From Halostella pelagica (GTDB taxonomy: Archaea; Halobacteriota; Halobacteria; Halobacteriales; Natronoarchaeaceae): a stretch of DNA of 64,000 nucleotides. Position numbers and translations under genes: made by a program. The notes under the pieces are model-generated. The model had not been told where the DNA came from, searched no databases, and saw only the letters and a program-made list of their open reading frames with translations. Location of the stretch: assembly GCA_005954745.1 (NCBI GenBank), contig CP040678.1, forward strand, positions 2,356,001 to 2,420,000, written 5' to 3'. Below, piece by piece: positions 1-64,000 of the stretch; within the stretch, counting starts at the first letter, position 1; each line of letters opens with the position of its first letter.

Positions 1-364
1 GGGCTACGTCGCCGTCGCCCGCCTCGACGCCCTGCCGTGGCTCGTGCTGCGCATCTGGATCGTAGTCCACCGGGACGTTCACGCCCGGTTGTGGTTCGCC
101 ACCGCCGGTCGTCGGTGTGTCGGGCGACCCGCCAGAGCTACTGGACGCTCCTGACGAGCCGTCAGACTCACTACCACCGCCGCTCGACGAATCGCCGACG
201 CTGTCTTCTGTCGTCCCGGCAGTGTCCGGGTCCCGGACATTCCCACCCGGAGAACCGTCACCAGGCGTGTTGGCTTGTGAACTGGCCTCGTCGGAAACGT
301 CGACCGTCTCTTCGTCGGGATCGTCCCCGCCACTGCCGGTACCGGGCGCGGTCTGGTTCGCCAT
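1..364 (-). CDS. N-terminal part of a Ser/Gly/Asp-rich protein of the viral/plasmid module (cut by the window edge)
   Basis: The frame is open from an ATG at 364 to the left edge (121 codons seen). The first ~90 residues are low-complexity, rich in Gly, Ser, Asp and Thr, with no membrane segment; a Pro/Asp-rich stretch follows (VNVPVDYDPDA). The start overlaps the stop of the upstream gene (TAATG), which implies translational coupling in the same minus-strand operon. No family is recognised; the rest of the protein lies outside the window. It could be a structural or linker protein of the element, but that is inference from position only. Confidence 0.6.
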   Translation of the reverse strand, partial: MANQTAPGTGSGGDDPDEETVDVSDEASSQANTPGDGSPGGNVRDPDTAGTTEDSVGDSSSGGGSESDGSSGASSSSGGSPDTPTTGGGEPQPGVNVPVDYDPDAQHEPRQGVEAGDGDVA

Positions 365-1404
365 TACAGACCCCCCGTCAGGAGACTACTCCAGCGGAGC
401 GAGTCTAGCATGAGGGAGATCTCGGAGCCACCCCCACCGCCGCCGCCACCGGCGATGAACTTGTTCATCGCGAACAGGATCGCCAGCGTCAGCGCGACGC
501 CGAGGACCACCGCGCCGATCAGGTAGAACGCGAACTTATTCCCGCCGTCGTCCATCTCGGCCATCCGACCGAGGTCGTTCTGCTCCTCGAGGTCCTCCTG
601 GGTGATCTTCTGGTAGTGCATCTCGAACGCCTTCTCCCAGCTGAGAACGAGGCCATCTGCGCCGCCCGGCGCTTGTGCGTCGACGAGAACGTCTTTCCCG
701 CCGTCGGCCATCGGCCGCTCGGCGTAGCGGCCGAGATCGCGCTCGGCGGCGAGATAGGCCTGGACTGGCTCGAACACCTCGGCGCTCTCGCGGAGCGTCC
801 AGACGACCGGCACCTGGCCGAACATCTGGTAAGGCGCGTGCCCCTCGCCGGCGGCGCTGTAGCTTTCACCGTTCAGTGTCTGGTACTCCGTTTCTTCGGA
901 GTTCCAGCGAGCGGCGCGGGGGTAGACCTGACGGTCCCCGTACGCGGCCATCACGAGCGCGTCAGCGCCCGTGACTTTCCGCTTCATGTTCATCCCGCCC
1001 TTGATCATCCCGTCGGCGATGTTACCCGACTTCGGGACGTAGCGCAGGACTTTGTACACCGGCGCCGTGACGAGTTTCTTGAATCCGGTGCCGAGAGCCC
1101 GAAGCGAACTCCCCGATGCCTCCACGTCTCCGGCGAGGTCGTCGTAGTTCGTCTCGTCGGCGTCTTCGATCTCGTCCGGCTGTTTCGCGTCCAGTTCGTC
1201 TTGCTCGTCGTCCTCGACGAGCGCTTTCGCCTCGTCGCGCAACTCCGCAACTAAGTGGTCGCCCTCTTGCCAGACGGCCACGCTGTCGGGTTCGTCGATC
1301 TCGTCGTACTTCGCGATCACCTCCTCGACGAGTTCCTCTTTCAGTTCTACGAGTCGATCCTCCTCGAACGGTCTGCTCGCGTCGTACTGCTGTGTCTGTG
1401 CCAT
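364..1404 (-). CDS. Tail-anchored membrane protein of unknown family (346 aa)
   Basis: A long hydrophilic, acidic N-terminal part (about 1-288) is followed by one strong membrane segment at about 291-313, a run of eight Gly, and a short amphipathic tail. This layout suits a protein anchored by its C-terminus with the bulk on one face of the membrane. It sits in a close-packed minus-strand operon, with 3 nt to the upstream gene and a TAATG overlap with the downstream one. No known domain is recognised. Membership of a virion or secretion/conjugation complex is inferred from the neighbouring membrane proteins and the divergent ATPase operon. Confidence 0.75.
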   Translation of the reverse strand: MAQTQQYDASRPFEEDRLVELKEELVEEVIAKYDEIDEPDSVAVWQEGDHLVAELRDEAKALVEDDEQDELDAKQPDEIEDADETNYDDLAGDVEASGSSLRALGTGFKKLVTAPVYKVLRYVPKSGNIADGMIKGGMNMKRKVTGADALVMAAYGDRQVYPRAARWNSEETEYQTLNGESYSAAGEGHAPYQMFGQVPVVWTLRESAEVFEPVQAYLAAERDLGRYAERPMADGGKDVLVDAQAPGGADGLVLSWEKAFEMHYQKITQEDLEEQNDLGRMAEMDDGGNKFAFYLIGAVVLGVALTLAILFAMNKFIAGGGGGGGGSEISLMLDSLRWSSLLTGGL

Positions 1405-1407
1405 GAG

Positions 1408-1995
1408 TTATCCGAAGAACCGCTTTTGAGCCTTCCCGAGACGGCTCTGGGACTCGCTGTCGTCGACCCGCCGCATCTGGGTCTCGATATGCGTGTCCGC
1501 CGTCTTCGAGAGGCCGGTGTGGTTGATTCCCAGGTACTGCATCGCCGTCCGGACCTCCATCAGCGATGTCCGGATCGCGGCGCGCTCGTCGTCGGTCCAC
1601 TTCTGTTTGACCGACTTGTCGTCGCGTCCGTCGACGCGCTGCGCAACCTCGAGGAACGGCCCCGTGCAGAGCCGTCCGTGGTTTCGCTCCTTGATCACGC
1701 GCTTGGTCAGCGCCATGTTCAGGAGCTCCAGCTTCTCTCGATCGTCCGGGTCGTGATAGGTTGTAACGTGCTGACCCGACAGATACGGCCCGAGCACGTC
1801 CTCGATCTCCGAAAACTCGGGCGACGTGATGTCCGGGTCCCGAAGGGAGTCGAGGAAGTCCTCCGGGTCCATGTTCGCCATCGGGCTGTTTTCGGCCGCT
1901 TCATCGGCACCGAGCCGGGCGGCCTGTGCCTGCGTCTGTTCCTCTTGCCGGAGTTGGGATTCTTCCTCCGGCGACGGTCGGTTAGGTTGTGTCAT
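1408..1995 (-). CDS. Hypothetical acidic protein (195 aa)
   Basis: A soluble protein without signal peptide or membrane segment. The first ~45 residues are Glu/Gln/Ala-rich and probably disordered; the rest is a mixed helical region with many Arg and Asp. The start overlaps the end of the upstream small membrane protein by 14 nt. No family is recognised. Its place between membrane proteins in one operon suggests a cytoplasmic or peripheral partner of them. Confidence 0.7.
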   Translation of the reverse strand: MTQPNRPSPEEESQLRQEEQTQAQAARLGADEAAENSPMANMDPEDFLDSLRDPDITSPEFSEIEDVLGPYLSGQHVTTYHDPDDREKLELLNMALTKRVIKERNHGRLCTGPFLEVAQRVDGRDDKSVKQKWTDDERAAIRTSLMEVRTAMQYLGINHTGLSKTADTHIETQMRRVDDSESQSRLGKAQKRFFG

Positions 1996-2284
1996 CGTCT
2001 GGAGTCATCTCTGACGTAGGGTATTTGCCGAACACTGCTCCAACGAGGGCGAAGGCGGAAATCAGCGCCATAAACAGGGCAATGCCCTGTGCGGGCTGAG
2101 AACTGAACGCGACCCGCGCACCCTCAGACGCAACCTCGACGTTCGCGCTCGCCGGGACGAGAACTCCCCACGCGAGAACGCTCACCAAGAGCGGCGGCTC
2201 GACGTGGACGTCGTACTGGTACAGCGCCAGATACGACGACCCGCAGGCCAGCGCGAACACGAGGCCGTATTGTATGATTTGCAT
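1982..2284 (-). CDS. Small membrane protein, three predicted TM segments (100 aa)
   Basis: Hydrophobic stretches at about 4-22, 31-48 and 66-85 make this an integral membrane protein with a short acidic C-terminal tail (ends DDDTT). I chose the ATG at 2284 because the 33 codons upstream are Arg-rich and overlap the preceding gene, unlike any coding region here. Only 8 nt separate it from the stop of the upstream gene. The family is not recognised. Confidence 0.65.
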   Translation of the reverse strand: MQIIQYGLVFALACGSSYLALYQYDVHVEPPLLVSVLAWGVLVPASANVEVASEGARVAFSSQPAQGIALFMALISAFALVGAVFGKYPTSEMTPDDDTT

Positions 2285-2292
2285 AGCTGTCT

Positions 2293-2757
2293 CTATCGAC
2301 CACCTGCCCCACCTCCGAGCAATCCGAACGCTCCGATGAGAACACCTCCCGCGACGGGTATCACAAGGGCCGCGATGACCCACAACACCACCTCAAATAC
2401 GGACTGTCCGAGTGCGGTGAACTCCGTGTCTCGGTCGAGAGAGTACGTGATATCGATGTTCGACGCGTTCGCGAGCGAGCCGTTTTCGTCGGCCCGTATC
2501 GACCCGTTATCGGTCAACCACTCGTACTCGGATTCGCTAACGGTCGATCCGTTGTAGTAGACGGTCTCGTTGTCGTAGAACGATGTCGTCGCGTCCGCCT
2601 CGGACACTTCCGTCCAGGAGGACGTCGAGATCGCGACCGTCTCGTTGTCGACGGTCTCGGTCGTTTCGGGAGCCTCGGCGAAGGCCGTGCTGAGTGTTGG
2701 CACTGCGATGACGCCGAATAGCACGAGGACTGCCAGAACGTAGACCGTGTTTTTCAT
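2293..2757 (-). CDS. Secreted/membrane protein with signal peptide and C-terminal TM, ending GGGAGGR (154 aa)
   Basis: Residues 1-28 form a classical signal peptide (hydrophobic core, cleavage likely after AFA). The central ~90 residues are Thr/Glu/Asn-rich with several N-x-S/T sequons, as in exposed haloarchaeal surface proteins. A membrane segment (~120-145) follows, then a glycine-rich end finishing GGGAGGR. The protein is therefore probably exposed outside and anchored near its C-terminus. The Gly-Gly-x-Gly-Gly-Arg end recurs in the next upstream gene. A small spike or membrane protein of a virion is possible; no family is recognised. Confidence 0.7.
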   Translation of the reverse strand: MKNTVYVLAVLVLFGVIAVPTLSTAFAEAPETTETVDNETVAISTSSWTEVSEADATTSFYDNETVYYNGSTVSESEYEWLTDNGSIRADENGSLANASNIDITYSLDRDTEFTALGQSVFEVVLWVIAALVIPVAGGVLIGAFGLLGGGAGGR

Positions 2758-2792
2758 CGAGGATCAGGAGATGAGGACGGCGTGTTCGGTGC

Positions 2793-3179
2793 TTAGCGAC
2801 CACCGGAACCGCCGAACATGTTCATCGCAACCGATGCCGCACCGACGATGATCGCGACGCCGATGAGACCGAGTGCCGCGGTCCCATACGTGACGTAGTC
2901 GCTGGTGAGGTTCGCGAACGGCCCACTCTGGGAACTGATGATGTCCAGCTGGTAGACCTGCGACAGCACGACGATAACCATGAACGCCGTGATCAGCGCT
3001 CCCCCGATGCCCTTGATCATCTGCTGCATCGGGGCCGTCGTCATCGTCGGGCCGTCGAGCCGTTGCATCCCTTCGTCATAACATCGTCCGAGAAGCGTCT
3101 CGGACTGTGACTCTCCGGGAGATGCCGGACCGTTCGGGTCAGTACTTGTACCGCCAGGATGGGACTGAGCAACACCCAT
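2793..3179 (-). CDS. Small membrane protein with two TM segments, ending GGSGGR (128 aa)
   Basis: An N-terminal polar part of ~50 residues precedes two membrane helices (about 55-75 and 95-118), and the protein ends NMFGGSGGR. It is the first gene of the minus-strand run. A TATA-like element 23-31 nt before the ATG suggests a leaderless mRNA. Shape and size resemble a major membrane or coat protein of a membrane-containing or filamentous virus, but this is inference; no homologue is recognised. Confidence 0.7.
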   Translation of the reverse strand: MGVAQSHPGGTSTDPNGPASPGESQSETLLGRCYDEGMQRLDGPTMTTAPMQQMIKGIGGALITAFMVIVVLSQVYQLDIISSQSGPFANLTSDYVTYGTAALGLIGVAIIVGAASVAMNMFGGSGGR

Positions 3180-3201
3180 GATTCCGGGCTATCTGTCAGA
3201 G

Positions 3202-3210
3202 GGTATAAAT
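3202..3210 (-). promoter_or_regulatory. TATA element of the minus-strand membrane-protein operon
   Basis: On the minus strand this reads ATTTATACC, 23-31 nt upstream of the ATG at 3179, the spacing expected for a haloarchaeal leaderless transcript. Confidence 0.55.
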
Positions 3211-3327
3211 CCGCATACCCGTCATAATATTCGGTTGTAACTGGGTTATACGTCGGATATTCGTCAGTGTGATATCGAGGTATGTCAGGTTGCATGTATT
3301 ATGTTGTAGTACCTGGCTCGATCTGAT

Positions 3328-3555
3328 ATGTCGCTCCAAGAACAGCCAGTCGTGATCGAAGCGACGAACAAGCCGCAGATCATCGGGACCTCGATCCGAA
3401 TCACCCTCGATCAGGATTCGCTCAAGAAAGCGGGGATCGACGTGAACGACCCGGAGACAGTGCCCGACGAGATGACGATGCAGTACCACAAAGGCGGACA
3501 GCGCGATGGAGAACTCGTCATCGATCTCAAGGAGGCCGCGCCCGATGACCAGTGA
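3328..3555 (+). CDS. Small conserved-looking acidic protein (75 aa)
   Basis: First gene of the plus-strand operon, divergent from the membrane-protein run. It is soluble and beta-rich in appearance (PVVIEATNKPQIIGTSIRIT, then an acidic tail). The short strand-rich fold could suit an AbrB-like or other small DNA-binding protein, but no clear motif is visible. Its stop overlaps the next start by 11 nt, so the genes are coupled. Confidence 0.65.
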   Translation: MSLQEQPVVIEATNKPQIIGTSIRITLDQDSLKKAGIDVNDPETVPDEMTMQYHKGGQRDGELVIDLKEAAPDDQ

Positions 3556-4162
3556 TTCAGGCGGTGCCGGACCGAAAACCGCCCGCCAGCGCATCATCGA
3601 AGATGCGCAGTTGCGGTGCTACGATGCGCGATCCGAATACCAGCAGTCCTCACTACTGCTGTCCGGCCAGGTGTCGCGCGAGCAGGTGTATCGTCTCCAA
3701 CAGGCCGTCGCGGACTACTACTGGGCGCTCCGGCCACTTCGCGACGAAGACCCGATTCGGGACTGGTGGGACGATGTCACCCTCTCTGAGCAGTGGACGT
3801 TCCAAGTGACGAAGACGGAGTACCAAGTTCGAGGGTCGCGTGCCGTCCCAGTCGAGGTGACCGAGGAGGTCCCATACACGGGCCTCGAAACGCTCCGTGA
3901 CCATCTCGACCAGACTGAGACGGTCACACGGACGAAAACGGGGATGCGGGGTATCCGCAAGGAACAGGTTACCCGCCAGAAGGTTCTCGACGCGGGGGTT
4001 CTGGTCGATATCTCTGGCGTCCTGGACGACGCCGCCGACAAGCTCGGATTCAGTCCGGAGGTGAAGAGCATCGACCACACTGACGAGGTCGACGAGGAGG
4101 ACCTCGAGGAACTGTTCGAGCAGGGGCCGCAACCGGTGGCTACTGATGGAGGGGATAACTGA
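3545..4162 (+). CDS. Hypothetical protein of the ATPase operon (205 aa)
   Basis: A soluble protein, mostly helical in the first half and with a very acidic C-terminus. I chose the ATG at 3545, inside the end of the previous gene, because upstream residues in this frame are Arg/Ser-rich and overlap coding DNA. Its stop shares the TGATG with the ATPase start. The trio of small protein, ~200-aa protein and ATPase recalls the conserved tail of some haloarchaeal virus operons; I cannot confirm a family. Confidence 0.7.
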   Translation: MTSDSGGAGPKTARQRIIEDAQLRCYDARSEYQQSSLLLSGQVSREQVYRLQQAVADYYWALRPLRDEDPIRDWWDDVTLSEQWTFQVTKTEYQVRGSRAVPVEVTEEVPYTGLETLRDHLDQTETVTRTKTGMRGIRKEQVTRQKVLDAGVLVDISGVLDDAADKLGFSPEVKSIDHTDEVDEEDLEELFEQGPQPVATDGGDN

Positions 4163-4953
4163 TGGCGCTCTGTACGGGGCCGTTCTTCCGGCGAGTCGCC
4201 GACCGGAAGAAGAAGGGAATGGACGTGAAGATCACTATCTCGGCACGCGACGGCGAGACGGGAGTCGGAAAGACCTCGCTGGCCGTCTTTCTCGGCAAGT
4301 ATCTCAACACGTCTTCGAAACCGTACCGGGCTGACGAAAACGCGACGTACCATATCGGGGAGTTCAACGCGCTGTACGACCAGCTTCCGCGCGGAAGCAC
4401 GGCGAACCTCGAAGAGGCGGAGCAACTCGACGCGCGACGGTCGAACAGCAACCAGAACGTCGAAACTGCGCGGACGTGGGAAACGCGACGTGTCGACGAG
4501 ATAACGTCGATCATGACGCTCCCCTCGGTCGCGGAACTCGACCGCCGGATGGAACGACTCCACAACTTCTGGATCAACGTCACGGCGCGAGGTCAGTGCA
4601 AGATCTACGCGGCGCACATCAACGACTGGACGCACGACGTCTACTACGAGGGACTCCAGCAGTTCCGATGGCCGAACATGGACGACGATGAGGACTACCA
4701 GAAGTTAGTGCGGATGAAAGAGAAGTGGAACGACGGAGACGACACCAGCGACTGGGTGCGTGAAGAAGAACTCCGTGAGGAGTACGAGCGGGAACTGGAG
4801 CAGAAACAACAGTCGATGCGGGATCGCATCGTCACAAGCGTCTACGAAAAGACGGATCTCTCTCAAGGCGATGTCGGCGGGGCACTGCCGGATGATATGC
4901 AGATCGGGCAACAGCGTGTTGGGCAAATCGTCAACGGGGACAATAACGCATGA
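4162..4953 (+). CDS. P-loop ATPase, Zot/FtsK-like, of the viral/plasmid module (263 aa)
   Basis: Walker A is GETGVGKT at residues 31-38. A Walker B-like segment (ANLEEAEQLDARRS, ~85) resembles the beta-strand plus acidic-pair region of Zot/FtsK-type motor ATPases. The C-terminal third is charged and probably coiled coil (~195-225). No membrane segment is present. Such ATPases drive DNA packaging, virion extrusion or DNA transfer. Here it is coupled to the upstream gene (TGATG) and to the next ORF (ATGA) and faces a divergent run of membrane proteins, which fits a virion assembly or transfer machine. ATPase class is well supported; the exact family and role are not. Confidence 0.75.
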   Translation: MALCTGPFFRRVADRKKKGMDVKITISARDGETGVGKTSLAVFLGKYLNTSSKPYRADENATYHIGEFNALYDQLPRGSTANLEEAEQLDARRSNSNQNVETARTWETRRVDEITSIMTLPSVAELDRRMERLHNFWINVTARGQCKIYAAHINDWTHDVYYEGLQQFRWPNMDDDEDYQKLVRMKEKWNDGDDTSDWVREEELREEYERELEQKQQSMRDRIVTSVYEKTDLSQGDVGGALPDDMQIGQQRVGQIVNGDNNA

Positions 4954-5240
4954 GGGCATCCACTATTAGTAGTTCGGATGAAACGGAATCGCCATACGGC
5001 AACTGGGTAGAAACTACCCTACCAACTACCAGCGACCAAGACAGTGTAATAGTCACAACACGCGTTAGGGTAGAAAAATCTGATTCGTTTGTAGGGACGA
5101 CGGGGGGCCGGGGCGGCACCAACCGTGCGGGATCTCCCCCGCTGGGAGGGGGCTCAGACAGAGTTAGTGGTAGCCGTCGGTGTTGCTCTCGAGGCGGCAA
5201 ACAAGTCCGATCTCGACAGCGCCAGGAGGAACGCAGATGA
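4950..5240 (+). CDS. Small coupled ORF between ATPase and glycosyltransferase (96 aa)
   Basis: The N-terminal ~60 residues are Ser/Thr-rich and the C-terminus is very basic. No domain is recognised. I treat it as real because its start overlaps the ATPase stop as ATGA and its stop overlaps the glycosyltransferase start as ATGA, so translation could run through all three. Composition is unusual for a haloarchaeal protein (basic end CCSRGGKQVRSRQRQEERR), so a spurious ORF remains possible. Confidence 0.45.
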   Translation: MRASTISSSDETESPYGNWVETTLPTTSDQDSVIVTTRVRVEKSDSFVGTTGGRGGTNRAGSPPLGGGSDRVSGSRRCCSRGGKQVRSRQRQEERR

Positions 5241-6019
5241 CACCCATCGATGTCGCGATGCCGACCCACAGGTCTGAGCCAGTGATCGGCGAGACGTTAG
5301 ACTGCCTCTCACGAGCAGAACGAGAGAGCGCAATCGAGATCGAGCAGCTGGTCCTCGTCGACGATAACAGCGCCGATGGAACGCTTGCGGTGGCGCACGA
5401 CCGCTCCGAAGAACACGGCTGGACGCTGACCGAGATCGTGGCGGAGACGTCTCTCCCGGAAGCCCGCAAGCGAGCTATCCGGGCAGTGACGGCCGACTGG
5501 TTCCTCTTTCTCGACGACGACGTCCGCCTGACCGAACATTACCTCGATCACATGCTGGACGCCGTGGCACCGCTGGTCGGCGGGATTCAGGGTCGGAAAG
5601 TCTCACGCACAGAGAACCCGTCCGACTGGGTCCAGCGCCGCTCGCGACGCGCCGGTACACACGCGACTCTCCTCCGACGGGACGCCGTAGAAGGTGTATC
5701 GTTCCCGCCGGACCTGCACGTGCTAGAGGACGAGTACCTCCGCAGGTACGTCGAATCTCGCGGGAACGTCTGGGTGTTCAACCACCGGGCCCGCTTCGAA
5801 CACGCGAACCAGGAGCGTCACCCTATCGGCTGGCAGGAGGGATATCTTGGAGGGAAGTACGACCTTTCGCGGTTCCAGGATGTCGCGTTGAATGTGCCGT
5901 TTGCTGCGCTCACGGGACGGAACCCACTCCCGCACGCCAGGCGCGCTACCGGGTGGCTCGCCGGACGACTCGCACGCCAGCACGGAGGTGAGCCAGGTGG
6001 CGACTCAGCGAGTGCTTGA
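5237..6019 (+). CDS. Family 2 (GT-A) glycosyltransferase
   Basis: The N-terminus has the nucleotide-sugar binding strand (DVAMPTH), then LVLVDDNSADGT and the metal-binding FLDDDVR, the classical GT2 order. A later EDEYL acidic motif is a candidate catalytic base region. There is no membrane segment, so the enzyme is cytosolic or peripheral. The ATG at 5237 is preceded by a strong Shine-Dalgarno (AGGAGG at 5224-5229) and overlaps the previous stop. It probably modifies a lipid, surface glycan or virion glycoprotein together with the following methyltransferase; the acceptor is unknown. Confidence 0.85.
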   Translation: MTPIDVAMPTHRSEPVIGETLDCLSRAERESAIEIEQLVLVDDNSADGTLAVAHDRSEEHGWTLTEIVAETSLPEARKRAIRAVTADWFLFLDDDVRLTEHYLDHMLDAVAPLVGGIQGRKVSRTENPSDWVQRRSRRAGTHATLLRRDAVEGVSFPPDLHVLEDEYLRRYVESRGNVWVFNHRARFEHANQERHPIGWQEGYLGGKYDLSRFQDVALNVPFAALTGRNPLPHARRATGWLAGRLARQHGGEPGGDSASA

Positions 6020-6464
6020 TATCGGCTGCGGTGATAACAAGCGAGACCCTGATGCCGTCGGTATGGATATCCGGCCGTACGACGCCGTGGATGTCATCCA
6101 CGATCTCGACGAGACGCCGTGGCCGTTCGACGACAACGAGTTTGATCGGATAGACGCGTACAGCGTCCTCGAGCACGTCGAAGACCTTCCAGCGGTGATG
6201 GCTGAGATTCATCGCGTCTGTCGCGACGGTGCCGTTCTGGAGGGGAAGGTCCCGCACTGGAAAGACCGCAACGCGTACATCGATCCCACGCATTCCCAAT
6301 CGTTCGACGAGCGAACGTTCGATTTCTGGGACTCGACGACGGAGTACGGTAAGCGGGACTACTTCGATACAGAGTTCCAGGTGAGGACGTCCGAACGGAT
6401 CAGCAGGCTACAGTTCTGGAAGTCGCGCCCGATCGAGTTCGAACTGGTTGTCCGGAAGTACTGA
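5997..6464 (+). CDS. Class I SAM-dependent methyltransferase (~155 aa)
   Basis: Motif I is LDIGCGDNKRDP just after the start. GMDIRPYDAVDVIHDLDETP and SVLEHVEDLP follow, typical of the Methyltransf_11 group that often acts in glycan or lipid clusters. I favour a GTG start at 5997, preceded by GGAGGTG and overlapping the glycosyltransferase end by 23 nt; an in-frame GTG at 5988 is an alternative. The last base of its stop codon is the first base of the target duplication of the downstream transposon, so the transposon left this gene intact. Confidence 0.8.
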   Translation: MATQRVLDIGCGDNKRDPDAVGMDIRPYDAVDVIHDLDETPWPFDDNEFDRIDAYSVLEHVEDLPAVMAEIHRVCRDGAVLEGKVPHWKDRNAYIDPTHSQSFDERTFDFWDSTTEYGKRDYFDTEFQVRTSERISRLQFWKSRPIEFELVVRKY

Positions 6465-6471
6465 TTCATAT

Positions 6472-6488
6472 GGCTCTGTTGAAATCCT
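6472..6488 (+). repeat. Left terminal inverted repeat of the transposon
   Basis: Seventeen bases, GGCTCTGTTGAAATCCT, directly behind the ATTCATAT target duplication copy at 6464-6471. Confidence 0.85.
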
Positions 6489-6523
6489 CAGAGGGTTACA
6501 CGTCCGCCCGATAGTGTGACCAG

Positions 6524-7345
6524 ATGCAGGCCCTCCCGAAGTCGCGGTTACTCCGGTTTGTCGAGCAGGCATTCCACTTGGCTCAACGAGCTGTCGCCCG
6601 CTACTCCTCGAAGTTCTCAAAACGACGCTACACACTCCATCAGCACATCGTTCTACTCTGTCTCAAAGTTCGGAAGAACACGACGTATCGGGCGCTTCTC
6701 GACGAACTCATCGAGATGCCCCGCATTCGAAGCGCCATCAACTTGGACGAACTCCCGTCACCCTCGACGTTGTGCAAAGCGTTCAACCGACTCGATATGG
6801 CTGTCTGGCGTGTTCTGCTTACCCTCTCGGTCACGCTTCTCCCAACTAACGGTATCGTTGGGATCGACGCTTCAGGGTTTGACCGGAGTCACGCTTCGAA
6901 ACACTACACGAAGCGAACGAAGCTAACGATTCAGCAGTTGAAGGTGACACTTTTGGTGGATACGAGGTCGAACGCGATTATCGACATACACGTAACGACG
7001 ACACGAAAGCACGACTCAAAGATTGCGCCGTCGCTCATTAAGCGGAATACCGGGGCAGTGGCGGTTCTCCTTGGCGAGAAAGGATATGACGACCAGAAGG
7101 TTCGCGCGTTGGCCCGTGAAACTGGTGTTCGCCCGCTCATCAAGCACCGCGAGTTCTCGTCACTCCACAAAGCGTGGAACGCTAAACTGGATGCCGACCT
7201 CTACGGTCAGCGCAGTCAGAACGAGACCGTAAGTTCTCGCCTCAAACGCAAGTACGGTGCATTCGTCCGCTCACGGCGCTGGTGGAAGCAGTTCCGAGAA
7301 CTCGTTGTCGGCTGTCTCACTCACAACATCGACAAAGCACTCTGA
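6524..7345 (+). CDS. IS5-family transposase (273 aa)
   Basis: A DDE transposase that looks complete. The first catalytic Asp lies in GIDASGFDRSH (~113), the second in LLGEKGYDDQKVR (~190), and the Glu in QRSQNETVSSRLKRKYG (~235). The helical N-terminus is DNA-binding. It opens about 50 bp inside the left inverted repeat, as usual for single-ORF IS elements. No frameshift is seen, so the element may still be active. Confidence 0.9.
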   Translation: MQALPKSRLLRFVEQAFHLAQRAVARYSSKFSKRRYTLHQHIVLLCLKVRKNTTYRALLDELIEMPRIRSAINLDELPSPSTLCKAFNRLDMAVWRVLLTLSVTLLPTNGIVGIDASGFDRSHASKHYTKRTKLTIQQLKVTLLVDTRSNAIIDIHVTTTRKHDSKIAPSLIKRNTGAVAVLLGEKGYDDQKVRALARETGVRPLIKHREFSSLHKAWNAKLDADLYGQRSQNETVSSRLKRKYGAFVRSRRWWKQFRELVVGCLTHNIDKAL

Positions 7346-7391
7346 ACGTTAGATATAGAGTGTGGGTCTAACAGTTCATAGCAGACGAGGC

Positions 7392-8030
7392 TCACTCCCC
7401 CGGATTTTGCGCAAACAGAATTTCCGCTGCATGCTGGTGCGGTTCGCTCCCGGAGTCATCGTCAAATACAATCTCGTCGTATTGAATCGTCTTCCAGTCC
7501 TCGTAGTGGTCTGCCAGTTCACCCGGATCGTAGAAGTACTCGTTTTCCGTCCAGTCCGGAGGCGTTGGGATATCGGGGTGGTCGATGAACGCAAAGATGG
7601 CGTGAACCCCGTTGGGGTTCGTTTGAGACTTGAAATGGTCGAACTGTCGATCCCGGTTTTCAGGATGGATATACTGGACTGCCCCTGCCGAGTAGACAAC
7701 ATCAACGCTCGTAGGGAGGGTCAGTCCGTTCGCATCTGACCGAACCGTTTCAATATCGACGGCTCGACGCTCGGCGAGTCGTTTTGCCTTCTCCAAACCG
7801 TTCCGAGACACATCGACCGCATATACCTTCCACCCGTGCTCGGCGAAGAGAACGGAGTCCCTCCCTTCGCCAGCACCGATGTCGATAGCTGTTGGTTCAT
7901 TCGCTACGCTGGACGCAATCTCGACCGTTCGTTCGGCCATTTGGTTCGGTTCCGTCCCCCAATAATACTCTTTCCTCCCATAGACTTGTTCCCGTTCTTC
8001 AAAGTTCATCGCTTGCTGCTTTTTACTCAA
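7392..8030 (-). CDS. Passenger class I SAM methyltransferase, TehB-like (212 aa)
   Basis: Motif I is AIDIGAGEGRDS (~50-60), then KVYAVDVSRNGLEKAKRLAE and DVVYSAGAVQYI, the pattern of TehB/Methyltransf_11-type enzymes. It lies wholly inside the transposon, transcribed towards the transposase, so it travels as cargo. TehB-like enzymes methylate tellurite or other small molecules (known); the substrate here is unknown. A protective or DNA/antibiotic-modifying role would explain its selection as cargo, but that is inference. Confidence 0.82.
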   Translation of the reverse strand: MSKKQQAMNFEEREQVYGRKEYYWGTEPNQMAERTVEIASSVANEPTAIDIGAGEGRDSVLFAEHGWKVYAVDVSRNGLEKAKRLAERRAVDIETVRSDANGLTLPTSVDVVYSAGAVQYIHPENRDRQFDHFKSQTNPNGVHAIFAFIDHPDIPTPPDWTENEYFYDPGELADHYEDWKTIQYDEIVFDDDSGSEPHQHAAEILFAQNPGE

Positions 8031-8099
8031 CCCCGTTAATAGTGGTAGACTCGCACACCTACCTAACGGCTATTCCAGCGAGACAACTGTTGGAACGAT

Positions 8100-8116
8100 A
8101 GGATTTCAACAAAGCC
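8100..8116 (-). repeat. Right terminal inverted repeat of the transposon
   Basis: The complement reads GGCTTTGTTGAAATCCT, one mismatch from the left end, and is followed by the second ATTCATAT copy at 8117-8124. Confidence 0.85.
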
Positions 8117-8122
8117 ATTCAT

Positions 8123-8365
8123 ATGAGGAATACCAGAGTCACCAGTCAGTTCGTTATCGGATTCGTCAGCGCGTTCCTCCTACTCGCAGGTATCGCCCTT
8201 CTGTCGCAGGCTGTTGCCTGGTTCAATATTAATCCGCAACCGCAGGCATTCCTCGAGTTCCTGAATACGCCGCTGTTCTCGCTCCTCGATATCTTCACTG
8301 TGCTGATCGGGCTGCTGCTACTCGGGGTGGTGGTGACCGCGCCTGTGTGGGGTCCGAAACCGTGA
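8123..8365 (+). CDS. Small two-TM membrane protein (80 aa)
   Basis: Two hydrophobic segments (about 9-31 and 52-75) with a short polar loop. The start codon lies at the right copy of the transposon target duplication, so before the insertion the gene followed the methyltransferase directly and probably belonged to the same operon. No family is recognised. Its stop overlaps a tiny GTG-started ORF. Confidence 0.55.
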   Translation: MRNTRVTSQFVIGFVSAFLLLAGIALLSQAVAWFNINPQPQAFLEFLNTPLFSLLDIFTVLIGLLLLGVVVTAPVWGPKP

Positions 8366-8433
8366 GTGATCATTACGTCGACGCTCTCCGGCGGGCGCTT
8401 GACGACGCAGGCGTTCCTCAGACCGACGATTAA
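8362..8433 (+). CDS. Possible 23-aa coupled micro-ORF
   Basis: GTG at 8362 overlaps the previous stop (GTGA). The frame encodes a short amphipathic acidic helix (DALRRALDDAG) before TAA at 8431-8433. It is typical of small coupled ORFs in haloviral operons but too short to be sure. It ends within the terminal bases of the convergent recombinase gene. Confidence 0.25.
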   Translation: MSDHYVDALRRALDDAGVPQTDD

Positions 8434-9089
8434 AGACCGTATAGCTCTGCCCGCTCGTTGACTGCTCGCCGCACTGTCCGCCGCGACGAATCGAGTTCCT
8501 GCGCTGCCTGTCGTTTGCTCATGTCACCGCGCGCAACTTGGTCGAGAACCGTCACGACGCGCTGGTAGTTGTCATCCTCGACGAGAGCGCCGTCGCGCTT
8601 CGCGAAACCAATCGGCGCTGGTCCGTGGCGATACTCGTCTGACTCTTGGCGAGCCTGAATCCCCTCGCGGATGTTCTGGCGCTTGATTCGGGCCTCCAGT
8701 TCACCGAACACGCCGAGTAGCTGGAACAGCGCGCGCTGGTACGGGTCCTCCTCGTCAGGGCGCATCACGAGGCCTTCCGAGACGATGTGGAGTTCGACGC
8801 CGTGATCACGGAGTCGGTCGGCCGTCCGTTCTAGGTCCGAGATCGAGCGCGCCACGCGTGTGACCTCGTGCGCGACAACCTCGTCCACCTCGCCGGCCTC
8901 GACGTCGTCCATCAGGCGCTGGTAGTCTTCACGAGCAGCGGTCGACGTGCCGGTGGCCTTGTCTCGATAGATGTCGAGATCGCCCAGGTCCGCGCCGAGT
9001 CGTTGCTCGGCGTATTCTTTTGTCGATGTCAGTTGCCGGTCGAGGTTCTGTTTCGCGGTCGAAACGCGGACGTAGCAGGCGGTGCTCAT
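8430..9089 (-). CDS. Serine recombinase (resolvase/invertase family, 219 aa)
   Basis: The N-terminal catalytic domain begins CYVRVSTAKQNLDRQL, with the nucleophile Ser in RVSTAKQ, the arginine-rich HEVTRVARSISDL, and the long helix that ends ...ARIKRQNIREGI. A C-terminal helix-turn-helix (MSKRQAAQELDSSRRTVRRA) binds DNA. I prefer the ATG at 9089; a GTG lies two codons upstream. Such small recombinases resolve plasmid multimers or invert segments (known). It marks the right end of the viral/plasmid module next to the CRISPR array. Confidence 0.9.
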   Translation of the reverse strand: MSTACYVRVSTAKQNLDRQLTSTKEYAEQRLGADLGDLDIYRDKATGTSTAAREDYQRLMDDVEAGEVDEVVAHEVTRVARSISDLERTADRLRDHGVELHIVSEGLVMRPDEEDPYQRALFQLLGVFGELEARIKRQNIREGIQARQESDEYRHGPAPIGFAKRDGALVEDDNYQRVVTVLDQVARGDMSKRQAAQELDSSRRTVRRAVNERAELYGL

Positions 9090-9255
9090 GCCCACCCGTT
9101 CGTTGTCTTAAAACCTAGTCTTTACGCCCAGTCTGGGCAGGCTCTACAGTCTCTGCCCTCCTGGTATCGTAGTTCTATACCTGTACGACAACATCTCATA
9201 TAGTACGGAATTCGATTGTGTTACGGCCGATCCCGTGACCACTCTCGACTGTGGC

Positions 9256-12200
9256 GCTTCAACCCTACAAAGGTCCGTCTGTAACACGGGATCGAAATCC
9301 TGGCCCGCGGATACCGTGACACTTCAATCCCACAAGGGTCCGTCTGTAACCTCATGACCGAGTTAACGATGGGGTCGGACGCGGGACTTCAATCCCACAA
9401 GGGTCCGTCTGTAACCACCTCCGGTCGTGTCCTTGCCCTCGGGTACGCGCAGACTTCAATCCCACAAGGGTCCGTCTGTAACTCCGTCGAATCAGCCATC
9501 GTCAGCGGCTTGCCGACACTTCAATCCCACAAGGGTCCGTCTGTAACATTGTCGTGCTCACACCATAATGGATGTTGGCATAACTTCAATCCCACAAGGG
9601 TCCGTCTGTAACCCCGCTGTGAGCCTTCCCGCTCGACAGCCCGTCACTTCAATCCCACAAGGGTCCGTCTGTAACCGTGGCCGACGTTCGTGTCCATCTG
9701 CACAACCCCGACGGACTTCAATCCCACAAGGGTCCGTCTGTAACCCAAGACGAGACGATCGCACCGCCTATCAAAATCACTTCAATCCCACAAGGGTCCG
9801 TCTGTAACCGATGACTGGCGCTGAGGGGTCCACGGACGGTACTACTTCAATCCCACAAGGGTCCGTCTGTAACCGTTGAAACTGCTTGGACGGTGACGCA
9901 CTTCGGGGATTAACTTCAATCCCACAAGGGTCCGTCTGTAACGCTTTGATGCCTCTGTCACAATCGCGTTCAAAGCGCCACTTCAATCCCACAAGGGTCC
10001 GTCTGTAACGGCCCCGAGCAGTCCCTCAACCCTGTTTTCGGTCTGACTTCAATCCCACAAGGGTCCGTCTGTAACCCGCGTCCCGGTCCCTTTTTGAGAT
10101 CCCCACAGTCCAGTAACTTCAATCCCACAAGGGTCCGTCTGTAACCTACGTCCGCTACATCGGGAGGGCCTCACGATGACGACTTCAATCCCACAAGGGT
10201 CCGTCTGTAACCCGGAAGGCCGATGTCGCCCGGCCGGTCACGCCGACACTTCAATCCCACAAGGGTCCGTCTGTAACCACGTTCTGCGTTGGTTCAGGAC
10301 GCTCTTGAGAAGACTTCAATCCCACAAGGGTCCGTCTGTAACTGTCGTTTAGGGGTCGGTTGAGGTCGGGCACCTCACTTCAATCCCACAAGGGTCCGTC
10401 TGTAACGCGTGGGCCTTCCGTGTCGATGGGGTCGGTCTCCTCACTTCAATCCCACAAGGGTCCGTCTGTAACGAGTATCGGAACGGTGTCAGAGACGGTG
10501 ATACGCTGACTTCAATCCCACAAGGGTCCGTCTGTAACCATAGCCCAGCGAGTTCAGCGCGTTCGTCCAGGCATCACTTCAATCCCACAAGGGTCCGTCT
10601 GTAACAACAACCTGCCCGGCAGTGACAGCCGCCGAAGCAGTACTTCAATCCCACAAGGGTCCGTCTGTAACTTTCCGAATGTCGTGTTGAGTGATCTCGG
10701 AGAATTTACTTCAATCCCACAAGGGTCCGTCTGTAACGTGCTGTCGCACTCGGGACAGGCCTCGGTCGGCGTACTTCAATCCCACAAGGGTCCGTCTGTA
10801 ACCCTGCCGCAGATTCCGTTCCTTGGTGTTCTTGACTTTACTTCAATCCCACAAGGGTCCGTCTGTAACTACTCCGAGGGCGAGGCGTACTTGGTCGACC
10901 CCACACTTCAATCCCACAAGGGTCCGTCTGTAACTGAAACCGTCAACGGCCAGACGTTCATCGACATCACTTCAATCCCACAAGGGTCCGTCTGTAACGC
11001 ATCTTGCTCCGCGTTGGGCCGGGATGCAAGTTGAACTTCAATCCCACAAGGGTCCGTCTGTAACCGGAGTATCAGGTCCCCCGACCGCCCGACGCGGGTC
11101 CACTTCAATCCCACAAGGGTCCGTCTGTAACGTTTGCGGACTCTCGACTCCATGGAACCGCGGAGGACTTCAATCCCACAAGGGTCCGTCTGTAACCGTT
11201 TGGTTTCAACAGTGACATCCCCCTTTGGCGGTTCACTTCAATCCCACAAGGGTCCGTCTGTAACAACGTGGTCACCTATCCCGAAGCGTCCCAGGTCGTA
11301 CTTCAATCCCACAAGGGTCCGTCTGTAACTCATGGAGTCGTCGCCGGGGTCGTTCCATGTGTGACTTCAATCCCACAAGGGTCCGTCTGTAACCGCCATC
11401 GAAGCCGTTGAGGACCGCGTGATAGCAATCACTTCAATCCCACAAGGGTCCGTCTGTAACGGTCCCATACCTGTGCCTGGTCATGCTCGTCAATCAACTT
11501 CAATCCCACAAGGGTCCGTCTGTAACCGTCAAACCCTGTAGTTGCGCCGCGTTGCCGTCTTTACTTCAATCCCACAAGGGTCCGTCTGTAACACGCCTCC
11601 ACGACCGCGACGCCGACCGTCTCTCCCGCACTTCAATCCCACAAGGGTCCGTCTGTAACGCTCTGCTCCTTCTGCGAGAGATTCGATTCGCACCCACTTC
11701 AATCCCACAAGGGTCCGTCTGTAACGTCGGCGCTCGACGGGATGTCGAGATACCCGTAGAGACTTCAATCCCACAAGGGTCCGTCTGTAACTGAATCGCA
11801 GTGAGTCTCTTCGTGTCGGCCTTCGTACTTCAATCCCACAAGGGTCCGTCTGTAACAAGTACCTCTCTCGACGCGTCAAGGCCGACGAGGGGACTTCAAT
11901 CCCACAAGGGTCCGTCTGTAACTGAGCATAACGCCCCTCCCGATATGCCCGTTGATACTTCAATCCCACAAGGGTCCGTCTGTAACTCTATGCATCGGAC
12001 AATAACGACGCGCTGTATCAGTTACTTCAATCCCACAAGGGTCCGTCTGTAACAAGCGCTCAAACGCCAGCACGGAGTCCGAATAGGGTTCACTTCAATC
12101 CCACAAGGGTCCGTCTGTAACAACGTCTCGGTTTCCTCGGTCCCGAGCAGGTCCCGACTTCAATCCCACAAGGGTCCGTCTGTAACGCAGTACGGCCAGC

Positions 12201-12320
12201 CAACCGACGCCGAGCAACGAGGTACTTCAATCCCACAAGGGTCCGTCTGTAACTTGCTGGATGAGTCCCTGCATGAGTTACCACGTGCTGACTTCAATCC
12301 CACAAGGGTCCGTCTGTAAC
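9256..12320 (-). CRISPR. CRISPR array 1: 47 repeats of 30 bp, 46 spacers
   Basis: In the transcribed (minus) sense the repeat starts GTTACAGACGGACCC and ends TTGTGGGATTGAAGT. Spacers are about 34-40 bp. All copies look identical except the one at 9256-9285, which has several changes; a decayed terminal repeat marks the leader-distal end, so the leader is at the high-coordinate side. The repeat is close to the known haloarchaeal type I-B repeat, so Cas6 cutting should leave the 8-nt handle ATTGAAGT. Spacers are not visibly repeated, which points to a large stored memory. Confidence 0.97.
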
Positions 12321-12424
12321 CATGGCTGATTTGAAAGCTATAACGGCTCTATCTCTCGAAATCACATCAAGATTTCCATCGACCACCAATAACCCCTCAA
12401 CCCCGGGGGGGTTGATGAAAGACT
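12321..12424 (-). promoter_or_regulatory. Leader of CRISPR array 1
   Basis: An AT-richer block between the last repeat and the cas2 remnant. Read on the minus strand it contains TTTCATCAACCCCCCCGGGG and, nearer the repeats, a run of A/T. A closely related block (TTCCATCAACCCCCTCGGG) stands at the same end of array 2, which supports leader identity and minus-strand transcription. Confidence 0.7.
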
Positions 12425-12598
12425 CTATAGAAATTGTTCATCTTTCATTGGGTCATCGCCAAACACGGGGCGCTCAACGTATTTCTCCGATGCTTCAGTG
12501 AGTTTCCCTTCCAACACCGAGTTCTGGACGCGAGTAAGATATCGCCGGAACCCTTTGAGGAACTTCGACGTTCGTTCAGGCTGTACGTCGTAGACAGA
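12425..12598 (-). pseudogene. cas2: cas2 remnant, start lost and centre deleted
   Basis: Read on the minus strand the frame gives 57 residues. It opens with VYDVQPERTSKFLKGFRRYL and LTRVQNSVLEGKLTEA, the typical haloarchaeal Cas2 beginning with the conserved Asp of the first strand. It then jumps to VERPVFGDDPMKDEQFL and a stop, the typical Cas2 end. About 30 middle residues are missing in frame, and no start codon remains; an in-frame stop lies just upstream (12599-12601). The position after cas3 and before the array leader is where cas2 belongs. It cannot encode a working Cas2. Confidence 0.88.
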
Positions 12599-12680
12599 TT
12601 ATTCGCGGCGACCTCAGTATAGACATCTTTCCGCCTAGTCCCAACCTCGAAGGCAAGCGGGCAGGATTCATAGGCCTATT
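12599..12680 (-). other. Deletion scar between cas3 and the cas2 remnant
   Basis: These 82 bp stand where cas4, cas1 and the start of cas2 would be expected. On the minus strand a short open stretch reads ESCPLAFEVGTRRKDVYTEV before AANNL; I do not recognise it as Cas4 or Cas1. It may be the end of a lost gene or foreign DNA brought in with the deletion. Confidence 0.5.
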
Positions 12681-15323
12681 TTAGACTTCTGAGTCTTCAG
12701 AAACCTCTTTTCGTCTCACGCCCTGTCCTGAAGTTACCGTGTATGAATCCGCTATGTCAGACACTCGTAGGGCCTTTAGGCTTTGATCGAGAGGCGGCTC
12801 ATTAACTGGAACAGAGACGACGGTCTCCTTCAGCTGTTGGAATGTCTCACGAGCATCGCCCCACTCCGCCGCCTCTTGCTGTCGCTTGTATGTATCATAG
12901 CACTTGACTTCTGAGTCGCTGACGAGCACGATAAAATCTCGCGTTGAATAGTCTGAACTCACTAATGATGCATTTCTGAGCTCCCGTCCTTTCGCGGAAT
13001 CGAATGCATCGACGAGATCATCGGCTCGCTTGCCGGTCTTTCGTTGCTGATGAAGATTTTCATAGTACCACTCTACTCCGCGAGTTATCATTGAAGCTTC
13101 CGTGAGTATCGTAGAATCAAGGTCTGCCTGCAGATTACAGAGTGCAGTTTGCGTAGGACGAAGAAGTGATCGCTCGCCATATATGAGCTGGCTTGGAATG
13201 TAGTTCTTCTCTGGGGGACTATCGAGACGCCAAACGGTGACTGATGCAACTGCCCCTTTGAATTGACGATTACATCGTCCTGCCGCTTGGACGATTGCGG
13301 GCAGTGGTGCGTAATCGCGGTAAAGGGAGTCGAAGCTTAGGTCTACACCTGCCTCGATGAGTTGTGTTGAAACAGTAATCGTAGGGACTGCGTCGAACGG
13401 CGTCGAAACGCCGGGGTCCAGAATCCGATTTAATGCACTGAGCAACGCACTTCGGTCCCTTGGACGGAGACGTGTTGTGAGCGTGGCGACGATACTATCG
13501 GCCTCTGGATGGGCCTGTGCGAGTCGAACGAGGTACTCGTCCGGGTCGAAAGCCTTGGATCCGATCTCACGAAGATACGGCAGTAATTCTGCCGCGAGAC
13601 TGATGCGAGACTCTGACGAAAGCGCTTCAGTAAGGGCTACTGCGCAACCGACAGTATTCACGACCGCAAGAGAGTTCGTTTCAGCTGTTAGTTCTCCGTC
13701 GATTTCTGCTGCGGCGTCCGTAATCGACAATGGATCTGGTCTATCTCCATTGAGGTGAGCGACCAAACTCTCGTGAAGATTGAATTCGACCCGCGGCACA
13801 TCGCCGATTAACTCGGTACACTCAGACTGGAGATTCACGAGTGGCGCCGGATCTGGGGCCTCCGGCAACCGTTCGAGAATCCGCGGTTGGGTCGCAGTCA
13901 TGAAGATAAGTGTTGCATTGTACTCTGAGGCGAGATGGCTGGTAAGCCGGCCAATGAGCGCCCACCAGTCAAGCGAGATCGCCTGTGGTTCGTCGACGAG
14001 AATGATACTGTCCTGTAATGCCGGTAACTTCGTCGACTGTACGTTTCGGGGTCCCGCCGCACTTTCAAAGAGCTGAGTAAATGTTGTGAGGACCAGCCCG
14101 GAACGCCACGACTCTGCGTGAAGTGTCTCTTGGCCTGAACTCGCAGTATCGGTGAAGTCGTCGTCTTCGTTGGGAACCGTGCGCGTGTCCGCTAAATGGT
14201 GGTGCTTGGTGTACGCAGCGTCCATCGGTGAAACGCCGAATACCTCCTGAATTTGTTCGTCGACCTGGTCGATGATGGAGGTGTACGGAAGAGCATAGAT
14301 AACCCGGCTATTCTGTTGTTTCGCAAGTTTAAGCGTAGCTCGGAGTCCAGTATATGTCTTCCCGAAGCCAGTGGGGAGGGTAAGCTTGAATACGCGGTCG
14401 CCGTCATTGTACCGATCGAGAAGCGTTCTTGTTGCTCGGCCGTTCGCTGCTGTCTGGATTGCGGCGAGTCGCTGGTCGACAGTCGCCTCTGACGATGGAA
14501 GCGCCTTCCACGGTGATTCAAGATACGAGGTGGCCTGTGTTCCATCGGGGAGTTGGGTTTCTGAGAGGCTTCGAATCTCCTGAGTAAGATTCGTTGCGAC
14601 CGGACGGGAGATGTCTGTCAAGGAGTCCAGATCGTTAACTGAGGTGAGGTTACTGGCATCAAACTTGTCGGCGGTGACGAGTGTCGACCACGCTCGGAGG
14701 ACACATCCATAGAACTCGGGGTTAGAAACGGCCGATTTCAGATTCGCAATCGTCTTTCGAGCGGTCGCAAGCCCATCTTTCGTGAGGTCGTTCCATCTGT
14801 ATTCGCCATCCGTAGCTTGTTGAAGAATGATGTCTGCAGCTGCGGCTGCAGTCTCGTCGATATTCGCAAACTGCTGTTCGGCGACATCGTACCGCCCATC
14901 GACGGCTGACTTGTATTGATAATAACTTCCGAGATCGGCCTGGACGTTCTGTAGTACCGAGTGGTGTTTTGCGACCGCATAGAAGCCCGCTGCTGTCGTT
15001 TCGGGAGAAAACCCACGGCGAGCTAGCACGACTGCCGAGACGAGACCACCGAATACTCCGTGATGCGTTAGTTCGGTCGACTCAGCGGCCATCCTGTTTT
15101 CAGTTGTGACGTAGGTCTGGAAGTATTCAGTGAGTTTCCCGATATCATGAGTCCACGCAAGCGTCTGCATGACGGCGTCCCAGTCGTCACCGTACGGCGT
15201 CTCTCCGGCGTTCTCAACGAGCGACTGGCTCACTCTTGCGACCCCACCGAGATGATTGTCGAGAGTCTGGTCTGGTCGAGCGTAGAACGTAGAAAGCGGT
15301 TCGCCGGAAGTCACAGGAAGCAA
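12681..15323 (-). CDS. cas3: Cas3 HD nuclease-helicase, type I-B (880 aa)
   Basis: Degrades target DNA after Cascade binding. The N-terminal HD domain has WTHDIGKL (His59-Asp60) and later AKHHS. The SF2 helicase has Walker A PTGFGKTYTG (~318), motif II DEPQ (~444), motif III MTATQPR, and motif VI QAAGRCNRQ (~640). Length and domain order match full-length single-chain Cas3. The start overlaps the cas5 end by 13 nt. It is the last intact gene of the cas operon and looks free of frameshifts. Confidence 0.95.
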   Translation of the reverse strand: MLPVTSGEPLSTFYARPDQTLDNHLGGVARVSQSLVENAGETPYGDDWDAVMQTLAWTHDIGKLTEYFQTYVTTENRMAAESTELTHHGVFGGLVSAVVLARRGFSPETTAAGFYAVAKHHSVLQNVQADLGSYYQYKSAVDGRYDVAEQQFANIDETAAAAADIILQQATDGEYRWNDLTKDGLATARKTIANLKSAVSNPEFYGCVLRAWSTLVTADKFDASNLTSVNDLDSLTDISRPVATNLTQEIRSLSETQLPDGTQATSYLESPWKALPSSEATVDQRLAAIQTAANGRATRTLLDRYNDGDRVFKLTLPTGFGKTYTGLRATLKLAKQQNSRVIYALPYTSIIDQVDEQIQEVFGVSPMDAAYTKHHHLADTRTVPNEDDDFTDTASSGQETLHAESWRSGLVLTTFTQLFESAAGPRNVQSTKLPALQDSIILVDEPQAISLDWWALIGRLTSHLASEYNATLIFMTATQPRILERLPEAPDPAPLVNLQSECTELIGDVPRVEFNLHESLVAHLNGDRPDPLSITDAAAEIDGELTAETNSLAVVNTVGCAVALTEALSSESRISLAAELLPYLREIGSKAFDPDEYLVRLAQAHPEADSIVATLTTRLRPRDRSALLSALNRILDPGVSTPFDAVPTITVSTQLIEAGVDLSFDSLYRDYAPLPAIVQAAGRCNRQFKGAVASVTVWRLDSPPEKNYIPSQLIYGERSLLRPTQTALCNLQADLDSTILTEASMITRGVEWYYENLHQQRKTGKRADDLVDAFDSAKGRELRNASLVSSDYSTRDFIVLVSDSEVKCYDTYKRQQEAAEWGDARETFQQLKETVVSVPVNEPPLDQSLKALRVSDIADSYTVTSGQGVRRKEVSEDSEV

Positions 15324-16075
15324 ACTGAGCGGTCGCCAACAGTCATTACCGGTGCGTCTGGAGCAGTTAGCGTCTCATCACCGGGCGCATACCCGTAGGA
15401 GACGAACCCAGTCGTCTGTCGGCCCCCCTCGTCGGCAACCATGTACGCTGGCGTCCGCTCCATCCGAAGTGGTGTCCCCGGCGTCGGGACAACATATTCC
15501 TCGGGAACCGTCGACGAGATGCTGTCCGTATCACCGCCGGCCTCCACTGTTGAACGGGTAACATCAGTAATATCGGCTAGACACTCTGATTTTCCGAGGA
15601 ACGGGGTGTACGTTGATCGACCCGTTTCGAGGAACTCGTAGAGCCGTTCGAACGTCTCCGTATCATTAAGGACCAGATCAATGCGATAGGCCGCGTCGAC
15701 GATGTACTCGAAGGTTCGCCGCTTCCGTTCCGTGGCGATGGTCTCTGGGTCAACGACCGTTTTCCCGGACACGCCGTCGGCGGTTTTGATATCGCCGGCC
15801 GTCGTCGGCAGCATCAGCATCGGGATGGACTGCGTCTCAAGCTCACACTGGGGTGAGATAGCGATAGCTGACGCGTCACGGGCGAATGTATCGTAATACG
15901 AGTCGCGTGGCTCTCCGAGAACGGCCGCGATGAGGCCAGCGGCAGTTGTCCGGGGTATCACCCGGTAAGTGAGTTTTTCAGTCGTCGTGTCGATGCGCCG
16001 GAAGTGCGCCCATGGCCCTTCGACCGTGAAAGACAGGCACTCCCGGCCGGCGACATCTATATTTGTGGTAGCCAT
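15311..16075 (-). CDS. cas5: Cas5, type I-B Cascade subunit (254 aa)
   Basis: Binds the crRNA 5' handle in Cascade. The N-terminal RAMP segment reads CLSFTVEGPWAHFRR and is followed by TYRVIPRTTAAGLIAAVLG, the Cas5h/Cas5b signature. The start shares one base with the cas7 stop region, so translation is coupled. Length is normal for haloarchaeal Cas5. Confidence 0.93.
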   Translation of the reverse strand: MATTNIDVAGRECLSFTVEGPWAHFRRIDTTTEKLTYRVIPRTTAAGLIAAVLGEPRDSYYDTFARDASAIAISPQCELETQSIPMLMLPTTAGDIKTADGVSGKTVVDPETIATERKRRTFEYIVDAAYRIDLVLNDTETFERLYEFLETGRSTYTPFLGKSECLADITDVTRSTVEAGGDTDSISSTVPEEYVVPTPGTPLRMERTPAYMVADEGGRQTTGFVSYGYAPGDETLTAPDAPVMTVGDRSVCFL

Positions 16076-17121
16076 CAGGCGTAGGGGTCGACCTCGTCGA
16101 CCATGTCGTCGCCGACGGCGTCCTCTAGGGCACTGACAAGATGATCCAGACCACCGGTCTCGTCGTTGGCCTCGACCGTGAGGTGACGGTCAGCGGTGAC
16201 CTTGACTGTCGCGATGTGATCGCTGTACTCGCTAAGATCGGTGAGCAGGTCGTCGATTCCAAGAACGACGTCCGTGATATTCCGGAGTTCCGTATCGGGA
16301 ACGTCTCCAGTGAGTTCTATTCCGTCATCGAGAGTCCCGATATGGAATGCGTCCGTCTCATACTCGACTCGGAGGTACAGTCGGGGTTGGTGGCCCATCT
16401 TCGAACGCGTTAACGTCTGGTTCTTCACGGCACGCCACAGCAGCGTGTCCAGTCGCTCAACGTCCGACTCGCTAAGGAGGGTATCATCAGCACCGACCTC
16501 GTTGACGATCCCGTGGAAGGGGATGAACGCGTACTGCAGTCGATTGTCGGTTGCGAACGTTCCCTGCTCGGCGTCTCCACCACTGGAGACGACTGTCGAG
16601 AGTTGCTTTGACTCACTCTTCTGGACGACCGTGTTCAGACTGCGCGCATGTGAAAACTGTACTGGACCGATAAACTGGCCCGGAAAACCCTCTCCCAGTT
16701 CGCTCTGGAAATTACTGCTGAACGAACACGTTGCACCGAAGTAACGCGCATCGGTTGCGTTCATTAGGAATGCGTCAGCGGCCTCACTGCCGCTCATATC
16801 GCCGAGGTCGTCCTCTTCCAAGCCGGTTACCTGTGTAAACAGGTCATCCCGGTCCAGCACGGCATCAGCATCGCTCTTCGTCGGGTTCTGGATGTACACT
16901 CCGAACCCGTCGTCATCAAGCTGATCGCGTAGATAGCGCTTGAGGCGAACGTCGGTGACGACAGCGGCGCCCGTCGTCTCGTCGATACGAGGCTTGTCGT
17001 TCGCTGAAAGCGGATTGCCGTTCGGATTAGTGTCTTCCGCGTCGTACGCGAAGACGATTTCAGAGCGGTTCGTCACAGTGTCAGTACCGTCGGTATCGGC
17101 GGTGGTAGAGTCAGTGGACAT
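16075..17121 (-). CDS. cas7: Cas7 (Csh2-like), Cascade backbone subunit (348 aa)
   Basis: Forms the crRNA-coating backbone. After an acidic N-terminus, EIVFAYDAEDTNPNGNPL is the hallmark start of the Cas7b/Csh2 family; VRLKRYLRDQL and GPVQFSHARSLN are further family segments. Three nucleotides separate it from cas8b. Length is normal and no defect is seen. Confidence 0.95.
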   Translation of the reverse strand: MSTDSTTADTDGTDTVTNRSEIVFAYDAEDTNPNGNPLSANDKPRIDETTGAAVVTDVRLKRYLRDQLDDDGFGVYIQNPTKSDADAVLDRDDLFTQVTGLEEDDLGDMSGSEAADAFLMNATDARYFGATCSFSSNFQSELGEGFPGQFIGPVQFSHARSLNTVVQKSESKQLSTVVSSGGDAEQGTFATDNRLQYAFIPFHGIVNEVGADDTLLSESDVERLDTLLWRAVKNQTLTRSKMGHQPRLYLRVEYETDAFHIGTLDDGIELTGDVPDTELRNITDVVLGIDDLLTDLSEYSDHIATVKVTADRHLTVEANDETGGLDHLVSALEDAVGDDMVDEVDPYA

Positions 17122-17124
17122 TGG

Positions 17125-19374
17125 TTATGCGGTAGGTTCGGTTTCAGTCGTTTGTTCGTCTTCAGCGTCCTGCAAACTCGAATCGTTAAGTCCGTAGGCT
17201 ATGCCCAGGCTGTACAGCCACTGCAGTTCAGCCTCAGTGAGGCTCCACGAACTCGGATCGGTCGCAAGCATGGTGTCGGTAAGCCGATCCGTGTAGCGGC
17301 TGTTCGTTCGGTATGAGCGCTTTTCATCGGCCTCGGCGTATGAGTTCTGCATCTGGAGAACCTCCTTGGTGACTTCCTTGACCGTCTGCTTGGTCAGGTA
17401 ATCCACCGGGTACCGGCGGATGAGCGTGGAGGAGATCTCCTCGTAACTCTGATATGCCGAGATGCGGCCGATCAGGCCGCCGAGAACGAATACTGCCTCC
17501 TGAGCATCATCGGCGAGCGCATCGTGGCTCTCGATGAACTCTTCGAGGCGGTCGCTACGGTTGTCGAAATCGTTTGTCATCGTTGTGGTAGTGAAGGGGA
17601 TCGTGTCGGCCGTGTCGAGTGCGTCGACGGAAGTCAACGCACGAAGCTGTACGTACTGTTCGACGACACTGCGCTTCGGGAACGAAATGTAGTTATCGTC
17701 GCTTCCGAACTGCTCGTTCTGGTCCTGGACGAGTTGGTGGATGTACTCCTCTAACAGCGCGCTCGCGTCGATGGCGGTCTCGGTCAGGAGACTTCGGACG
17801 CGACCCATTCGGCTGTCGTCGATATCGCCAGCGCCTGGCGTCTCGCTCGCAGTCCGACTGCTTCGGGTGGGTTCAGTGGTACGCTGGAAGTATCCACCGT
17901 ACAGGATGTACCGTGTGAGGGTGAGACCGTGTCCGAGTAACGGACTCGACTCCGGAACCGGAGCGTCGTTGAAGATTCCTCCACGGTCAAACACGTCACT
18001 GTCAGCTTGTGTTACGTCGTTATGCGCGTCTTCAAGTGCGACAGCCGGTTCGACTCCATCCAGCGTGTCGAAGAACACCCGGTCCGGATTACCGGTTACT
18101 TGGTAGACAACCGCGAATCGGACGCTGTCCCAGTCCGATCTGTCCTCATCCGCGAACAGTCCCTCCACTTCGTCGTCGTCGTCATCAGCGTCGGGAGAAT
18201 CGTCTGTCCGTGAGGCATCGATGAACAGCTCCTCGACTGTGTCGTCGAAGTCGCCGTCGCTTCCGCTTTCCGCCGATTGAATCCTCTTGTAGACGTTATC
18301 ATGGAACCACGAGAACGTCTCCGGGTCGGTTTCATCGCTCCGTGCTGCGAGATACGGAAGGACGTACAGCCGGCGGTTGTTCCCGAGGCCGCGGAAGAAG
18401 TCATCGAAGAGCGACCCCGCTGCGGCAACTGCCGCAGCAGTGTCGAATTCCAGTGGCCGGGCTCGCCACGCGGACTCACCGCCAGTGTCGAGATCGGCGA
18501 AGTGTTCGCGCTGTTTCTTTCCAAACATCCCGAAGAGACCGGGCGATCCACCGGTAACTTCCGCCTCGTCACCCGTCACGTATCCCGTCCCATCGTCGCT
18601 GGCATCGTCGACGGAGATATTCTCCAAGCGTTCGGCTTTTTTCGCCCGCATTACCTCGTTCAAGACTGGAATCTCGCCGGGGAGCTTATATTCGTCTCCG
18701 TCCGGGAGACGGACAGCTATCGTAATGAGTGCGTCAATCTCCTCGTCCTCGCTTTCGACGAGGTCGAGGAACGCGTCGGCGAGGCGGTCCATCGTCGCCT
18801 CGTCGTCGCCCAGGTCCGCGAGAGCATCGAGAATGGCTTCATCCTCTGCGTCTGAGTCCTCGCGCACCTGGTTGGCGAACTCGCTTTGTGCCCAATCGGT
18901 GAACCGGTCCTGGATATTGTTTGTTCCCCACGCGTCGTCGCGCAGGCCTGCGATGTGGTGGGCGTTCGCGTTCTTGTGGGTCGTGATTGAGTAGTCTGTC
19001 ATGCTACTCGTCTTCCCCTCCGGGTACGCGTGTCCCACCCGAAACCGGTCGGCCGCAGTGTAGGTCGTGATCTCGACCGGACCTCCGTTATCCTCGGATC
19101 GCAGTGACGGATCATCAGGATCTGAGAGGTCGACGTAGACGGCGACTAAACTGTCTTCGTCGCCAAATAACCCGCTTTTCGCACGTGGCGTCAGATACGC
19201 CAGATGCTCTGGCGCGAAATCCCAATCGATAGCGTCTGATTGGGCAGAATCATGCCAGTCAAGCAGGGAGTACTGCCAGGCGACCTCGTACAGCGATGCA
19301 GGGATACGGTTCTGCATCCGGCCGACTGCCGTGGCGGCGGAATCGTCACTCGGCATGGTTTCTGATGTTGACAA
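17125..19374 (-). CDS. cas8b: Cas8b, type I-B Cascade large subunit (749 aa)
   Basis: Identified mainly by place and size: a ~750-aa, strongly acidic protein between cas6 and cas7, as in haloarchaeal I-B loci. In known systems the large subunit recognises the PAM and recruits Cas3. The N-terminus (IPASLYEVAWQYSLLDWHDS) and the middle (AYPEGKTSSMTDYSITTHKN) look like Csh1/Cas8b. The start lies 29 nt inside the cas6 end. Confidence 0.88.
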   Translation of the reverse strand: MSTSETMPSDDSAATAVGRMQNRIPASLYEVAWQYSLLDWHDSAQSDAIDWDFAPEHLAYLTPRAKSGLFGDEDSLVAVYVDLSDPDDPSLRSEDNGGPVEITTYTAADRFRVGHAYPEGKTSSMTDYSITTHKNANAHHIAGLRDDAWGTNNIQDRFTDWAQSEFANQVREDSDAEDEAILDALADLGDDEATMDRLADAFLDLVESEDEEIDALITIAVRLPDGDEYKLPGEIPVLNEVMRAKKAERLENISVDDASDDGTGYVTGDEAEVTGGSPGLFGMFGKKQREHFADLDTGGESAWRARPLEFDTAAAVAAAGSLFDDFFRGLGNNRRLYVLPYLAARSDETDPETFSWFHDNVYKRIQSAESGSDGDFDDTVEELFIDASRTDDSPDADDDDDEVEGLFADEDRSDWDSVRFAVVYQVTGNPDRVFFDTLDGVEPAVALEDAHNDVTQADSDVFDRGGIFNDAPVPESSPLLGHGLTLTRYILYGGYFQRTTEPTRSSRTASETPGAGDIDDSRMGRVRSLLTETAIDASALLEEYIHQLVQDQNEQFGSDDNYISFPKRSVVEQYVQLRALTSVDALDTADTIPFTTTTMTNDFDNRSDRLEEFIESHDALADDAQEAVFVLGGLIGRISAYQSYEEISSTLIRRYPVDYLTKQTVKEVTKEVLQMQNSYAEADEKRSYRTNSRYTDRLTDTMLATDPSSWSLTEAELQWLYSLGIAYGLNDSSLQDAEDEQTTETEPTA

Positions 19375-20119
19375 AGCCGAAACCCAGGGAGTTTCGTTCG
19401 CCGATACCTACGTCCAGTGCGAGATTCAGATGGCGACGGTGATCGTCGTCTCGTACCGTATATTCGAATCGCCATTTGCTCAACACCCACGTCTCTTGAA
19501 TACCGGTGGTCGGCGTCACCGGGATAGCGAACGTCTTAATGAGTTCGTAGCTGTCGAAGAGTTCGCCATCGACGTCCGATGGGCCGGGGAGATAGTCCGG
19601 ACAGAACAGGCCGTGTTTCTTGTCCAGGTTCGCCTCGATCTGGTTCCGAAACGGTTCCATCGTGTGTTCCGGCTGCCAGTATTCAGCCTCCTCGTGGTCG
19701 GTGTCGATTCCGTACTCGTCAAAGCGCCACGGTGGGATTCGGACGAGTACGCCGGTCCCAGTTTCGATGGTCCCGGTAGTCCCTGGCTCACCCACGTCAG
19801 GCGCGAGGGCGGACATCTCCTTGACAGAGAAGGGCATCTCTCCAACGTTGAGTTCTCGATCTTGCTTGAGATCGGTCGCGACGTAGCTGAGTAGCTCCTC
19901 ATGGGGCGACGCGATGAGCAGTGTACGCTCGTCTCCCTCTTGCATATCGCCCGGCGGGAACGGATTTGAATACGTGAATCCCTTCGGCCGGTTCTCGTCG
20001 TGGGTCGATCCGTAATCTGTGCCCTCGAGTGCGTCCCAGATGCGGCCGCGAAGCTTGTGATGGTACGCGTTATCGTACGCTGCGTCAGCGCGGGCTTCGA
20101 GGCGCGCTAACACGCGCAT
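19346..20119 (-). CDS. cas6: Cas6 crRNA-processing endoribonuclease (257 aa)
   Basis: Cuts the repeat to release crRNAs. A His-rich segment NAYHHKLRGRIW (~18-29) is the likely catalytic His region, and the C-terminal glycine-rich loop GIGERNSLGFGFVN is the Cas6 hallmark. First gene of the cas operon, with a TATA element about 70 nt upstream. Confidence 0.93.
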   Translation of the reverse strand: MRVLARLEARADAAYDNAYHHKLRGRIWDALEGTDYGSTHDENRPKGFTYSNPFPPGDMQEGDERTLLIASPHEELLSYVATDLKQDRELNVGEMPFSVKEMSALAPDVGEPGTTGTIETGTGVLVRIPPWRFDEYGIDTDHEEAEYWQPEHTMEPFRNQIEANLDKKHGLFCPDYLPGPSDVDGELFDSYELIKTFAIPVTPTTGIQETWVLSKWRFEYTVRDDDHRRHLNLALDVGIGERNSLGFGFVNIRNHAE

Positions 20120-20187
20120 CCGGTCATCTCACCTCCGTTCCTTCGATTACTCGTGTCACTACGGTTTCAACAGTGCAGTGTCGGGTA

Positions 20188-20199
20188 CTTAAAATAAAG
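20188..20199 (-). promoter_or_regulatory. Putative promoter of the cas operon
   Basis: The minus strand reads CTTTATTTTAAG, a TATA-like element in an AT-rich patch between array 2 and cas6. Start of transcription would fall near 20165, leaving a 5' UTR of about 45 nt. Confidence 0.5.
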
Positions 20200-20263
20200 T
20201 GTCGAGAAGTGTAAGTGGTCCTGATTCACCACCGCATGATGAGTCCTTGAGGATCTGTGAGGG

Positions 20264-20820
20264 TATTCAACCCCACAAGGGTCCGTCTGTAACTCGGAGC
20301 TCCAAGAGATCGACGTCGAGGCCCCTGACCAGCTTCAACCCCACAAGGGTCCGTCTGTAACGCGGCGGGGCGCTCGGCTCGGTCGGCATCGCTGCCGGGC
20401 TTCAACCCCACAAGGGTCCGTCTGTAACCTGGAGTACCTCGCTGACATCGACGCCGTCGACGAGCTTCAACCCCACAAGGGTCCGTCTGTAACGCCCTGT
20501 CCGACGCCGCGCGGCTGTACGTCGACCTCGCTTCAACCCCACAAGGGTCCGTCTGTAACCGTTGACGTGATGTACCTCCACCCAGTTCCGGTTGCGGCTT
20601 CAACCCCACAAGGGTCCGTCTGTAACTCGGGACCCGATCAACGTGGGCGCGGGGACGGTCCAGCTTCAACCCCACAAGGGTCCGTCTGTAACTTTCTCGG
20701 CTACATACTCCGGCACCTCCGACGGACTGCTTCAACCCCACAAGGGTCCGTCTGTAACCCGTCCAGATCCGTGGTGTGGACCTGCCCGAAGCTTCAACCC
20801 CACAAGGGTCCGTCTGTAAC
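20264..20820 (-). CRISPR. CRISPR array 2: 9 repeats of 30 bp, 8 spacers
   Basis: The transcribed repeat starts GTTACAGACGGACCC and ends TTGTGGGGTTGAAGC. It differs from array 1 in two bases, both inside the presumed 8-nt crRNA handle (GTTGAAGC instead of ATTGAAGT). The copy at 20264 is altered at its edge, so the leader-distal end points to the cas operon. Spacers are about 35-39 bp. The array uses the same strand as array 1 and flanks the cas genes on the other side. Confidence 0.97.
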
Positions 20821-20985
20821 CATGGGCAATTCACCGCCCTTACACCCCTCATCTGGCCGTTCGCACTTTACCGTTTCCGTCGACCCGCAATCGTGGCTGA
20901 TCCCGAGGGGGTTGATGGAAATCTCAGTGAGAAGAGAGCTTATCCCAACAGATCCAAGAGCACCAACGAAAGCGCGTCTATTCAT
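20794..20985 (-). pseudogene. Possible Tat-signal protein fragment overlapping the leader of array 2
   Basis: From an ATG at 20985 the minus strand encodes MNRRAFVGALGSVGIS, very like the start of haloarchaeal Tat lipoproteins. After ~20 residues the likeness ends, no lipobox follows, and the frame runs through the leader into the first repeat. This may be the 5' end of a gene cut off when the array was placed here. Chance resemblance is possible. Confidence 0.3.
20821..20940 (-). promoter_or_regulatory. Leader of CRISPR array 2
   Basis: Contains TTCCATCAACCCCCTCGGG on the minus strand, closely related to the block beside array 1, at a comparable distance from the first repeat. Upstream DNA becomes AT-rich (20985-21060). 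Confidence 0.6.
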
Positions 20986-21070
20986 GTCGCTAGGACCAGA
21001 TCCAAATCATTTGTATCTTACTTACAGCTATCTGCAAAACTTATCACGCTGTTTTGAGAGATAACGATCA

Positions 21071-21370
21071 ATGGAACAGTGTCGTATCTGCGGAGACGAA
21101 GCGCGTCATCCGTACACATGCAACTACTGTGGCGGGACTCACTGTTCGAGTCATCGCCTTCCCGAGAACCACAGCTGTAGCGGTCTTGACGGAGCAAGTA
21201 GCGACCAATGGATGTCAGAGAAACACAAAACGCACAAGCGACGCGGAACCACTGTGAGAAGTAGCAGCAACCGTTCAAAGGCCGATTCGTCGACAACCAT
21301 CCCGAAGTGGGTGATCACAGTCTCCGTAGTCCTTGTTATACTGATTCTCGTCGGCATATATCTCGCTTAG
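21071..21370 (+). CDS. AN1-type zinc-finger membrane protein (99 aa)
   Basis: Residues 1-40 carry a Cys/His series (CRICGDEARHPYTCNYCGG, then HCSSH and HSC), matching an AN1-type zinc finger. A basic, Ser-rich linker leads to one C-terminal membrane helix (~77-97). AN1 fingers with a membrane anchor are common in haloarchaea (known); function is unclear. It stands alone between array 2 and the replication module. Confidence 0.75.
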   Translation: MEQCRICGDEARHPYTCNYCGGTHCSSHRLPENHSCSGLDGASSDQWMSEKHKTHKRRGTTVRSSSNRSKADSSTTIPKWVITVSVVLVILILVGIYLA

Positions 21371-21373
21371 ACC

Positions 21374-21399
21374 GGACCGGAAGGACCGGAAACAACCCC
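21374..21399 (+). repeat. Origin-like repeats upstream of orc1
   Basis: Two tandem GGACCGGAA units (21374 and 21383) followed by ACAACCCC, 37 nt before the orc1 start. A near copy, including the CCCC end, lies at 22535-22559 behind the gene in the same orientation. This fits an origin recognition (ORB-like) element of a plasmid-type Orc1 origin. Confidence 0.65.
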
Positions 21400-21435
21400 A
21401 ATTCGCTTTTATATCCTGTCTGAACAGTATGACTC

Positions 21436-22440
21436 ATGCTTCGGCCGGACCTGTTGTCCCACGATCTCATTCCCGAGCGCGACCTGGTCGTCCACCGTTC
21501 CGACGAACTGAACGAGATCACGCAGGCGTTCGATCCCGTCTTGGACGGTCGCGCTCCGATGAATCTCTTCCTCTTTGGCCCGAGCGGCGTCGGCAAGACG
21601 ATGACGGCGCGGATCGCCGTCGACGAACTGGAGCAAGAAGCGGCCGTTTCGACATCGTACGTGAACTGTTGGGAGACCTACGAGCGCAACGATCTCCTCT
21701 ACACTGTCACTGACGAACTCCTCACTGGCGAAACGATTCATCGTCAGTCGACATCCCGTACTGAGTGGCTGGAGAAGCTTGGCGCTGACCCGCAGCATCC
21801 GCGTATCGTCATCCTCGACGAGGTCGACCAGCTCGAAGACAAGAAGGTCCTCTATGAATTGCACGAGAAGCCGGCGCTCTCGCTGGTTTGTATCGCGAAC
21901 CGCGAGGAGGGACTATTCTCCGGGATGGACAAGCGAACACGCTCGCGCGTGGTGATCGGCAACCGCATCGAGTTCGACGACTATTCAACATCGCAGTTGG
22001 CCTCAATCCTCAAGAAGCGCATCGAACAGTTGAGCCTGATCAACGTCGTTTCCGACCGCCAGTTCGAACGCATCGGGTCGTCCTCCAACGGGGACGCTCG
22101 CATCGCGATCACGACGCTGCGCCTCGCCATTGAGGCGGCCAGAAGCACGTCGGGACGCACCGACGTTACCAACCAGATGATCGCCGAGGCCGTCGACCAG
22201 GCCGAGAATGTGCTTCGCCTCGAACACCTGGACCGGCTGAACGACTTCCAGCAGACGCTCTACGAGATCGTCGAGGACCGCGAACCCGTCTCTCCGGGCG
22301 ACATCTACGACGAGTACTCTGAGCGAGCGGTCAATCCGAAAACGAAGCGTACGATACGGTCACATCTCGGCAAGATGGTTCAGTATCACATCATCGTCGA
22401 GCGAGGGTCGAGTCAGAAAAAGCGGTACTTGGTCCGGTAG
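21436..22440 (+). CDS. orc1: Orc1/Cdc6-type replication initiator (334 aa)
   Basis: An AAA+ ATPase with Walker A FGPSGVGKTMTAR (~48-58), Walker B IVILDEVDQLED (~122-133), a sensor-2-type arginine region (NGDARIAITTLRLA), and a C-terminal winged helix (~270-334) that binds origin DNA. At 334 residues it is shorter than main chromosomal Orc1 proteins, like many plasmid and virus paralogues. GGACCGGAA repeats flank the gene, suggesting an adjacent origin. It likely replicated the element before integration. Confidence 0.92.
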   Translation: MLRPDLLSHDLIPERDLVVHRSDELNEITQAFDPVLDGRAPMNLFLFGPSGVGKTMTARIAVDELEQEAAVSTSYVNCWETYERNDLLYTVTDELLTGETIHRQSTSRTEWLEKLGADPQHPRIVILDEVDQLEDKKVLYELHEKPALSLVCIANREEGLFSGMDKRTRSRVVIGNRIEFDDYSTSQLASILKKRIEQLSLINVVSDRQFERIGSSSNGDARIAITTLRLAIEAARSTSGRTDVTNQMIAEAVDQAENVLRLEHLDRLNDFQQTLYEIVEDREPVSPGDIYDEYSERAVNPKTKRTIRSHLGKMVQYHIIVERGSSQKKRYLVR

Positions 22441-22559
22441 GGCCGGAAAGAGCGGAAGCGGACCGGAAACGGACCGGAAATTCGGATTCTCTGTTTTCAC
22501 CGTCTCTTCGTTCCATCCTCGCCCGAATCGGCAAGGACCGGAAGGAACGGAAACACCCC
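22441..22559 (+). repeat. Origin-like repeats downstream of orc1
   Basis: GGCCGGAAAG (22441), GGACCGGAAAC (~22460), GGACCGGAAAT (22471) and GGACCGGAAGGAACGGAAAC (22535) are direct repeats in an otherwise gene-free gap. The last block closely matches the one upstream of orc1. Together they look like iterons of a replication origin. Confidence 0.65.
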
Positions 22560-22596
22560 GGTTTCGCCTATGTAGGTCCGGGGTGCCCGTCTGAGT

Positions 22597-22881
22597 ATGG
22601 CACTGAGCCGACGAGAATCAGAACGGATCCGCACAGAGAAACTCGACCTCTGGCGCGAGTTGCACATCGACGTTAGACCGAAGAAAGCGACCATCGCGCA
22701 GCACGGAGCGTCGGGCTACGACGGATACACGGGGCTGTTCAAGATCCGTCACGACGGTCGGACGTGGTGGCTCGGCGTTACTGACGAGCGCGAGGCAGAC
22801 CTAATGGACGGGCCGCGGCCGCTCCCGGAGTGGCTCGACGAGGTCCTGTTTCACATGGGCGTCGACGAGGTCGAGGAGTGA
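22597..22881 (+). CDS. Hypothetical protein of the replication module (94 aa)
   Basis: A small soluble protein with a basic N-terminus and an acidic C-terminus. A central strand-rich part (YTGLFKIRHDGRTWWLGVTD) looks like a compact beta fold. No motif gives a function. Found between the iterons and a convergent repressor gene, so it is probably an accessory plasmid gene. Confidence 0.6.
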   Translation: MALSRRESERIRTEKLDLWRELHIDVRPKKATIAQHGASGYDGYTGLFKIRHDGRTWWLGVTDEREADLMDGPRPLPEWLDEVLFHMGVDEVEE

Positions 22882-22901
22882 TGTGGGAGACTGATAAGGG
22901 G

Positions 22902-23180
22902 CTACTCTTCCTTTTCCAGAGACCCTACGTCGAGGTCTCCGTCAAGAAATTCCACACCCTTCTCAGTAATCGAGTAGGTCCCAGCACCGACATTGACAAG
23001 AAGACCGTATTTCGCGAGTTCGCGGCACCGTGTACCGACGTGATTGGGGTGATATTCGATATCGATACCTGCCTCAATCATACGTCGAGTGATCGCAGTC
23101 GGAGGGTGATTGCCCTCCTCCCGAAGAAACTCGAGGATCCGCTCATCGGCCTGCGTCAACCAGTCGGCGTGTTTCCTCAT
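22902..23180 (-). CDS. PhiH1-repressor-like winged-helix protein (92 aa)
   Basis: The pattern RKHADWLTQADERILEFL, then PPTAITRRM, HVGTRCRELAKYGLL and YSITEKGVEFLDG is that of the halophage phiH1 repressor-like family, a winged helix common in haloarchaeal mobile elements. I start at the ATG at 23180, since the family begins near MRKHADW. It faces away from the regulator gene to its right across an AT-rich gap, so it may repress that promoter and its own. Confidence 0.82.
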   Translation of the reverse strand: MRKHADWLTQADERILEFLREEGNHPPTAITRRMIEAGIDIEYHPNHVGTRCRELAKYGLLVNVGAGTYSITEKGVEFLDGDLDVGSLEKEE

Positions 23181-23214
23181 GAACAAAGAGAGTGTCGACG
23201 AAAACATAGTGAAC

Positions 23215-23325
23215 CCGTTAAGCAGAGTATAGATTGCTTACTACATAAATTGTATACTAATGAAACAGATTTGGATATGGTAGAGAAAGAATTATATTGC
23301 TATAGTATATCTTGTTCGATAGGAA
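23215..23325. promoter_or_regulatory. AT-rich divergent promoter region
   Basis: The most AT-rich stretch nearby, with TATAGTATAT at 23301-23310 as a plus-strand TATA candidate. It separates the phiH1-type repressor from the zinc-ribbon/PadR gene and is the natural place for repressor binding. Confidence 0.4.
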
Positions 23326-23450
23326 CGGCTTGCGGGCCGCGGTACTCTGGCGATACAGATGTCTCTCGCCGGCAGTGGCCCGTTGTAAAACGCGCGCCGG
23401 TGCTGGTACCACCGGCCCGCAGTGGTTCCGTCAGAGTTGGTGACGAAACC

Positions 23451-24251
23451 GTGTACACGAAAGACACCGGGGCTATTGAAAGCCCCGAACGACAGCAGGC
23501 ATTGGATTCTAACAGCAGTTGCCCGCAGTGCGGTGGCCCACTCTCGGGTATCGACACGCGCGGTCGCGGCCGGCACACGGTCGAACCGTGTGGATGCCGG
23601 GTTTCTGACGCTCGTCTCGGCGGACCGCGTGTGATGACGGACGGCGGCGAGCCGGAAGATGTCGCGCTGGTTCGCGTCACTGGCCGCCAGGAGAACATCG
23701 ACTTCGAGGTCCAGAACGGTGTTCTGTATCTCGACGTCAAAGACCGGGACGCGATCCGTTCGCTCGTCAGGTTCGCTACGGCAGCCGCGCACGGGAACAG
23801 CCTTCGCGTCGAAGACGTCGATGAAGAGGACCTGTCGCTCGACGACCTCGCACCTTTCTTCCCGTTCAGATCTGACGAGGGTGACGACGAGGAGAAGGAG
23901 ATCGTCGCCGATGGCGGAGTCTCGGTTTACGACCTCAACGGATTCGAACGCGATCTGCTCTGGTCGATCCTCCGTGTCGAGACCGAGGAGGAGGAGACGT
24001 ACGGGCTCGCGATCAAGCGCGATCTCGAGGAGAAGTACGAGACGGAGATTCACCACGGGCGGCTGTATCCGAACCTCGACGATCTCGTGGAGAAGAGACT
24101 CGTCGCGAAGAGCGAACTCGACCGCCGGACGAACGAGTACCGATTGACGTCCGCGGGTCGTGCGCTTCTGGAAGACATCACCGAACATCGCGACCGAGTA
24201 CTCGACCAGGCCGAGGACCTCGCGCGTGCGGACGGTGGTCGCGATGAGTAG
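23451..24251 (+). CDS. Zinc-ribbon plus PadR-like regulator of the integrative element
   Basis: The C-terminal half (DLLWSILRVETEEEETYGLAIK to the end) is a PadR-type winged helix. Its wing segment reads HHGRLYPNLDDLVEKRLV, where family members have a GxLYPxLxxLexxGL pattern. An ATG at 23634 gives a 205-aa protein. The same frame is open further upstream and encodes a zinc-ribbon pair (CPQCGG, later EPCGCR), so I propose a longer protein from the GTG at 23451 (266 aa). The long form would join metal-binding and DNA-binding parts. The stop region overlaps the next start by 8 nt. The start is uncertain; the PadR end is not. Confidence 0.6.
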   Translation: MYTKDTGAIESPERQQALDSNSSCPQCGGPLSGIDTRGRGRHTVEPCGCRVSDARLGGPRVMTDGGEPEDVALVRVTGRQENIDFEVQNGVLYLDVKDRDAIRSLVRFATAAAHGNSLRVEDVDEEDLSLDDLAPFFPFRSDEGDDEEKEIVADGGVSVYDLNGFERDLLWSILRVETEEEETYGLAIKRDLEEKYETEIHHGRLYPNLDDLVEKRLVAKSELDRRTNEYRLTSAGRALLEDITEHRDRVLDQAEDLARADGGRDE

Positions 24252-24660
24252 CGTGCGGACAACGACGGTCGCTGGCTCGCTGCTCGACCAGCTTCACTCG
24301 TTACTTGGGGTAACCAGCAAGTCGGTCGACCTGCCGAAGGATGTCGTCTTCGAAGTTTTGGCGAACGAACGCCGGCGTCGCGCAGTCACACACGTCGCCG
24401 CACTTGACGACGACGAGACGATCACGAAGGGCGACCTCGCCGAGCAGATCGCCGCCGACGAGAACGGCAAGCGCGTCGACGAGGTCACCACCACTGAGCG
24501 CAAGGCGGCGTACGTTGCCCTTTATCAGCATCATCTGGATATCCTCGAGACGGCGGAGGTCCTCGACATCGACCGCGACGAGATCAGCCGTGGTCCTGCG
24601 GCGCGTGATGTCGCGACGGTGCTGTATCAGGTCGAAGGGTCGGACCTGGGGGGAGAGTGA
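24244..24660 (+). CDS. DUF7344-like winged-helix protein (138 aa)
   Basis: DVVFEVLANERRRRAVTHVA is the recurrent start of the haloarchaeal DUF7344 domain, followed by an ELAEQIA-like helix (KGDLAEQIAADENG) and KAAYVALYQHHLDILETAEV. These small winged helices are usually regulators on mobile elements. Its start lies inside the end of the PadR-like gene and its stop overlaps the integrase start, so the three form one operon. Confidence 0.8.
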   Translation: MSSVRTTTVAGSLLDQLHSLLGVTSKSVDLPKDVVFEVLANERRRRAVTHVAALDDDETITKGDLAEQIAADENGKRVDEVTTTERKAAYVALYQHHLDILETAEVLDIDRDEISRGPAARDVATVLYQVEGSDLGGE

Positions 24661-25700
24661 TGCAGCCAGAGGATCTCTCGCCCCGCGAGGCGTGGGAGTC
24701 GTACGTCGACCAACGCCAGACGGAGACCACTGACCAGAGCCAGGCTACGTATCACTACCGCCTGAAGCTCTGGGTTGAGTGGAGCGAGGAGCAGGATATC
24801 GAACGTGTCGGTGACCTCTCAGGGTGGACTCTGGAGCAGTTCCGGAGCCATCGCTCCGGCGAGGGGATCGCGGCGACGACGCTCCGCGGCGAGATGCAGA
24901 CGATGAAGAATTTCGTCGAGTATCTGGAGCGCATCGAGGCCGTCGACGAAGATCTCGCCGAGAAGGTGAAGGTGCCTAACGTTCCCGATGGCGAGGAGTC
25001 TGACGACACCCGCCTCATCACTGACGACGCGTATCGACTCATCGAATACTACCGGAACGACGCCACCGACTACGGAACGCGCAATCACGTGATTTTAGAG
25101 CTGGTCTGGCATACCGGCGCTCGCCTCGGCGCGGTCAGGGCGCTCGATGTCCGGGATTACCATTCCGACGATCAGTACGTCGAGTTTGTCCACCGTCCTG
25201 ACCAGGGGACTCCGCTGAAGAATAAGACGAACGGCGAGCGGATGGTCAGCCTTCGCCACCGTGTCTGCGATGTCTTGGACGCGTACATCCAGAACGAACG
25301 CAGGAACAAGCACGACGAGCACGGTCGGCAGCCGCTACTCTGTTCCGCGCAGGGGCGGCCCTCGCGGAACACGGTTCGCGTCTGGATGTATCACGCGACG
25401 CTTCCCTGCATCTACGGCCCGTGCCCGCACGGCCACGATCCGGTGACGTGCGAGTTCACGGATTACAATCAGGCCAGCAAGTGCCCGTCCTCGAGGTCGC
25501 CGCATCAGGTTCGGACGGGCTCGATCACGTGGCATCGGAACCGCGGCGTTCCGAAGGAGGTCACTCGGACGCGCGTCAATGCGTCTGAGCGCGTCATCGA
25601 TCAGCACTACGACAAGGCGGAGGCTCGTGACCGGATGGAACTTCGGCGGCGTCCGCACTTAGAGAAACTCGATTTCGGGGATCAGGAGAACTCAGAATGA
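24660..25700 (+). CDS. Tyrosine recombinase/integrase (346 aa)
   Basis: An N-terminal SAM-like core-binding domain (~1-110) precedes the catalytic domain. The first Arg is in HTGARLGAVR (~155), the H-x-x-R box in SPHQVRTG (~283), and the Tyr nucleophile in VIDQHYDKAE (~319). The ATG at 24660 overlaps the previous stop. A Cys/His insertion (CIYGPCPHGHDPVTCEF, ~250) typical of haloarchaeal integrases may bind zinc. It lies at the junction of accessory and chromosomal-looking DNA, so it probably integrated part of this region. Confidence 0.92.
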   Translation: MQPEDLSPREAWESYVDQRQTETTDQSQATYHYRLKLWVEWSEEQDIERVGDLSGWTLEQFRSHRSGEGIAATTLRGEMQTMKNFVEYLERIEAVDEDLAEKVKVPNVPDGEESDDTRLITDDAYRLIEYYRNDATDYGTRNHVILELVWHTGARLGAVRALDVRDYHSDDQYVEFVHRPDQGTPLKNKTNGERMVSLRHRVCDVLDAYIQNERRNKHDEHGRQPLLCSAQGRPSRNTVRVWMYHATLPCIYGPCPHGHDPVTCEFTDYNQASKCPSSRSPHQVRTGSITWHRNRGVPKEVTRTRVNASERVIDQHYDKAEARDRMELRRRPHLEKLDFGDQENSE

Positions 25701-26106
25701 TTAGCATTAGCACCGCGGCTGGACAGCTGTATAGCGCCTACCAATCATCAGAAAATTCCGAACTGCCCAAACCCACTTTTCCGAACGCTTTACGACGAGC
25801 GAAGCGAGTCATTAGCATTCAGTAAACGCGATCGTAGATTTGAATAGGAGAGTCCCGGCCGCCGAACGAAATGAAGCGAGCCCTTTCTTCAAAGTGCAGG
25901 TGTGAGCATCGACTCCACCGAGGACTATCGCGATCCGGAGAAACTCCGAGGCATACGAGCGCTACGACGGCAATCACAGCGGTGGAAAACCTTCACCGCG
26001 ACACCGAGCAACGGGGCGGAATTGCGGAGGAGCGCCGTCCGAGACCGACGTTGCGCCGACGGTCGAGACCGAAGGCGTTTTGCACACCCCGCGACGACGA
26101 TATCGC
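25701..26106. other. Intergenic region behind the integrase; possible attachment-site side
   Basis: No convincing gene. The first ~160 bp are AT-richer and hold two copies of ATTAGCATT (about 25701 and 25812) around a short A/T-rich core; these might relate to an attachment site. I see no tRNA sequence here. From about 25860 the base composition becomes that of the chromosome-like part. Confidence 0.4.
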
Positions 26107-26520
26107 ATGGAAAGCGGCGGAGACGGCGAGATGACCCTCGCGTTCGAACTCGCTGCACTGCAGGAACTGGCGAGTCCGTCGGCCGTGTTCGACGGCGCAC
26201 GCCGGTGGAGCAAGTACGTGGGCGTCGTCTCGGACAAGCCGACGTACGTGGTAACGAACTTCACGCGGAAGGAGCGGATCCGCCAGGACTTCTTCTCGGG
26301 CCCCCGCGGGAAAGCCGAGAGCCTGGAGAGCGTGCGAGAGCAGTTCGACACCGACCGCCACGTGTTCGTCGGGGCGACCGACGAGGACAGGAAACTCGCC
26401 GAGGAGGTCGACTGGGAGTACCTCACCGTCGAAGACGCGGCCGAAGCCGCCGGGTGGGACCTCGCCGACGAGGTCGAGGAACCCGAGACGGAGACGGACG
26501 ACCGGGACGACTGGCCCTGA
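26107..26520 (+). CDS. Conserved haloarchaeal protein, DUF7124-like (137 aa)
   Basis: A soluble acidic protein with a strongly conserved-looking core (YVGVVSDKPTYVVTNFTRKE, then DFFSGPRGKAESLESVREQF) that I recognise as a haloarchaea-wide family of unknown function. The C-terminal 15 residues are an Asp/Glu tail. Stop and next start are one base apart. It marks the start of core-genome DNA. Confidence 0.8.
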   Translation: MESGGDGEMTLAFELAALQELASPSAVFDGARRWSKYVGVVSDKPTYVVTNFTRKERIRQDFFSGPRGKAESLESVREQFDTDRHVFVGATDEDRKLAEEVDWEYLTVEDAAEAAGWDLADEVEEPETETDDRDDWP

Positions 26521-26521
26521 G

Positions 26522-27289
26522 ATGGACGTCGTCGAGACGCTCCGTACCGGGTTCGACCGCACGGCGTCACGGACCGGCGCGGCTCTGATTCTGGCCGCCT
26601 TCGTCGCGCAACTCGCCAGTACGGTCGCGCTCCACAGCCAGCCGCCGGAGGCGACCGCGCCCATCAGAGAGGAGTTTCCGGCGCTCGCCCCGCCCGCGGA
26701 GTCGCCGCTCGCGTTCCCGCTGTCTGCACTCGGCGCGGCGGCGCTGTCGTTCGCGGCGATGGTCGCCGCGGTCGCCGTTTTCGTCGTCGGGTTCCGGGCG
26801 CTCTCCGACGACGGTATTCCCTCACCGAGGACGGTGACGCGCAACGTCGGGTGGGCGACGCTCCACGGGATCGCCGGCTATCTGCTACTGTTGGCGCTCA
26901 CCAGCGTCGGTATCGTCCTGTTCGTCCTCCCCGGCGTGTTCGTGCTCGTCACCTTCGCCTTCTTCGTCGGGTTCGTAGCACTCGAAGACGACGGCGTCAT
27001 GAGCGCGTACCGGGAAAGCTGGGCGCTGACGAGCGGCCGTCGCGTCGGTGTCTCCCTGTTTTTCGGGGCGCTGCTCGTCGTGGTGCTACTTGGCAACACC
27101 CTAGCCGGGATCCCGGTGACGCTGCTGTTCGGCGTCTCCGAGATGCTGGGGTGGATCGCGAACGTTGCTGTCAGCGCCGTCACCATGGTCTACACCGCCG
27201 CGGTCCTCGCGGTCGGCTTCGTTCAGTTACGCGACGGGGACGAGGACGACGACGAGTTCAGCGACATCGACGACGAACTGTTGCCCTGA
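26522..27289 (+). CDS. Multi-pass membrane protein, DUF7847-like (255 aa)
   Basis: About six membrane segments, with a glycine/leucine-rich centre (GIAGYLLLLALTSVGIVLFV) and SAYRESWALTSGRR between helices, a pattern seen in haloarchaeal DUF7847 membrane proteins. A short acidic tail ends the protein. It is probably cotranscribed with the preceding gene. Function is unknown. Confidence 0.75.
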   Translation: MDVVETLRTGFDRTASRTGAALILAAFVAQLASTVALHSQPPEATAPIREEFPALAPPAESPLAFPLSALGAAALSFAAMVAAVAVFVVGFRALSDDGIPSPRTVTRNVGWATLHGIAGYLLLLALTSVGIVLFVLPGVFVLVTFAFFVGFVALEDDGVMSAYRESWALTSGRRVGVSLFFGALLVVVLLGNTLAGIPVTLLFGVSEMLGWIANVAVSAVTMVYTAAVLAVGFVQLRDGDEDDDEFSDIDDELLP

Positions 27290-27364
27290 CGGTCGTCCCG
27301 GCCGATACCGCTGTCGTCGCCGCCTTCCCCCGCGCTTTTTTCGCCGGCCGCCGTTGTCTCGTCT

Positions 27365-27616
27365 ATGGCACCGGAGACCGAAGTCGACGTGGAGGTCGAA
27401 GTGGAAGTCGACAGCGACGAACTGGAGATAGAGGTCGGCGAGACGACCGAGGCGGAGGCCGAACTTGAGACCGACGGCCTGGAGATAGAGGTGGAGGTGG
27501 AAGTCGAAATCGAAGAGGAGGAGTCCGACGCGAGCGGCGACGAGAAGTACGAGGACCCGGAGGCGACCGGGTTCGACGGGTCAGACGAAGACGAGGACTC
27601 CGGCGTTTCGGAGTGA
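27365..27616 (+). CDS. Highly acidic low-complexity protein with Glu-Val alternation (83 aa)
   Basis: Most of the protein alternates Glu/Asp with Val/Ile (EVDVEVEVEVDSDELEIEV and similar), then ends in a disordered acidic tail. Alternation could form exposed beta-strands whose faces differ in charge. No catalytic motif. The coding frame is supported by codon usage and by a TATA-like TTTTTT/CG patch upstream; a chance frame in repetitive GAG/GTC DNA is the alternative. Confidence 0.55.
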   Translation: MAPETEVDVEVEVEVDSDELEIEVGETTEAEAELETDGLEIEVEVEVEIEEEESDASGDEKYEDPEATGFDGSDEDEDSGVSE

Positions 27617-27659
27617 TCGATTCGGGGCGCTTTTACCCGTGAACGACCAATCACCGGAC

Positions 27660-28199
27660 ATGGCTGAACCGCGCGTACCGGGCGAGTCGCCGGACGGCGA
27701 CGTGAGCCTCCCGTGCGGGGAGACGATCCGGATCCGCGACCTCGACATGGGTGTACGCGACTTCGACTGCGCCTGCGGAGCGACTCACGCGGTCGTGATG
27801 GACGTCCACCCGCCGTCGCGGTTCTTCCCGGAGTTCCTGGTCGAGATACTCCGGGAGACGATAGAGACCGACGAGGACGACATGGGGGAGTTCGGGACGA
27901 CTCACCTCATGGGGATCGTCATGGAGGAGTTTCCCGACGAGATAGTCAGCGAGGACCTCTCGGAGAACGGGGACGTCGGGTACTCGCTGCTGTGGCTCAC
28001 CGACTTCGACTCGCGCCGCCTCCACGAGATCGCCGTCGAACTGGTCGTCGAACTGATGGAACACGCGATCAGTCACGCGGACGACGACACCGCGATGACC
28101 GAGTTCGAGGAACAGATGCTCGACTTCGATGTCGCGGAGTTCGTCGCCCAGTACCGCAGACAGCGGGATTTCGCGGACGAACACGACACGGCGGTGTAG
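27660..28199 (+). CDS. Conserved haloarchaeal protein, DUF5815-like (179 aa)
   Basis: Begins MAEPRVPG, has LPCGETIRIRDLDMGVRDFDC and CACGATHAVVMDVHPPSRF, with three Cys that could bind a metal, then a helical acidic part. The start is set by a TATA-like CTTTTAC 27-30 nt upstream, which suits a leaderless mRNA; a GTG 21 nt earlier would overlap that signal. Function is unknown. Confidence 0.75.
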   Translation: MAEPRVPGESPDGDVSLPCGETIRIRDLDMGVRDFDCACGATHAVVMDVHPPSRFFPEFLVEILRETIETDEDDMGEFGTTHLMGIVMEEFPDEIVSEDLSENGDVGYSLLWLTDFDSRRLHEIAVELVVELMEHAISHADDDTAMTEFEEQMLDFDVAEFVAQYRRQRDFADEHDTAV

Positions 28200-28345
28200 C
28201 GGCGGGAACCGGCGCTGTCACCGCTGGCAGACCGCACCTGCCGAAGTGACGAGCGCTAACAGATCGCACCGGCCGACAGTATATGTCATATTACTTGACG
28301 GTTGTCTGACGATCTTTTATTACAGGTGACGTGGTAGCGTCGCTC

Positions 28346-28573
28346 ATGCGCTCTCACTGGGGGAAAAGCGAGCACATCAGAGAGGTACTCGCGGAGGTGG
28401 ATCCGGACGAGGCGATGACGGCGAGCGAGATACGCGAACTGCTGGCGGACCACGGGGTAGACGTCGATAGCTCGCACCGCGTCGCAACAGTGCTCGGCCG
28501 GTGGGCCGAACAGGGGGAGATAGACGTGATCCGCGACCGCCCCTACCGGTACCGGTTCGACGACTGGTCCTGA
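28346..28573 (+). CDS. Small winged-helix DNA-binding protein (75 aa)
   Basis: MTASEIRELLADHGVDVDSSHRVATVLGRWAEQGEI is a clear helix-turn-helix with a following wing (RDRPYRYRF). The start at 28346 has a TATA-like CTTTTATTA about 30 nt upstream. Probably a regulator of unknown target. Confidence 0.7.
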   Translation: MRSHWGKSEHIREVLAEVDPDEAMTASEIRELLADHGVDVDSSHRVATVLGRWAEQGEIDVIRDRPYRYRFDDWS

Positions 28574-28771
28574 CCTCCGTCGGCAGTAAAGCCCGCCGCC
28601 GGCGGACACACGCCGGTTAACGAGTCGGTCTGTCGAGCAGAGAGCGACCCGAATTCTCCCGTCGAATACGGTCCCGTTCATCGGCGTCACACTGCCGTTC
28701 GCTGTCGGCGGTACCTGACCCGAAGACGCGCCGTGATAACCTTTATTGTGTAACTATACCGATTGATTCGC

Positions 28772-30037
28772 ATGGAATATTGTCCCGAGTGCGGAACCGA
28801 AGTGCGGGCCGGCGTGGCGTACTGTCCGGGGTGTGGGACCGACCTCACCGAGTATCGGGAGTGGGAGTCAGCGACCGGCGTCGGGACGGATATCGATGGG
28901 CTGGACGACAGATCGGAGACCGACGCGAACGGTTCGGATAGCGGAGTCGCGGCCAACGACCGTGCCGTTTCAGACGAGAACCAGCCCGGTGAACGGCAAC
29001 GGGACAACCGGGGACAGGACGCGGGACAGCCGACAGCCGATCGGGAACAGGATACGGGACAGTCGCAACCCGGACGAGGACGCGACGGTCGAGACGGACG
29101 CGGTGCCGGTGGGTCCCGAAGGCAACCGCAGAGCGGTCACCCCCGGCAAAACGCACCGGACGAACAGTCCCACGGGGGCGCACGCGACGGTCATACCGCC
29201 CCGTCGTCTCAGGGAAACACCGCCCCGCCACCCCAGGGGAGCCAGTCTGAACGCGGCCGTCAGGCTGGCGCGCCGGCCGGCACGGACCAGCAGTGGCACG
29301 GTCAGGACAGACGTACTCCTACGGGGGCTGATGCCGCCCCAGCCACGGGTGCCGTCAACCGGGGGCCGTCGCTGTTCGACCGGATCAAAGCCCTGCCGTT
29401 CAAACGGAGCGCGGCCGCGGGCGCGGCGCTGTACGTCGTCACGTTTCTGGTGACCTACGTCACGTTCGTCGTGGACGCGCTGGTGATACACTCGGACCAC
29501 GACCTCTCGGTGTCGACCTTTCTGCCGCTGACGGATATTACGTCGTGGATGTCGCTAGACATGTGGCAGTTCGTCGGCTGGCTACTGTACAGCGGTCACA
29601 ACGTACCGATAGAGCGGACGGCCGGCGATAGCGCGGAACCCATCGAAGTGCTCGGCGCTGACTTCTGGATGCAGTTTCCCCACGTCCCGCAACTCGTGAC
29701 GCCCGCGCTGTACACGCTGATCCCGATCGTTGTCCTCGCCGCAGGCGGTCTCGTGTTCGTCAGGCGTCTCGACGCGGACGGGACGGCGGTGTCGGAAACG
29801 TCCGACGCGGCACTACTCGGCGGCAGTGTTCTCGTGGGGTACGTGGCGCTTGCCGCCGCCGGAACGTTCCTCGTCGGAATCAGCGACGGCGCTACGTCGT
29901 CCGGACCCGTTCTCCAGGACGCCGTCCTCTGGACCGCGCTGTTCGCGGGTGGCGCTGGAGCGGCCGGCGGCGTCGCGGCCCACTCGCTCGGCGACGACGC
30001 GTCTGTCGAGACCGCTCCGTCGAGCGACTCGGGATAA
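28772..30037 (+). CDS. Zinc-ribbon membrane protein with long disordered linker, DUF7978-like (421 aa)
   Basis: Residues 1-25 form a zinc ribbon (CPECGTEVRAGVAYCPGCG). Residues ~45-195 are a Gln/Arg/Gly/Asp-rich linker without structure. The C-terminal part has four membrane helices (~215, 315, 350, 385). The layout suggests a cytosolic metal-binding head tethered to the membrane. No enzyme motif. Confidence 0.75.
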   Translation: MEYCPECGTEVRAGVAYCPGCGTDLTEYREWESATGVGTDIDGLDDRSETDANGSDSGVAANDRAVSDENQPGERQRDNRGQDAGQPTADREQDTGQSQPGRGRDGRDGRGAGGSRRQPQSGHPRQNAPDEQSHGGARDGHTAPSSQGNTAPPPQGSQSERGRQAGAPAGTDQQWHGQDRRTPTGADAAPATGAVNRGPSLFDRIKALPFKRSAAAGAALYVVTFLVTYVTFVVDALVIHSDHDLSVSTFLPLTDITSWMSLDMWQFVGWLLYSGHNVPIERTAGDSAEPIEVLGADFWMQFPHVPQLVTPALYTLIPIVVLAAGGLVFVRRLDADGTAVSETSDAALLGGSVLVGYVALAAAGTFLVGISDGATSSGPVLQDAVLWTALFAGGAGAAGGVAAHSLGDDASVETAPSSDSG

Positions 30038-30124
30038 CGGAACAACTGTTTTCCACATCCACAGCGCGGCCGTGTTTTCCGACGACGACTGTTTGCGTGG
30101 AGCGGCGACCGCGATCCTCGTCTG

Positions 30125-30190
30125 TTCGAAATTCGAAATTCTATTTCGCCTCTCGTAATCTATCGTGTGGCTTATTACGATGTACGAACT
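30125..30190. promoter_or_regulatory. carB promoter with operator-like repeats
   Basis: Contains TTCGAAATTCGAA at 30125-30137, a TATA candidate CTTATTA at 30171-30177, and TTACGATGTACGAA at 30175-30188. The latter resembles the TTACGAA half-sites between carA and the Lrp-type gene. The ATG follows about 28 nt behind the TATA, so the transcript is probably leaderless. Confidence 0.5.
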
Positions 30191-30204
30191 TCGAACAGGT
30201 AAGC

Positions 30205-33200
30205 ATGACCGGCCAGACAGAAGACAGAACGATCCTTCTCATCGGAAGTGGGCCGATACAGATAGGACAGGCGGCAGAATTCGACTACTCCGGGGCGCAG
30301 GCGTGCCGGGCGCTGCAGGAGGAGGGCGCGCGCGTCGTCCTCGTGAACTCGAACCCGGCGACTATCATGACCGACCCGGAGATGGCGGACGAGGTGTACA
30401 TCGAACCGATCACGACCGAGGCCATCGCCGAGGTCATCCGGATGGAGGAACCCGACGGCGTCATCGCCGGCCTGGGCGGCCAGACCGGCCTGAACGTCAC
30501 TGCCGAACTCGCCGAGGAGGGCATCCTCGACGAGTACGACGTCGACATCATGGGCACCCCGCTCGACACCATCTACGCGACGGAGGACCGCGACCTGTTC
30601 CGCCAGCGGATGCGCGAGATGGGCGAGCCGGTGGCCAAATCGACGACTATCTCGCTCGACGAGGACGAGTTGGTCTCCGAACTGACCGAGGACGACCTCG
30701 AAGAACGCGTCCACGCCGCCGTCGACGAAGTCGGCGGGCTCCCCGTCATCGCACGCACGACGTACACGCTTGGCGGCTCCGGGTCCGGCGTCGTCGAGGA
30801 GATGGACGAACTGCTCCAACGCGTCCGGAAAGGCCTGCGCCTCTCGCGTAACAACGAGGTCCTCATCACCGAGTCCATCGCCGGCTGGGTCGAACTGGAG
30901 TACGAAGTGATGCGCGACGCCGACGACTCCTGTATCATCATCTGCAACATGGAGAACCTCGACCCCATGGGCATCCACACGGGCGAGTCCACGGTCGTCA
31001 CGCCCTCGCAGGTCATCCCGGACGAGGGCCACCAGGTGATGCGCGACACCGCGCTCGACGTGATCCGCGACCTTGGCATTCAGGGCGGCTGTAACATTCA
31101 GTTCGCGTGGCGCGACGACGGCACGCCCGGCGGCGAGTACCGCGTCGTCGAGGTCAACCCCCGCGTCTCCCGCTCCTCTGCGCTCGCCTCCAAGGCGACC
31201 GGCTACCCAATAGCCCGCGTCACGGCGAAGGTGGCGCTCGGCAAGCGCCTCCACGAGATCGACAACGAGATCACCGGCGAAACGACCGCCGCCTTCGAAC
31301 CGGCGATCGACTACGTCGTGACGAAGGTGCCGCGCTGGCCTATCGACAAGTTCCCCGATGTCGACTTCGAACTCACGACGGCGATGAAATCGACAGGGGA
31401 AGCGATGGCTATCGGCCGGACGTTCGAGGAGTCTCTGTTGAAGGCGCTTCGCTCCTCCGAGTACGAACCGGACGTCGACTGGGCCGACGTGGACGACGAC
31501 ACCCTCGAAGCCCACTACCTCGAACGGCCGTCGCCCGACCGCCCGTACGCGATGTTCGAAGCGTTCGAGCGCGGCTACACAGTCGAGGAGGTCGTCGACC
31601 TGACGGGGATCTACGAGTGGTACGTCGAGCGCTATCAGAACATTTCCGACGCGGCCGTCGCCGCGCAGGACGGCGACTTCGCGTCGGCCACGGAACTCGG
31701 CTTCACGAACAGTCAGGTAGCAGCGGGCGTCGATCCGAGCGAGGCCTCCGAGCTACCGCAGACCGACGGCGGACAGGTTGACGAGGTAGAAGCGTCCGCG
31801 CCCGACCGCTCGTTCAAACAGGTCGACACATGCGCCGGCGAGTTCGCCGCGTCGACGCCGTACTACTACTCCGCCCGCGAACCCGCCGCGAGCGGAACGT
31901 CGACGGGGTACGACGAGGTGCAGGTCGACACGGACGCCGAGAGCGTCGTCGTGGTCGGCGGCGGTCCCATCCGCATCGGGCAGGGCGTCGAGTTCGACTA
32001 CTGCTCCGTCCACGCCGTTCGCGCGCTGCGCGATCAGGGTATCGACGCCCACGTCGTCAACAACAACCCCGAGACGGTCTCGACCGACTACGACACCTCC
32101 GACGGCCTCTTTTTCGAGCCCATAACCGCCGAGGAGGTGGCCGACGTCATCGAGACGACGAGCGCCGACGGGGTGATGGTGCAGTTCGGCGGGCAGACCT
32201 CCGTCGACATCGGCGAGCCGCTGGAAGCGGAACTGGAACGCCGCGACCTCGACTGCGATATCATGGGGACGAGCGTCGAGGCGATGGACCTCGCGGAGGA
32301 CCGCGACCGGTTCAACCGCCTGATGGACGACCTCGGTATCGCCCAGCCAGAGGGCGGAACCGCGACGAGCGAGTCGGAGGCCCTGGAACTCGCCCACGAG
32401 ATAGGCTACCCCGTTCTGGTCCGCCCCTCCTACGTGCTCGGCGGCCGCGCGATGGAGGTCGTCGACGACGACGAGGAACTCGAACGGTACATCGAGGAAG
32501 CCGTTCGGGTCAGCCCGGACAAACCGATCCTCGTGGACGACTTCCTGGCAGACGCCATCGAACTCGACGTCGACGCCGTTGCGGACGGCGAGGACGTCGT
32601 CATCGGCGGTGTCATGGAACACATCGAGAGCGCGGGCGTCCACTCAGGCGACTCCGCCTGCATGATCCCGCCGCGCTCGTTAGACGACGAGACGATGGCT
32701 CGCGTGCGCGAAGTGACCGAAGACATCGCCACCGCACTCGACACCGTCGGACTGCTGAACGTTCAGCTCGCAGTACAGGACGGAGAGGTGTACGTCCTCG
32801 AAGCCAACCCGCGCTCCTCGCGCACCGTTCCGTTCGTCTCGAAGGCGACTGGCGTTCCCATCGCCAAACTCGCGGCGAAGGTGATGGCCGGAACGACGCT
32901 CGACGAACTGGACGTGCAAGAACAGGTGCCCGAGCGGACCAGCGTCAAGGAGGTCGTCCTCCCGTTCGACCGCCTGCCGGGAAGCGACCCGCGCCTCGGC
33001 CCGGAGATGAAATCGACCGGCGAGGTCATGGGGACCGCCGACACGTTCGGCAAGGCGTACGACAAGGCCCAGGACTCGACGGGGAAGCCGATCCCGCGCG
33101 AGGGGACCGCCGTTGTCGACCTCTCGGCCGACGAGTTCCCCGACCCTGACACCGAGGCGGGCGAGGCGCTCGTCGAGGGCTACACGGACCACTTCTCGCT

Positions 33201-33426
33201 GTCCGAGGCTGTCGACCTGCAACAGGCCGTCCGTGACGGCGAGGTAGACATCATCATCTCGCGCGACCGCGACCTGCTCGAAGTCGCCGTCGAGGAGGAG
33301 ATCACCTACTTCTCGACGGAGGCGAGCGCCAAAGCGGCGCTGGAGGCGCTGGACGCGGCCGACGACCCGCTCGACGTCGCGTCGGTCGACAGCCGTCCGA
33401 AGACCCGCGCCGACTGGGGCGAGTAA
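30205..33426 (+). CDS. carB: Carbamoyl-phosphate synthase, large subunit (1073 aa)
   Basis: Makes carbamoyl phosphate from ammonia, bicarbonate and two ATP for pyrimidine and arginine synthesis. It starts TILLIGSGPIQIGQAAEFDY, and the second half repeats this theme (VVVGGGPIRIGQGVEFDYCS, ~585), the two ATP-grasp synthetase halves. The C-terminal ~110 residues are the regulatory MGS-like domain. Length is normal. The start at 30205 fits the TATA spacing; the 36 codons before it include the promoter. carA lies apart, at 37.1-38.2 kb, on the other strand. Confidence 0.97.
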   Translation: MTGQTEDRTILLIGSGPIQIGQAAEFDYSGAQACRALQEEGARVVLVNSNPATIMTDPEMADEVYIEPITTEAIAEVIRMEEPDGVIAGLGGQTGLNVTAELAEEGILDEYDVDIMGTPLDTIYATEDRDLFRQRMREMGEPVAKSTTISLDEDELVSELTEDDLEERVHAAVDEVGGLPVIARTTYTLGGSGSGVVEEMDELLQRVRKGLRLSRNNEVLITESIAGWVELEYEVMRDADDSCIIICNMENLDPMGIHTGESTVVTPSQVIPDEGHQVMRDTALDVIRDLGIQGGCNIQFAWRDDGTPGGEYRVVEVNPRVSRSSALASKATGYPIARVTAKVALGKRLHEIDNEITGETTAAFEPAIDYVVTKVPRWPIDKFPDVDFELTTAMKSTGEAMAIGRTFEESLLKALRSSEYEPDVDWADVDDDTLEAHYLERPSPDRPYAMFEAFERGYTVEEVVDLTGIYEWYVERYQNISDAAVAAQDGDFASATELGFTNSQVAAGVDPSEASELPQTDGGQVDEVEASAPDRSFKQVDTCAGEFAASTPYYYSAREPAASGTSTGYDEVQVDTDAESVVVVGGGPIRIGQGVEFDYCSVHAVRALRDQGIDAHVVNNNPETVSTDYDTSDGLFFEPITAEEVADVIETTSADGVMVQFGGQTSVDIGEPLEAELERRDLDCDIMGTSVEAMDLAEDRDRFNRLMDDLGIAQPEGGTATSESEALELAHEIGYPVLVRPSYVLGGRAMEVVDDDEELERYIEEAVRVSPDKPILVDDFLADAIELDVDAVADGEDVVIGGVMEHIESAGVHSGDSACMIPPRSLDDETMARVREVTEDIATALDTVGLLNVQLAVQDGEVYVLEANPRSSRTVPFVSKATGVPIAKLAAKVMAGTTLDELDVQEQVPERTSVKEVVLPFDRLPGSDPRLGPEMKSTGEVMGTADTFGKAYDKAQDSTGKPIPREGTAVVDLSADEFPDPDTEAGEALVEGYTDHFSLSEAVDLQQAVRDGEVDIIISRDRDLLEVAVEEEITYFSTEASAKAALEALDAADDPLDVASVDSRPKTRADWGE

Positions 33427-33505
33427 CGCCGCGTCTCGCGGTTTTCGCACGTCTGATTTCGTCCGCTGCCGGGGTCAGCGTCGATCGTAACCCCTAACCG
33501 TTGGA

Positions 33506-33519
33506 TTAGGGTAACCTAA
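33506..33519. promoter_or_regulatory. Iron-box (DtxR/Idr-type) operator of the importer genes
   Basis: TTAGGGTAACCTAA, a palindrome with arms TTAGG and CCTAA, ends 6 nt before the permease ATG. A second such box has the same spacing at 35543. This is the form of the haloarchaeal iron-dependent DtxR-type regulator site, so iron-replete repression is likely. Confidence 0.8.
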
Positions 33520-33525
33520 AACAAC

Positions 33526-34635
33526 ATGGGTAGTTCGGAGACGGTCGCGACCCCTACGTCTATCGAGGACCGACGGGGGTGGTTCACTCGGACGCTCGCG
33601 CTGTTCTGTCTCGGGTGTACGGCGATCACGGTCGCAAGCGGACTAGCACAGGTGACTTTCGGGGCGTACACGATGAGCGTCAGCGACGCGTGGCGGACGG
33701 TGTTCGACCCCGGCGTCGTGTTCAACCTCCGCTTCTGGAACGGGTTCTTGCTCGGGGGCGACCTTCCGGAGATGAGCCCCGAGATCGTCGTCGTCTGGAC
33801 GTTGCGTCTCCCGCGAGTGTTCGTCGGGATCATCGCCGGCGCGTCGCTGGCGGTCTCCGGAGCGGTGTTTCAGGCGGTGACGCGCAACGAACTTGCCAGT
33901 CCCTTCGTCCTTGGGGTGAGTTCAGGGGCCGGGTTCGCCGTGCTGATGACGCTCGTCCTGTTCACCGGGTTGGCCCCGTTCCTCCCGCTCATCGCGGCGG
34001 CGGGTGGGGCGGCCGCGTTCCTGCTCGTCTACGCGATCGCCTGGAAGGGCGGGACGAGTCCGGTCCGCCTGGTGCTTGCCGGCGTGGTCGTCAACATGGT
34101 GTTCCAGTCGCTCCAGCGCGCGCTGTTTTTCTTCGCCGACGACATCGGCGTCGTCCAGACGGCCATCGCGTGGACCACCGGGTCGCTCACCGGCACGGGT
34201 TGGGAACAGGTCCGGATCGCCATACTGCCGGCGTCGATCGCTATCGTCATTGCGCTGGCGGGTGCCCGACAGCTGAACGTCCTGTTGCTCGGCGAACAGA
34301 CGGCGGCCTCGCTCGGGATGCGGGTCGAACGCGTCCGGTTTCTCCTCTCCGGCGTCGCCATCCTTGCGGCGAGCGCCGCCATCGCCGTGGCGGGGATCGT
34401 GGGCTTTTTCGGCCTCGTCGTCCCCCACATCGTCCGGAACGTCGTCGGGAGCGACTACCGGCGGCTGATGGTCGGCTGCCTGTTCGCCGGCCCCGCGCTG
34501 ATGGTGTCCGCTGACGTGGGCGCGCGCCTCGCACTGGACACCGTCCAGATGCCCGTCGGCGTCGTCACGGGACTGGTCGGCGGCCCGTACTTCCTCTATC
34601 TGATGCGGAAACAGCAGTCAATGGGTGAGCTCTGA
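33526..34635 (+). CDS. FecCD-type ABC importer permease (369 aa)
   Basis: A multi-pass permease of the BtuC/FhuB/FecCD class with about nine membrane helices. Family segments include LRLPRVFVGIIAGASLAVSGA and GFFGLVVPHIVRN, which contact the ATPase. Imports iron-siderophore, haem or cobalamin-type substrates (known); the operators here favour an iron compound. The stop overlaps the ATPase start (TGATG). Confidence 0.92.
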   Translation: MGSSETVATPTSIEDRRGWFTRTLALFCLGCTAITVASGLAQVTFGAYTMSVSDAWRTVFDPGVVFNLRFWNGFLLGGDLPEMSPEIVVVWTLRLPRVFVGIIAGASLAVSGAVFQAVTRNELASPFVLGVSSGAGFAVLMTLVLFTGLAPFLPLIAAAGGAAAFLLVYAIAWKGGTSPVRLVLAGVVVNMVFQSLQRALFFFADDIGVVQTAIAWTTGSLTGTGWEQVRIAILPASIAIVIALAGARQLNVLLLGEQTAASLGMRVERVRFLLSGVAILAASAAIAVAGIVGFFGLVVPHIVRNVVGSDYRRLMVGCLFAGPALMVSADVGARLALDTVQMPVGVVTGLVGGPYFLYLMRKQQSMGEL

Positions 34636-35510
34636 TGGCACGAAAGAACGCGAACGCGGAACCGGAACGGACTGAGGAGGAGACGCGCGTCACCGACGGC
34701 GACGGCGCGGTCGTAAAGAGCGCGCTCGTCGGGGACGACCTCGCGCTCAGCTACCCGTCCACCGACGGCACCGTCGTCGACTGCGCCCGCCTCGACATTC
34801 CTGAGGGGGCAGTCACGGCGCTCGTGGGACCGAACGGGAGCGGGAAGAGTACGCTACTGAAGGCGCTCTCCGACCGCCTCTCGCCGGACGAGGGGGACGT
34901 GCAGGTTCTCGGGGACGACCTCGACTCGTTCGGAAAGAAGGAACTCGCGCGTAAGCTGGGCGTTCTCTCGCAGGAGAACGATTCCTTAGAGAGCATTAGC
35001 GTCGAGGACCTGACCTATCACGGCCGTTACCCCTACCGGGGGTTCTTCGACGGCACCACGGCGGAAGACCGGGAAGCGGTCGAGCGCGCGCTCGACCTTG
35101 CAGGTATCGACCACCTTCGGGACGCCGAACTCGGACAGCTCAGCGGCGGGCAGAAGCAACTCGCCTGGATCGCCATGGTGTTAGCACAGGAGACTGACGT
35201 GCTGTTGCTCGACGAGCCGACGACGTTTCTCGACCTGTATCACCAGTTCCGTGTGTTAGAGACTATCCGCCAGCTAAACGAGCGCGAGGGCGTCACCGTC
35301 GCGGTCGTCCTCCACGACATCTCGCAGGCCGCCCGCTTCGCCGACTACCTCGTGGCGATGGACGACGGGGAACTGTACGACTGGGGACCACCCGAGGAGG
35401 TGGTAACCGAGCAGCTACTGGCCGACGTGTTCGGCGTCGAGGCCACAGTCGAATACGAGCCGGAACTGCAGGTGTTGCCCCGGCGAGCGCTCCCCGACGA
35501 CCGGACGTGA
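34635..35510 (+). CDS. ABC importer ATPase, FecE/BtuD-type (291 aa)
   Basis: Walker A GPNGSGKSTLLKAL, Q-loop VLSQENDSL, signature LSGGQKQLAWIAMVL, Walker B VLLLDEPTTFLDL, and the switch His in VVLHDISQA are all present. A ~35-residue charged extension precedes the domain. It is translationally coupled to the permease, so both energise the same importer. Confidence 0.94.
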   Translation: MARKNANAEPERTEEETRVTDGDGAVVKSALVGDDLALSYPSTDGTVVDCARLDIPEGAVTALVGPNGSGKSTLLKALSDRLSPDEGDVQVLGDDLDSFGKKELARKLGVLSQENDSLESISVEDLTYHGRYPYRGFFDGTTAEDREAVERALDLAGIDHLRDAELGQLSGGQKQLAWIAMVLAQETDVLLLDEPTTFLDLYHQFRVLETIRQLNEREGVTVAVVLHDISQAARFADYLVAMDDGELYDWGPPEEVVTEQLLADVFGVEATVEYEPELQVLPRRALPDDRT

Positions 35511-35542
35511 CCACCGGGGGATTTCAGAACGCTTAAGAACAT

Positions 35543-35556
35543 TTAGGCCAGCCTAA
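35543..35556. promoter_or_regulatory. Second iron-box operator, before the binding-protein gene
   Basis: TTAGGCCAGCCTAA has the same arms as the site at 33506 and also ends 6 nt before an ATG (35563). A TATA-like GCTTAAG lies about 25 nt upstream of the start. The binding protein therefore has its own iron-controlled promoter. Confidence 0.8.
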
Positions 35557-35562
35557 AAATTG

Positions 35563-36684
35563 ATGACCGACCAACGCAGTTTGACGAGACGGAACGCACT
35601 CCGAGCGACTGTCGCCGCCGCCGGGATCGGTTCGGTGGCTGGTTGTACGACGTACGGCAGCACGGACGACGACTCCAGCGACGACGGCGACAACAGCTAC
35701 TCGGTGACGATGGAACCCGTCGGCACCGTCGAGTTCAACGAGGTCCCGGAGACCTGGGTCGCCAACAACGGGAGCTGGGCGGACATGGGCATCGCGCTCG
35801 GCGTCGAACCACCCGAGGGCGTCTGGCTCCCGTCGCGGTATCACACTCAGTACTACGATGATATCCCGGACGTCAGCGTCGACATCGAGGAGATAACGCG
35901 GCTGTCCGACGACGGCGTCGACCCGGAGAAGTTCATCGAACTCGACGGCGACGTCCACGTCATCGACCCGAACTTCCTCATGAATCGGTTCAAATCGTGG
36001 GACCAGAGCGACATCGACGATATCGAGGAGACCGTCGCCCCCTTCTTCGGCAACAGCATCTTCTCGACGGGGTACGAGTGGCACGAGGACTACCGGTATC
36101 TCTCGCTGTACGAGGCGTTCGGGAAACTCGCGGAAGTGTTCCAGCGAGTCGACCGGTACGAGGCGTTCGTCGACCTCCACGACGAGTTCCAGTCGAGCGT
36201 CGAAGAGATCGTCCCGCCCGAAAGCGAGCGTCCCGCGGTCGCGACCATGTGGGCCGGCGGCAACGAGCCCGATGCCTTCTCCCCGTATCTGATCAGCGAG
36301 GGGACCAGCTTCAAGCAGTGGCGGGATCTGGGCGTTCGCGATGCCCTGGCCGAGACTGACGTACAGGACTTCCACTCGACTCGCGGCCAAGTCGACTACG
36401 AGACGCTGCTCGAAATCGACCCCGACGTGCTCCTGTTCCGCGGTCACGAGGGCCAAACACAGGAGGAGTTCCAGAACACCATCGTCGCGTACATGGAGGA
36501 CCACAACGTCGCCAGCGAGTTGACCGCCATACAAAACAACGACGTGTACCGCGGCGGTCCGCTGTACCAAGGACCGATCACGAATCTCGTCGTCACCGAG
36601 CGCGCCGCGCAGCAGGTGTACGACGTCGACGCGGAACTGTTCGACCCCCAGCGCGTCGCCGATATCGTCGCCGGAGACCTGTAA
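35563..36684 (+). CDS. Tat-exported substrate-binding lipoprotein of the iron-type ABC importer (373 aa)
   Basis: The N-terminus has the twin-arginine signal TRRNALRATVAAAGIGS followed by lipobox VAGC (Cys ~28), so it is exported folded and lipid-anchored. An acidic disordered linker follows. The rest resembles class III (FepB/BtuF-type) binding proteins with a long central helix between two lobes. It delivers the substrate to the FecCD permease encoded upstream. The ligand cannot be read from sequence; a ferric chelate is most likely given the iron box. Confidence 0.9.
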   Translation: MTDQRSLTRRNALRATVAAAGIGSVAGCTTYGSTDDDSSDDGDNSYSVTMEPVGTVEFNEVPETWVANNGSWADMGIALGVEPPEGVWLPSRYHTQYYDDIPDVSVDIEEITRLSDDGVDPEKFIELDGDVHVIDPNFLMNRFKSWDQSDIDDIEETVAPFFGNSIFSTGYEWHEDYRYLSLYEAFGKLAEVFQRVDRYEAFVDLHDEFQSSVEEIVPPESERPAVATMWAGGNEPDAFSPYLISEGTSFKQWRDLGVRDALAETDVQDFHSTRGQVDYETLLEIDPDVLLFRGHEGQTQEEFQNTIVAYMEDHNVASELTAIQNNDVYRGGPLYQGPITNLVVTERAAQQVYDVDAELFDPQRVADIVAGDL

Positions 36685-36764
36685 CGTCTCGCGATTCCAC
36701 TCCGATTCCGAATTCCGTCTGTACCAAAACGCTGCCGACCGAGAAACCGGTACGTGCGACCGCC

Positions 36765-36908
36765 TCAGTATGCTTCTGACTGTTCGACCGGCCCCCAGAT
36801 AACGTACTCCTCGCACTCGGGACAGCGAAGCGGCGGCATCTCGTGGACGCTGCCCGAAAGCTGTCTGTTGTCGACGACGACCCCGCAGTTCGCGCACTGT
36901 TTCGCCAT
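36765..36908 (-). CDS. 47-aa zinc-ribbon protein
   Basis: A short frame with two Cys pairs, CANCG (5-8) and CPEC (29-32), the spacing of a zinc ribbon. It starts MAKQ and ends SEAY. Small single zinc ribbons of this type are common in haloarchaea; the role is unknown, possibly protein or RNA binding. Convergent with the binding-protein gene. Confidence 0.7.
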   Translation of the reverse strand: MAKQCANCGVVVDNRQLSGSVHEMPPLRCPECEEYVIWGPVEQSEAY

Positions 36909-37105
36909 ACGCGATCAGTGCGTACGGGCCGGGTTAATCCGACCACATCGTTGCACTCTGTTCCGTCCGTTTCAGGCAGAACGACCGTCTGGGAACGGCC
37001 ATATGTAAGGATGGAACCGCAAGAAAATCCGCAAGCACCTTCACCGCCGGAGCGTGTTCGAATCGCCGGAGCAGCGACGGGAAACCGCTGTGAGCGCAGA
37101 CTACG

Positions 37106-38188
37106 TCAGTCGTCGGCGGGCGCGGCCTCGATGTGGTGATTGGTCATCGCCAGCACGTCGTCGAAGAAGTCAAGGGAATCGTTGGGTCCCGGGTTCGCCT
37201 CGGGGTGGTACTGGCGCGTGATTACGTCCAGTTCGTCGCTGTCTAAGCCCTCCGGCGTGTCGTCGTTGACGTTTCTCTGCGTTACTTCGAGGACATCGCC
37301 GGGGTCGCCCACCGTGTAGCCGTGGTTCTGCGTGGTCATTACCACGCGGTTGGTCTCCAGGTCGCGAACCGGCTGGTTGACGCCGCGGTGTCCGAAGTCC
37401 ATCTTCTCGGTGGTGCCGCCGAGCGCGCGGGCGACGACCTGCTGACCGAGGCAGATGCCGGCGAGGGGAACCTCGCCGACGAACGCGTCGACGAGTTCCT
37501 CGGCGGCTTCGAAGTTCGCAGGGTCACCGGGCCCGTTCGAAACGAACAGGAGGTCGGGGTCGACCGCCTCGACGTCCGCTTCGGTCGCGTCGTAGGGGAG
37601 TACGTGAACGGTGGCACCGCGAGCAACCAGCGAGTCGACGATAGAACCCTTCGCGCCGCAGTCGACCAGTGCGACGTCCGTTCCGGCGTACTCGCCGTCG
37701 GCGTCGCCCTCGTGAACGGTCGCGTTCGCGACGCTGACCTGCGCGCCGATGTCTTTGTGTTCGCTCATCCCGCGACAGGATTCTAGTTCGGCGAGCGCGT
37801 CCGCTTCGGTGACGTCATCGCCGACGGCGATACCGCATTTCATCGCTCCACCTTCGCGGATGTCGGTCACCAGGTCTCGCGTGTCAATGTGGTCGACGGA
37901 GGGAACGTCCTCCTCGGTCAGCCACTCCGCGACGTCATCGGTGAGTTCGCGGGCGACGACGGCACGCGGGTGGACACGGTCGGATTCGAAGCGGTCCTCT
38001 CGCACACCGTAGTTGCCGATCAGGGGGTAGGAGAAGGTGAGCACCTGCTCCTCGTAGGACGGGTCGGTGAGGCTCTCCTCGTATCCCGTGTACGCTGTCG
38101 TGAAAACCAGTTCGCCGCGGGTAGTCCCCGGGGAACGGCCGCGTGCCTCGACCACGCGACCACCTTCGAGCGCTACGTAGGCGTTCAT
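37106..38188 (-). CDS. carA: Carbamoyl-phosphate synthase, small (glutaminase) subunit (360 aa)
   Basis: Releases ammonia from glutamine for CarB. The N-terminal CarA domain (AYVALEGGRVVEARG, then FTTAYTGYEESLTDPSYEEQ) precedes the class I glutamine amidotransferase domain. Its nucleophile Cys is in GICLGQQ (~243); the His-Glu pair is in YHPEANPGP. The minus-strand TATA candidate GGTTTATGAC at 38215-38224 implies a nearly leaderless transcript. Divergent from the Lrp-type gene. Confidence 0.96.
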   Translation of the reverse strand: MNAYVALEGGRVVEARGRSPGTTRGELVFTTAYTGYEESLTDPSYEEQVLTFSYPLIGNYGVREDRFESDRVHPRAVVARELTDDVAEWLTEEDVPSVDHIDTRDLVTDIREGGAMKCGIAVGDDVTEADALAELESCRGMSEHKDIGAQVSVANATVHEGDADGEYAGTDVALVDCGAKGSIVDSLVARGATVHVLPYDATEADVEAVDPDLLFVSNGPGDPANFEAAEELVDAFVGEVPLAGICLGQQVVARALGGTTEKMDFGHRGVNQPVRDLETNRVVMTTQNHGYTVGDPGDVLEVTQRNVNDDTPEGLDSDELDVITRQYHPEANPGPNDSLDFFDDVLAMTNHHIEAAPADD

Positions 38189-38190
38189 CG

Positions 38191-38204
38191 TTACGAAGTG
38201 CGTA
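38191..38204. promoter_or_regulatory. Imperfect operator near the carA start
   Basis: TTACGAAGTGCGTA, an imperfect palindrome that matches the left arm of the site at 38243, lies between the carA TATA element and its ATG. Binding here would block transcription start. Confidence 0.45.
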
Positions 38205-38242
38205 CAGGTCCGGGCGTCATAAACCTTGCTTTCGAAGCTATG

Positions 38243-38257
38243 TTACGAATTTCGTAA
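38243..38257. promoter_or_regulatory. Lrp-type operator between carA and the regulator gene
   Basis: TTACGAATTTCGTAA is a perfect inverted repeat of TTACGAA around one base, just upstream of the carA TATA element and 37 nt before the regulator ATG. The divergent arrangement suggests autoregulation and control of carA. Confidence 0.65.
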
Positions 38258-38293
38258 TCGTCAAGTGAGGGGACACGGTACGTACACATCTCA

Positions 38294-38707
38294 ATGGACA
38301 GCCTGGACCAGGAGATACTGAACGTGCTTCGACGCGACGCGCGAACGCCGTACACCGAGATCGCAAACGAGGTCGGAACGTCGGAAGGGACGGTCCGCAA
38401 CCGCGTCGAACGGATGACCGAGGAGGGAGTCATCGAGCGGTTTACGGTCGCCACCCGGACGGGCAACGTGAAGGCGATGATCGAGGTCAGCGTCGCCGTG
38501 GACGTGGACACGACGGCCGTTTCGGAACGGATCGCCGAGTGGGAGGAAGTCGATTTCGTCTGGCAGGTCAGCGGCGAGGAAGACGTCGTTCTCATCGTCG
38601 ACGCCTCCGACACGCAGGGCGTGAACGAACTGATCACGCAAGCCCGCGAACTGGAGGAAGTCGTCAACACGAAGACGCGGCTGATCCTGAACGAGAAACG
38701 GGGGTGA
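38294..38707 (+). CDS. Lrp/AsnC-family transcriptional regulator (137 aa)
   Basis: The N-terminal helix-turn-helix reads DQEILNVLRRDARTPYTEIA and VGTSEGTVRNRVERM. The C-terminal RAM ligand-binding domain (~65-137) includes VWQVSGEEDVVLIVDASD. Such proteins respond to amino acids or nucleotides. Its place beside carA and a shared operator theme suggest control of carbamoyl phosphate synthesis. Confidence 0.9.
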   Translation: MDSLDQEILNVLRRDARTPYTEIANEVGTSEGTVRNRVERMTEEGVIERFTVATRTGNVKAMIEVSVAVDVDTTAVSERIAEWEEVDFVWQVSGEEDVVLIVDASDTQGVNELITQARELEEVVNTKTRLILNEKRG

Positions 38708-38833
38708 GGCCGGTAGAAATTCTGGCCGGGGCTGTTCACGAAGATTCAGTACGGGTGTTGCCTCTCGAACCTTGATCGGGACGTTTCCGTGTTTGGTAGG
38801 GGCCTTTATTGCGCTCCTCCGGGGATTATATCT

Positions 38834-39040
38834 ATGCCGGATTTCGGCAATCCTGCTGGTTTCGACATCGCAACAGTCCTGACTGGATCGGGAGTGACAC
38901 TACTGGTATCTGCCGGTATAACCAGATACGGCGAACAGTTCCAGTACACCGCGGCCGAACTGTACGGTCTGAGCGGTGCCGTACTCGTCGTACTCGGCGT
39001 CGTCTTCGGACTCGTTCTGGTCGTGAGCGGCTACCGATAG
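38834..39040 (+). CDS. Small two-TM membrane protein (68 aa)
   Basis: Two hydrophobic segments (about 13-28 and 43-65) with little else. The ATG at 38834 has a TATA-like CTTTATT about 27 nt upstream, which decided the start over one 45 nt earlier. Conserved small proteins of this kind occur in haloarchaea; function is unknown. Confidence 0.65.
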   Translation: MPDFGNPAGFDIATVLTGSGVTLLVSAGITRYGEQFQYTAAELYGLSGAVLVVLGVVFGLVLVVSGYR

Positions 39041-39059
39041 CTCGCGCCCTCGTACGTCG

Positions 39060-39776
39060 TCACGGCTGGTTTTCCTGTTCGCCGGGCGGCGCGCCGACGC
39101 CGGGGGTCAGCCACTCGGGCTTGTCGAGGTAGCCTTTCCACTCGTGGATCTTCCGGTAGGTCGGCCTGAGGAGTCCGTTCGGGAACCCGTGGCCGACCTG
39201 CGCCTCGATCCTCCCGTCCCGGATGGCCGCCACGACGCTTTCCGGGGTGAGTTCCGTGGTGTCGACGGTCGTGAAGGCCCGGCCGACCTCGAACGGGTAG
39301 TGCGCGTCGCTGCCGCCGGTCATCGGGAGGTCGTGCCCTCTGGCGAGATGCTCGACCCACGGTCGCGTTCTCGGGTGCTTGCCGTTGATTTCGATGGCGT
39401 CGAACGGCGCGTCGACGTCCCGAACCGTGCTGTTCCGGTAGGGGTGCGCGATGATCGCCGCACAGTCACGTTCGTGGGCTAAATCGACGGTTTCACGGGG
39501 AGTGAGCGTCTCCGGACGCGTCTCTTTCGGCGGGTCGGGACCGATAACGAGAACGTGTCCCCGAGTCGTCGTCACCTCGATTCCGGGGATGACCACGAAG
39601 TCGTCCGGCGTCTCGAACTGCCGATAGTAGTCGTGATTTGTCGTGGCGAGGCCGTGGAGGCCGCGGCGCTTGGCCGCCCAGACCAACATCCGGAACCCGG
39701 TCGGATCGTAGAACTCGCCGAGGCGCGGTCGACCGTGGAAAAACCGCGTATGGGAGTGAAGGTCGATGGCGAACAC
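39060..39776 (-). CDS. PHP-domain metal-dependent phosphoesterase (238 aa)
   Basis: Metal ligands of the PHP fold are visible: DLHSHT at residue 5, TTNHD (~46), the Glu in PGIEVTT (~66), AHPY (~112), and GGSDAHYP (~155). The family hydrolyses phosphodiester or phosphomonoester bonds; the substrate is unknown. Length suits a stand-alone PHP protein. Confidence 0.88.
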   Translation of the reverse strand: MFAIDLHSHTRFFHGRPRLGEFYDPTGFRMLVWAAKRRGLHGLATTNHDYYRQFETPDDFVVIPGIEVTTTRGHVLVIGPDPPKETRPETLTPRETVDLAHERDCAAIIAHPYRNSTVRDVDAPFDAIEINGKHPRTRPWVEHLARGHDLPMTGGSDAHYPFEVGRAFTTVDTTELTPESVVAAIRDGRIEAQVGHGFPNGLLRPTYRKIHEWKGYLDKPEWLTPGVGAPPGEQENQP

Positions 39777-39881
39777 GCTAGCCGTACGACCGCGGTAGCC
39801 TTAACTGTCGGTTGGTCCGCTCTCCGGAAGCCCCCGGTCCATTTGCACGTCGACCACGTACGTCCGGTCGAGGGGATCGGA

Positions 39882-40802
39882 GTGAGTGACACAGAAGCGG
39901 CCGACGAACGACGCGTGCTCGTGATGAATCCACAGAGCGGTAGTGCCGACCATGGCCCGGAAATCCACGGTCGGGCCGCCGACCACGGGTTCGACGTGCG
40001 GGAGACGGAGGGTGAAGGAGACGCCGCCGATCTGGCGGCCGAGGCGGCCGAGGCGGGAGCCGATGTCATCGCTGCGGCCGGCGGGGACGGGACGCTGAAC
40101 GAGGTGGTCCGCGGCATCGACCGGGCCGACGCTTTCGAGGACGTGACGTTCTGCGCCGTTCCCGCGGGCACTGGCAACAACTTCGCGGGGAACGTCGGCG
40201 TGACAAGCATCGCCGACGCGTTCGACGTGATAGAACGTGGTGAGGAGCGCGTGATCGACCTCGGACGAGCGAACGACGAGCCGTTCATCAACTCCTGTGT
40301 CGGCGGCCTCACGGCCGACGCCAGCGTCAACACCAGTTCGGAACTGAAAGAGCGGATCGGCGTCGTCGCGTACGTCGTCAGCACGCTACGAACGCTGCCG
40401 GAGTTCGACGCCGTCCCGCTACAGGTCCAGACGAGCGACGAGATCGCCGAACCCTGGAGCGGCGAGGCGCTGATCGTCTTCGTGGGGAACTGCCGTCGCC
40501 CGATGCGAGACGGCCGAACGCAGGCGAACGTCGAGGACGGCCTGTTCGAAGTGACCGTCATCGAGGACGAACCGGCGATAGACCTGGTCGGGGACGCTGT
40601 CGGACGGCGGCTGTTCGGCGGCGACGCCGTCGACATCGTCCAGCGCCACACGCCCGAACTGACGATCACGACCGACGCCGACGAGTCGATAAATTACAGC
40701 CTCGACGGGGAAATGATCTCGGCGGCCGACCTCCATCTCGTCACGGAACGCCGCCGTCTCAAAACCAGAGTGGGCGAAACGTACGAACCTAACCCGGACT
40801 GA
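39882..40802 (+). CDS. Diacylglycerol-kinase/YegS-like lipid kinase (306 aa)
   Basis: The nucleotide-binding motif is AAGGDGTLNEVVRGI (~66), with VLVMNPQSG at the N-terminus and CAVPAGTGNNFAGNVG as the second family motif. Phosphorylates a lipid or related alcohol (known for the family). I choose a GTG start at 39882, behind GAGGGG, since the family begins just before the MNPQSG strand. Confidence 0.85.
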   Translation: MSDTEAADERRVLVMNPQSGSADHGPEIHGRAADHGFDVRETEGEGDAADLAAEAAEAGADVIAAAGGDGTLNEVVRGIDRADAFEDVTFCAVPAGTGNNFAGNVGVTSIADAFDVIERGEERVIDLGRANDEPFINSCVGGLTADASVNTSSELKERIGVVAYVVSTLRTLPEFDAVPLQVQTSDEIAEPWSGEALIVFVGNCRRPMRDGRTQANVEDGLFEVTVIEDEPAIDLVGDAVGRRLFGGDAVDIVQRHTPELTITTDADESINYSLDGEMISAADLHLVTERRRLKTRVGETYEPNPD

Positions 40803-40841
40803 TCCGAAGACTGTTTGACCCACCCAGACAATCTGTCTGCC

Positions 40842-41411
40842 ATGAGTGCCAACGAGGGGACTGCGGACGAGGCAGTCCACGAGAACGCCGGACAGGATGT
40901 CATCGGCGTCGACGCGGACGACAACGAGCAAGGACTGGTTAACAGATTAGCGGCCCACACTGGAGACGGTATCCGCCACCGCGCGTTCACCGCTCTCGTC
41001 TTCGACGAGGATGGACGGATCCTGCTGGCACAGCGGAGTCCAGACAAGCGTCTCTGGGACACCCACTGGGACGGTACCGTCGCTTCGCATCCGGTCGAGG
41101 GCCAGACGCAGAAAGAGGCGACGCGCCAGCGCCTCGAAGAGGAACTCGGGATCACGCCGGACCAGTACGGCGAATTACGTCTGACCGATAAGTTCGAGTA
41201 CAAGCGGTACTACGAGAACGCCGGCGTCGAACACGAGGTCTGTGCGGTCCTTCAGGTAACACTCAGCGACACGACTCTCGACCCCAACGAAGAGGAGGTC
41301 GCCGGCCTCATGTGGGTTCCCTACGAGCGCCTTCACCGGAACCCCCAGTGGTATCGACAGCTCCGTCTCTGCCCCTGGTTCCAGATCGCGATGCGCAGGG
41401 ACGTAGAGTGA
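40842..41411 (+). CDS. idi: Type I isopentenyl-diphosphate isomerase homologue (189 aa)
   Basis: A Nudix-fold protein with RAFTALVFDEDGRILLAQRS, then WDTHWDGTVASHPVEGQ, a Nudix-like box (ATRQRLEEELG) and EHEVCAVLQ, which aligns with the metal-binding Glu pair of type I isomerases. These enzymes interconvert IPP and DMAPP for archaeal lipid and carotenoid synthesis. The catalytic Cys two residues before SHP's His in the well-studied enzymes appears as Ala here. Another Nudix reaction is possible. Confidence 0.8.
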   Translation: MSANEGTADEAVHENAGQDVIGVDADDNEQGLVNRLAAHTGDGIRHRAFTALVFDEDGRILLAQRSPDKRLWDTHWDGTVASHPVEGQTQKEATRQRLEEELGITPDQYGELRLTDKFEYKRYYENAGVEHEVCAVLQVTLSDTTLDPNEEEVAGLMWVPYERLHRNPQWYRQLRLCPWFQIAMRRDVE

Positions 41412-41596
41412 CCGGAGAGAACTGATCGACTGGCTTCAGTATTCCCTTGTAACCACACATTCGTATTAATCAAACGAACTAAAACGCCTGTACAGTCTGA
41501 AAAAACTCAAATTACTTCGGGATAGTAAGACCTCAATGACAGGTTTAATAGTCCGCCGGCCCGTAGGAGAACGTAGGGAACCATCCCTGATAACCA

Positions 41597-41917
41597 ATGA
41601 GTACGACCACGCCGGACACTGGCGCAGAACCGCTCGATCTGACGCGGGCGGAGCGGTGGGTCCTTCACGACGTGATGCTCCGCGAACTCGAAGCGGCGGC
41701 AGAAGCAGAGGAATCGCCGCCGTGGTGGGCTCACGCCGTCCTCGAACAGGTCGAAGCGAACGACCTGGCACTGACGTGCTTCGAAGCCTGGCGGATCAAG
41801 CGGGCGCTCGAAACGTACGTCAAAGATGCGCCCGAACGGGACCTCGAGCCGACGGCATCCGTTATCGACCAACTGGACGCCGCGTACGAAGCGCCGCCGG
41901 CCACGGTTCTGGGGTGA
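41597..41917 (+). CDS. Conserved haloarchaeal protein, DUF7853-like (106 aa)
   Basis: A small helical acidic protein (TRAERWVLHDVMLRELEAAA, then CFEAWRIKRALETYV) of a kind repeated across haloarchaea. It has no membrane segment or catalytic motif. It stands alone with intergenic DNA on both sides. Confidence 0.7.
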   Translation: MSTTTPDTGAEPLDLTRAERWVLHDVMLRELEAAAEAEESPPWWAHAVLEQVEANDLALTCFEAWRIKRALETYVKDAPERDLEPTASVIDQLDAAYEAPPATVLG

Positions 41918-42248
41918 CGAACATCCGATTTTCTCGGGTTACAGCGTACACGCCTCGCCTGTGACCCTCTTTTAGGCGACAGGACCTCCTCACGACAGGT
42001 AGGAACGCTAATCGTTCGTTTTTCCACGGCTCGGTACGTCTCATCGGCCGAGTAACACCGAATTACCGGGTTCTGACGGCCGTATACGCTGTTACCGATG
42101 GTCCGAACTGCATCGTTCAGCGGTCGACCACGCCGACGACACCGGACGGATCGAACTACTGTCAGTGTTACGTCGCAGTTTATCTCCGCGGTCGATCTAA
42201 ACGTTCGACGGCGTTTATTTTCGTCGTCGTGGACCGTTTCAAGCGCGC
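41918..42248. other. Intergenic region upstream of the large repeat protein
   Basis: No gene seen. A TATA-like TTTATTTTCG at about 42210-42219 precedes the start at 42249 by ~30 nt and is the likely promoter. The rest holds no clear repeat or RNA. Confidence 0.5.
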
Positions 42249-45200
42249 ATGAGACGAAAAACAACCAAATTCAGTGCCGTTTTTGTAGCCGTCTTGATGG
42301 TCCTATCGACGGGGGTAGCAACCGCTGCCGCCGCACCGACAGCCCAAGACGAGTCGCCGAACGTATCGATACAAGATCAGACAACGGCGGGAGATTCGAT
42401 CCAGATCGAGTCCGCATACGTCCCGGAGGGGGGCTTCGTCGTCCTCCACGAGGGGTCAGTGGACGGTGAGGTCATCGGTGTCTCCGAGTTCCGGCCCGCC
42501 GGCGAGCACAACGACTTCCAGATCCAGCTAGACCAGTCGATAGAATCGGACACGACCGTGGTCGCGGTGCTTCACCGGGACACGAACGTTAACCGCGTGT
42601 TCGATGGAGTCGACGCTTCGACGGACGACGCGTACACTACCAACGGCGAGGTAGTCACCTCGACGGCAGGCGTAACGGTCGAAACGGAGGAAGACGGAGC
42701 TATCGAGGATGAAGAGACCGGGGAAGGGAACGACACGGAAACCGTGACCGAGTTCGAATCGACTGCCAACGTCACCTTCGAGAACCAGAGTTCTGAGGGG
42801 ACGAGCGTGGTGATCGATTCGGTCAACAGCACGAACGGGACGTTCGTCGCCATCCACGACGCAACCCTGTTAGAAGGGAACGTCATCGGTAGCGTCATCG
42901 GCGTCTCCGAGTTCCTCCCCGCCGGCGAACACGAGAACGTGACGGTCGAACTGTTCGACGTGCCCGGTGCGGAGTTCGAAGAGACGGAGCTGACGGAGAG
43001 CCAGACGCTCATCGCGATGCCGCATCAGGACACGGACGACAACCGGAACTACGACTTCGTCGCCTCGAACGGCAGTGAAGACGGCCCGTACGTCAACGAA
43101 ACCGGTGTACCCGTCACTGACGACGGGTTCGTTCTGGTCGAGGTGCCCGGTGAAGACAACGTGACGGAGGACAACGTTACCGAGAACGTGACGGAGGACA
43201 ACGTCACCGAGAACGTCACCGAAGACAACGTGACGGACAATGTCACCGAGGACAACGTAACTGAAGCCATCACTGAAGAGAACCGGACGGTCGAGAACGT
43301 CACTATCGAGAACCTGACCGTCGAAAACCTCACTGTCGAGAACGTTACGGTCCAGAATCTCACCGTGGAGAACCTCAGTGTCGAAAACTTCGTCGTCATC
43401 ATCGACCTTGGAGACGGACCGATGAACTTGACGGACAATATCCCTGCGAACTTGACAGAGAACATTTCCGCGAATCTGACGGATAACATCACCGCAAACC
43501 TGACTGACAACGTGACTGAAGACAACGTGACTGACAACGTCACCGAAGACAACGTCACCGAGAACGTCACGGACAACGACAGTGAAGAAGCACCGACTGC
43601 GAACGTCACCTTCGACGATCAGATGTCGAACGGGACCGCAGTCAATGTCAACTCGACGAACCTCTCAGACGGGGGTTTCATCGCCATCCACGAGGTGAAC
43701 GAATCCGACGAGACGACCCCGGCGGACGAGACTGACGACTCAGACGACCGTGACGTCAGTGTCCAACCCGTCGGCGAAGAGGACGACTACGAGATCGGGG
43801 CCGTCATCGGTTCCTCGGAGTACCTGACCGCGGGTGCACACGAGAACGTGACGGTCACGCTGAACGAGACGCTTAGCGAGGATCAGCGACTCGTCGCGAT
43901 GCCGCATCAGGACACGAACGACAACCTCGAGTACGATTTCGTCGCCACGAACGGCAGCGAAGACGGACCGTACACCTACGAGAACGGTACGCCCGTCACG
44001 GACGACGGATTGGTGACGATCGAGGACGACGTAGCGGAGGACAACGTCACTGAAGACAACGTTACCGAGGATAACGTCACTGAAGACAACGTTACCGAGG
44101 ATAACGTCACCGAAGACAACGTCACCGAGGACGGCGAAGAACAGCAGATAGCTACTGACGACGCCTTCATCACCATCGAAGTACCCGGAGCGGACAATGC
44201 GACGGAAGACAACGTGACGGAAGACAATGTCACTGACGACAACGTCACCAACGTGACACAGGACAACGTGACGGACAACGTCACCGAGGACAACGTCACT
44301 AACATGACCGAGTTCGAACCGAACGCCAACGTCACGTTCGAGAACCAGAGTTCTGAGGGGACGAGCGTGGTGATCGATTCGGTCAACAGCACGAACGGGA
44401 CGTTCGTCGCCATCCACGACGCAACCCTGCTGGAAGGGAACGTCATCGGTAGCGTCATCGGCGTCTCCGAGTTCCTCCCCGCCGGCGAACACGAGAACGT
44501 GACGGTCGAACTGTTCGACGTGCCCGGTGCGGAGTTCGAAGAGACGGAACTGACGGAGAGCCAGACGCTCATCGCGATGGCACACCAGGATACGAACGAC
44601 AACCTGGTCTACGACTTCGTCACCTCGAACGGTACCGAAGACGGACCTTATCTCGAAGAGACCGGTGAGTTCGTCACCGGCGGTACGAACGAGACGATCA
44701 GCAACGAGACGATGGAGAACGCGACGGAAGACAACGTGACTGAGAACAACGTCACTGAAGACAATGTGACGGACGACGTCACGGAGGACAACGCTACTGA
44801 GGACAACGTCACCGGTGACGCCGCGGTTGAACTGGAAGCCAACGCGACTGTTCAGTTCGACAACCAGACCACGTCTGGCGAGATAGTCGGCATAGAGTCT
44901 GTGAATCTTTCCGAGGGAGGCTTCGTCGCGATCCACAACGAGAGCCTACTAGAGGGGGACGCCATCGGCAGCGTCATCGGCGTCTCCGAGTATCTCGAAC
45001 CCGGCGAACACAGCGACATCCCGGTCAGACTGTTCAACGTCTCCGGCGCGACGTTCGAGAACACGACGCTCGGCGAGAACGAGACGCTGATCGCGATGCC
45101 GCACCTCGACACGAACGAGAACGAGACGTACGACTTCGTCGCCACGAACGGCAGTGAAGACGGTCCGTACATCAACGAAACGGACGCTCCCATCGTCGAC

Positions 45201-45323
45201 GACGCGATGGTGAGTGTCGAGACGTTCGGAGGAGTGATCGACGACAACGAGACCGACGACAACGAGACCGACGACGAGATTACCGCCAACGAGACGTCCA
45301 GCGCCGTTTCGCTGCACGGCTAA
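42249..45323 (+). CDS. Secreted repeat protein: DUF7282-like domains joined by Asn-Val-Thr repeat linkers (1024 aa)
   Basis: A Sec-type signal peptide spans 1-29. Five related domains follow at about 38-145, 173-297, 450-594, 693-811 and 862-994, each with VxF(D/E)xQ, GGFVAIH, GSVIGVSE(F/Y), PAGEHxxV and MPHQDTNxNxxYDFV. I recognise this as the haloarchaeal DUF7282 pattern. Linkers at about 300-447, 594-690 and 814-857 are long tracts of D/E-N-V-T units; nearly every unit is an N-glycosylation sequon. There is no C-terminal anchor. The protein is likely an extended, heavily glycosylated surface or matrix protein. Domains 2 and 4 are almost identical in DNA. Confidence 0.88.
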   Translation: MRRKTTKFSAVFVAVLMVLSTGVATAAAAPTAQDESPNVSIQDQTTAGDSIQIESAYVPEGGFVVLHEGSVDGEVIGVSEFRPAGEHNDFQIQLDQSIESDTTVVAVLHRDTNVNRVFDGVDASTDDAYTTNGEVVTSTAGVTVETEEDGAIEDEETGEGNDTETVTEFESTANVTFENQSSEGTSVVIDSVNSTNGTFVAIHDATLLEGNVIGSVIGVSEFLPAGEHENVTVELFDVPGAEFEETELTESQTLIAMPHQDTDDNRNYDFVASNGSEDGPYVNETGVPVTDDGFVLVEVPGEDNVTEDNVTENVTEDNVTENVTEDNVTDNVTEDNVTEAITEENRTVENVTIENLTVENLTVENVTVQNLTVENLSVENFVVIIDLGDGPMNLTDNIPANLTENISANLTDNITANLTDNVTEDNVTDNVTEDNVTENVTDNDSEEAPTANVTFDDQMSNGTAVNVNSTNLSDGGFIAIHEVNESDETTPADETDDSDDRDVSVQPVGEEDDYEIGAVIGSSEYLTAGAHENVTVTLNETLSEDQRLVAMPHQDTNDNLEYDFVATNGSEDGPYTYENGTPVTDDGLVTIEDDVAEDNVTEDNVTEDNVTEDNVTEDNVTEDNVTEDGEEQQIATDDAFITIEVPGADNATEDNVTEDNVTDDNVTNVTQDNVTDNVTEDNVTNMTEFEPNANVTFENQSSEGTSVVIDSVNSTNGTFVAIHDATLLEGNVIGSVIGVSEFLPAGEHENVTVELFDVPGAEFEETELTESQTLIAMAHQDTNDNLVYDFVTSNGTEDGPYLEETGEFVTGGTNETISNETMENATEDNVTENNVTEDNVTDDVTEDNATEDNVTGDAAVELEANATVQFDNQTTSGEIVGIESVNLSEGGFVAIHNESLLEGDAIGSVIGVSEYLEPGEHSDIPVRLFNVSGATFENTTLGENETLIAMPHLDTNENETYDFVATNGSEDGPYINETDAPIVDDAMVSVETFGGVIDDNETDDNETDDEITANETSSAVSLHG

Positions 45324-45329
45324 CGGCCG

Positions 45330-45635
45330 CTACGAGCCGCCGCTTTCTTTTCCGCTGCGTACCGCCGACCAGACCGCGGTCCCGCCGAGTAAAAAGGCGG
45401 GCAAGAGCGGGAGAACGAGTAGCGCGACCTCCCACGGTAAAGCGGGCGGCCGAACCAAGACGATCGCCGGCACGACCAGAAACGAGACGATGATGACGCC
45501 GACCAGCGTCCAGCCACGCCAGTCGAACTCGCGGCCCTGTTCCGGACCGGGTTCGACCGTCGCGGAGTTCGTTCCGACCGCTGCAGCGTCGTCGTCGGGG
45601 TCGTGGACGTAGCCGCCCGCGTCGTCAGAGCTCAC
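45330..45635 (-). CDS. Small two-TM membrane protein (101 aa)
   Basis: An acidic N-terminus of ~40 residues is followed by two membrane helices (about 45-63 and 68-92) with a short basic/Gly tail. The start overlaps the end of the upstream oxidoreductase gene by 11 nt, so the two are cotranscribed. Function unknown. Confidence 0.7.
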   Translation of the reverse strand: MSSDDAGGYVHDPDDDAAAVGTNSATVEPGPEQGREFDWRGWTLVGVIIVSFLVVPAIVLVRPPALPWEVALLVLPLLPAFLLGGTAVWSAVRSGKESGGS

Positions 45636-46665
45636 TGTCTGGTTTTACAACCACTTTGCCAAAGCCCTCACGGTTCTCCAGCATCTCGTGGGCGCGAACC
45701 GTCCGGCTCATCGGCAAGACATCGCGGATGCGCGGTTCGAACGTTCCGTCCCAGACGAGTTCGAGGACGTCGTCCGCCTCGCCCGGCGTCGCCATCGTCG
45801 ACCCGATGACCTGCAACTGGTTCCAGAAGATGCGATTGATGTTCGTCTCCGGCGCGGGTCCTGTCGTCGCCCCGCACGTGAGCAGGCGACCGCCCTTGGC
45901 GAGACTGGCGAGCGAGTCCGTCCACGTGGCCGCGCCGACGTGGTCGACGACGACGTCGACCCCGCGCTTGCCCGTGAGGTCGCGGATCTCGCTCGCGAAG
46001 TCCGCCGTTTCGTAGTTGACGACGTGGTCCGCGCCGCACTCGCGGGCGTATTCGAGTTTCTCGTCGCTGCTGCCGGTCGCGTACACCGTCGCGCCGGCGT
46101 GATCGGCGATCTGAACGGCGGCGTGGCCGACGCCGCCGCTGGCACCGAGGACGAGAACGTCCTCGCCCGGCGACACGTCGCCGCGGGAGATGAGCATTCG
46201 CCAGGCGGTCTGGAACACGAGCGGCGCGGCCGCGGCCGTCTCCCAGTCGACTCCCTCGGGGACGGGAACGAGATTTCGTTCGGGGATAGCCGCAAACTCG
46301 CTGTGAACGCCGGGTTTGTGTTCGCCGATCACGCCGAAGTTCACGCACATCGCGACGTCGCCGTCGCGGCAGTATTCGCACTCGCCGCACCACGTGCCGG
46401 CGAGCAGAGCGACGCGGTCACCGGGTTCGAACCGCGAGACGCCGTCGCCGACAGCGTCGACGACGCCGGCGGCGTCGCTCCCCGGAACGTGGGGCATTTC
46501 GAGGTCGATATGGGGGAGGCCGCGGCGCGTCCAAACGTCGAGATGGTTCAACGCGCCGGCTTTCACGTCGACCAGGACCTCGTCGTAAGCCGGGTCCGGG
46601 TCCGGGAAATCGCCGTACTCGATGACGTCGGTATCGCCGTGGCCGGTGAATTTGACCGCCTGCAT
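45625..46665 (-). CDS. Zinc-type MDR alcohol dehydrogenase/quinone oxidoreductase (346 aa)
   Basis: The N-terminal GroES-like domain has HVPGSDAAGVV, the structural zinc loop CGECEYCRDGDVAMC (~93-107), and VIGEHKPGVHSEF. The Rossmann domain has VLGASGGVGHAAVQIA (~166). It uses NAD(P)H on alcohol, aldehyde or quinone substrates; which one is open. I start at 46665 because the nine codons upstream do not fit the family start MQAVKF. Confidence 0.9.
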   Translation of the reverse strand: MQAVKFTGHGDTDVIEYGDFPDPDPAYDEVLVDVKAGALNHLDVWTRRGLPHIDLEMPHVPGSDAAGVVDAVGDGVSRFEPGDRVALLAGTWCGECEYCRDGDVAMCVNFGVIGEHKPGVHSEFAAIPERNLVPVPEGVDWETAAAAPLVFQTAWRMLISRGDVSPGEDVLVLGASGGVGHAAVQIADHAGATVYATGSSDEKLEYARECGADHVVNYETADFASEIRDLTGKRGVDVVVDHVGAATWTDSLASLAKGGRLLTCGATTGPAPETNINRIFWNQLQVIGSTMATPGEADDVLELVWDGTFEPRIRDVLPMSRTVRAHEMLENREGFGKVVVKPDSEL

Positions 46666-46785
46666 GGGAACGCCGTCGACCGCCGGAGGCAAAACGCTGC
46701 CGCTCGACTCCGCCCACCGCTGGGTCGAATTCGGGCCGCCGTGACTCGGGAGACACTTTAGTGGCGTCCGCTGGAAGTGACGGGT

Positions 46786-47625
46786 ATGGTCGATTTCCAG
46801 TCACGCGATACGCGACGGGGGGTGGAGGACGACGAACCCGACGAAGAGGCGACGGACTCCGAGTCCGAAACGGAGGAAGCCGAGAGCGAGACAACTGAAG
46901 GCGATGACGAAGTCGAAACCACAGCCGAACCGGACGATGAAGCCGAAACCGGGGTAGACGAAGCTGTCGACGAGTCCTCGGAAGCGTCAGAGAGCAAGAA
47001 TCACTCAGCGGGTCAGTTGGACGATGGGGGATCCGAAAGCCGCGACGACGAGCAGGCCGACCACGGCGGCGACGGACACGGAGACAATAGCGGCCATCAC
47101 GCCGGACACGACCACAGCCACGACCATCACGCCCACGACCTCGACACGCTCGGCGTTGCGGTCGTTACGGTGTCGTCGTCCCGGACGCTCTCTGACGACC
47201 CGGCAGGCGACACCATCACTGCGGCGATGGAGGCGGACGACGACGAGGTGGTGACGCGGGAACTGATCCCTGACGAGTACGACAGAATCGAAGGAACGCT
47301 CGACAATCTCGTCGGTCGGGGTGATGTCGACGTGATCGTCACGAGCGGAGGTACCGGAGTCACGCCCGACGACGTCACGATAGAAGCGGCAAAACGGCTG
47401 TTCGACAAGGAACTCCCCGGGTTCGGCGAGCTGTTTCGACTGTTGTCCTACGACGAGATCGGGACGAGAGTCGTCGGCACGCGGGCGACCGCGGGTATCG
47501 TCAACGGGGTTCCGGTCTTCTGTCTCCCGGGGAGCGAGAACGCCGCCCGTCTCGGTGCCGAAACGATCATTTCGGAGGAGGCGGACCACCTCGCGGGGCT
47601 GGCGAAGCGCCCGGAAAAGCAATAA
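46786..47625 (+). CDS. moaB: MoaB/MogA-family molybdopterin protein with acidic and His-rich N-terminus (279 aa)
   Basis: The C-terminal half (~120-279) is the MoaB/MogA fold: VAVVTVSSSRTLSDDPAGD, VIVTSGGTGVTPDD, LPGFGELFR and FCLPGS. The family adenylylates molybdopterin before molybdenum insertion. The first ~115 residues are Glu/Asp/Thr-rich and then His/Asp/Gly-rich (HHAGHDHSHDHHAHD, ~105-119), an unusual addition that could bind metal. Divergent from the MDR gene. Confidence 0.88.
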   Translation: MVDFQSRDTRRGVEDDEPDEEATDSESETEEAESETTEGDDEVETTAEPDDEAETGVDEAVDESSEASESKNHSAGQLDDGGSESRDDEQADHGGDGHGDNSGHHAGHDHSHDHHAHDLDTLGVAVVTVSSSRTLSDDPAGDTITAAMEADDDEVVTRELIPDEYDRIEGTLDNLVGRGDVDVIVTSGGTGVTPDDVTIEAAKRLFDKELPGFGELFRLLSYDEIGTRVVGTRATAGIVNGVPVFCLPGSENAARLGAETIISEEADHLAGLAKRPEKQ

Positions 47626-47691
47626 CATATACGTGACGCAAAACAGGATTGGAAAGATTCTTCTCGTCGGCGTGGGAGGGTCCGGACGACG

Positions 47692-48288
47692 ATGTACACC
47701 GGAGTGGTGGAGACGACAGGCGTACTGCGATCGATCGACCGTACCGACGGGGGTTGTCGGCTGCGTGTAGCGACGGACACAGCCGACCTCGACGCGGAAG
47801 ACAGCGTCGGCATCGATGGCGTCTGTCTGACCGCCGAACGGGTCGGAGACGGGTGGTTCGAGGCGTTTTGCTCGCGGGAGACCGTGACTCGAACGTACCT
47901 CGCCGACCGCTCCGCGGGCGACGAGGTCAACGTCGAGCGGCCGGTCGCTCTCGACGACGCCCTCGACGGTCACGTGGTCAGGGGGACGGTCGACACTGTT
48001 ACACGGGTCGCGGCTATCGAACCGGACGGCGACGGCTGGCGCTACGAGTTCCGGCTTCCGGACGGGTACGAGCAGTATCTCGTCGAGAAGGGCGCGGTGG
48101 CGATAGACGGCATCAGTCTCACCATCGCGGACGTCGGCCGTGAGACGTTCGCCGTCGCCGTGGTGCCGACGACGCGCGAGGTGACCACCCTCTCGGAGAA
48201 GTCAGTGGGCGATCCGGTCCACTTCGAGGCGGACCTGCTCGCGAAGTACGTCGAGCGACAGCGGACCGTCGCGGACGGGCCGGCGTAA
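47692..48288 (+). CDS. ribE: Riboflavin synthase, alpha-type (198 aa)
   Basis: Two tandem lumazine-binding beta-barrel domains: the first starts MYTGVVETTG with GIDGVCLTAE, the second has GHVVRGTVD (~85) and AIDGISLTIADV (~135). It dismutates two dimethylribityllumazine molecules to riboflavin. Length is normal. It ends one base before the convergent cupin gene's stop. Confidence 0.92.
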   Translation: MYTGVVETTGVLRSIDRTDGGCRLRVATDTADLDAEDSVGIDGVCLTAERVGDGWFEAFCSRETVTRTYLADRSAGDEVNVERPVALDDALDGHVVRGTVDTVTRVAAIEPDGDGWRYEFRLPDGYEQYLVEKGAVAIDGISLTIADVGRETFAVAVVPTTREVTTLSEKSVGDPVHFEADLLAKYVERQRTVADGPA

Positions 48289-48606
48289 CTACCCCGGCAT
48301 CGGACAGAGGCTCGCGGTCAGGACCGCCGTCTCGTCGCCGTCGTTGCGAGCGCCGTGACCGACGCCCCGCTCGTGGAGGACCACGCCCGGCGCGCTCACC
48401 TGCTCTTCCTCGCCGTCTTGCAGGACGGTGACGGTTCCCTCGACGACGTGGAAGACGTTCGTCGAATCGGCGTGTTCGTGCGGGTCGAGCGTCGCGCCCG
48501 GCCCGAGCACGAACGCCTTGACGAGCACGTCGTCGGTCACCGCGACTTCGGCGTCGACAACCTCGCCCTCGTCAGCGTCGATCTCAGGATACCGATCGAG
48601 TGCCAT
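48289..48606 (-). CDS. Small cupin-domain protein (105 aa)
   Basis: The cupin metal motif is visible as DPHEHADSTNVFHVVEG (~41-57) with the second His in ERGVGHGARN (~79-88). Small single-domain cupins bind a metal and act as isomerases, dioxygenases or sensors; the reaction is unknown. Confidence 0.85.
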   Translation of the reverse strand: MALDRYPEIDADEGEVVDAEVAVTDDVLVKAFVLGPGATLDPHEHADSTNVFHVVEGTVTVLQDGEEEQVSAPGVVLHERGVGHGARNDGDETAVLTASLCPMPG

Positions 48607-48996
48607 ACGATGACGTACCGCCGCCTCGGAGATATATCTGGCCGTTATGCGTCGCGATGATGTTGTTCTGCTTCGGTTAGAGCGGCGGAACGCTCGTCAC
48701 CTGGGGAGTCGGCTAGGTGTCCACAGCAAAGGCGGACGGCCCGACAACTGGCAACTCGTGAGGCCCTGTCCAGAGACGGTTCCCGAGCTCTGCTAAAAAT
48801 GAACTGTATATTACCATTTACAGTTCAGGCCGTTTCTATTAAATCGTATGTATTGAACTGTCTCAACACCAATCACGAGAATATATACAATCCGGTATAG
48901 AATTTCTTATATACAATAAAACCGCGCAAAAGGAGTTAATCCGAGCAAACTACTTCTCGGGTTTAATACCCCGTGCCGACATGTCCCGGATGGAGC
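48607..48996. other. AT-rich intergenic region with operator-like inverted repeat
   Basis: No gene found. It is AT-rich from 48795 to 48965 compared with its neighbours. TGAACTGTA (48800-48808) and TACAGTTCA (48819-48827) are perfect inverted arms around 10 nt, and a third TTGAACTGT lies at about 48853-48861. TTTAATACC at 48962-48970 is the likely TATA of the next gene. Confidence 0.55.
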
Positions 48997-49992
48997 ATGT
49001 TCGACTCAAACCCGAATCGACGAACGGTCCTGAAGGCGATCGGCGGCACGGCCGCGGTCGCTGCGGTACCGACAAGTGTGCAGGCGAGCGATGAAGAGTG
49101 GCGGGCAGTCGAGACGCCGACGGAGGGCACTCTCCACGGCACCGAAGCCACGACCAACGGCTACTACGCCGTCGGTGAGGGCGGTATCGTCATCCACCGC
49201 ACGGACGAAGGATGGAAGAAGGTCCTCGACGGTGGGCCGACCGGCAACGGTAACGACCTGTACGGCTCGGACACGACGGACTACGGCACGCGCATGTGGT
49301 TCGTCGGGTCGAGCGGAGTAATCGGAGAGTACGACGTCGAAACGGGCAACCTCGAGGACCACTCCGCACCCAACGACAACACGAACAACTACAACGACGT
49401 CGCTGTGACCGGCGAAGGTGGCAGCGCGAACGTGTACGTGGCGGGCGACTCCGGAAAGATCTACTACAGCTTCGAGAACGGCGAGTCCGGCACGTGGGAG
49501 TACGTGACGCCCGGAAGCGGTTCCGCGATCCAGTCCATCGACTTCCACGACGACCGCTCCGGCCACGCCGTCGACTCGAACGGCCGCGTCTTCGAGACGA
49601 CCGACGGCACGACCTGGGAGCCGATCGGTCTGCAGGACGCCAACGTCAACTTCTACGGCGTTGTCTCCCGAAGCGAGACAACCCATCAGACGGAGTCTGA
49701 TGACGCCGACAGCGACGGTCGCGACGGCGTTTGGGTCTCCGGCGGCGGCGGTATGGTGTTCCACTACGACGGATCCCAGTGGACCTCGGCCGACACCGGC
49801 GACGCCGGCCTGCAGGACGTCATCATCACGTCCGGCGAAGGCTACACCGTCGGCGGCGGAGGGAAACTGTACGAGTACGACGGCGATCAGTGGACACAGG
49901 CCGACACGCCGACCGGCGAGAACCTGAAGGCGGTGCTCCAGAGCACCACCGACATCGCCGTCGGCGCTGGCGGAACGGTACTGGAACACTAA
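48997..49992 (+). CDS. Tat-exported beta-propeller protein (331 aa)
   Basis: Starts MFDSNPNRRTVLKAIGGTAA, a twin-arginine signal with cleavage near VQA. The rest is a series of ~40-residue blade repeats, each with a G-rich strand and a DG.W or similar turn (SGGGGMVFHYDGSQWTSAD, GGGGKLYEYDGDQWTQAD). This matches exported BNR/Ycf48-like propellers. No catalytic site; probably a binding or assembly factor outside the membrane. The ATG at 48997 fits the TATA element 27-35 nt upstream. Confidence 0.82.
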   Translation: MFDSNPNRRTVLKAIGGTAAVAAVPTSVQASDEEWRAVETPTEGTLHGTEATTNGYYAVGEGGIVIHRTDEGWKKVLDGGPTGNGNDLYGSDTTDYGTRMWFVGSSGVIGEYDVETGNLEDHSAPNDNTNNYNDVAVTGEGGSANVYVAGDSGKIYYSFENGESGTWEYVTPGSGSAIQSIDFHDDRSGHAVDSNGRVFETTDGTTWEPIGLQDANVNFYGVVSRSETTHQTESDDADSDGRDGVWVSGGGGMVFHYDGSQWTSADTGDAGLQDVIITSGEGYTVGGGGKLYEYDGDQWTQADTPTGENLKAVLQSTTDIAVGAGGTVLEH

Positions 49993-50235
49993 ACTGCAGG
50001 CGGTCTCACGGTTGGTCCCAGGCTCCTGTCATCCCACTGTCCCCGGTACGCCAGCCGGTTGTCAGAGAGCACCCCTCACCGGGGACAGACGTCGTTTCGG
50101 ACCGGGCGTAGCAAGCGGCGAAACCGCGTGTTTAGCCGAGGTTCGCGGTCCGCGTCTCACCGACGTGCGGCACCGTCTTGTTCCTGCCACGACACGTCGC
50201 CACAACTTATACCGCCGCCCGCATAACAAACCGGT

Positions 50236-51369
50236 ATGCCCGGAGCAGACCTCAATCGAGGACTCGAAGGTATCACGGTCGCCGAGACGCGACTCAGCTA
50301 CATCGACGGCGAGTCCGGCGAACTCGTTATCGGCGGGTTCCCGGTCAAGGAACTCGCGGTCGACGCGACGTACGAGGAGAGCGTCTTCCTCCTGTTGAAC
50401 GACCGCCTTCCTGCCGCCGACGAACTCGCCGAATTCCGCTCCGATCTCGCGAACCGCCGCGAAGTGGGAGACGAGGTTCGGGCGGTCCTCCGGCGGGCCG
50501 CCGAGGAGGAAAAGCCCGCGATGGACGCCCTTCGGATGGGCGCTGCGGCGGCGAATCTCGGAACGGGCGAGGAGAACCCGCGGGAGGACGCCCGACGCGT
50601 CATCGCCGTACTGCCGACCATCGTCGCGGCGTACTGGCGCTACCGCCAGGGAGCGGAACCGGTCGCGCCCCGCGAGGAACTGGGCCACGCGGCAAACTAC
50701 CTCTACATGCTGACGGGAGAGGAGCCGAGCGACCCACAAGTGCGGGGGCTAGAAACCTATCTCAACACCGTGATAGACCACGGCCTGAACGCGTCGACGT
50801 TCAGTGCCCGAACGGTAGTTTCGACCGAATCGGACGTCGTCAGCGCGGCGGCGGCCGCCGTCGGAACGCTCAAAGGTCCACTGCACGGCGGTGCTCCCGG
50901 CCCCGTCCTCGACATGCTGGAGGAGGTCCACGAGTCCGGCGACGCCGAGGCGTACGTCCGCGAGACGCTGGAGTCCGGCGAGCGACTGATGGGCTTTGGC
51001 CACCGTGTCTACCGCGTCCGGGACCCGCGGGCGGCGGTGCTCTCGACGGCCGCCGAGCGATTCTACGAGGCGGCGGGCGACGACTCCTTCTTCGAGACTG
51101 TCCAGGAGTTCGAGAACGTCGCCGTCGACGTTCTGGCCGAGCACAAGCCGGACCGACGGTTGGAGACGAACGTCGAGTTCTACACCGCGGCCCTGCTGCG
51201 CGGCGTCGGCGTCCCGCGGGACCTGTTCACGGCGACGTTCGGGGTGTCCCGAGTCGGCGGGTGGATGGCGCACTGCCTGGAACAGCTAGACGACAACCGC
51301 CTTATCAGACCGCGCTCTCGCTACGTCGGGGAGACGGACCGAACGTGGACCCCCGTCGAGAACCGATAG
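50236..51369 (+). CDS. Citrate synthase/methylcitrate synthase family (377 aa)
   Basis: Condenses acetyl-CoA (or propionyl-CoA) with oxaloacetate. Family motifs: GLEGITVAETRLSYIDGE at the start, the His in GPLHGGAPG (~220), GFGHRVYRVRDPRA (~253-266), and TNVEFYTA (~312). The last normally holds the catalytic Asp (NVDFY); a Glu stands there, as in the second-type (CitA-like) enzymes. TATA-like CTTATACC lies ~25 nt before the ATG. Confidence 0.9.
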   Translation: MPGADLNRGLEGITVAETRLSYIDGESGELVIGGFPVKELAVDATYEESVFLLLNDRLPAADELAEFRSDLANRREVGDEVRAVLRRAAEEEKPAMDALRMGAAAANLGTGEENPREDARRVIAVLPTIVAAYWRYRQGAEPVAPREELGHAANYLYMLTGEEPSDPQVRGLETYLNTVIDHGLNASTFSARTVVSTESDVVSAAAAAVGTLKGPLHGGAPGPVLDMLEEVHESGDAEAYVRETLESGERLMGFGHRVYRVRDPRAAVLSTAAERFYEAAGDDSFFETVQEFENVAVDVLAEHKPDRRLETNVEFYTAALLRGVGVPRDLFTATFGVSRVGGWMAHCLEQLDDNRLIRPRSRYVGETDRTWTPVENR

Positions 51370-51447
51370 CAGCCGAACGGAGTGGGACATAACGCCATAC
51401 AGAACAGTCGAGCAGTCGGAACTGCCCGGCACTTTCGTACTCAGCGG

Positions 51448-51774
51448 TTACGCAGTACCGCTCAGTTCCTCGGCGACCGCGTCCGGGCCGAGCAGGTCGG
51501 GGTCGACCGCGAGGTCGACCTGCGCGCTGGCGAACTCCGGGAACGAGTCCCGCGAGTAGATGACGACGCGGAGGTCGTCGTTGAGGTCTTTCGCGATGGG
51601 GACGGCGGTCGCCTGTTCCACGTCCGTCAGGACGAACAGGTCCGCGTCGACGATGCCGGCCTCCTCCAGTGCGGGGCGCGTGGCTATCTCCTCGACCGTC
51701 GCGACCTCGTTCCCCTCGCCTTCCAGGTTCACAATCAGTCCCTCGTCGTCGTGGCCCGCGAACACTACCTGCAT
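51448..51774 (-). CDS. TrkA-N-like small protein, DUF7126-like (108 aa)
   Basis: A single Rossmann-like half: [32 protein letters not shown] and VVIYSRDSFPEFASAQVD. Similar short proteins lie behind guaA in haloarchaea. I begin at 51774, where the ATG overlaps the guaA stop (TGATG); the longer frame upstream is guaA read in another phase. Ligand and role are unknown. Confidence 0.8.
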   Translation of the reverse strand: MQVVFAGHDDEGLIVNLEGEGNEVATVEEIATRPALEEAGIVDADLFVLTDVEQATAVPIAKDLNDDLRVVIYSRDSFPEFASAQVDLAVDPDLLGPDAVAEELSGTA

Positions 51775-52691
51775 CACTCGTACTCTATGGTGGCCGGCGG
51801 CTTGTGTGTCACGTCGTAGACGACCCGCGCGACGTTCTCGTGGGAGCCGGTGATCCGGGACTGGATCCGCTGGAGCGTCTCCCAGTCGATCTCTTGGGCG
51901 CGGGCGGTCATGCCGTCCCGCGATTCGACGGAGCGGACGGAGACGACCCAACCGTGGACGCGGTTGTCCCCTTTGACGCCCGTCGCCTTGCCGATGACGG
52001 CGGCCAGCGCCTGCCAGGGCTCGTACTCCACCAGTTCCTCCTCGACGACGTGGTTCGCTTCGCGCGCGACCTCGAGTTTCTCCTCGGTGACCTCGCCGAT
52101 GATCCGCACCGCGAGTCCGGGACCCGGGAACGGCATCCGCTCGGCGACGAGTTCGTCGAGGTCGAGTTCGCGGGCGACCTCGCGGACCTCGTCCTTGTAG
52201 AGGTCGCGCATCGGCTCGACGATACCGTCGAAGTCGACCACGTCGGGCAGTCCGCCGACGTTGTGGTGGGACTTGATCGTCCCCTCGCTCTCGATGCGGT
52301 CAGGGTAGATGGTCCCCTGTACGAGGTAGTCCGCGTCGACCTCCTTCGCGACGGTCTCGAACTCCCGGATGAACTGCTCGCCGATAATGTGGCGCTTTTC
52401 CTCGGGGTCGGTCGTGTCTCCGAGCGCGTCGAGGAACCGGTCCCGGGCGTCGACTATCCGGAGCGAGTCCATGTAGTCGAACGTCTCTCTCAACTGATCG
52501 GTCTCGCCTTTCCGCATCAGGCCGGTGTCGACGTAGACGGGTGTCAACTGGTCGCCGATGGCCTCGTACGCCAGCGCGGCGGCCGTCGACGAGTCGACGC
52601 CGCCCGACAGCGCGATGACGGCGTTCGCGTCGCCGACCGCGTCGGCTATCTCGGCTATCTTCTCGTCGATGAACGAGTCTACGTCGACCAT
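51774..52691 (-). CDS. guaAB: GMP synthase, PP-loop (ATP pyrophosphatase) subunit B (305 aa)
   Basis: Activates XMP with ATP for amination to GMP. The PP-loop is [17 protein letters not shown] (~28-44), with [17 protein letters not shown] and [24 protein letters not shown] as the typical GuaA C-terminus. The glutaminase part is missing, as in archaea with two separate subunits. The start overlaps the pyrG stop, so the genes are coupled. Confidence 0.95.
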
Positions 52692-54376
52692 CAGGCTTCC
52701 ACCTCCGTTGCCTCGGCCGCGTCGTCGGCACCGTCGACGCCGGCGCGTTCCATCACGGTGTCGACGAGTCCGACAAACGGCGGCGACGCGCGGTCCGGCC
52801 GGGAGCGGAACTCGGGGTGGAACTGCGTGCCCAGGAAGTACGGGTGACTGTCGAGTTCGAGTATCTCCATGCGGTTGCCCGCGCGACCCGAGAAGACCAG
52901 ATCCGTCTCGGCGAAGTCCTCGAAGTAGTTCGGATTGACCTCGTAGCGGTGTCGGTGTCGCTCCGTGCACGCTGAACCGCCGTACACGTCCTCGGCGAGC
53001 GTCCCCGGCGTGATGTCGGTCTGGTGTGCGCCGAGACGCATCGTCCCGCCCATGTCAGACACCTCGTACTGCTCCGGGAGGATGTCAATGACGGGGTTGT
53101 TCGTCTCCTCGTCCATCTCGGCGCTGTGTGCGTCCTCGTAGCCGAGCACGTTCCGCGCCACTTCGACGACGGCCATCTGGAAGCCGAGGCACAGTCCGAG
53201 AAACGGCACGTCGTGTTCGCGAGCGTACTGTATCGCCCGGATCTTCCCTTCGGTGCCGCGGGAGCCGAACCCGCCGGGAACGACGATTCCGTCGGCCGCT
53301 TCGAGCCGGCGTCGGTGTTCGCCGCCGTCGGTTTCGTCGATCATCTCGTCGGAGTCGACCCACTGGACGTTCACGTTGACGCCTTTCGCGAGGCCCGCGT
53401 GTTTCAGCGCCTCGTTGACGGACATGTACGCGTCCTCCAGGTCGTACTTGCCGACGAGCGCGATGTCGACCTCGCCCTCGCGCTCGCGGGTGACGACCTC
53501 GCGCCAGCGGTTGTCGCGGTCGGCCGTCGGCAGCGCATCGTCGGCGAGACCGAGTTCCTGCATGACGTACTCGTCTAAGCCCTCCTCTTCGACCATCAGC
53601 GGCACGTGATAGATGTCCTCGACGTCCGGGTTCGAGAAGACGGCGTCCGTCGGAACGTCGCAAAACAGCGCGATCTTCTCTTTCGTGTGCGGTTCGAGTT
53701 TATCGTCCGCGCGCCCGACGAGGATGTCCGGCTGGAGCCCGATAGAACGAAGCTCCTTGACGCTGTGTTGGGTCGGTTTGGTCTTCTGTTCGCCGTTTTT
53801 CGAGTACGGAACGAGCGTGACGTGAGTGAAGAGGATGTCCCCCTCGTCTTCCTCGTGAGCGAACTGTCGGAGCGCTTCGAGGTACGGCATCCCCTCGATG
53901 TCGCCGACGGTACCGCCGACTTCGATGAGACAGACGTCGGTCCCCTCGGCGGCCTCGCGGATGCGTCGCTTGATGTCGGTCGTGACGTGCGGGATTATCT
54001 GGACGGTCTTGCCCAGGTAGTCGCCCGCGCGTTCCTTCTCGATGACGTGCTGGTACGTTTTGCCCGTCGTGATGTTGTGGTCGAAGGTCATGTCCTCGTC
54101 GAGGAACCGCTCGTAGTTCCCCAGGTCGAGGTCCACCTCACCGCCGTCTTTCAGCACGTACACTTCGCCGTGCTGGTAGGGGTTCATCGTCCCGGCGTCG
54201 ACGTTGAGGTAGGGGTCAATCTTGACCGCCGTCACGTCGAACCCGGCGTTTTTCAGAAGACGCCCGGTGCTCGCGGCGGTGATCCCTTTCCCGAGACCAG
54301 ACATCACGCCTCCAGTGACGAAAACGAACTTGTTCCCCAGTGTGGGGTCGTATTCGGATTCAGGATCGGTCGGCAT
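52691..54376 (-). CDS. pyrG: CTP synthase (561 aa)
   Basis: Converts UTP and glutamine to CTP. The N-terminal synthetase domain has [21 protein letters not shown] (Walker-type P-loop) and [20 protein letters not shown]. The C-terminal glutaminase has the Cys in [13 protein letters not shown] (~403) and the His/Glu pair in [10 protein letters not shown]. Length is normal. First gene of the pyrG-guaAB-DUF7126-like operon, starting at the ATG at 54376. Confidence 0.97.
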
Positions 54377-54457
54377 ACCGATTGTCCGCAACCGCGACTC
54401 AAAACCATTTCGGACCCTTGTCCGAGCGTGATACTTTGCCGTGATACGGCGGCACCA

Positions 54458-56062
54458 TCAGGATAGCGTGTAGCGGTCGAAACGAGCGGCAGCGTACAGA
54501 TACGCGCTGACGGCGACGGCAACACCGACGGTCGCAGTTCCGACACCACCGACCAGTTGGATCTGCTCGGCGGAGTACGTCGGGACGGCGATCCGAAACG
54601 CGCTGGGGACAAACAGGAGGAGAAGGCCGACCAGTCCGACGACGCCGACGACGAACGAGTACAGGCCGAGAACGACGAGGTTCGGGAGGATTACTTCGCG
54701 TGTATCGGAGACGGCCGTCGGTTCGGTCGCCGGGACGAGACAGCCGAGTCCGCTGGCGACCGCGGCCGCACACACGGAGAGTACGACGCCGTAGAGAACC
54801 AGTGTCAGCGTTTGCCCCGCCGAGATAGGGCCGACGACCCCGAGTGCGGCGACGACGACGACCGTCGGCGAAACCGAGACACACAGTCCCGCGAGGATGC
54901 GACCACGGATGATTTCTCGCCCGGAGACGGGGGCGATCAGCAGTTGAGAGTACATCGGTCCTTCGTCTCCGATGGGGTTCAGACAGAACAGCGCCCCGCT
55001 GAGCCAGGCGCAGTACACGACCGCGGTCGGCGGCAACAGAAGGAGCACCGTCCGGAGGAACTCGGTGCGCCCCCCGCCGGCCGGGAGAAACCCCGGCAGG
55101 ATCACCAACCCGGAGTAGAGAACGTGGACGAGACGGTGGGGGTTCCGGGCGGCGCGGACGATCTGGAGCCACGCGACTCGGGACGGTTGGGACCACCCGA
55201 ACGGAGCGTGCCGGGTTCTCGAACGGTCGGCCGTCGGCTCAGAACGGTCGGGTGAAGTCGTGAACCACACCGCACTCACCGTCCGCCGGAGCGCAGCGAC
55301 GACAGCCACCGGAAACGCGACTGCGGTCGCAGCGGCCACGACGACCTGACGACTCGTTGCCGAACCCTGGTCCGCCCCGAGCAAAAACAGGTCGACGTAC
55401 CCGCTGATCGGAAAACGGGCGGCGGCGAACTCCGCGCCGAACCAGTTTCCGCCCTCGTATCCGGACAGAATGACGACACCGCTCAGCAGGACTGTCCCCC
55501 CAAGTACCCATCTCGCGTTCCGGCTGAGGCCGCGAAGGGACGGCATTGCCACGAGACCACAGAGATACCCGCAGGTCACGCAGGCCGTCACGAGGAGACC
55601 GACAGTCACGCAACCGGTTACGACGAGAAGCAGGTCTCTGGTTCCCGACGCAAACAGCGTAATGAACACGAAAACGGGCAGTCCGACGGCGACGAGTATC
55701 CGGATGCACTCCGCCAGGACGAGACCGACGGCGACGTCGCCGGCCGACGTGGCGACGAGTACGGCGTCGCTTGCGTCCGGATAACCGGTGCTGTAGACCG
55801 CCCGAAGGAAGGCGATTCCGAGCGTGAAAACCGCCAGAAGCGACAGCTGTCCGGCGACGAACTCTTCGATCGGAACCGCGACCGACCCGCGTCCGATCCG
55901 CTCGCCGAACCTGTACACGTACGTTCCGCCGACGTACCAGAAGGGCGCAGCAAGCACGGTCGTCGCCGCAAACAGCAGGAGTCGCCGGTCGTTTTCGAAC
56001 GCCCGCCGACACGTCCGTCGCAGTTCCGCGATGGCGACGCGGCGGGCGTCCTCAGATACCAC
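54458..56062 (-). CDS. Large multi-pass membrane protein of the halocin-like cluster, ABC-2-like permease (534 aa)
   Basis: About 12 hydrophobic segments in two similar halves. The second half contains EGPMYSQLLIAPVSGREIIRGR between helices, as in permeases of ABC-2 type. No ATPase gene is adjacent, so it may borrow one or act differently. The start overlaps the upstream small membrane gene by 11 nt, which itself follows the halocin-like precursor. Export of, or immunity to, the halocin is a reasonable inference. Confidence 0.7.
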   Translation of the reverse strand: MVSEDARRVAIAELRRTCRRAFENDRRLLLFAATTVLAAPFWYVGGTYVYRFGERIGRGSVAVPIEEFVAGQLSLLAVFTLGIAFLRAVYSTGYPDASDAVLVATSAGDVAVGLVLAECIRILVAVGLPVFVFITLFASGTRDLLLVVTGCVTVGLLVTACVTCGYLCGLVAMPSLRGLSRNARWVLGGTVLLSGVVILSGYEGGNWFGAEFAAARFPISGYVDLFLLGADQGSATSRQVVVAAATAVAFPVAVVAALRRTVSAVWFTTSPDRSEPTADRSRTRHAPFGWSQPSRVAWLQIVRAARNPHRLVHVLYSGLVILPGFLPAGGGRTEFLRTVLLLLPPTAVVYCAWLSGALFCLNPIGDEGPMYSQLLIAPVSGREIIRGRILAGLCVSVSPTVVVVAALGVVGPISAGQTLTLVLYGVVLSVCAAAVASGLGCLVPATEPTAVSDTREVILPNLVVLGLYSFVVGVVGLVGLLLLFVPSAFRIAVPTYSAEQIQLVGGVGTATVGVAVAVSAYLYAAARFDRYTLS

Positions 56063-56414
56063 GACTGCTTCCGGTACCCATTCCGCTCTCGTACACCGGT
56101 AGCATGATCAGGATCCAGATACCCATGCCGATAATCATCAACGCGTCGTCACCGGTGATCGGCGTGAATATCCCCGTGATAACCGCGGCGATAAGCAATC
56201 CGCCACCACCTCCAGCGAGCGTAACCGGTTCGTGGCCGAACACACTGTAGCCGACTGCATAACAGACTATAGCAAGCGCCGCGAGCGCAACGGCCGCGGC
56301 GTTCCACTGCGTGAAGTCGGTAAGAGTGAGAGCGTAGAGGACTGCGCCGCTGATGCTCGTTACCACTGCGTTCAAAACGATCAACCGGTTCTCGCTTATC
56401 ATCTCTACCAACAT
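56052..56414 (-). CDS. Small four-TM protein of the halocin-like cluster (120 aa)
   Basis: Four membrane helices separated by short loops fill nearly the whole protein, with a Gly-rich loop between helices 2 and 3. It lies 46 nt behind the halocin-like gene and overlaps the large permease start. Candidates are a transporter helper or an immunity protein. Confidence 0.65.
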   Translation of the reverse strand: MLVEMISENRLIVLNAVVTSISGAVLYALTLTDFTQWNAAAVALAALAIVCYAVGYSVFGHEPVTLAGGGGGLLIAAVITGIFTPITGDDALMIIGMGIWILIMLPVYESGMGTGSSRGI

Positions 56415-56460
56415 GTGTTAAGATTGTGTCGTGATGGGGGTAAACTTTGTTCTTAGAAAC

Positions 56461-57348
56461 TTAACACAGTTCGAGTCGGTCGTGAGAACATATCGCCTCG
56501 TAATCGACCCCGCACCCGAGTTTCGAGATCACGTAGCACGCCGCTTGCGTGAACGTGAAACAGCCCCCTCCGGCGATGATGTTCATGCCGCTGAGGACGC
56601 CGCAGATGAATGCGGTCGAAGCCCCGCAACCGATACGACAGATCTGCTCGACGGCCTTCTTACAGCCCCAGCAGCCGATATCCCAGTCGTCGGCCGTGAC
56701 TGCGTTCGTCTCGCTCGCTGACCCGCTAAAATCCGCCGTGTGCGTCGATGTCGACATCCCGTCGAGCGCGTCGACGGTTTCGGCGGTTATCGTTCCGTCG
56801 AGGTCGTCGACCGACTGTGCGTCCGCCGCGTCCGCATCGGGTTTCTCGACGTATTCGAGCGAGGCGACCGTGACGGTGCCGGTGTCAAGTGACCGGCCGA
56901 TGGTGAGATACGCTTCGTCAGCGTCCGCTCCCTTGATGGGGACTGACGCCAGATCCACCTGTTCCTCGCTATCGACGCGACCGACGAGGATGCCCTCTCT
57001 GTCGAGTTCGTGGCCCCGCTCGCGGACCTCTCGCGCGAGGGCATGGAACTCGCTGGTCCGTGACAGGCGGGCGAACGCTCGACGCGCTTCCGCGTCCGTC
57101 AGTTCGTCGTACACCGACGTGTCGACCTCGTCCTCGTCCGTGAACTCGTCGGCTGACACCGAAGAGGCACCCAGTGTGACCAACGAGACGGTCGCGGCAC
57201 CCATCCGGAGGAACTTCCGTCGACCCTGTCCGTCAGATCGATCTCGGATCCGGGACATTGCGTCCCACGTCTCCCCGCATCCGCCGGCGTCGACCTGTTC
57301 GTTCAGCTCTTCCGCAACGTCTTCCGCCGTATCGTTCCTATCAGACAT
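56461..57348 (-). CDS. Halocin C8-like microhalocin precursor (295 aa)
   Basis: A Tat signal (RRKFLRMGAATVSLVTLGAS, ~43-62) comes after a polar N-terminus. Residues ~66-219 are an acidic middle domain. The last 76 residues (220-295) begin near DDWDIGCWGCKK and hold ten Cys (226, 229, 237, 241, 249, 263, 271, 279, 287, 295), matching the size, Cys number and spacing style of mature halocin C8. In halocin C8 the part before the peptide acts as immunity protein (known), so this gene may encode both toxin and immunity. I use the ATG at 57348, since the 20 codons upstream lie over the promoter. Confidence 0.9.
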   Translation of the reverse strand: MSDRNDTAEDVAEELNEQVDAGGCGETWDAMSRIRDRSDGQGRRKFLRMGAATVSLVTLGASSVSADEFTDEDEVDTSVYDELTDAEARRAFARLSRTSEFHALAREVRERGHELDREGILVGRVDSEEQVDLASVPIKGADADEAYLTIGRSLDTGTVTVASLEYVEKPDADAADAQSVDDLDGTITAETVDALDGMSTSTHTADFSGSASETNAVTADDWDIGCWGCKKAVEQICRIGCGASTAFICGVLSGMNIIAGGGCFTFTQAACYVISKLGCGVDYEAICSHDRLELC

Positions 57349-57540
57349 GGATTGTGACTCCAGAAGGAAAGATGTGGAGTGATACCGTATAATTAACTTC
57401 TGATACAATAATATAGAATGAAATCAAGTCGAACCGTGAAAATATGCAGCGGGCGCGGGATGATCGAAACGCAGTCAGGCGACGGATTGAGAGATTATCT
57501 CACGCTTTGAGACGTCCGTCACGGGTCGAACGTCGGCCCA

Positions 57541-58305
57541 TCAGTTTCGGATCACCGACAGGCGACGCGCGCTGCCTCTCGCGGATTCGAACTGTTCGGT
57601 CGCCCAGGTTCGGATCTGGGGAGCAGAGCCGTCGAGACACCCCTGAATGTGGCCCTGGTCGTCGTACGTAGTGACCAAGACGCGGTCTTCGAGGAGAGCG
57701 TACCCCGTCCGTAGCGGCCCGGGGTGGACGAAAAGCGATTTCGCGGGAACGTCCGTGATCCAGTGATCCGTCGAACGGTCGTTTATGACCGGTTCGGTCG
57801 TCATCACCGTGATGCTGGTACTGGCTTCGAGGAGGCGGGAGTGTACGTCGTCGAGTATCGGACTCGTAACGGGCGTCATCAGCCGAACGCTGGTAGCAGT
57901 TGACTGATCGAGCGTGTCGATGTAATGCGAAAGCGGGGCGTGGGGGTCCTGTTCGGTCGCGGTAACGAGCGTGCTGTCTGCCAGCGATGCCAGCGGCGGC
58001 GCGGCGTCCGCGTCGAAATGACGGAGAACGGGTGCGGCTTCAGTCACTCGGTTGACGGTGTTGGCGACGGTTTCGTACTGCTCGAGTATGATCGATCCCG
58101 CGGCGGTGAGATGGTACCGACTGTCCCGCTTTGCGATCCAACCGCGCTCCTCGAAATCGGAGATGATCCGTTGCACCGTCGCCCGCGAGATACGGCACCG
58201 TTCGACGATGTCGCACGGACGGCCAGGGTGGTTTTTTATTGTACGCAAGAGGGCGGGGCGGTTTTCGGATCGGACCAGGTAGGATAACTGTCCCAGGGCG
58301 GACAT
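57541..58305 (-). CDS. HTH transcriptional regulator next to the halocin-like gene (254 aa)
   Basis: An N-terminal winged helix (NHPGRPCDIVERCRISRATV, then QRIISDFEERGWI) precedes a C-terminal part like the haloarchaeal HTH proteins with an effector or DICT-type domain. It is on the same strand directly upstream of the halocin-like gene, 192 nt from it, and likely controls the cluster. I start at the internal ATG 58305 because the family begins near MSALGQLSYL. Confidence 0.82.
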   Translation of the reverse strand: MSALGQLSYLVRSENRPALLRTIKNHPGRPCDIVERCRISRATVQRIISDFEERGWIAKRDSRYHLTAAGSIILEQYETVANTVNRVTEAAPVLRHFDADAAPPLASLADSTLVTATEQDPHAPLSHYIDTLDQSTATSVRLMTPVTSPILDDVHSRLLEASTSITVMTTEPVINDRSTDHWITDVPAKSLFVHPGPLRTGYALLEDRVLVTTYDDQGHIQGCLDGSAPQIRTWATEQFESARGSARRLSVIRN

Positions 58306-58452
58306 AGTTGAGTAGTTTCGCCGCAACGTATTATAATTACCCTATAAATCACGTAATTAATGTGTATATTCCGAACTACCGACGCTCACGGACGCGCTCC
58401 CCCGTGTTTCAGTTTCGCACAGATTTACCAGCAGAGTGTGTGAGACCGGCGT

Positions 58453-59061
58453 CTACGCGGCCGCTTCGAAGAACTCTCCGACTCGCTCGCCGATCCGGTC
58501 GTGTTTTCCGATGAAGAAGTGGTCCGCCGACAGTTCGACCACCTCGTCGCCGCGCTCGCGCGCCCGCTTGACGACAGGCTCCGGGTCTGCTGTGTCGTCG
58601 CGCGTCCCGTAGATGACCTGAACCGGGCAGTTCAGGCCGTCGAGTGCGGCCGCCGCGTCAAGGTCGTCGCCGAGTCGCGACGCGGGGGCGAGCACCGATA
58701 GGCCAGCAACGTCGCGGTCGACCGTCGCGGCGGCGAGCAGCGCCATGGCCCCGCCGAAACTGAATCCGAACAGCCCCACGTAGTCGTATCGTTCCGCCGC
58801 CCAGCGGACAGCATTACGCGCGTCCTCCCGTTCCCCGTACCCCTCGTCCCAGTCGCCGTAGTCGAACCGGAGGCAGTCGAATCCGCGAGACGTGAGCGCA
58901 TCGCTCACCGCCACGAGCCGGTCGTCGCCGCGGTGTCCGCGGTGTTGCGGGTGCGGCGGGCAGGCGACGACGCAGGCCGTCGCCTCCGCCTCGCCATCCG
59001 GCGTATCTATTGTTGCGCGGACGTCCCGTGGGCCGGGGATCAGTACGTCAGTAGAGGACAT
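58453..59061 (-). CDS. Alpha/beta hydrolase, dienelactone-hydrolase-like (202 aa)
   Basis: The nucleophile elbow is GFSFGGAMAL (Ser ~97), the Asp in YGTRDDTAD (~155) and the His in SADHFFIG (~180) complete the triad. PPHPQHRGHRGD is a typical oxyanion region. Esterase/thioesterase type; substrate unknown. Confidence 0.85.
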   Translation of the reverse strand: MSSTDVLIPGPRDVRATIDTPDGEAEATACVVACPPHPQHRGHRGDDRLVAVSDALTSRGFDCLRFDYGDWDEGYGEREDARNAVRWAAERYDYVGLFGFSFGGAMALLAAATVDRDVAGLSVLAPASRLGDDLDAAAALDGLNCPVQVIYGTRDDTADPEPVVKRARERGDEVVELSADHFFIGKHDRIGERVGEFFEAAA

Positions 59062-59115
59062 GTCCGCTTCTAGGGGGAGTCAGGATTTTAAGTCACGCGT
59101 TCCCTAAATAACGGT

Positions 59116-59958
59116 ATGGGAATACTCTCGCGGGCCTCCTACGTTATCCGGTCGAAGATGAATTCGCTATTGAACCGGGCCGAGGACCCCACGGAGACGC
59201 TTGACTATTCCTACGAGCAGATGCGTGACGAACTCCAGGACGTAAAACGTGGGATCGCCGATCTCACGACGCAGAAAAAACGTCTGGAGATGCAGAAAAA
59301 CCGGCTCGAGGAGAACGTCGAGAAGCACAACGAACAGGCGCGGCAGGCTGTCAGCCAGGACCGGGACGACCTCGCGCGGCGCGCGCTGGAGAAAAAGAAG
59401 GCGAAGATGACCCAGATAGAGGAACTGGAGGCACAGATAGCGGACCTCCAGAACACGCAGGACAACCTCGTCGACAAAAAGGAGTCGCTCCAGCAGCGCA
59501 TCGAGGAGTTCCGTACCAAGAAAGAGACGATGAAGGCGCGCTACGAGGCCGCGGAGGCCAGCGCACGCGTCTCCGAAGCGATGACCGGTGCCGGCAACGA
59601 GATGGAGGACGTCGGCCGCTCCATCGAACGCGCCGAAGAGCGCACAGACGAGATGGAGGCGCGGGCCGCAGCGATGGACGAACTCCAGGACGAGGGCGTG
59701 TTCGAAGACGCGCTCTCCGACAAGGACCAACTGGACCGCGAACTCGAAGAGGTTCGCACCGGCGGCGAGGTCGACGCGGAACTGGACACGTTGAAAGCCG
59801 AAATGGGCAAGGAAACGTCGCCTGACACCGAAGCGGAACCCGAGGGCGAGGAAGACGTCGAGTTCGAGACCGACACGGGCGAGGAGGTAGACGTAAATGT
59901 CGACGAGAGCGAAGTTGAAGAGGAGCTAGAGGACATCAAAAGCGAGGAAAGCAGATAG
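59116..59958 (+). CDS. pspA: PspA/IM30-family membrane-protection protein (280 aa)
   Basis: Starts MGILSRASYVIRSKMNSLLNRAEDP, the amphipathic membrane-binding helix of PspA/Vipp1. Long coiled coils follow to ~210 (QKKRLEMQKNRLEENVEKHN). The C-terminal 65 residues are a haloarchaeal acidic extension. It protects membranes under stress by forming scaffolds (known). Confidence 0.93.
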   Translation: MGILSRASYVIRSKMNSLLNRAEDPTETLDYSYEQMRDELQDVKRGIADLTTQKKRLEMQKNRLEENVEKHNEQARQAVSQDRDDLARRALEKKKAKMTQIEELEAQIADLQNTQDNLVDKKESLQQRIEEFRTKKETMKARYEAAEASARVSEAMTGAGNEMEDVGRSIERAEERTDEMEARAAAMDELQDEGVFEDALSDKDQLDRELEEVRTGGEVDAELDTLKAEMGKETSPDTEAEPEGEEDVEFETDTGEEVDVNVDESEVEEELEDIKSEESR

Positions 59959-60040
59959 GGACTGTTGTAACCGTGTGCCGATAGTCGCAGACACCGGTCG
60001 GCGAACTACCGAACTGACGTACAACAGTCGCTATGACGGG

Positions 60041-61063
60041 TCAGTCGCCGTTTCCGCCGGACCGTTCGCTCTCGCGGAGGATGAACGGGCCGATAGCGAG
60101 CGTCCGCTTCGCGATAGTGGCGATCCGCAGGATGTAGGCGACCAGGACGAGGAACGGGACGACGGCGGCCGTGACGCCCAGACAGACGAGCAACAGGACG
60201 TTATCTACTCCTAACGTCGCCCCGGGGAACGACGAAGCGTCCAGAAACAGGAGCGAGACGATGGAGACGCCGAGCGCCGGGATCGACGTGTAGATCATCG
60301 CCCGCGAGAGATCGACTAACTCCCAGCGGAAGTAAAGCGTCTTGAAGTGTTCTCGGGCGGGGCCGAAGAACGTCAACACACGGATGAGGTCGTCGAACGC
60401 CTGACGCTGCTCGTCCGAGAGATCGTCCATGTGATCGTGGCGGATCTGCCGTACCCGGAATATTTTCCAACTGTAATTGTAGTTCAGCGCCGCCTCAAGT
60501 ACGTCGTAGGTGCCGAACTCGACACCGTCTAACTGATCGGTGACAGTGCGGGCGTGGTCTACGAGGTTGTCGGTGTACTCCTCGACTGCATTGCGTAGCT
60601 CCGGGTCATCCGAACTGAGGGTCCGCTCTCGCAGCGTCTCGGCCCGGTCGGCCGACGTCGCGACGAGGGCACTGAGAAACGCCGCCGGATCCGGCGGGCT
60701 GACATCGCCGAACAGGTCATCCGTGTCCGCACGGAACTCCATCGAACTCGACATCCGCGAGCGCTGAGTCCCGAGCGGACCGAGTTCCGCGGAAAGGACG
60801 AGCTGGTTGATCGTGACCACCAGCGTCACGCCGGTGATTATCGAAGTAATGAGCGCCTGAAAGACCGTGTCGGTCGGGTCGGTCCCTCGCATCGTCGCCC
60901 GCAGCGGCGTGGCGTCGAGCGTGCCGAGAACCACTAGCACGGCGAACAGTACTGCCGCCGTCGCGACGACCAACACTCCCCGGTTCGCGTCGAGCAGGAT
61001 CCACAGGCGCACCCGGCTATCGCTCCCGCGGCCCCGCATCGTATCCGCCGGTTCGTCTGCCAC
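60041..61063 (-). CDS. Membrane protein with four TM segments and a central soluble domain (340 aa)
   Basis: Two helices near the N-terminus (~30-50 and ~68-92), a ~150-residue polar helical domain, then two helices (~255-275 and ~285-312). No transporter or enzyme motif is seen; layout recalls haloarchaeal proteins of unknown function. Convergent with pspA. Confidence 0.7.
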   Translation of the reverse strand: MADEPADTMRGRGSDSRVRLWILLDANRGVLVVATAAVLFAVLVVLGTLDATPLRATMRGTDPTDTVFQALITSIITGVTLVVTINQLVLSAELGPLGTQRSRMSSSMEFRADTDDLFGDVSPPDPAAFLSALVATSADRAETLRERTLSSDDPELRNAVEEYTDNLVDHARTVTDQLDGVEFGTYDVLEAALNYNYSWKIFRVRQIRHDHMDDLSDEQRQAFDDLIRVLTFFGPAREHFKTLYFRWELVDLSRAMIYTSIPALGVSIVSLLFLDASSFPGATLGVDNVLLLVCLGVTAAVVPFLVLVAYILRIATIAKRTLAIGPFILRESERSGGNGD

Positions 61064-61170
61064 GGACCGGGGTACGACGAGCAGACAGATATACGTTGAA
61101 CGAGCGCCGGACAGCGTCGGACCGGACGGAGTGCCCGGGGATTATTCCCGTTCCCGTGGACGCTCACGGT

Positions 61171-61347
61171 ATGAGCGAGCAGCGCTACGAGTACAGAGTC
61201 GAAGACGTGTCGATCTATCCCAGTGAGATAGACAGCCGCCGGTTCGAGGAACTGCTCAACGAGAAGGCGACCGACGGCTGGAAACTCGACGAGACGGTCA
61301 CACTGGGGGAGTCGACGGTGTTGTTCGTCTTCCGCCGCGGAGCGTAG
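61171..61347 (+). CDS. DUF4177-like small protein (58 aa)
   Basis: YEYRVEDVSIYPSEIDSRRF, then LNEKATDGWKLDETVTLGES and VLFVFRRGA give the typical DUF4177 pattern, a compact beta-alpha fold of unknown function. I start at the ATG at 61171, as the 25 codons upstream read through the promoter. Confidence 0.82.
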   Translation: MSEQRYEYRVEDVSIYPSEIDSRRFEELLNEKATDGWKLDETVTLGESTVLFVFRRGA

Positions 61348-61495
61348 TTCGATGAGCACCGTTATCGTCACGGCGGTCACGTTCGTCCAGACTGTCCCGC
61401 AGACCGCGCTCTCGAAGGAACTCGATGACGGCCGGTGACCGCCGCTTTCGCCCGGACGACGGCACCCTTTTGCCGCCCGCTCGGAATGTGGAGCT

Positions 61496-63340
61496 ATGCG
61501 CGTGCTGTTCGTCCACTCGGACCGAATCGCGTTCGAGGCTACCGCGAAAGCGGACGAAGCGGCTGAAGAGGCAAAGGAGACGGGACCGAACGGCGACGCG
61601 AAACGCGGTACCGTACCGGCCGCGGGGGAACTGGAGGACTGTGTGACGGCGTTCGTCGCCGTCGAACCGCTCGACGGAAGCGACGTGGACGCCGCGGTCG
61701 CGGCGGCGAAGAGGGAACTCGGGGATCTCGCGGACAGTCTCAACACGGGCCGCATCGCGCTGTACCCGTGTCCGCTCCTGAGCGACGACCGCGCCGACAC
61801 GACGACCACAGCGACTGTTCTCGGTCGGGTCGAGGCGGCCCTCGACGGCGAGTACGACGTGTTGCGCGCTCCGGTCGGGTGGCACGCGTCGTTCGAGGTG
61901 TCCTGCAAAGGGCACCCGCTGTCGACTGGTGTCCGGACAGTCGACCCGGATCGCGGCGCGGACCGGGAGCGGTCGGCGAGCGAGTGGTGCCTGATCACGC
62001 CGGACGGGGAGCGACGCGACCCGACAGCGACGAACGCCGATCTCGGCGCGGCGCTTCGGCGCGTCGTCGCCGCCGAGGTGACGGGCGAACGGCCGAACGC
62101 CGGCCCCGCCGCCGACGAGGGGCAGTCCGACGCCGAAACGCTGTCCCGGGCGGGACTCGCCGCGGATTCGGGGCCGGGCGCTGGGCGGACCTGGTTGCCG
62201 CGAGGGGCGTTCGTCCGGGACCGTCTGACCGCGTACGCGGACGACCTCGTGCGGGAGTTCGGCGGCCTCCCCGTCGAAACTCCCCGGGCCTACGACCTCG
62301 ACGCGGAGGCGGTACGCGCTCACGCGGCGGCGTTCGGCGGTCGCGGCGGCCGGGTCGATTCCGGGAAGCGTCACCTGTTCCTGCGGCCGGCACACTGTCT
62401 CGGTCACTGCTCGCTCCTCGCGACGGCGGATCTCGATGCGTCGGACCTCCCGGTCCGGCTCTACGAGTCGGGCGACGCCTGGAACGCGCCGGGTTCGAGG
62501 GACCACCACCGCAGTGTCGACGTCGTGCCCGAGATGCACACCGCCGTCGCGGACACGGGGGAGGCACGCGAGGCGTTCCGCCGGCAGGCGGCCCTCGTTC
62601 GGGAAGCGAACGCCGCACTGGAGACGGCGGCGGTGCCGGTTCTCCGAGTGACCGAGGAGTTCCACGCGGGTCACGAGGAGTGGGTCGAGACGCTGGCCGC
62701 GGACGGTGACGGCCCGACGCTCGTCGAGGTGGTACCGGACCGGCCGGGGTGCTGGTCCGCGAGGCTCGATCTCGTCGCGACGGACGCCGGCGGTCGGTCC
62801 ATCGAAACCGGGACCGTCCGACTCGACAGGGAGACGGCGGCGAGGTTCGGCGTCGAGTTCTCCGATGGCTCTCGGACGCGGACGCCGACGCTGCTTCACT
62901 GTTCGCCGACGGGCCCGCTTGACGACGCGCTCCGGGCGGTGCTGTCCGGCCCGGAACGCGAGGGGTCGGAACTGCCGACCTGGCTCGCTCCCACGCAGGT
63001 CCGGTTGATCCCCGTCGACGGCGACCACCTCGGAACCTGCGACGATGTCGTCGACAGACTGACCGACGCCGGGGTTCGGGCCGACGTGGACGACCGCGCC
63101 GCTCCGGTCGGCGACCGCCTCGCCCGGGCGGACGACGAGCGAGTACCACACGTCGCCGTCGTCGGCGACCGAGAGCGGAATGGGGAGACGTTACAGGTCA
63201 CTAACCGCGCGACGGGGAGAGAGCGTACGACGGATGTCGACGAACTCGCGAGGACCGTCCGCGAGGCGACCGCCGCGCATCCGGCGCGGGAGCGATACGG
63301 GCCGCGCCGCGTCAGCGAAACGCTCGCGTTCGGGGAGTAA
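61496..63340 (+). CDS. Archaeal ThrRS-like protein with editing domain and degenerate synthetase domain (614 aa)
   Basis: The N-terminal ~140 residues are the archaeal tRNA-Thr editing domain (MRVLFVHSDRIAFEAT, later GWHASFEVSCKGHPLS, ~125-140), which removes Ser from tRNA-Thr. Residues ~235-500 resemble the class II ThrRS core: RPAHCLGH corresponds to the zinc motif NCPGH. The usual motif 2 Arg-rich region is YESGDAWNAPGS, and motif 3 is SPTGPLDDAL, without the expected Arg. The C-terminus is a normal anticodon-binding domain (PTWLAPTQVRLIPVDG). I infer an editing or tRNA-binding paralogue, not the main synthetase. Confidence 0.85.
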   Translation: MRVLFVHSDRIAFEATAKADEAAEEAKETGPNGDAKRGTVPAAGELEDCVTAFVAVEPLDGSDVDAAVAAAKRELGDLADSLNTGRIALYPCPLLSDDRADTTTTATVLGRVEAALDGEYDVLRAPVGWHASFEVSCKGHPLSTGVRTVDPDRGADRERSASEWCLITPDGERRDPTATNADLGAALRRVVAAEVTGERPNAGPAADEGQSDAETLSRAGLAADSGPGAGRTWLPRGAFVRDRLTAYADDLVREFGGLPVETPRAYDLDAEAVRAHAAAFGGRGGRVDSGKRHLFLRPAHCLGHCSLLATADLDASDLPVRLYESGDAWNAPGSRDHHRSVDVVPEMHTAVADTGEAREAFRRQAALVREANAALETAAVPVLRVTEEFHAGHEEWVETLAADGDGPTLVEVVPDRPGCWSARLDLVATDAGGRSIETGTVRLDRETAARFGVEFSDGSRTRTPTLLHCSPTGPLDDALRAVLSGPEREGSELPTWLAPTQVRLIPVDGDHLGTCDDVVDRLTDAGVRADVDDRAAPVGDRLARADDERVPHVAVVGDRERNGETLQVTNRATGRERTTDVDELARTVREATAAHPARERYGPRRVSETLAFGE

Positions 63341-63533
63341 CATCGTCGAGATGGGACGCGAGCCACCGGAACGTCTCTCGTAGCCAGTGAAACAGTTCAC
63401 GCAGTGATCGCCCGACAGCAGGCGGTCGAATGTGCGATGACTGTCTACCATATTTCGAGCGTTCGATTCCCGGGTGCTGCTCGGTCGAGTTGGCTACATT
63501 TATAAGCCCCCGACACATGATTCCGTATACAGG

Positions 63534-63604
63534 GCGCTGGTAGTGTAGTGGTATCACGTGACCTTGCCATGGTCACAACCGGGGTTCAAATCCCCGCCAG
63601 CGCA
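63534..63604 (+). tRNA. tRNA-Gly (anticodon GCC)
   Basis: The cloverleaf folds fully: acceptor GCGCTGG pairs with CCAGCGC, D-arm with GTGTAGTGGTATCAC, anticodon arm GTGACC-TTGCCAT-GGTCAC with anticodon GCC, T-arm GGGG-TTCAAAT-CCCC, discriminator A. No intron and no encoded CCA. Confidence 0.97.
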
Positions 63605-63677
63605 TTTTCGCTGCGAACTACTCCGCTGAGCACCGCGTAGCGTGGGTTCTCAGCCTCGTGAGCAGTAAACTCGCCGA

Positions 63678-63753
63678 GGGATTTGAACTAGACCAGACGC
63701 AGTCACGGCCGGAGAGGGGAACGTCCGGGGTGGTTTGAATCCCCGCTAACGCG
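63678..63753. repeat. tRNA-like fragments behind tRNA-Gly, possible old attachment sites
   Basis: GGGATTTGAACTA at 63678-63690 is the complement of a T-arm (TAGTTCAAATCCC). At 63728-63753, GGTGGTTTGAATCCCCGCTAACGCGC resembles the T-arm plus 3' acceptor end of the tRNA upstream (TTCAAATCCCCGCCAGCGC). Such 3'-end copies are left by integrative elements that use tRNA genes. No integrase is present here. Confidence 0.45.
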
Positions 63754-63835
63754 CTCATCTCGACATCACCGTCTCCGCTTCACTTTCACCGCGCATGGAT
63801 CAGGTGTTTACGATGGCCGCGAGTCAGTCACGTAC

Positions 63836-64000
63836 ATGGACGACCGTATTCGGAGACACGCGGAGATCCTCGTAGACCACTGTACGGACATCGAGGCCGG
63901 CGACAACGTTCTCGTCCGGGCACCGGCGGAGGCAGACGACCTCGTCGTGGCGCTCTACGAGCAACTCGGCGAGCGCGGCGCGCGGCCGGTGACATCGTGG
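63836..64000 (+). CDS. M29-family aminopeptidase, N-terminal part (cut by the window edge)
   Basis: 55 codons are visible from the ATG at 63836: IRRHAEILVDHCTDIEAGDN, then VLVRAPAEADDLVVALYEQL, which is the start pattern of thermophilic M29 metallo-aminopeptidases. The metal-binding residues lie beyond the edge, so catalytic integrity cannot be judged. Confidence 0.8.
   Translation, partial: MDDRIRRHAEILVDHCTDIEAGDNVLVRAPAEADDLVVALYEQLGERGARPVTSW

Follow-up and report, generated by a model that had tools for sequence, protein, structure and literature searches.

Known effector exchanges and adaptation-less type I-B systems

In situ exchange of effector modules beside a fixed cas6, array and adaptation genes is established (PMC6452270, review 2019), and escape from anti-CRISPRs has been proposed as its driver (PMC6452270). 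Type I-B systems without adaptation genes have been described in haloarchaeal proviruses of Haloferax lucentense, Natrinema salifodinae and Halobacterium GSL-19 (PMC12596717, 2025). The locus studied here lies in the window, the whole 64,000-nt stretch of DNA analyzed, which is part of the 3.2 Mb contig C1 of a haloarchaeal genome of four contigs. Like the proviral systems (PMC12596717), it is an interference-only I-B locus with arrays and without cas1, cas2 and cas4. However, its effector and Cas6 do not fall within the proviral clade: GSL-19 is placed on the window clade's side of the effector tree, yet on a separate branch, its Cas8b is 28% identical to that of the window, and its Cas6 also sits on a separate branch. 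Unlike the proviral systems, the window clade carries a canonical-type cas6 and stubs of adaptation genes.

The canonical I-B system of Haloarcula marismortui pNG400 resembles the window locus in gene order, repeat, leader and Cas6 type, but the effector proteins are distant (Cas8b 31%, Cas7 45%, Cas5 44% and Cas3 33% identity) and pNG400, unlike the window, has a complete cas4-cas1-cas2 set. The window locus is probably a chimera that arose by in situ exchange, in which a foreign I-B effector cassette replaced that of the resident system and left a cas2 scar. The lost adaptation genes would then be only half of the story, and a similar replacement most likely took place several times in related species. 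As in the described exchanges (PMC6452270), the effector genes of the window clade appear to have been swapped while the neighbouring cas6 and CRISPR array stayed in place. Unlike those exchanges, in which the adaptation module typically stays, this effector lineage has lost adaptation in every member, and stubs of the apparently displaced module mark the junction. A distinct second lineage such as this one, which couples effector exchange to adaptation loss and retains readable stubs of the displaced system, was not found in the literature searched.

Layout of the window locus

The window carries a cas6-cas8b-cas7-cas5-cas3 operon flanked by two CRISPR arrays, with all of these features on the minus strand. 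The cas6 gene (19346..20119) is of the canonical I-B type. The four genes that follow, cas8b (17125..19374, TM1802 family per the annotation of relatives), cas7 (Csh2, 16075..17121), cas5b (15311..16075) and cas3 (HD nuclease and helicase, 12681..15323), lie within the putative foreign cassette. Array 1 (9256..12320) comprises 47 repeats of 30 nt and 46 spacers, with its leader end at 12320 and a degenerate repeat at the opposite end. Its leader (12321..12424, minus strand) is homologous to canonical haloarchaeal I-B leaders, with locus L094 scoring best and L110 equal. Array 2 (20264..20820) has nine repeats, which differ from those of array 1 at two positions, and eight spacers. In this genome, the 30-nt I-B repeat is found solely at these two arrays.

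The NCBIfam profiles for Cas5h, Csh2 and Cas6 score above cut-off, the window cas8b matches the Cas8b/Csh1 profile significantly (E 5.9e-23) though under cut-off, and in cas3 the HD domain is above cut-off and the Cas3 helicase slightly under. Since cas6, cas8b, Csh2, cas5b and cas3 share one operon next to arrays, the locus is of type I-B, as its annotated relatives are typed, but it lacks the intact cas4, cas1 and cas2 downstream of cas3 that a complete I-B locus would have. An earlier note on this DNA had described an intact interference set and two arrays with 54 spacers in total; all five genes are indeed full length, and a recount of the spacers (46 + 8) gives the same total.

The adaptation module downstream of cas3 consists of a cas2 stub alone (12425..12598, minus strand), of the canonical I-B type. 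It reads as 57 open codons (12428-12598), preceded immediately by a stop codon and without a start codon, and ends in its own stop codon at 12425-12427. In a whole-genome search, the stub exceeds the cut-off of Pfam CRISPR_Cas2 (E 7.9e-7). Aligned to Halocatena Cas2, it matches residues 7-40 and 66-87, with the 25 residues between absent; at the DNA level, the window aligns with the canonical locus L094 over 12301-12481 and 12495-12595, two segments separated by a 75-nt gap on the window side. These alignments, one of which the earlier note had called for, bear out its description of a startless 57-residue cas2 fragment with a missing centre, and its statement that cas4 and cas1 are absent from the locus likewise holds. 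The 82 nt between the cas3 stop and the stub (12599..12680, minus strand), the putative right-hand junction of the foreign block, have no significant match to cas1.

For the window considered alone, a simple deletion would suffice: an I-B locus with this type of effector, once complete, would have been stripped of its own cas4 and cas1 and the greater part of cas2, and local deletions leave stubs with an internal gap such as the 75-nt one here. The relatives of the locus bear directly on this alternative.

An effector clade without complete adaptation genes

The nearest relatives, on a Haloferax larsenii plasmid and on Halalkaliarchaeum pAArc-CO, have no annotated cas4-cas1-cas2 after cas3. 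The effector clade was taken as 19 loci including the window, with Cas8b at least about 47% identical to that of the window, and these loci form a single clade with 100% support in a tree of cas7, cas5, cas8b and cas3 (trees in the present study are quick searches, and the sample consists of species representatives). A complete cas4-cas1-cas2 set is present in none of the 19, two of which are poor evidence, since L057 ends at a contig border and L054 has lost cas7, cas5 and cas3 too. No Cas1 was found in the genome of L057. In the control sample of canonical haloarchaeal I-B loci, cas4, cas1 and cas2 are all present in 50/50 assessable loci; the loci that could not be assessed meet a contig border (L087, L111, L139) or run off the fetched stretch (L136, L137, L138, L140). 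Five loci including Halobacterium GSL-19, plus two more (L060 and L061), branch on the window clade's side of the effector tree, and none has a complete set, L060 being interrupted by a contig border. A complete Cas1 gene is absent from the entire genome in 9/17 clade genomes, one of the nine being just 77% complete.

The absence is thus a property of the clade and not a private deletion, and the earlier note's reading of a locus that lost its adaptation genes does not hold in that form. It also speaks against simple deletion. An assembly error is an unlikely cause of the missing genes, since independently sequenced, unrelated assemblies are in the same state. Repeated decay of the lineage's own adaptation genes, our initial reading, was overturned by the stub comparisons and the stub tree.

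Stubs and Cas6 differ in ancestry from the effector genes

Several members of the clade retain stubs of different lengths. The stub of L056 comprises cas1 73-330 plus cas2, that of L023 cas1 from about 83 plus cas2, and that of L146 cas1 218-330 plus cas2. The cas1/cas2 pieces of L021, L027, L028, L030 and L031 are shorter or broken, and cas2 is the only remnant in L149 and the window. All stub-bearing clade loci lack cas4 and the 5' end of cas1, which also speaks against simple deletion. In L021 (4506-5637, Haloferax larsenii plasmid), the fragments of cas1 and cas2 are found upstream of cas6 and point the opposite way, and the array sits past an unrelated ATPase gene.

The stubs do not share the history of the effector genes. 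Forcing the cas1/cas2 stubs into one clade is rejected (dlnL 205, AU p 4e-61), although the stub rows in this tree are short; the stubs nest in at least four canonical lineages, and well-supported branches require at least four changes. Forcing the Cas6 proteins of the clade together is likewise rejected (dlnL 152, AU p 1.2e-4), with at least six changes. In Halonotius, the stubs are 91-95% identical to canonical cas1/cas2, whereas Cas8b reaches just about 27%. The window shows the same mosaic: its Cas6 is 84% identical to the canonical Cas6 of L096/L103, whereas the adjoining cas8b is only about 30% identical to canonical Cas8b. At one and the same locus, then, cas6 and the adaptation genes follow a phylogeny discordant with that of the effectors, as defined for in situ exchange.

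Stubs derived from one ancestral module should form a clade as the effectors do; they do not, which suggests that they are remnants of the displaced lineages. The earlier note had taken the scar for this system's own cas2, a view at odds with the nesting of the stubs in different canonical lineages beside effectors of one clade. The same scatter, together with the Halonotius values, which a shared ancestral module would not give, makes simple deletion improbable.

In some loci, the two flanks point to the same canonical relative. In L027, cas6 (90%), the cas2 stub and the leader are all nearest Haloarcula marismortui; in L147, cas6 (91%) and the leader are nearest L094; and in L056, cas6, the stub, the leader and an identical repeat are nearest L096/L103. 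The flanks of L146 and L028 are nearest the L100/L129 group, and the L146 repeat is identical to that of L100. The window flanks agree only roughly (cas6 with L103/L096/L094, cas2 with L023/L086/L094, leader with L094/L110), and those of L021, L023 and L149 disagree on the donor. Across all loci, donor agreement is not significant, either between cas6 and stub (p 0.089) or between leader and cas6 (p 0.20).

Borders of the putative exchanged block

The left-hand border is sharp. Across 12 comparisons, similarity to canonical DNA is lost within cas6, 10-40 nt short of its stop codon; the canonical-type DNA of the window ends at 19363, close to the cas8b start and 17-18 nt ahead of the cas6 stop. 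Inside the effector block, nothing but short conserved patches is shared with canonical DNA. On the right, the clade loci have their junction within the adaptation genes or past them; that of the window falls in cas2, about 86 nt past the cas3 stop. Seven members (L022, L025, L029, L030, L049, L055, L147) have their first repeat within 101-145 nt of the cas3 stop, a distance that can hold a leader and nothing more.

The same unit can be seen to move in canonical-side loci. L128 and L100 are nearly identical in cas6 (95%), cas4 (98%), cas1 (99%) and cas2 (98%), with intact adaptation genes, but differ strongly in cas8b (35%), cas7 (60%), cas5 (60%) and cas3 (38%), and DNA similarity returns 7 nt before the cas3 stop. 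This pattern indicates that cas8b-cas7-cas5-cas3 can be exchanged as one unit while cas6 on one side and the adaptation genes on the other stay fixed, and the pair itself appears from the alignments to be a recent complete swap with borders matching those of the window's cassette. More broadly, L128 (G209:C5:44020-57505), L129 and L131 compared with L100/L098 display a clean cas8b-cas7-cas5-cas3 exchange, with cas6 and cas4-cas1-cas2 89-99% identical.

From the mosaicism, we infer that a resident effector was replaced. A foreign cas8b-cas7-cas5-cas3 cassette (about 12608-19362) would have displaced the interference genes in a canonical I-B locus with a full gene set, whose cas6, leader and arrays were retained through the exchange. 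With its right-hand junction inside the canonical adaptation genes, the exchange would have removed cas4, cas1 and most of cas2, sparing just the stub. The foreign effector would presumably use the crRNAs that the canonical-type Cas6 cuts from the existing arrays. The cell would thereby retain its old memory and add no new spacers here, unless the plasmid-borne type I-D Cas1-Cas2-Cas4 serves in trans.

The direction could also be reversed: the adaptation-less cassette would have been the resident, and recombination with canonical loci would have supplied its cas6, its leader and array, and the cas1/cas2 tails. Such capture would account for stubs that are always 3' pieces adjoining the leader, and it is in keeping with the two tandem cas2-leader units of L056, the mixture of two repeat types in the L027 array and the placement of the window locus in an island with an integrase. 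It is nonetheless unlikely, because the canonical cas6 at the other end of the cassette needs a second capture per locus where one replacement explains both, and because the complete L128/L100 swap is a block replaced between fixed flanks. Replacement is therefore preferred to flank capture on the grounds of parsimony and of this example. In L056 (7280-8760), the order is cas3, a near-complete cas2, leader, repeat, cas1 without residues 1-72, cas2, leader and array, the truncated cas1 beginning immediately after the CRISPR repeat.

As a tentative extension of the replacement reading, the cassette may spread recurrently, landing between cas6 and the adaptation genes, taking over the memory and, in this lineage, regularly destroying adaptation. 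If so, the recipient would gain a new effector (e.g. one escaping anti-CRISPRs) while its memory froze and subsequently decayed. Effector swapping would then come at a concrete cost, namely the acquisition machinery, and the stub would reveal which kind of system was overwritten. The precise borders of the cassette, at the cas6 and cas3 stops, lend themselves to a test of a foreign I-B effector on another system's Cas6 and crRNAs.

Genomic setting

The CRISPR locus lies in a low-GC stretch (about 6000-26000, 53-61% GC), with the adjoining chromosome at about 65% GC. This stretch also encodes a DDE transposase (6524-7345), a serine resolvase (8430-9095), a Cdc6/Orc1-like ATPase (21436-22440) and a tyrosine integrase (24657-25700), and it is probably an integrated element. 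No structural virus gene was detected among the eight flanking proteins scanned. Given this low-GC island, the chimera may have been assembled elsewhere and have arrived inside the integrated element.

State of the arrays and the type I-D adaptation set

Inner repeats carry 0.37 substitutions per repeat in the effector clade versus 0.006 in canonical arrays (per-locus Mann-Whitney p 1.7e-7), an excess that stems from a few loci (L147, L055, L030, L025, L027) and is in part due to arrays mixing two repeat variants (L027, L030). L147 and L055 have 36/38 and 22/38 inner repeats mutated, with their interference genes intact, and G487, the genome of L147, has no Cas1 anywhere. The repeat variant switches from the leader side outward in the L027 array after the cas2 stub (19 repeats) and in the L030 plus-strand array (18 repeats), as if two separate arrays had recombined into one. 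Array decay is not significantly greater in genomes without Cas1 (p 0.12).

In the window, 0/52 inner repeats are mutated, which suggests that its arrays were gaining spacers until recently or are still extended in trans; the freeze, if any, would be recent. The intact genes are consistent with an active effector. No target was found for the first 20 spacers in phage records, or for the 21-nt starts of six leader-proximal spacers in IMG/VR.

One complete cas4-cas1-cas2 set of the genome, identified by whole-genome search, lies at 215.5-217.3 kb of contig C3. It is part of a type I-D system (Csc1, Csc2, Cas3', Cas1 of the I-D kind) with two arrays, whose 37-nt repeats are unrelated to the 30-nt I-B repeat. 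This set could in principle serve the I-B arrays in trans and keep them growing, in line with the perfect window repeats and with a proposal made for Haloferax lucentense, whose second system is likewise of type I-B (PMC12596717). The length and sequence of the I-D repeats argue against it, as do the Cas1-less clade genomes and the visible decay of several clade arrays, and we regard such outsourcing as having little chance of being correct. The earlier note had called the system frozen and had suggested a genome-wide search for cas1, cas2 and cas4. That search did find a complete set, half of what the note had named as a refutation, with no sign of its action on the 30-nt I-B repeats; the note's view is upheld insofar as the locus encodes interference genes alone and is probably unable to lengthen its arrays unaided, and is qualified by the existence of the I-D set.

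Under the replacement reading, a single 'lost cas1' anecdote becomes a datable process, in which stub length and repeat decay would serve as two rough clocks of the time since a CRISPR memory froze. Members of the clade would also be natural strains for following immunity without adaptation.

The type I-D locus on C3 (L006 8400-20000 and L007 1-2110) encodes cas6, csc2, csc1, cas3', cas4, cas1 and cas2, and also carries a Csa3 CARF regulator. At this locus, the spacer unit at L007 863-935 is duplicated exactly at 936-1008.
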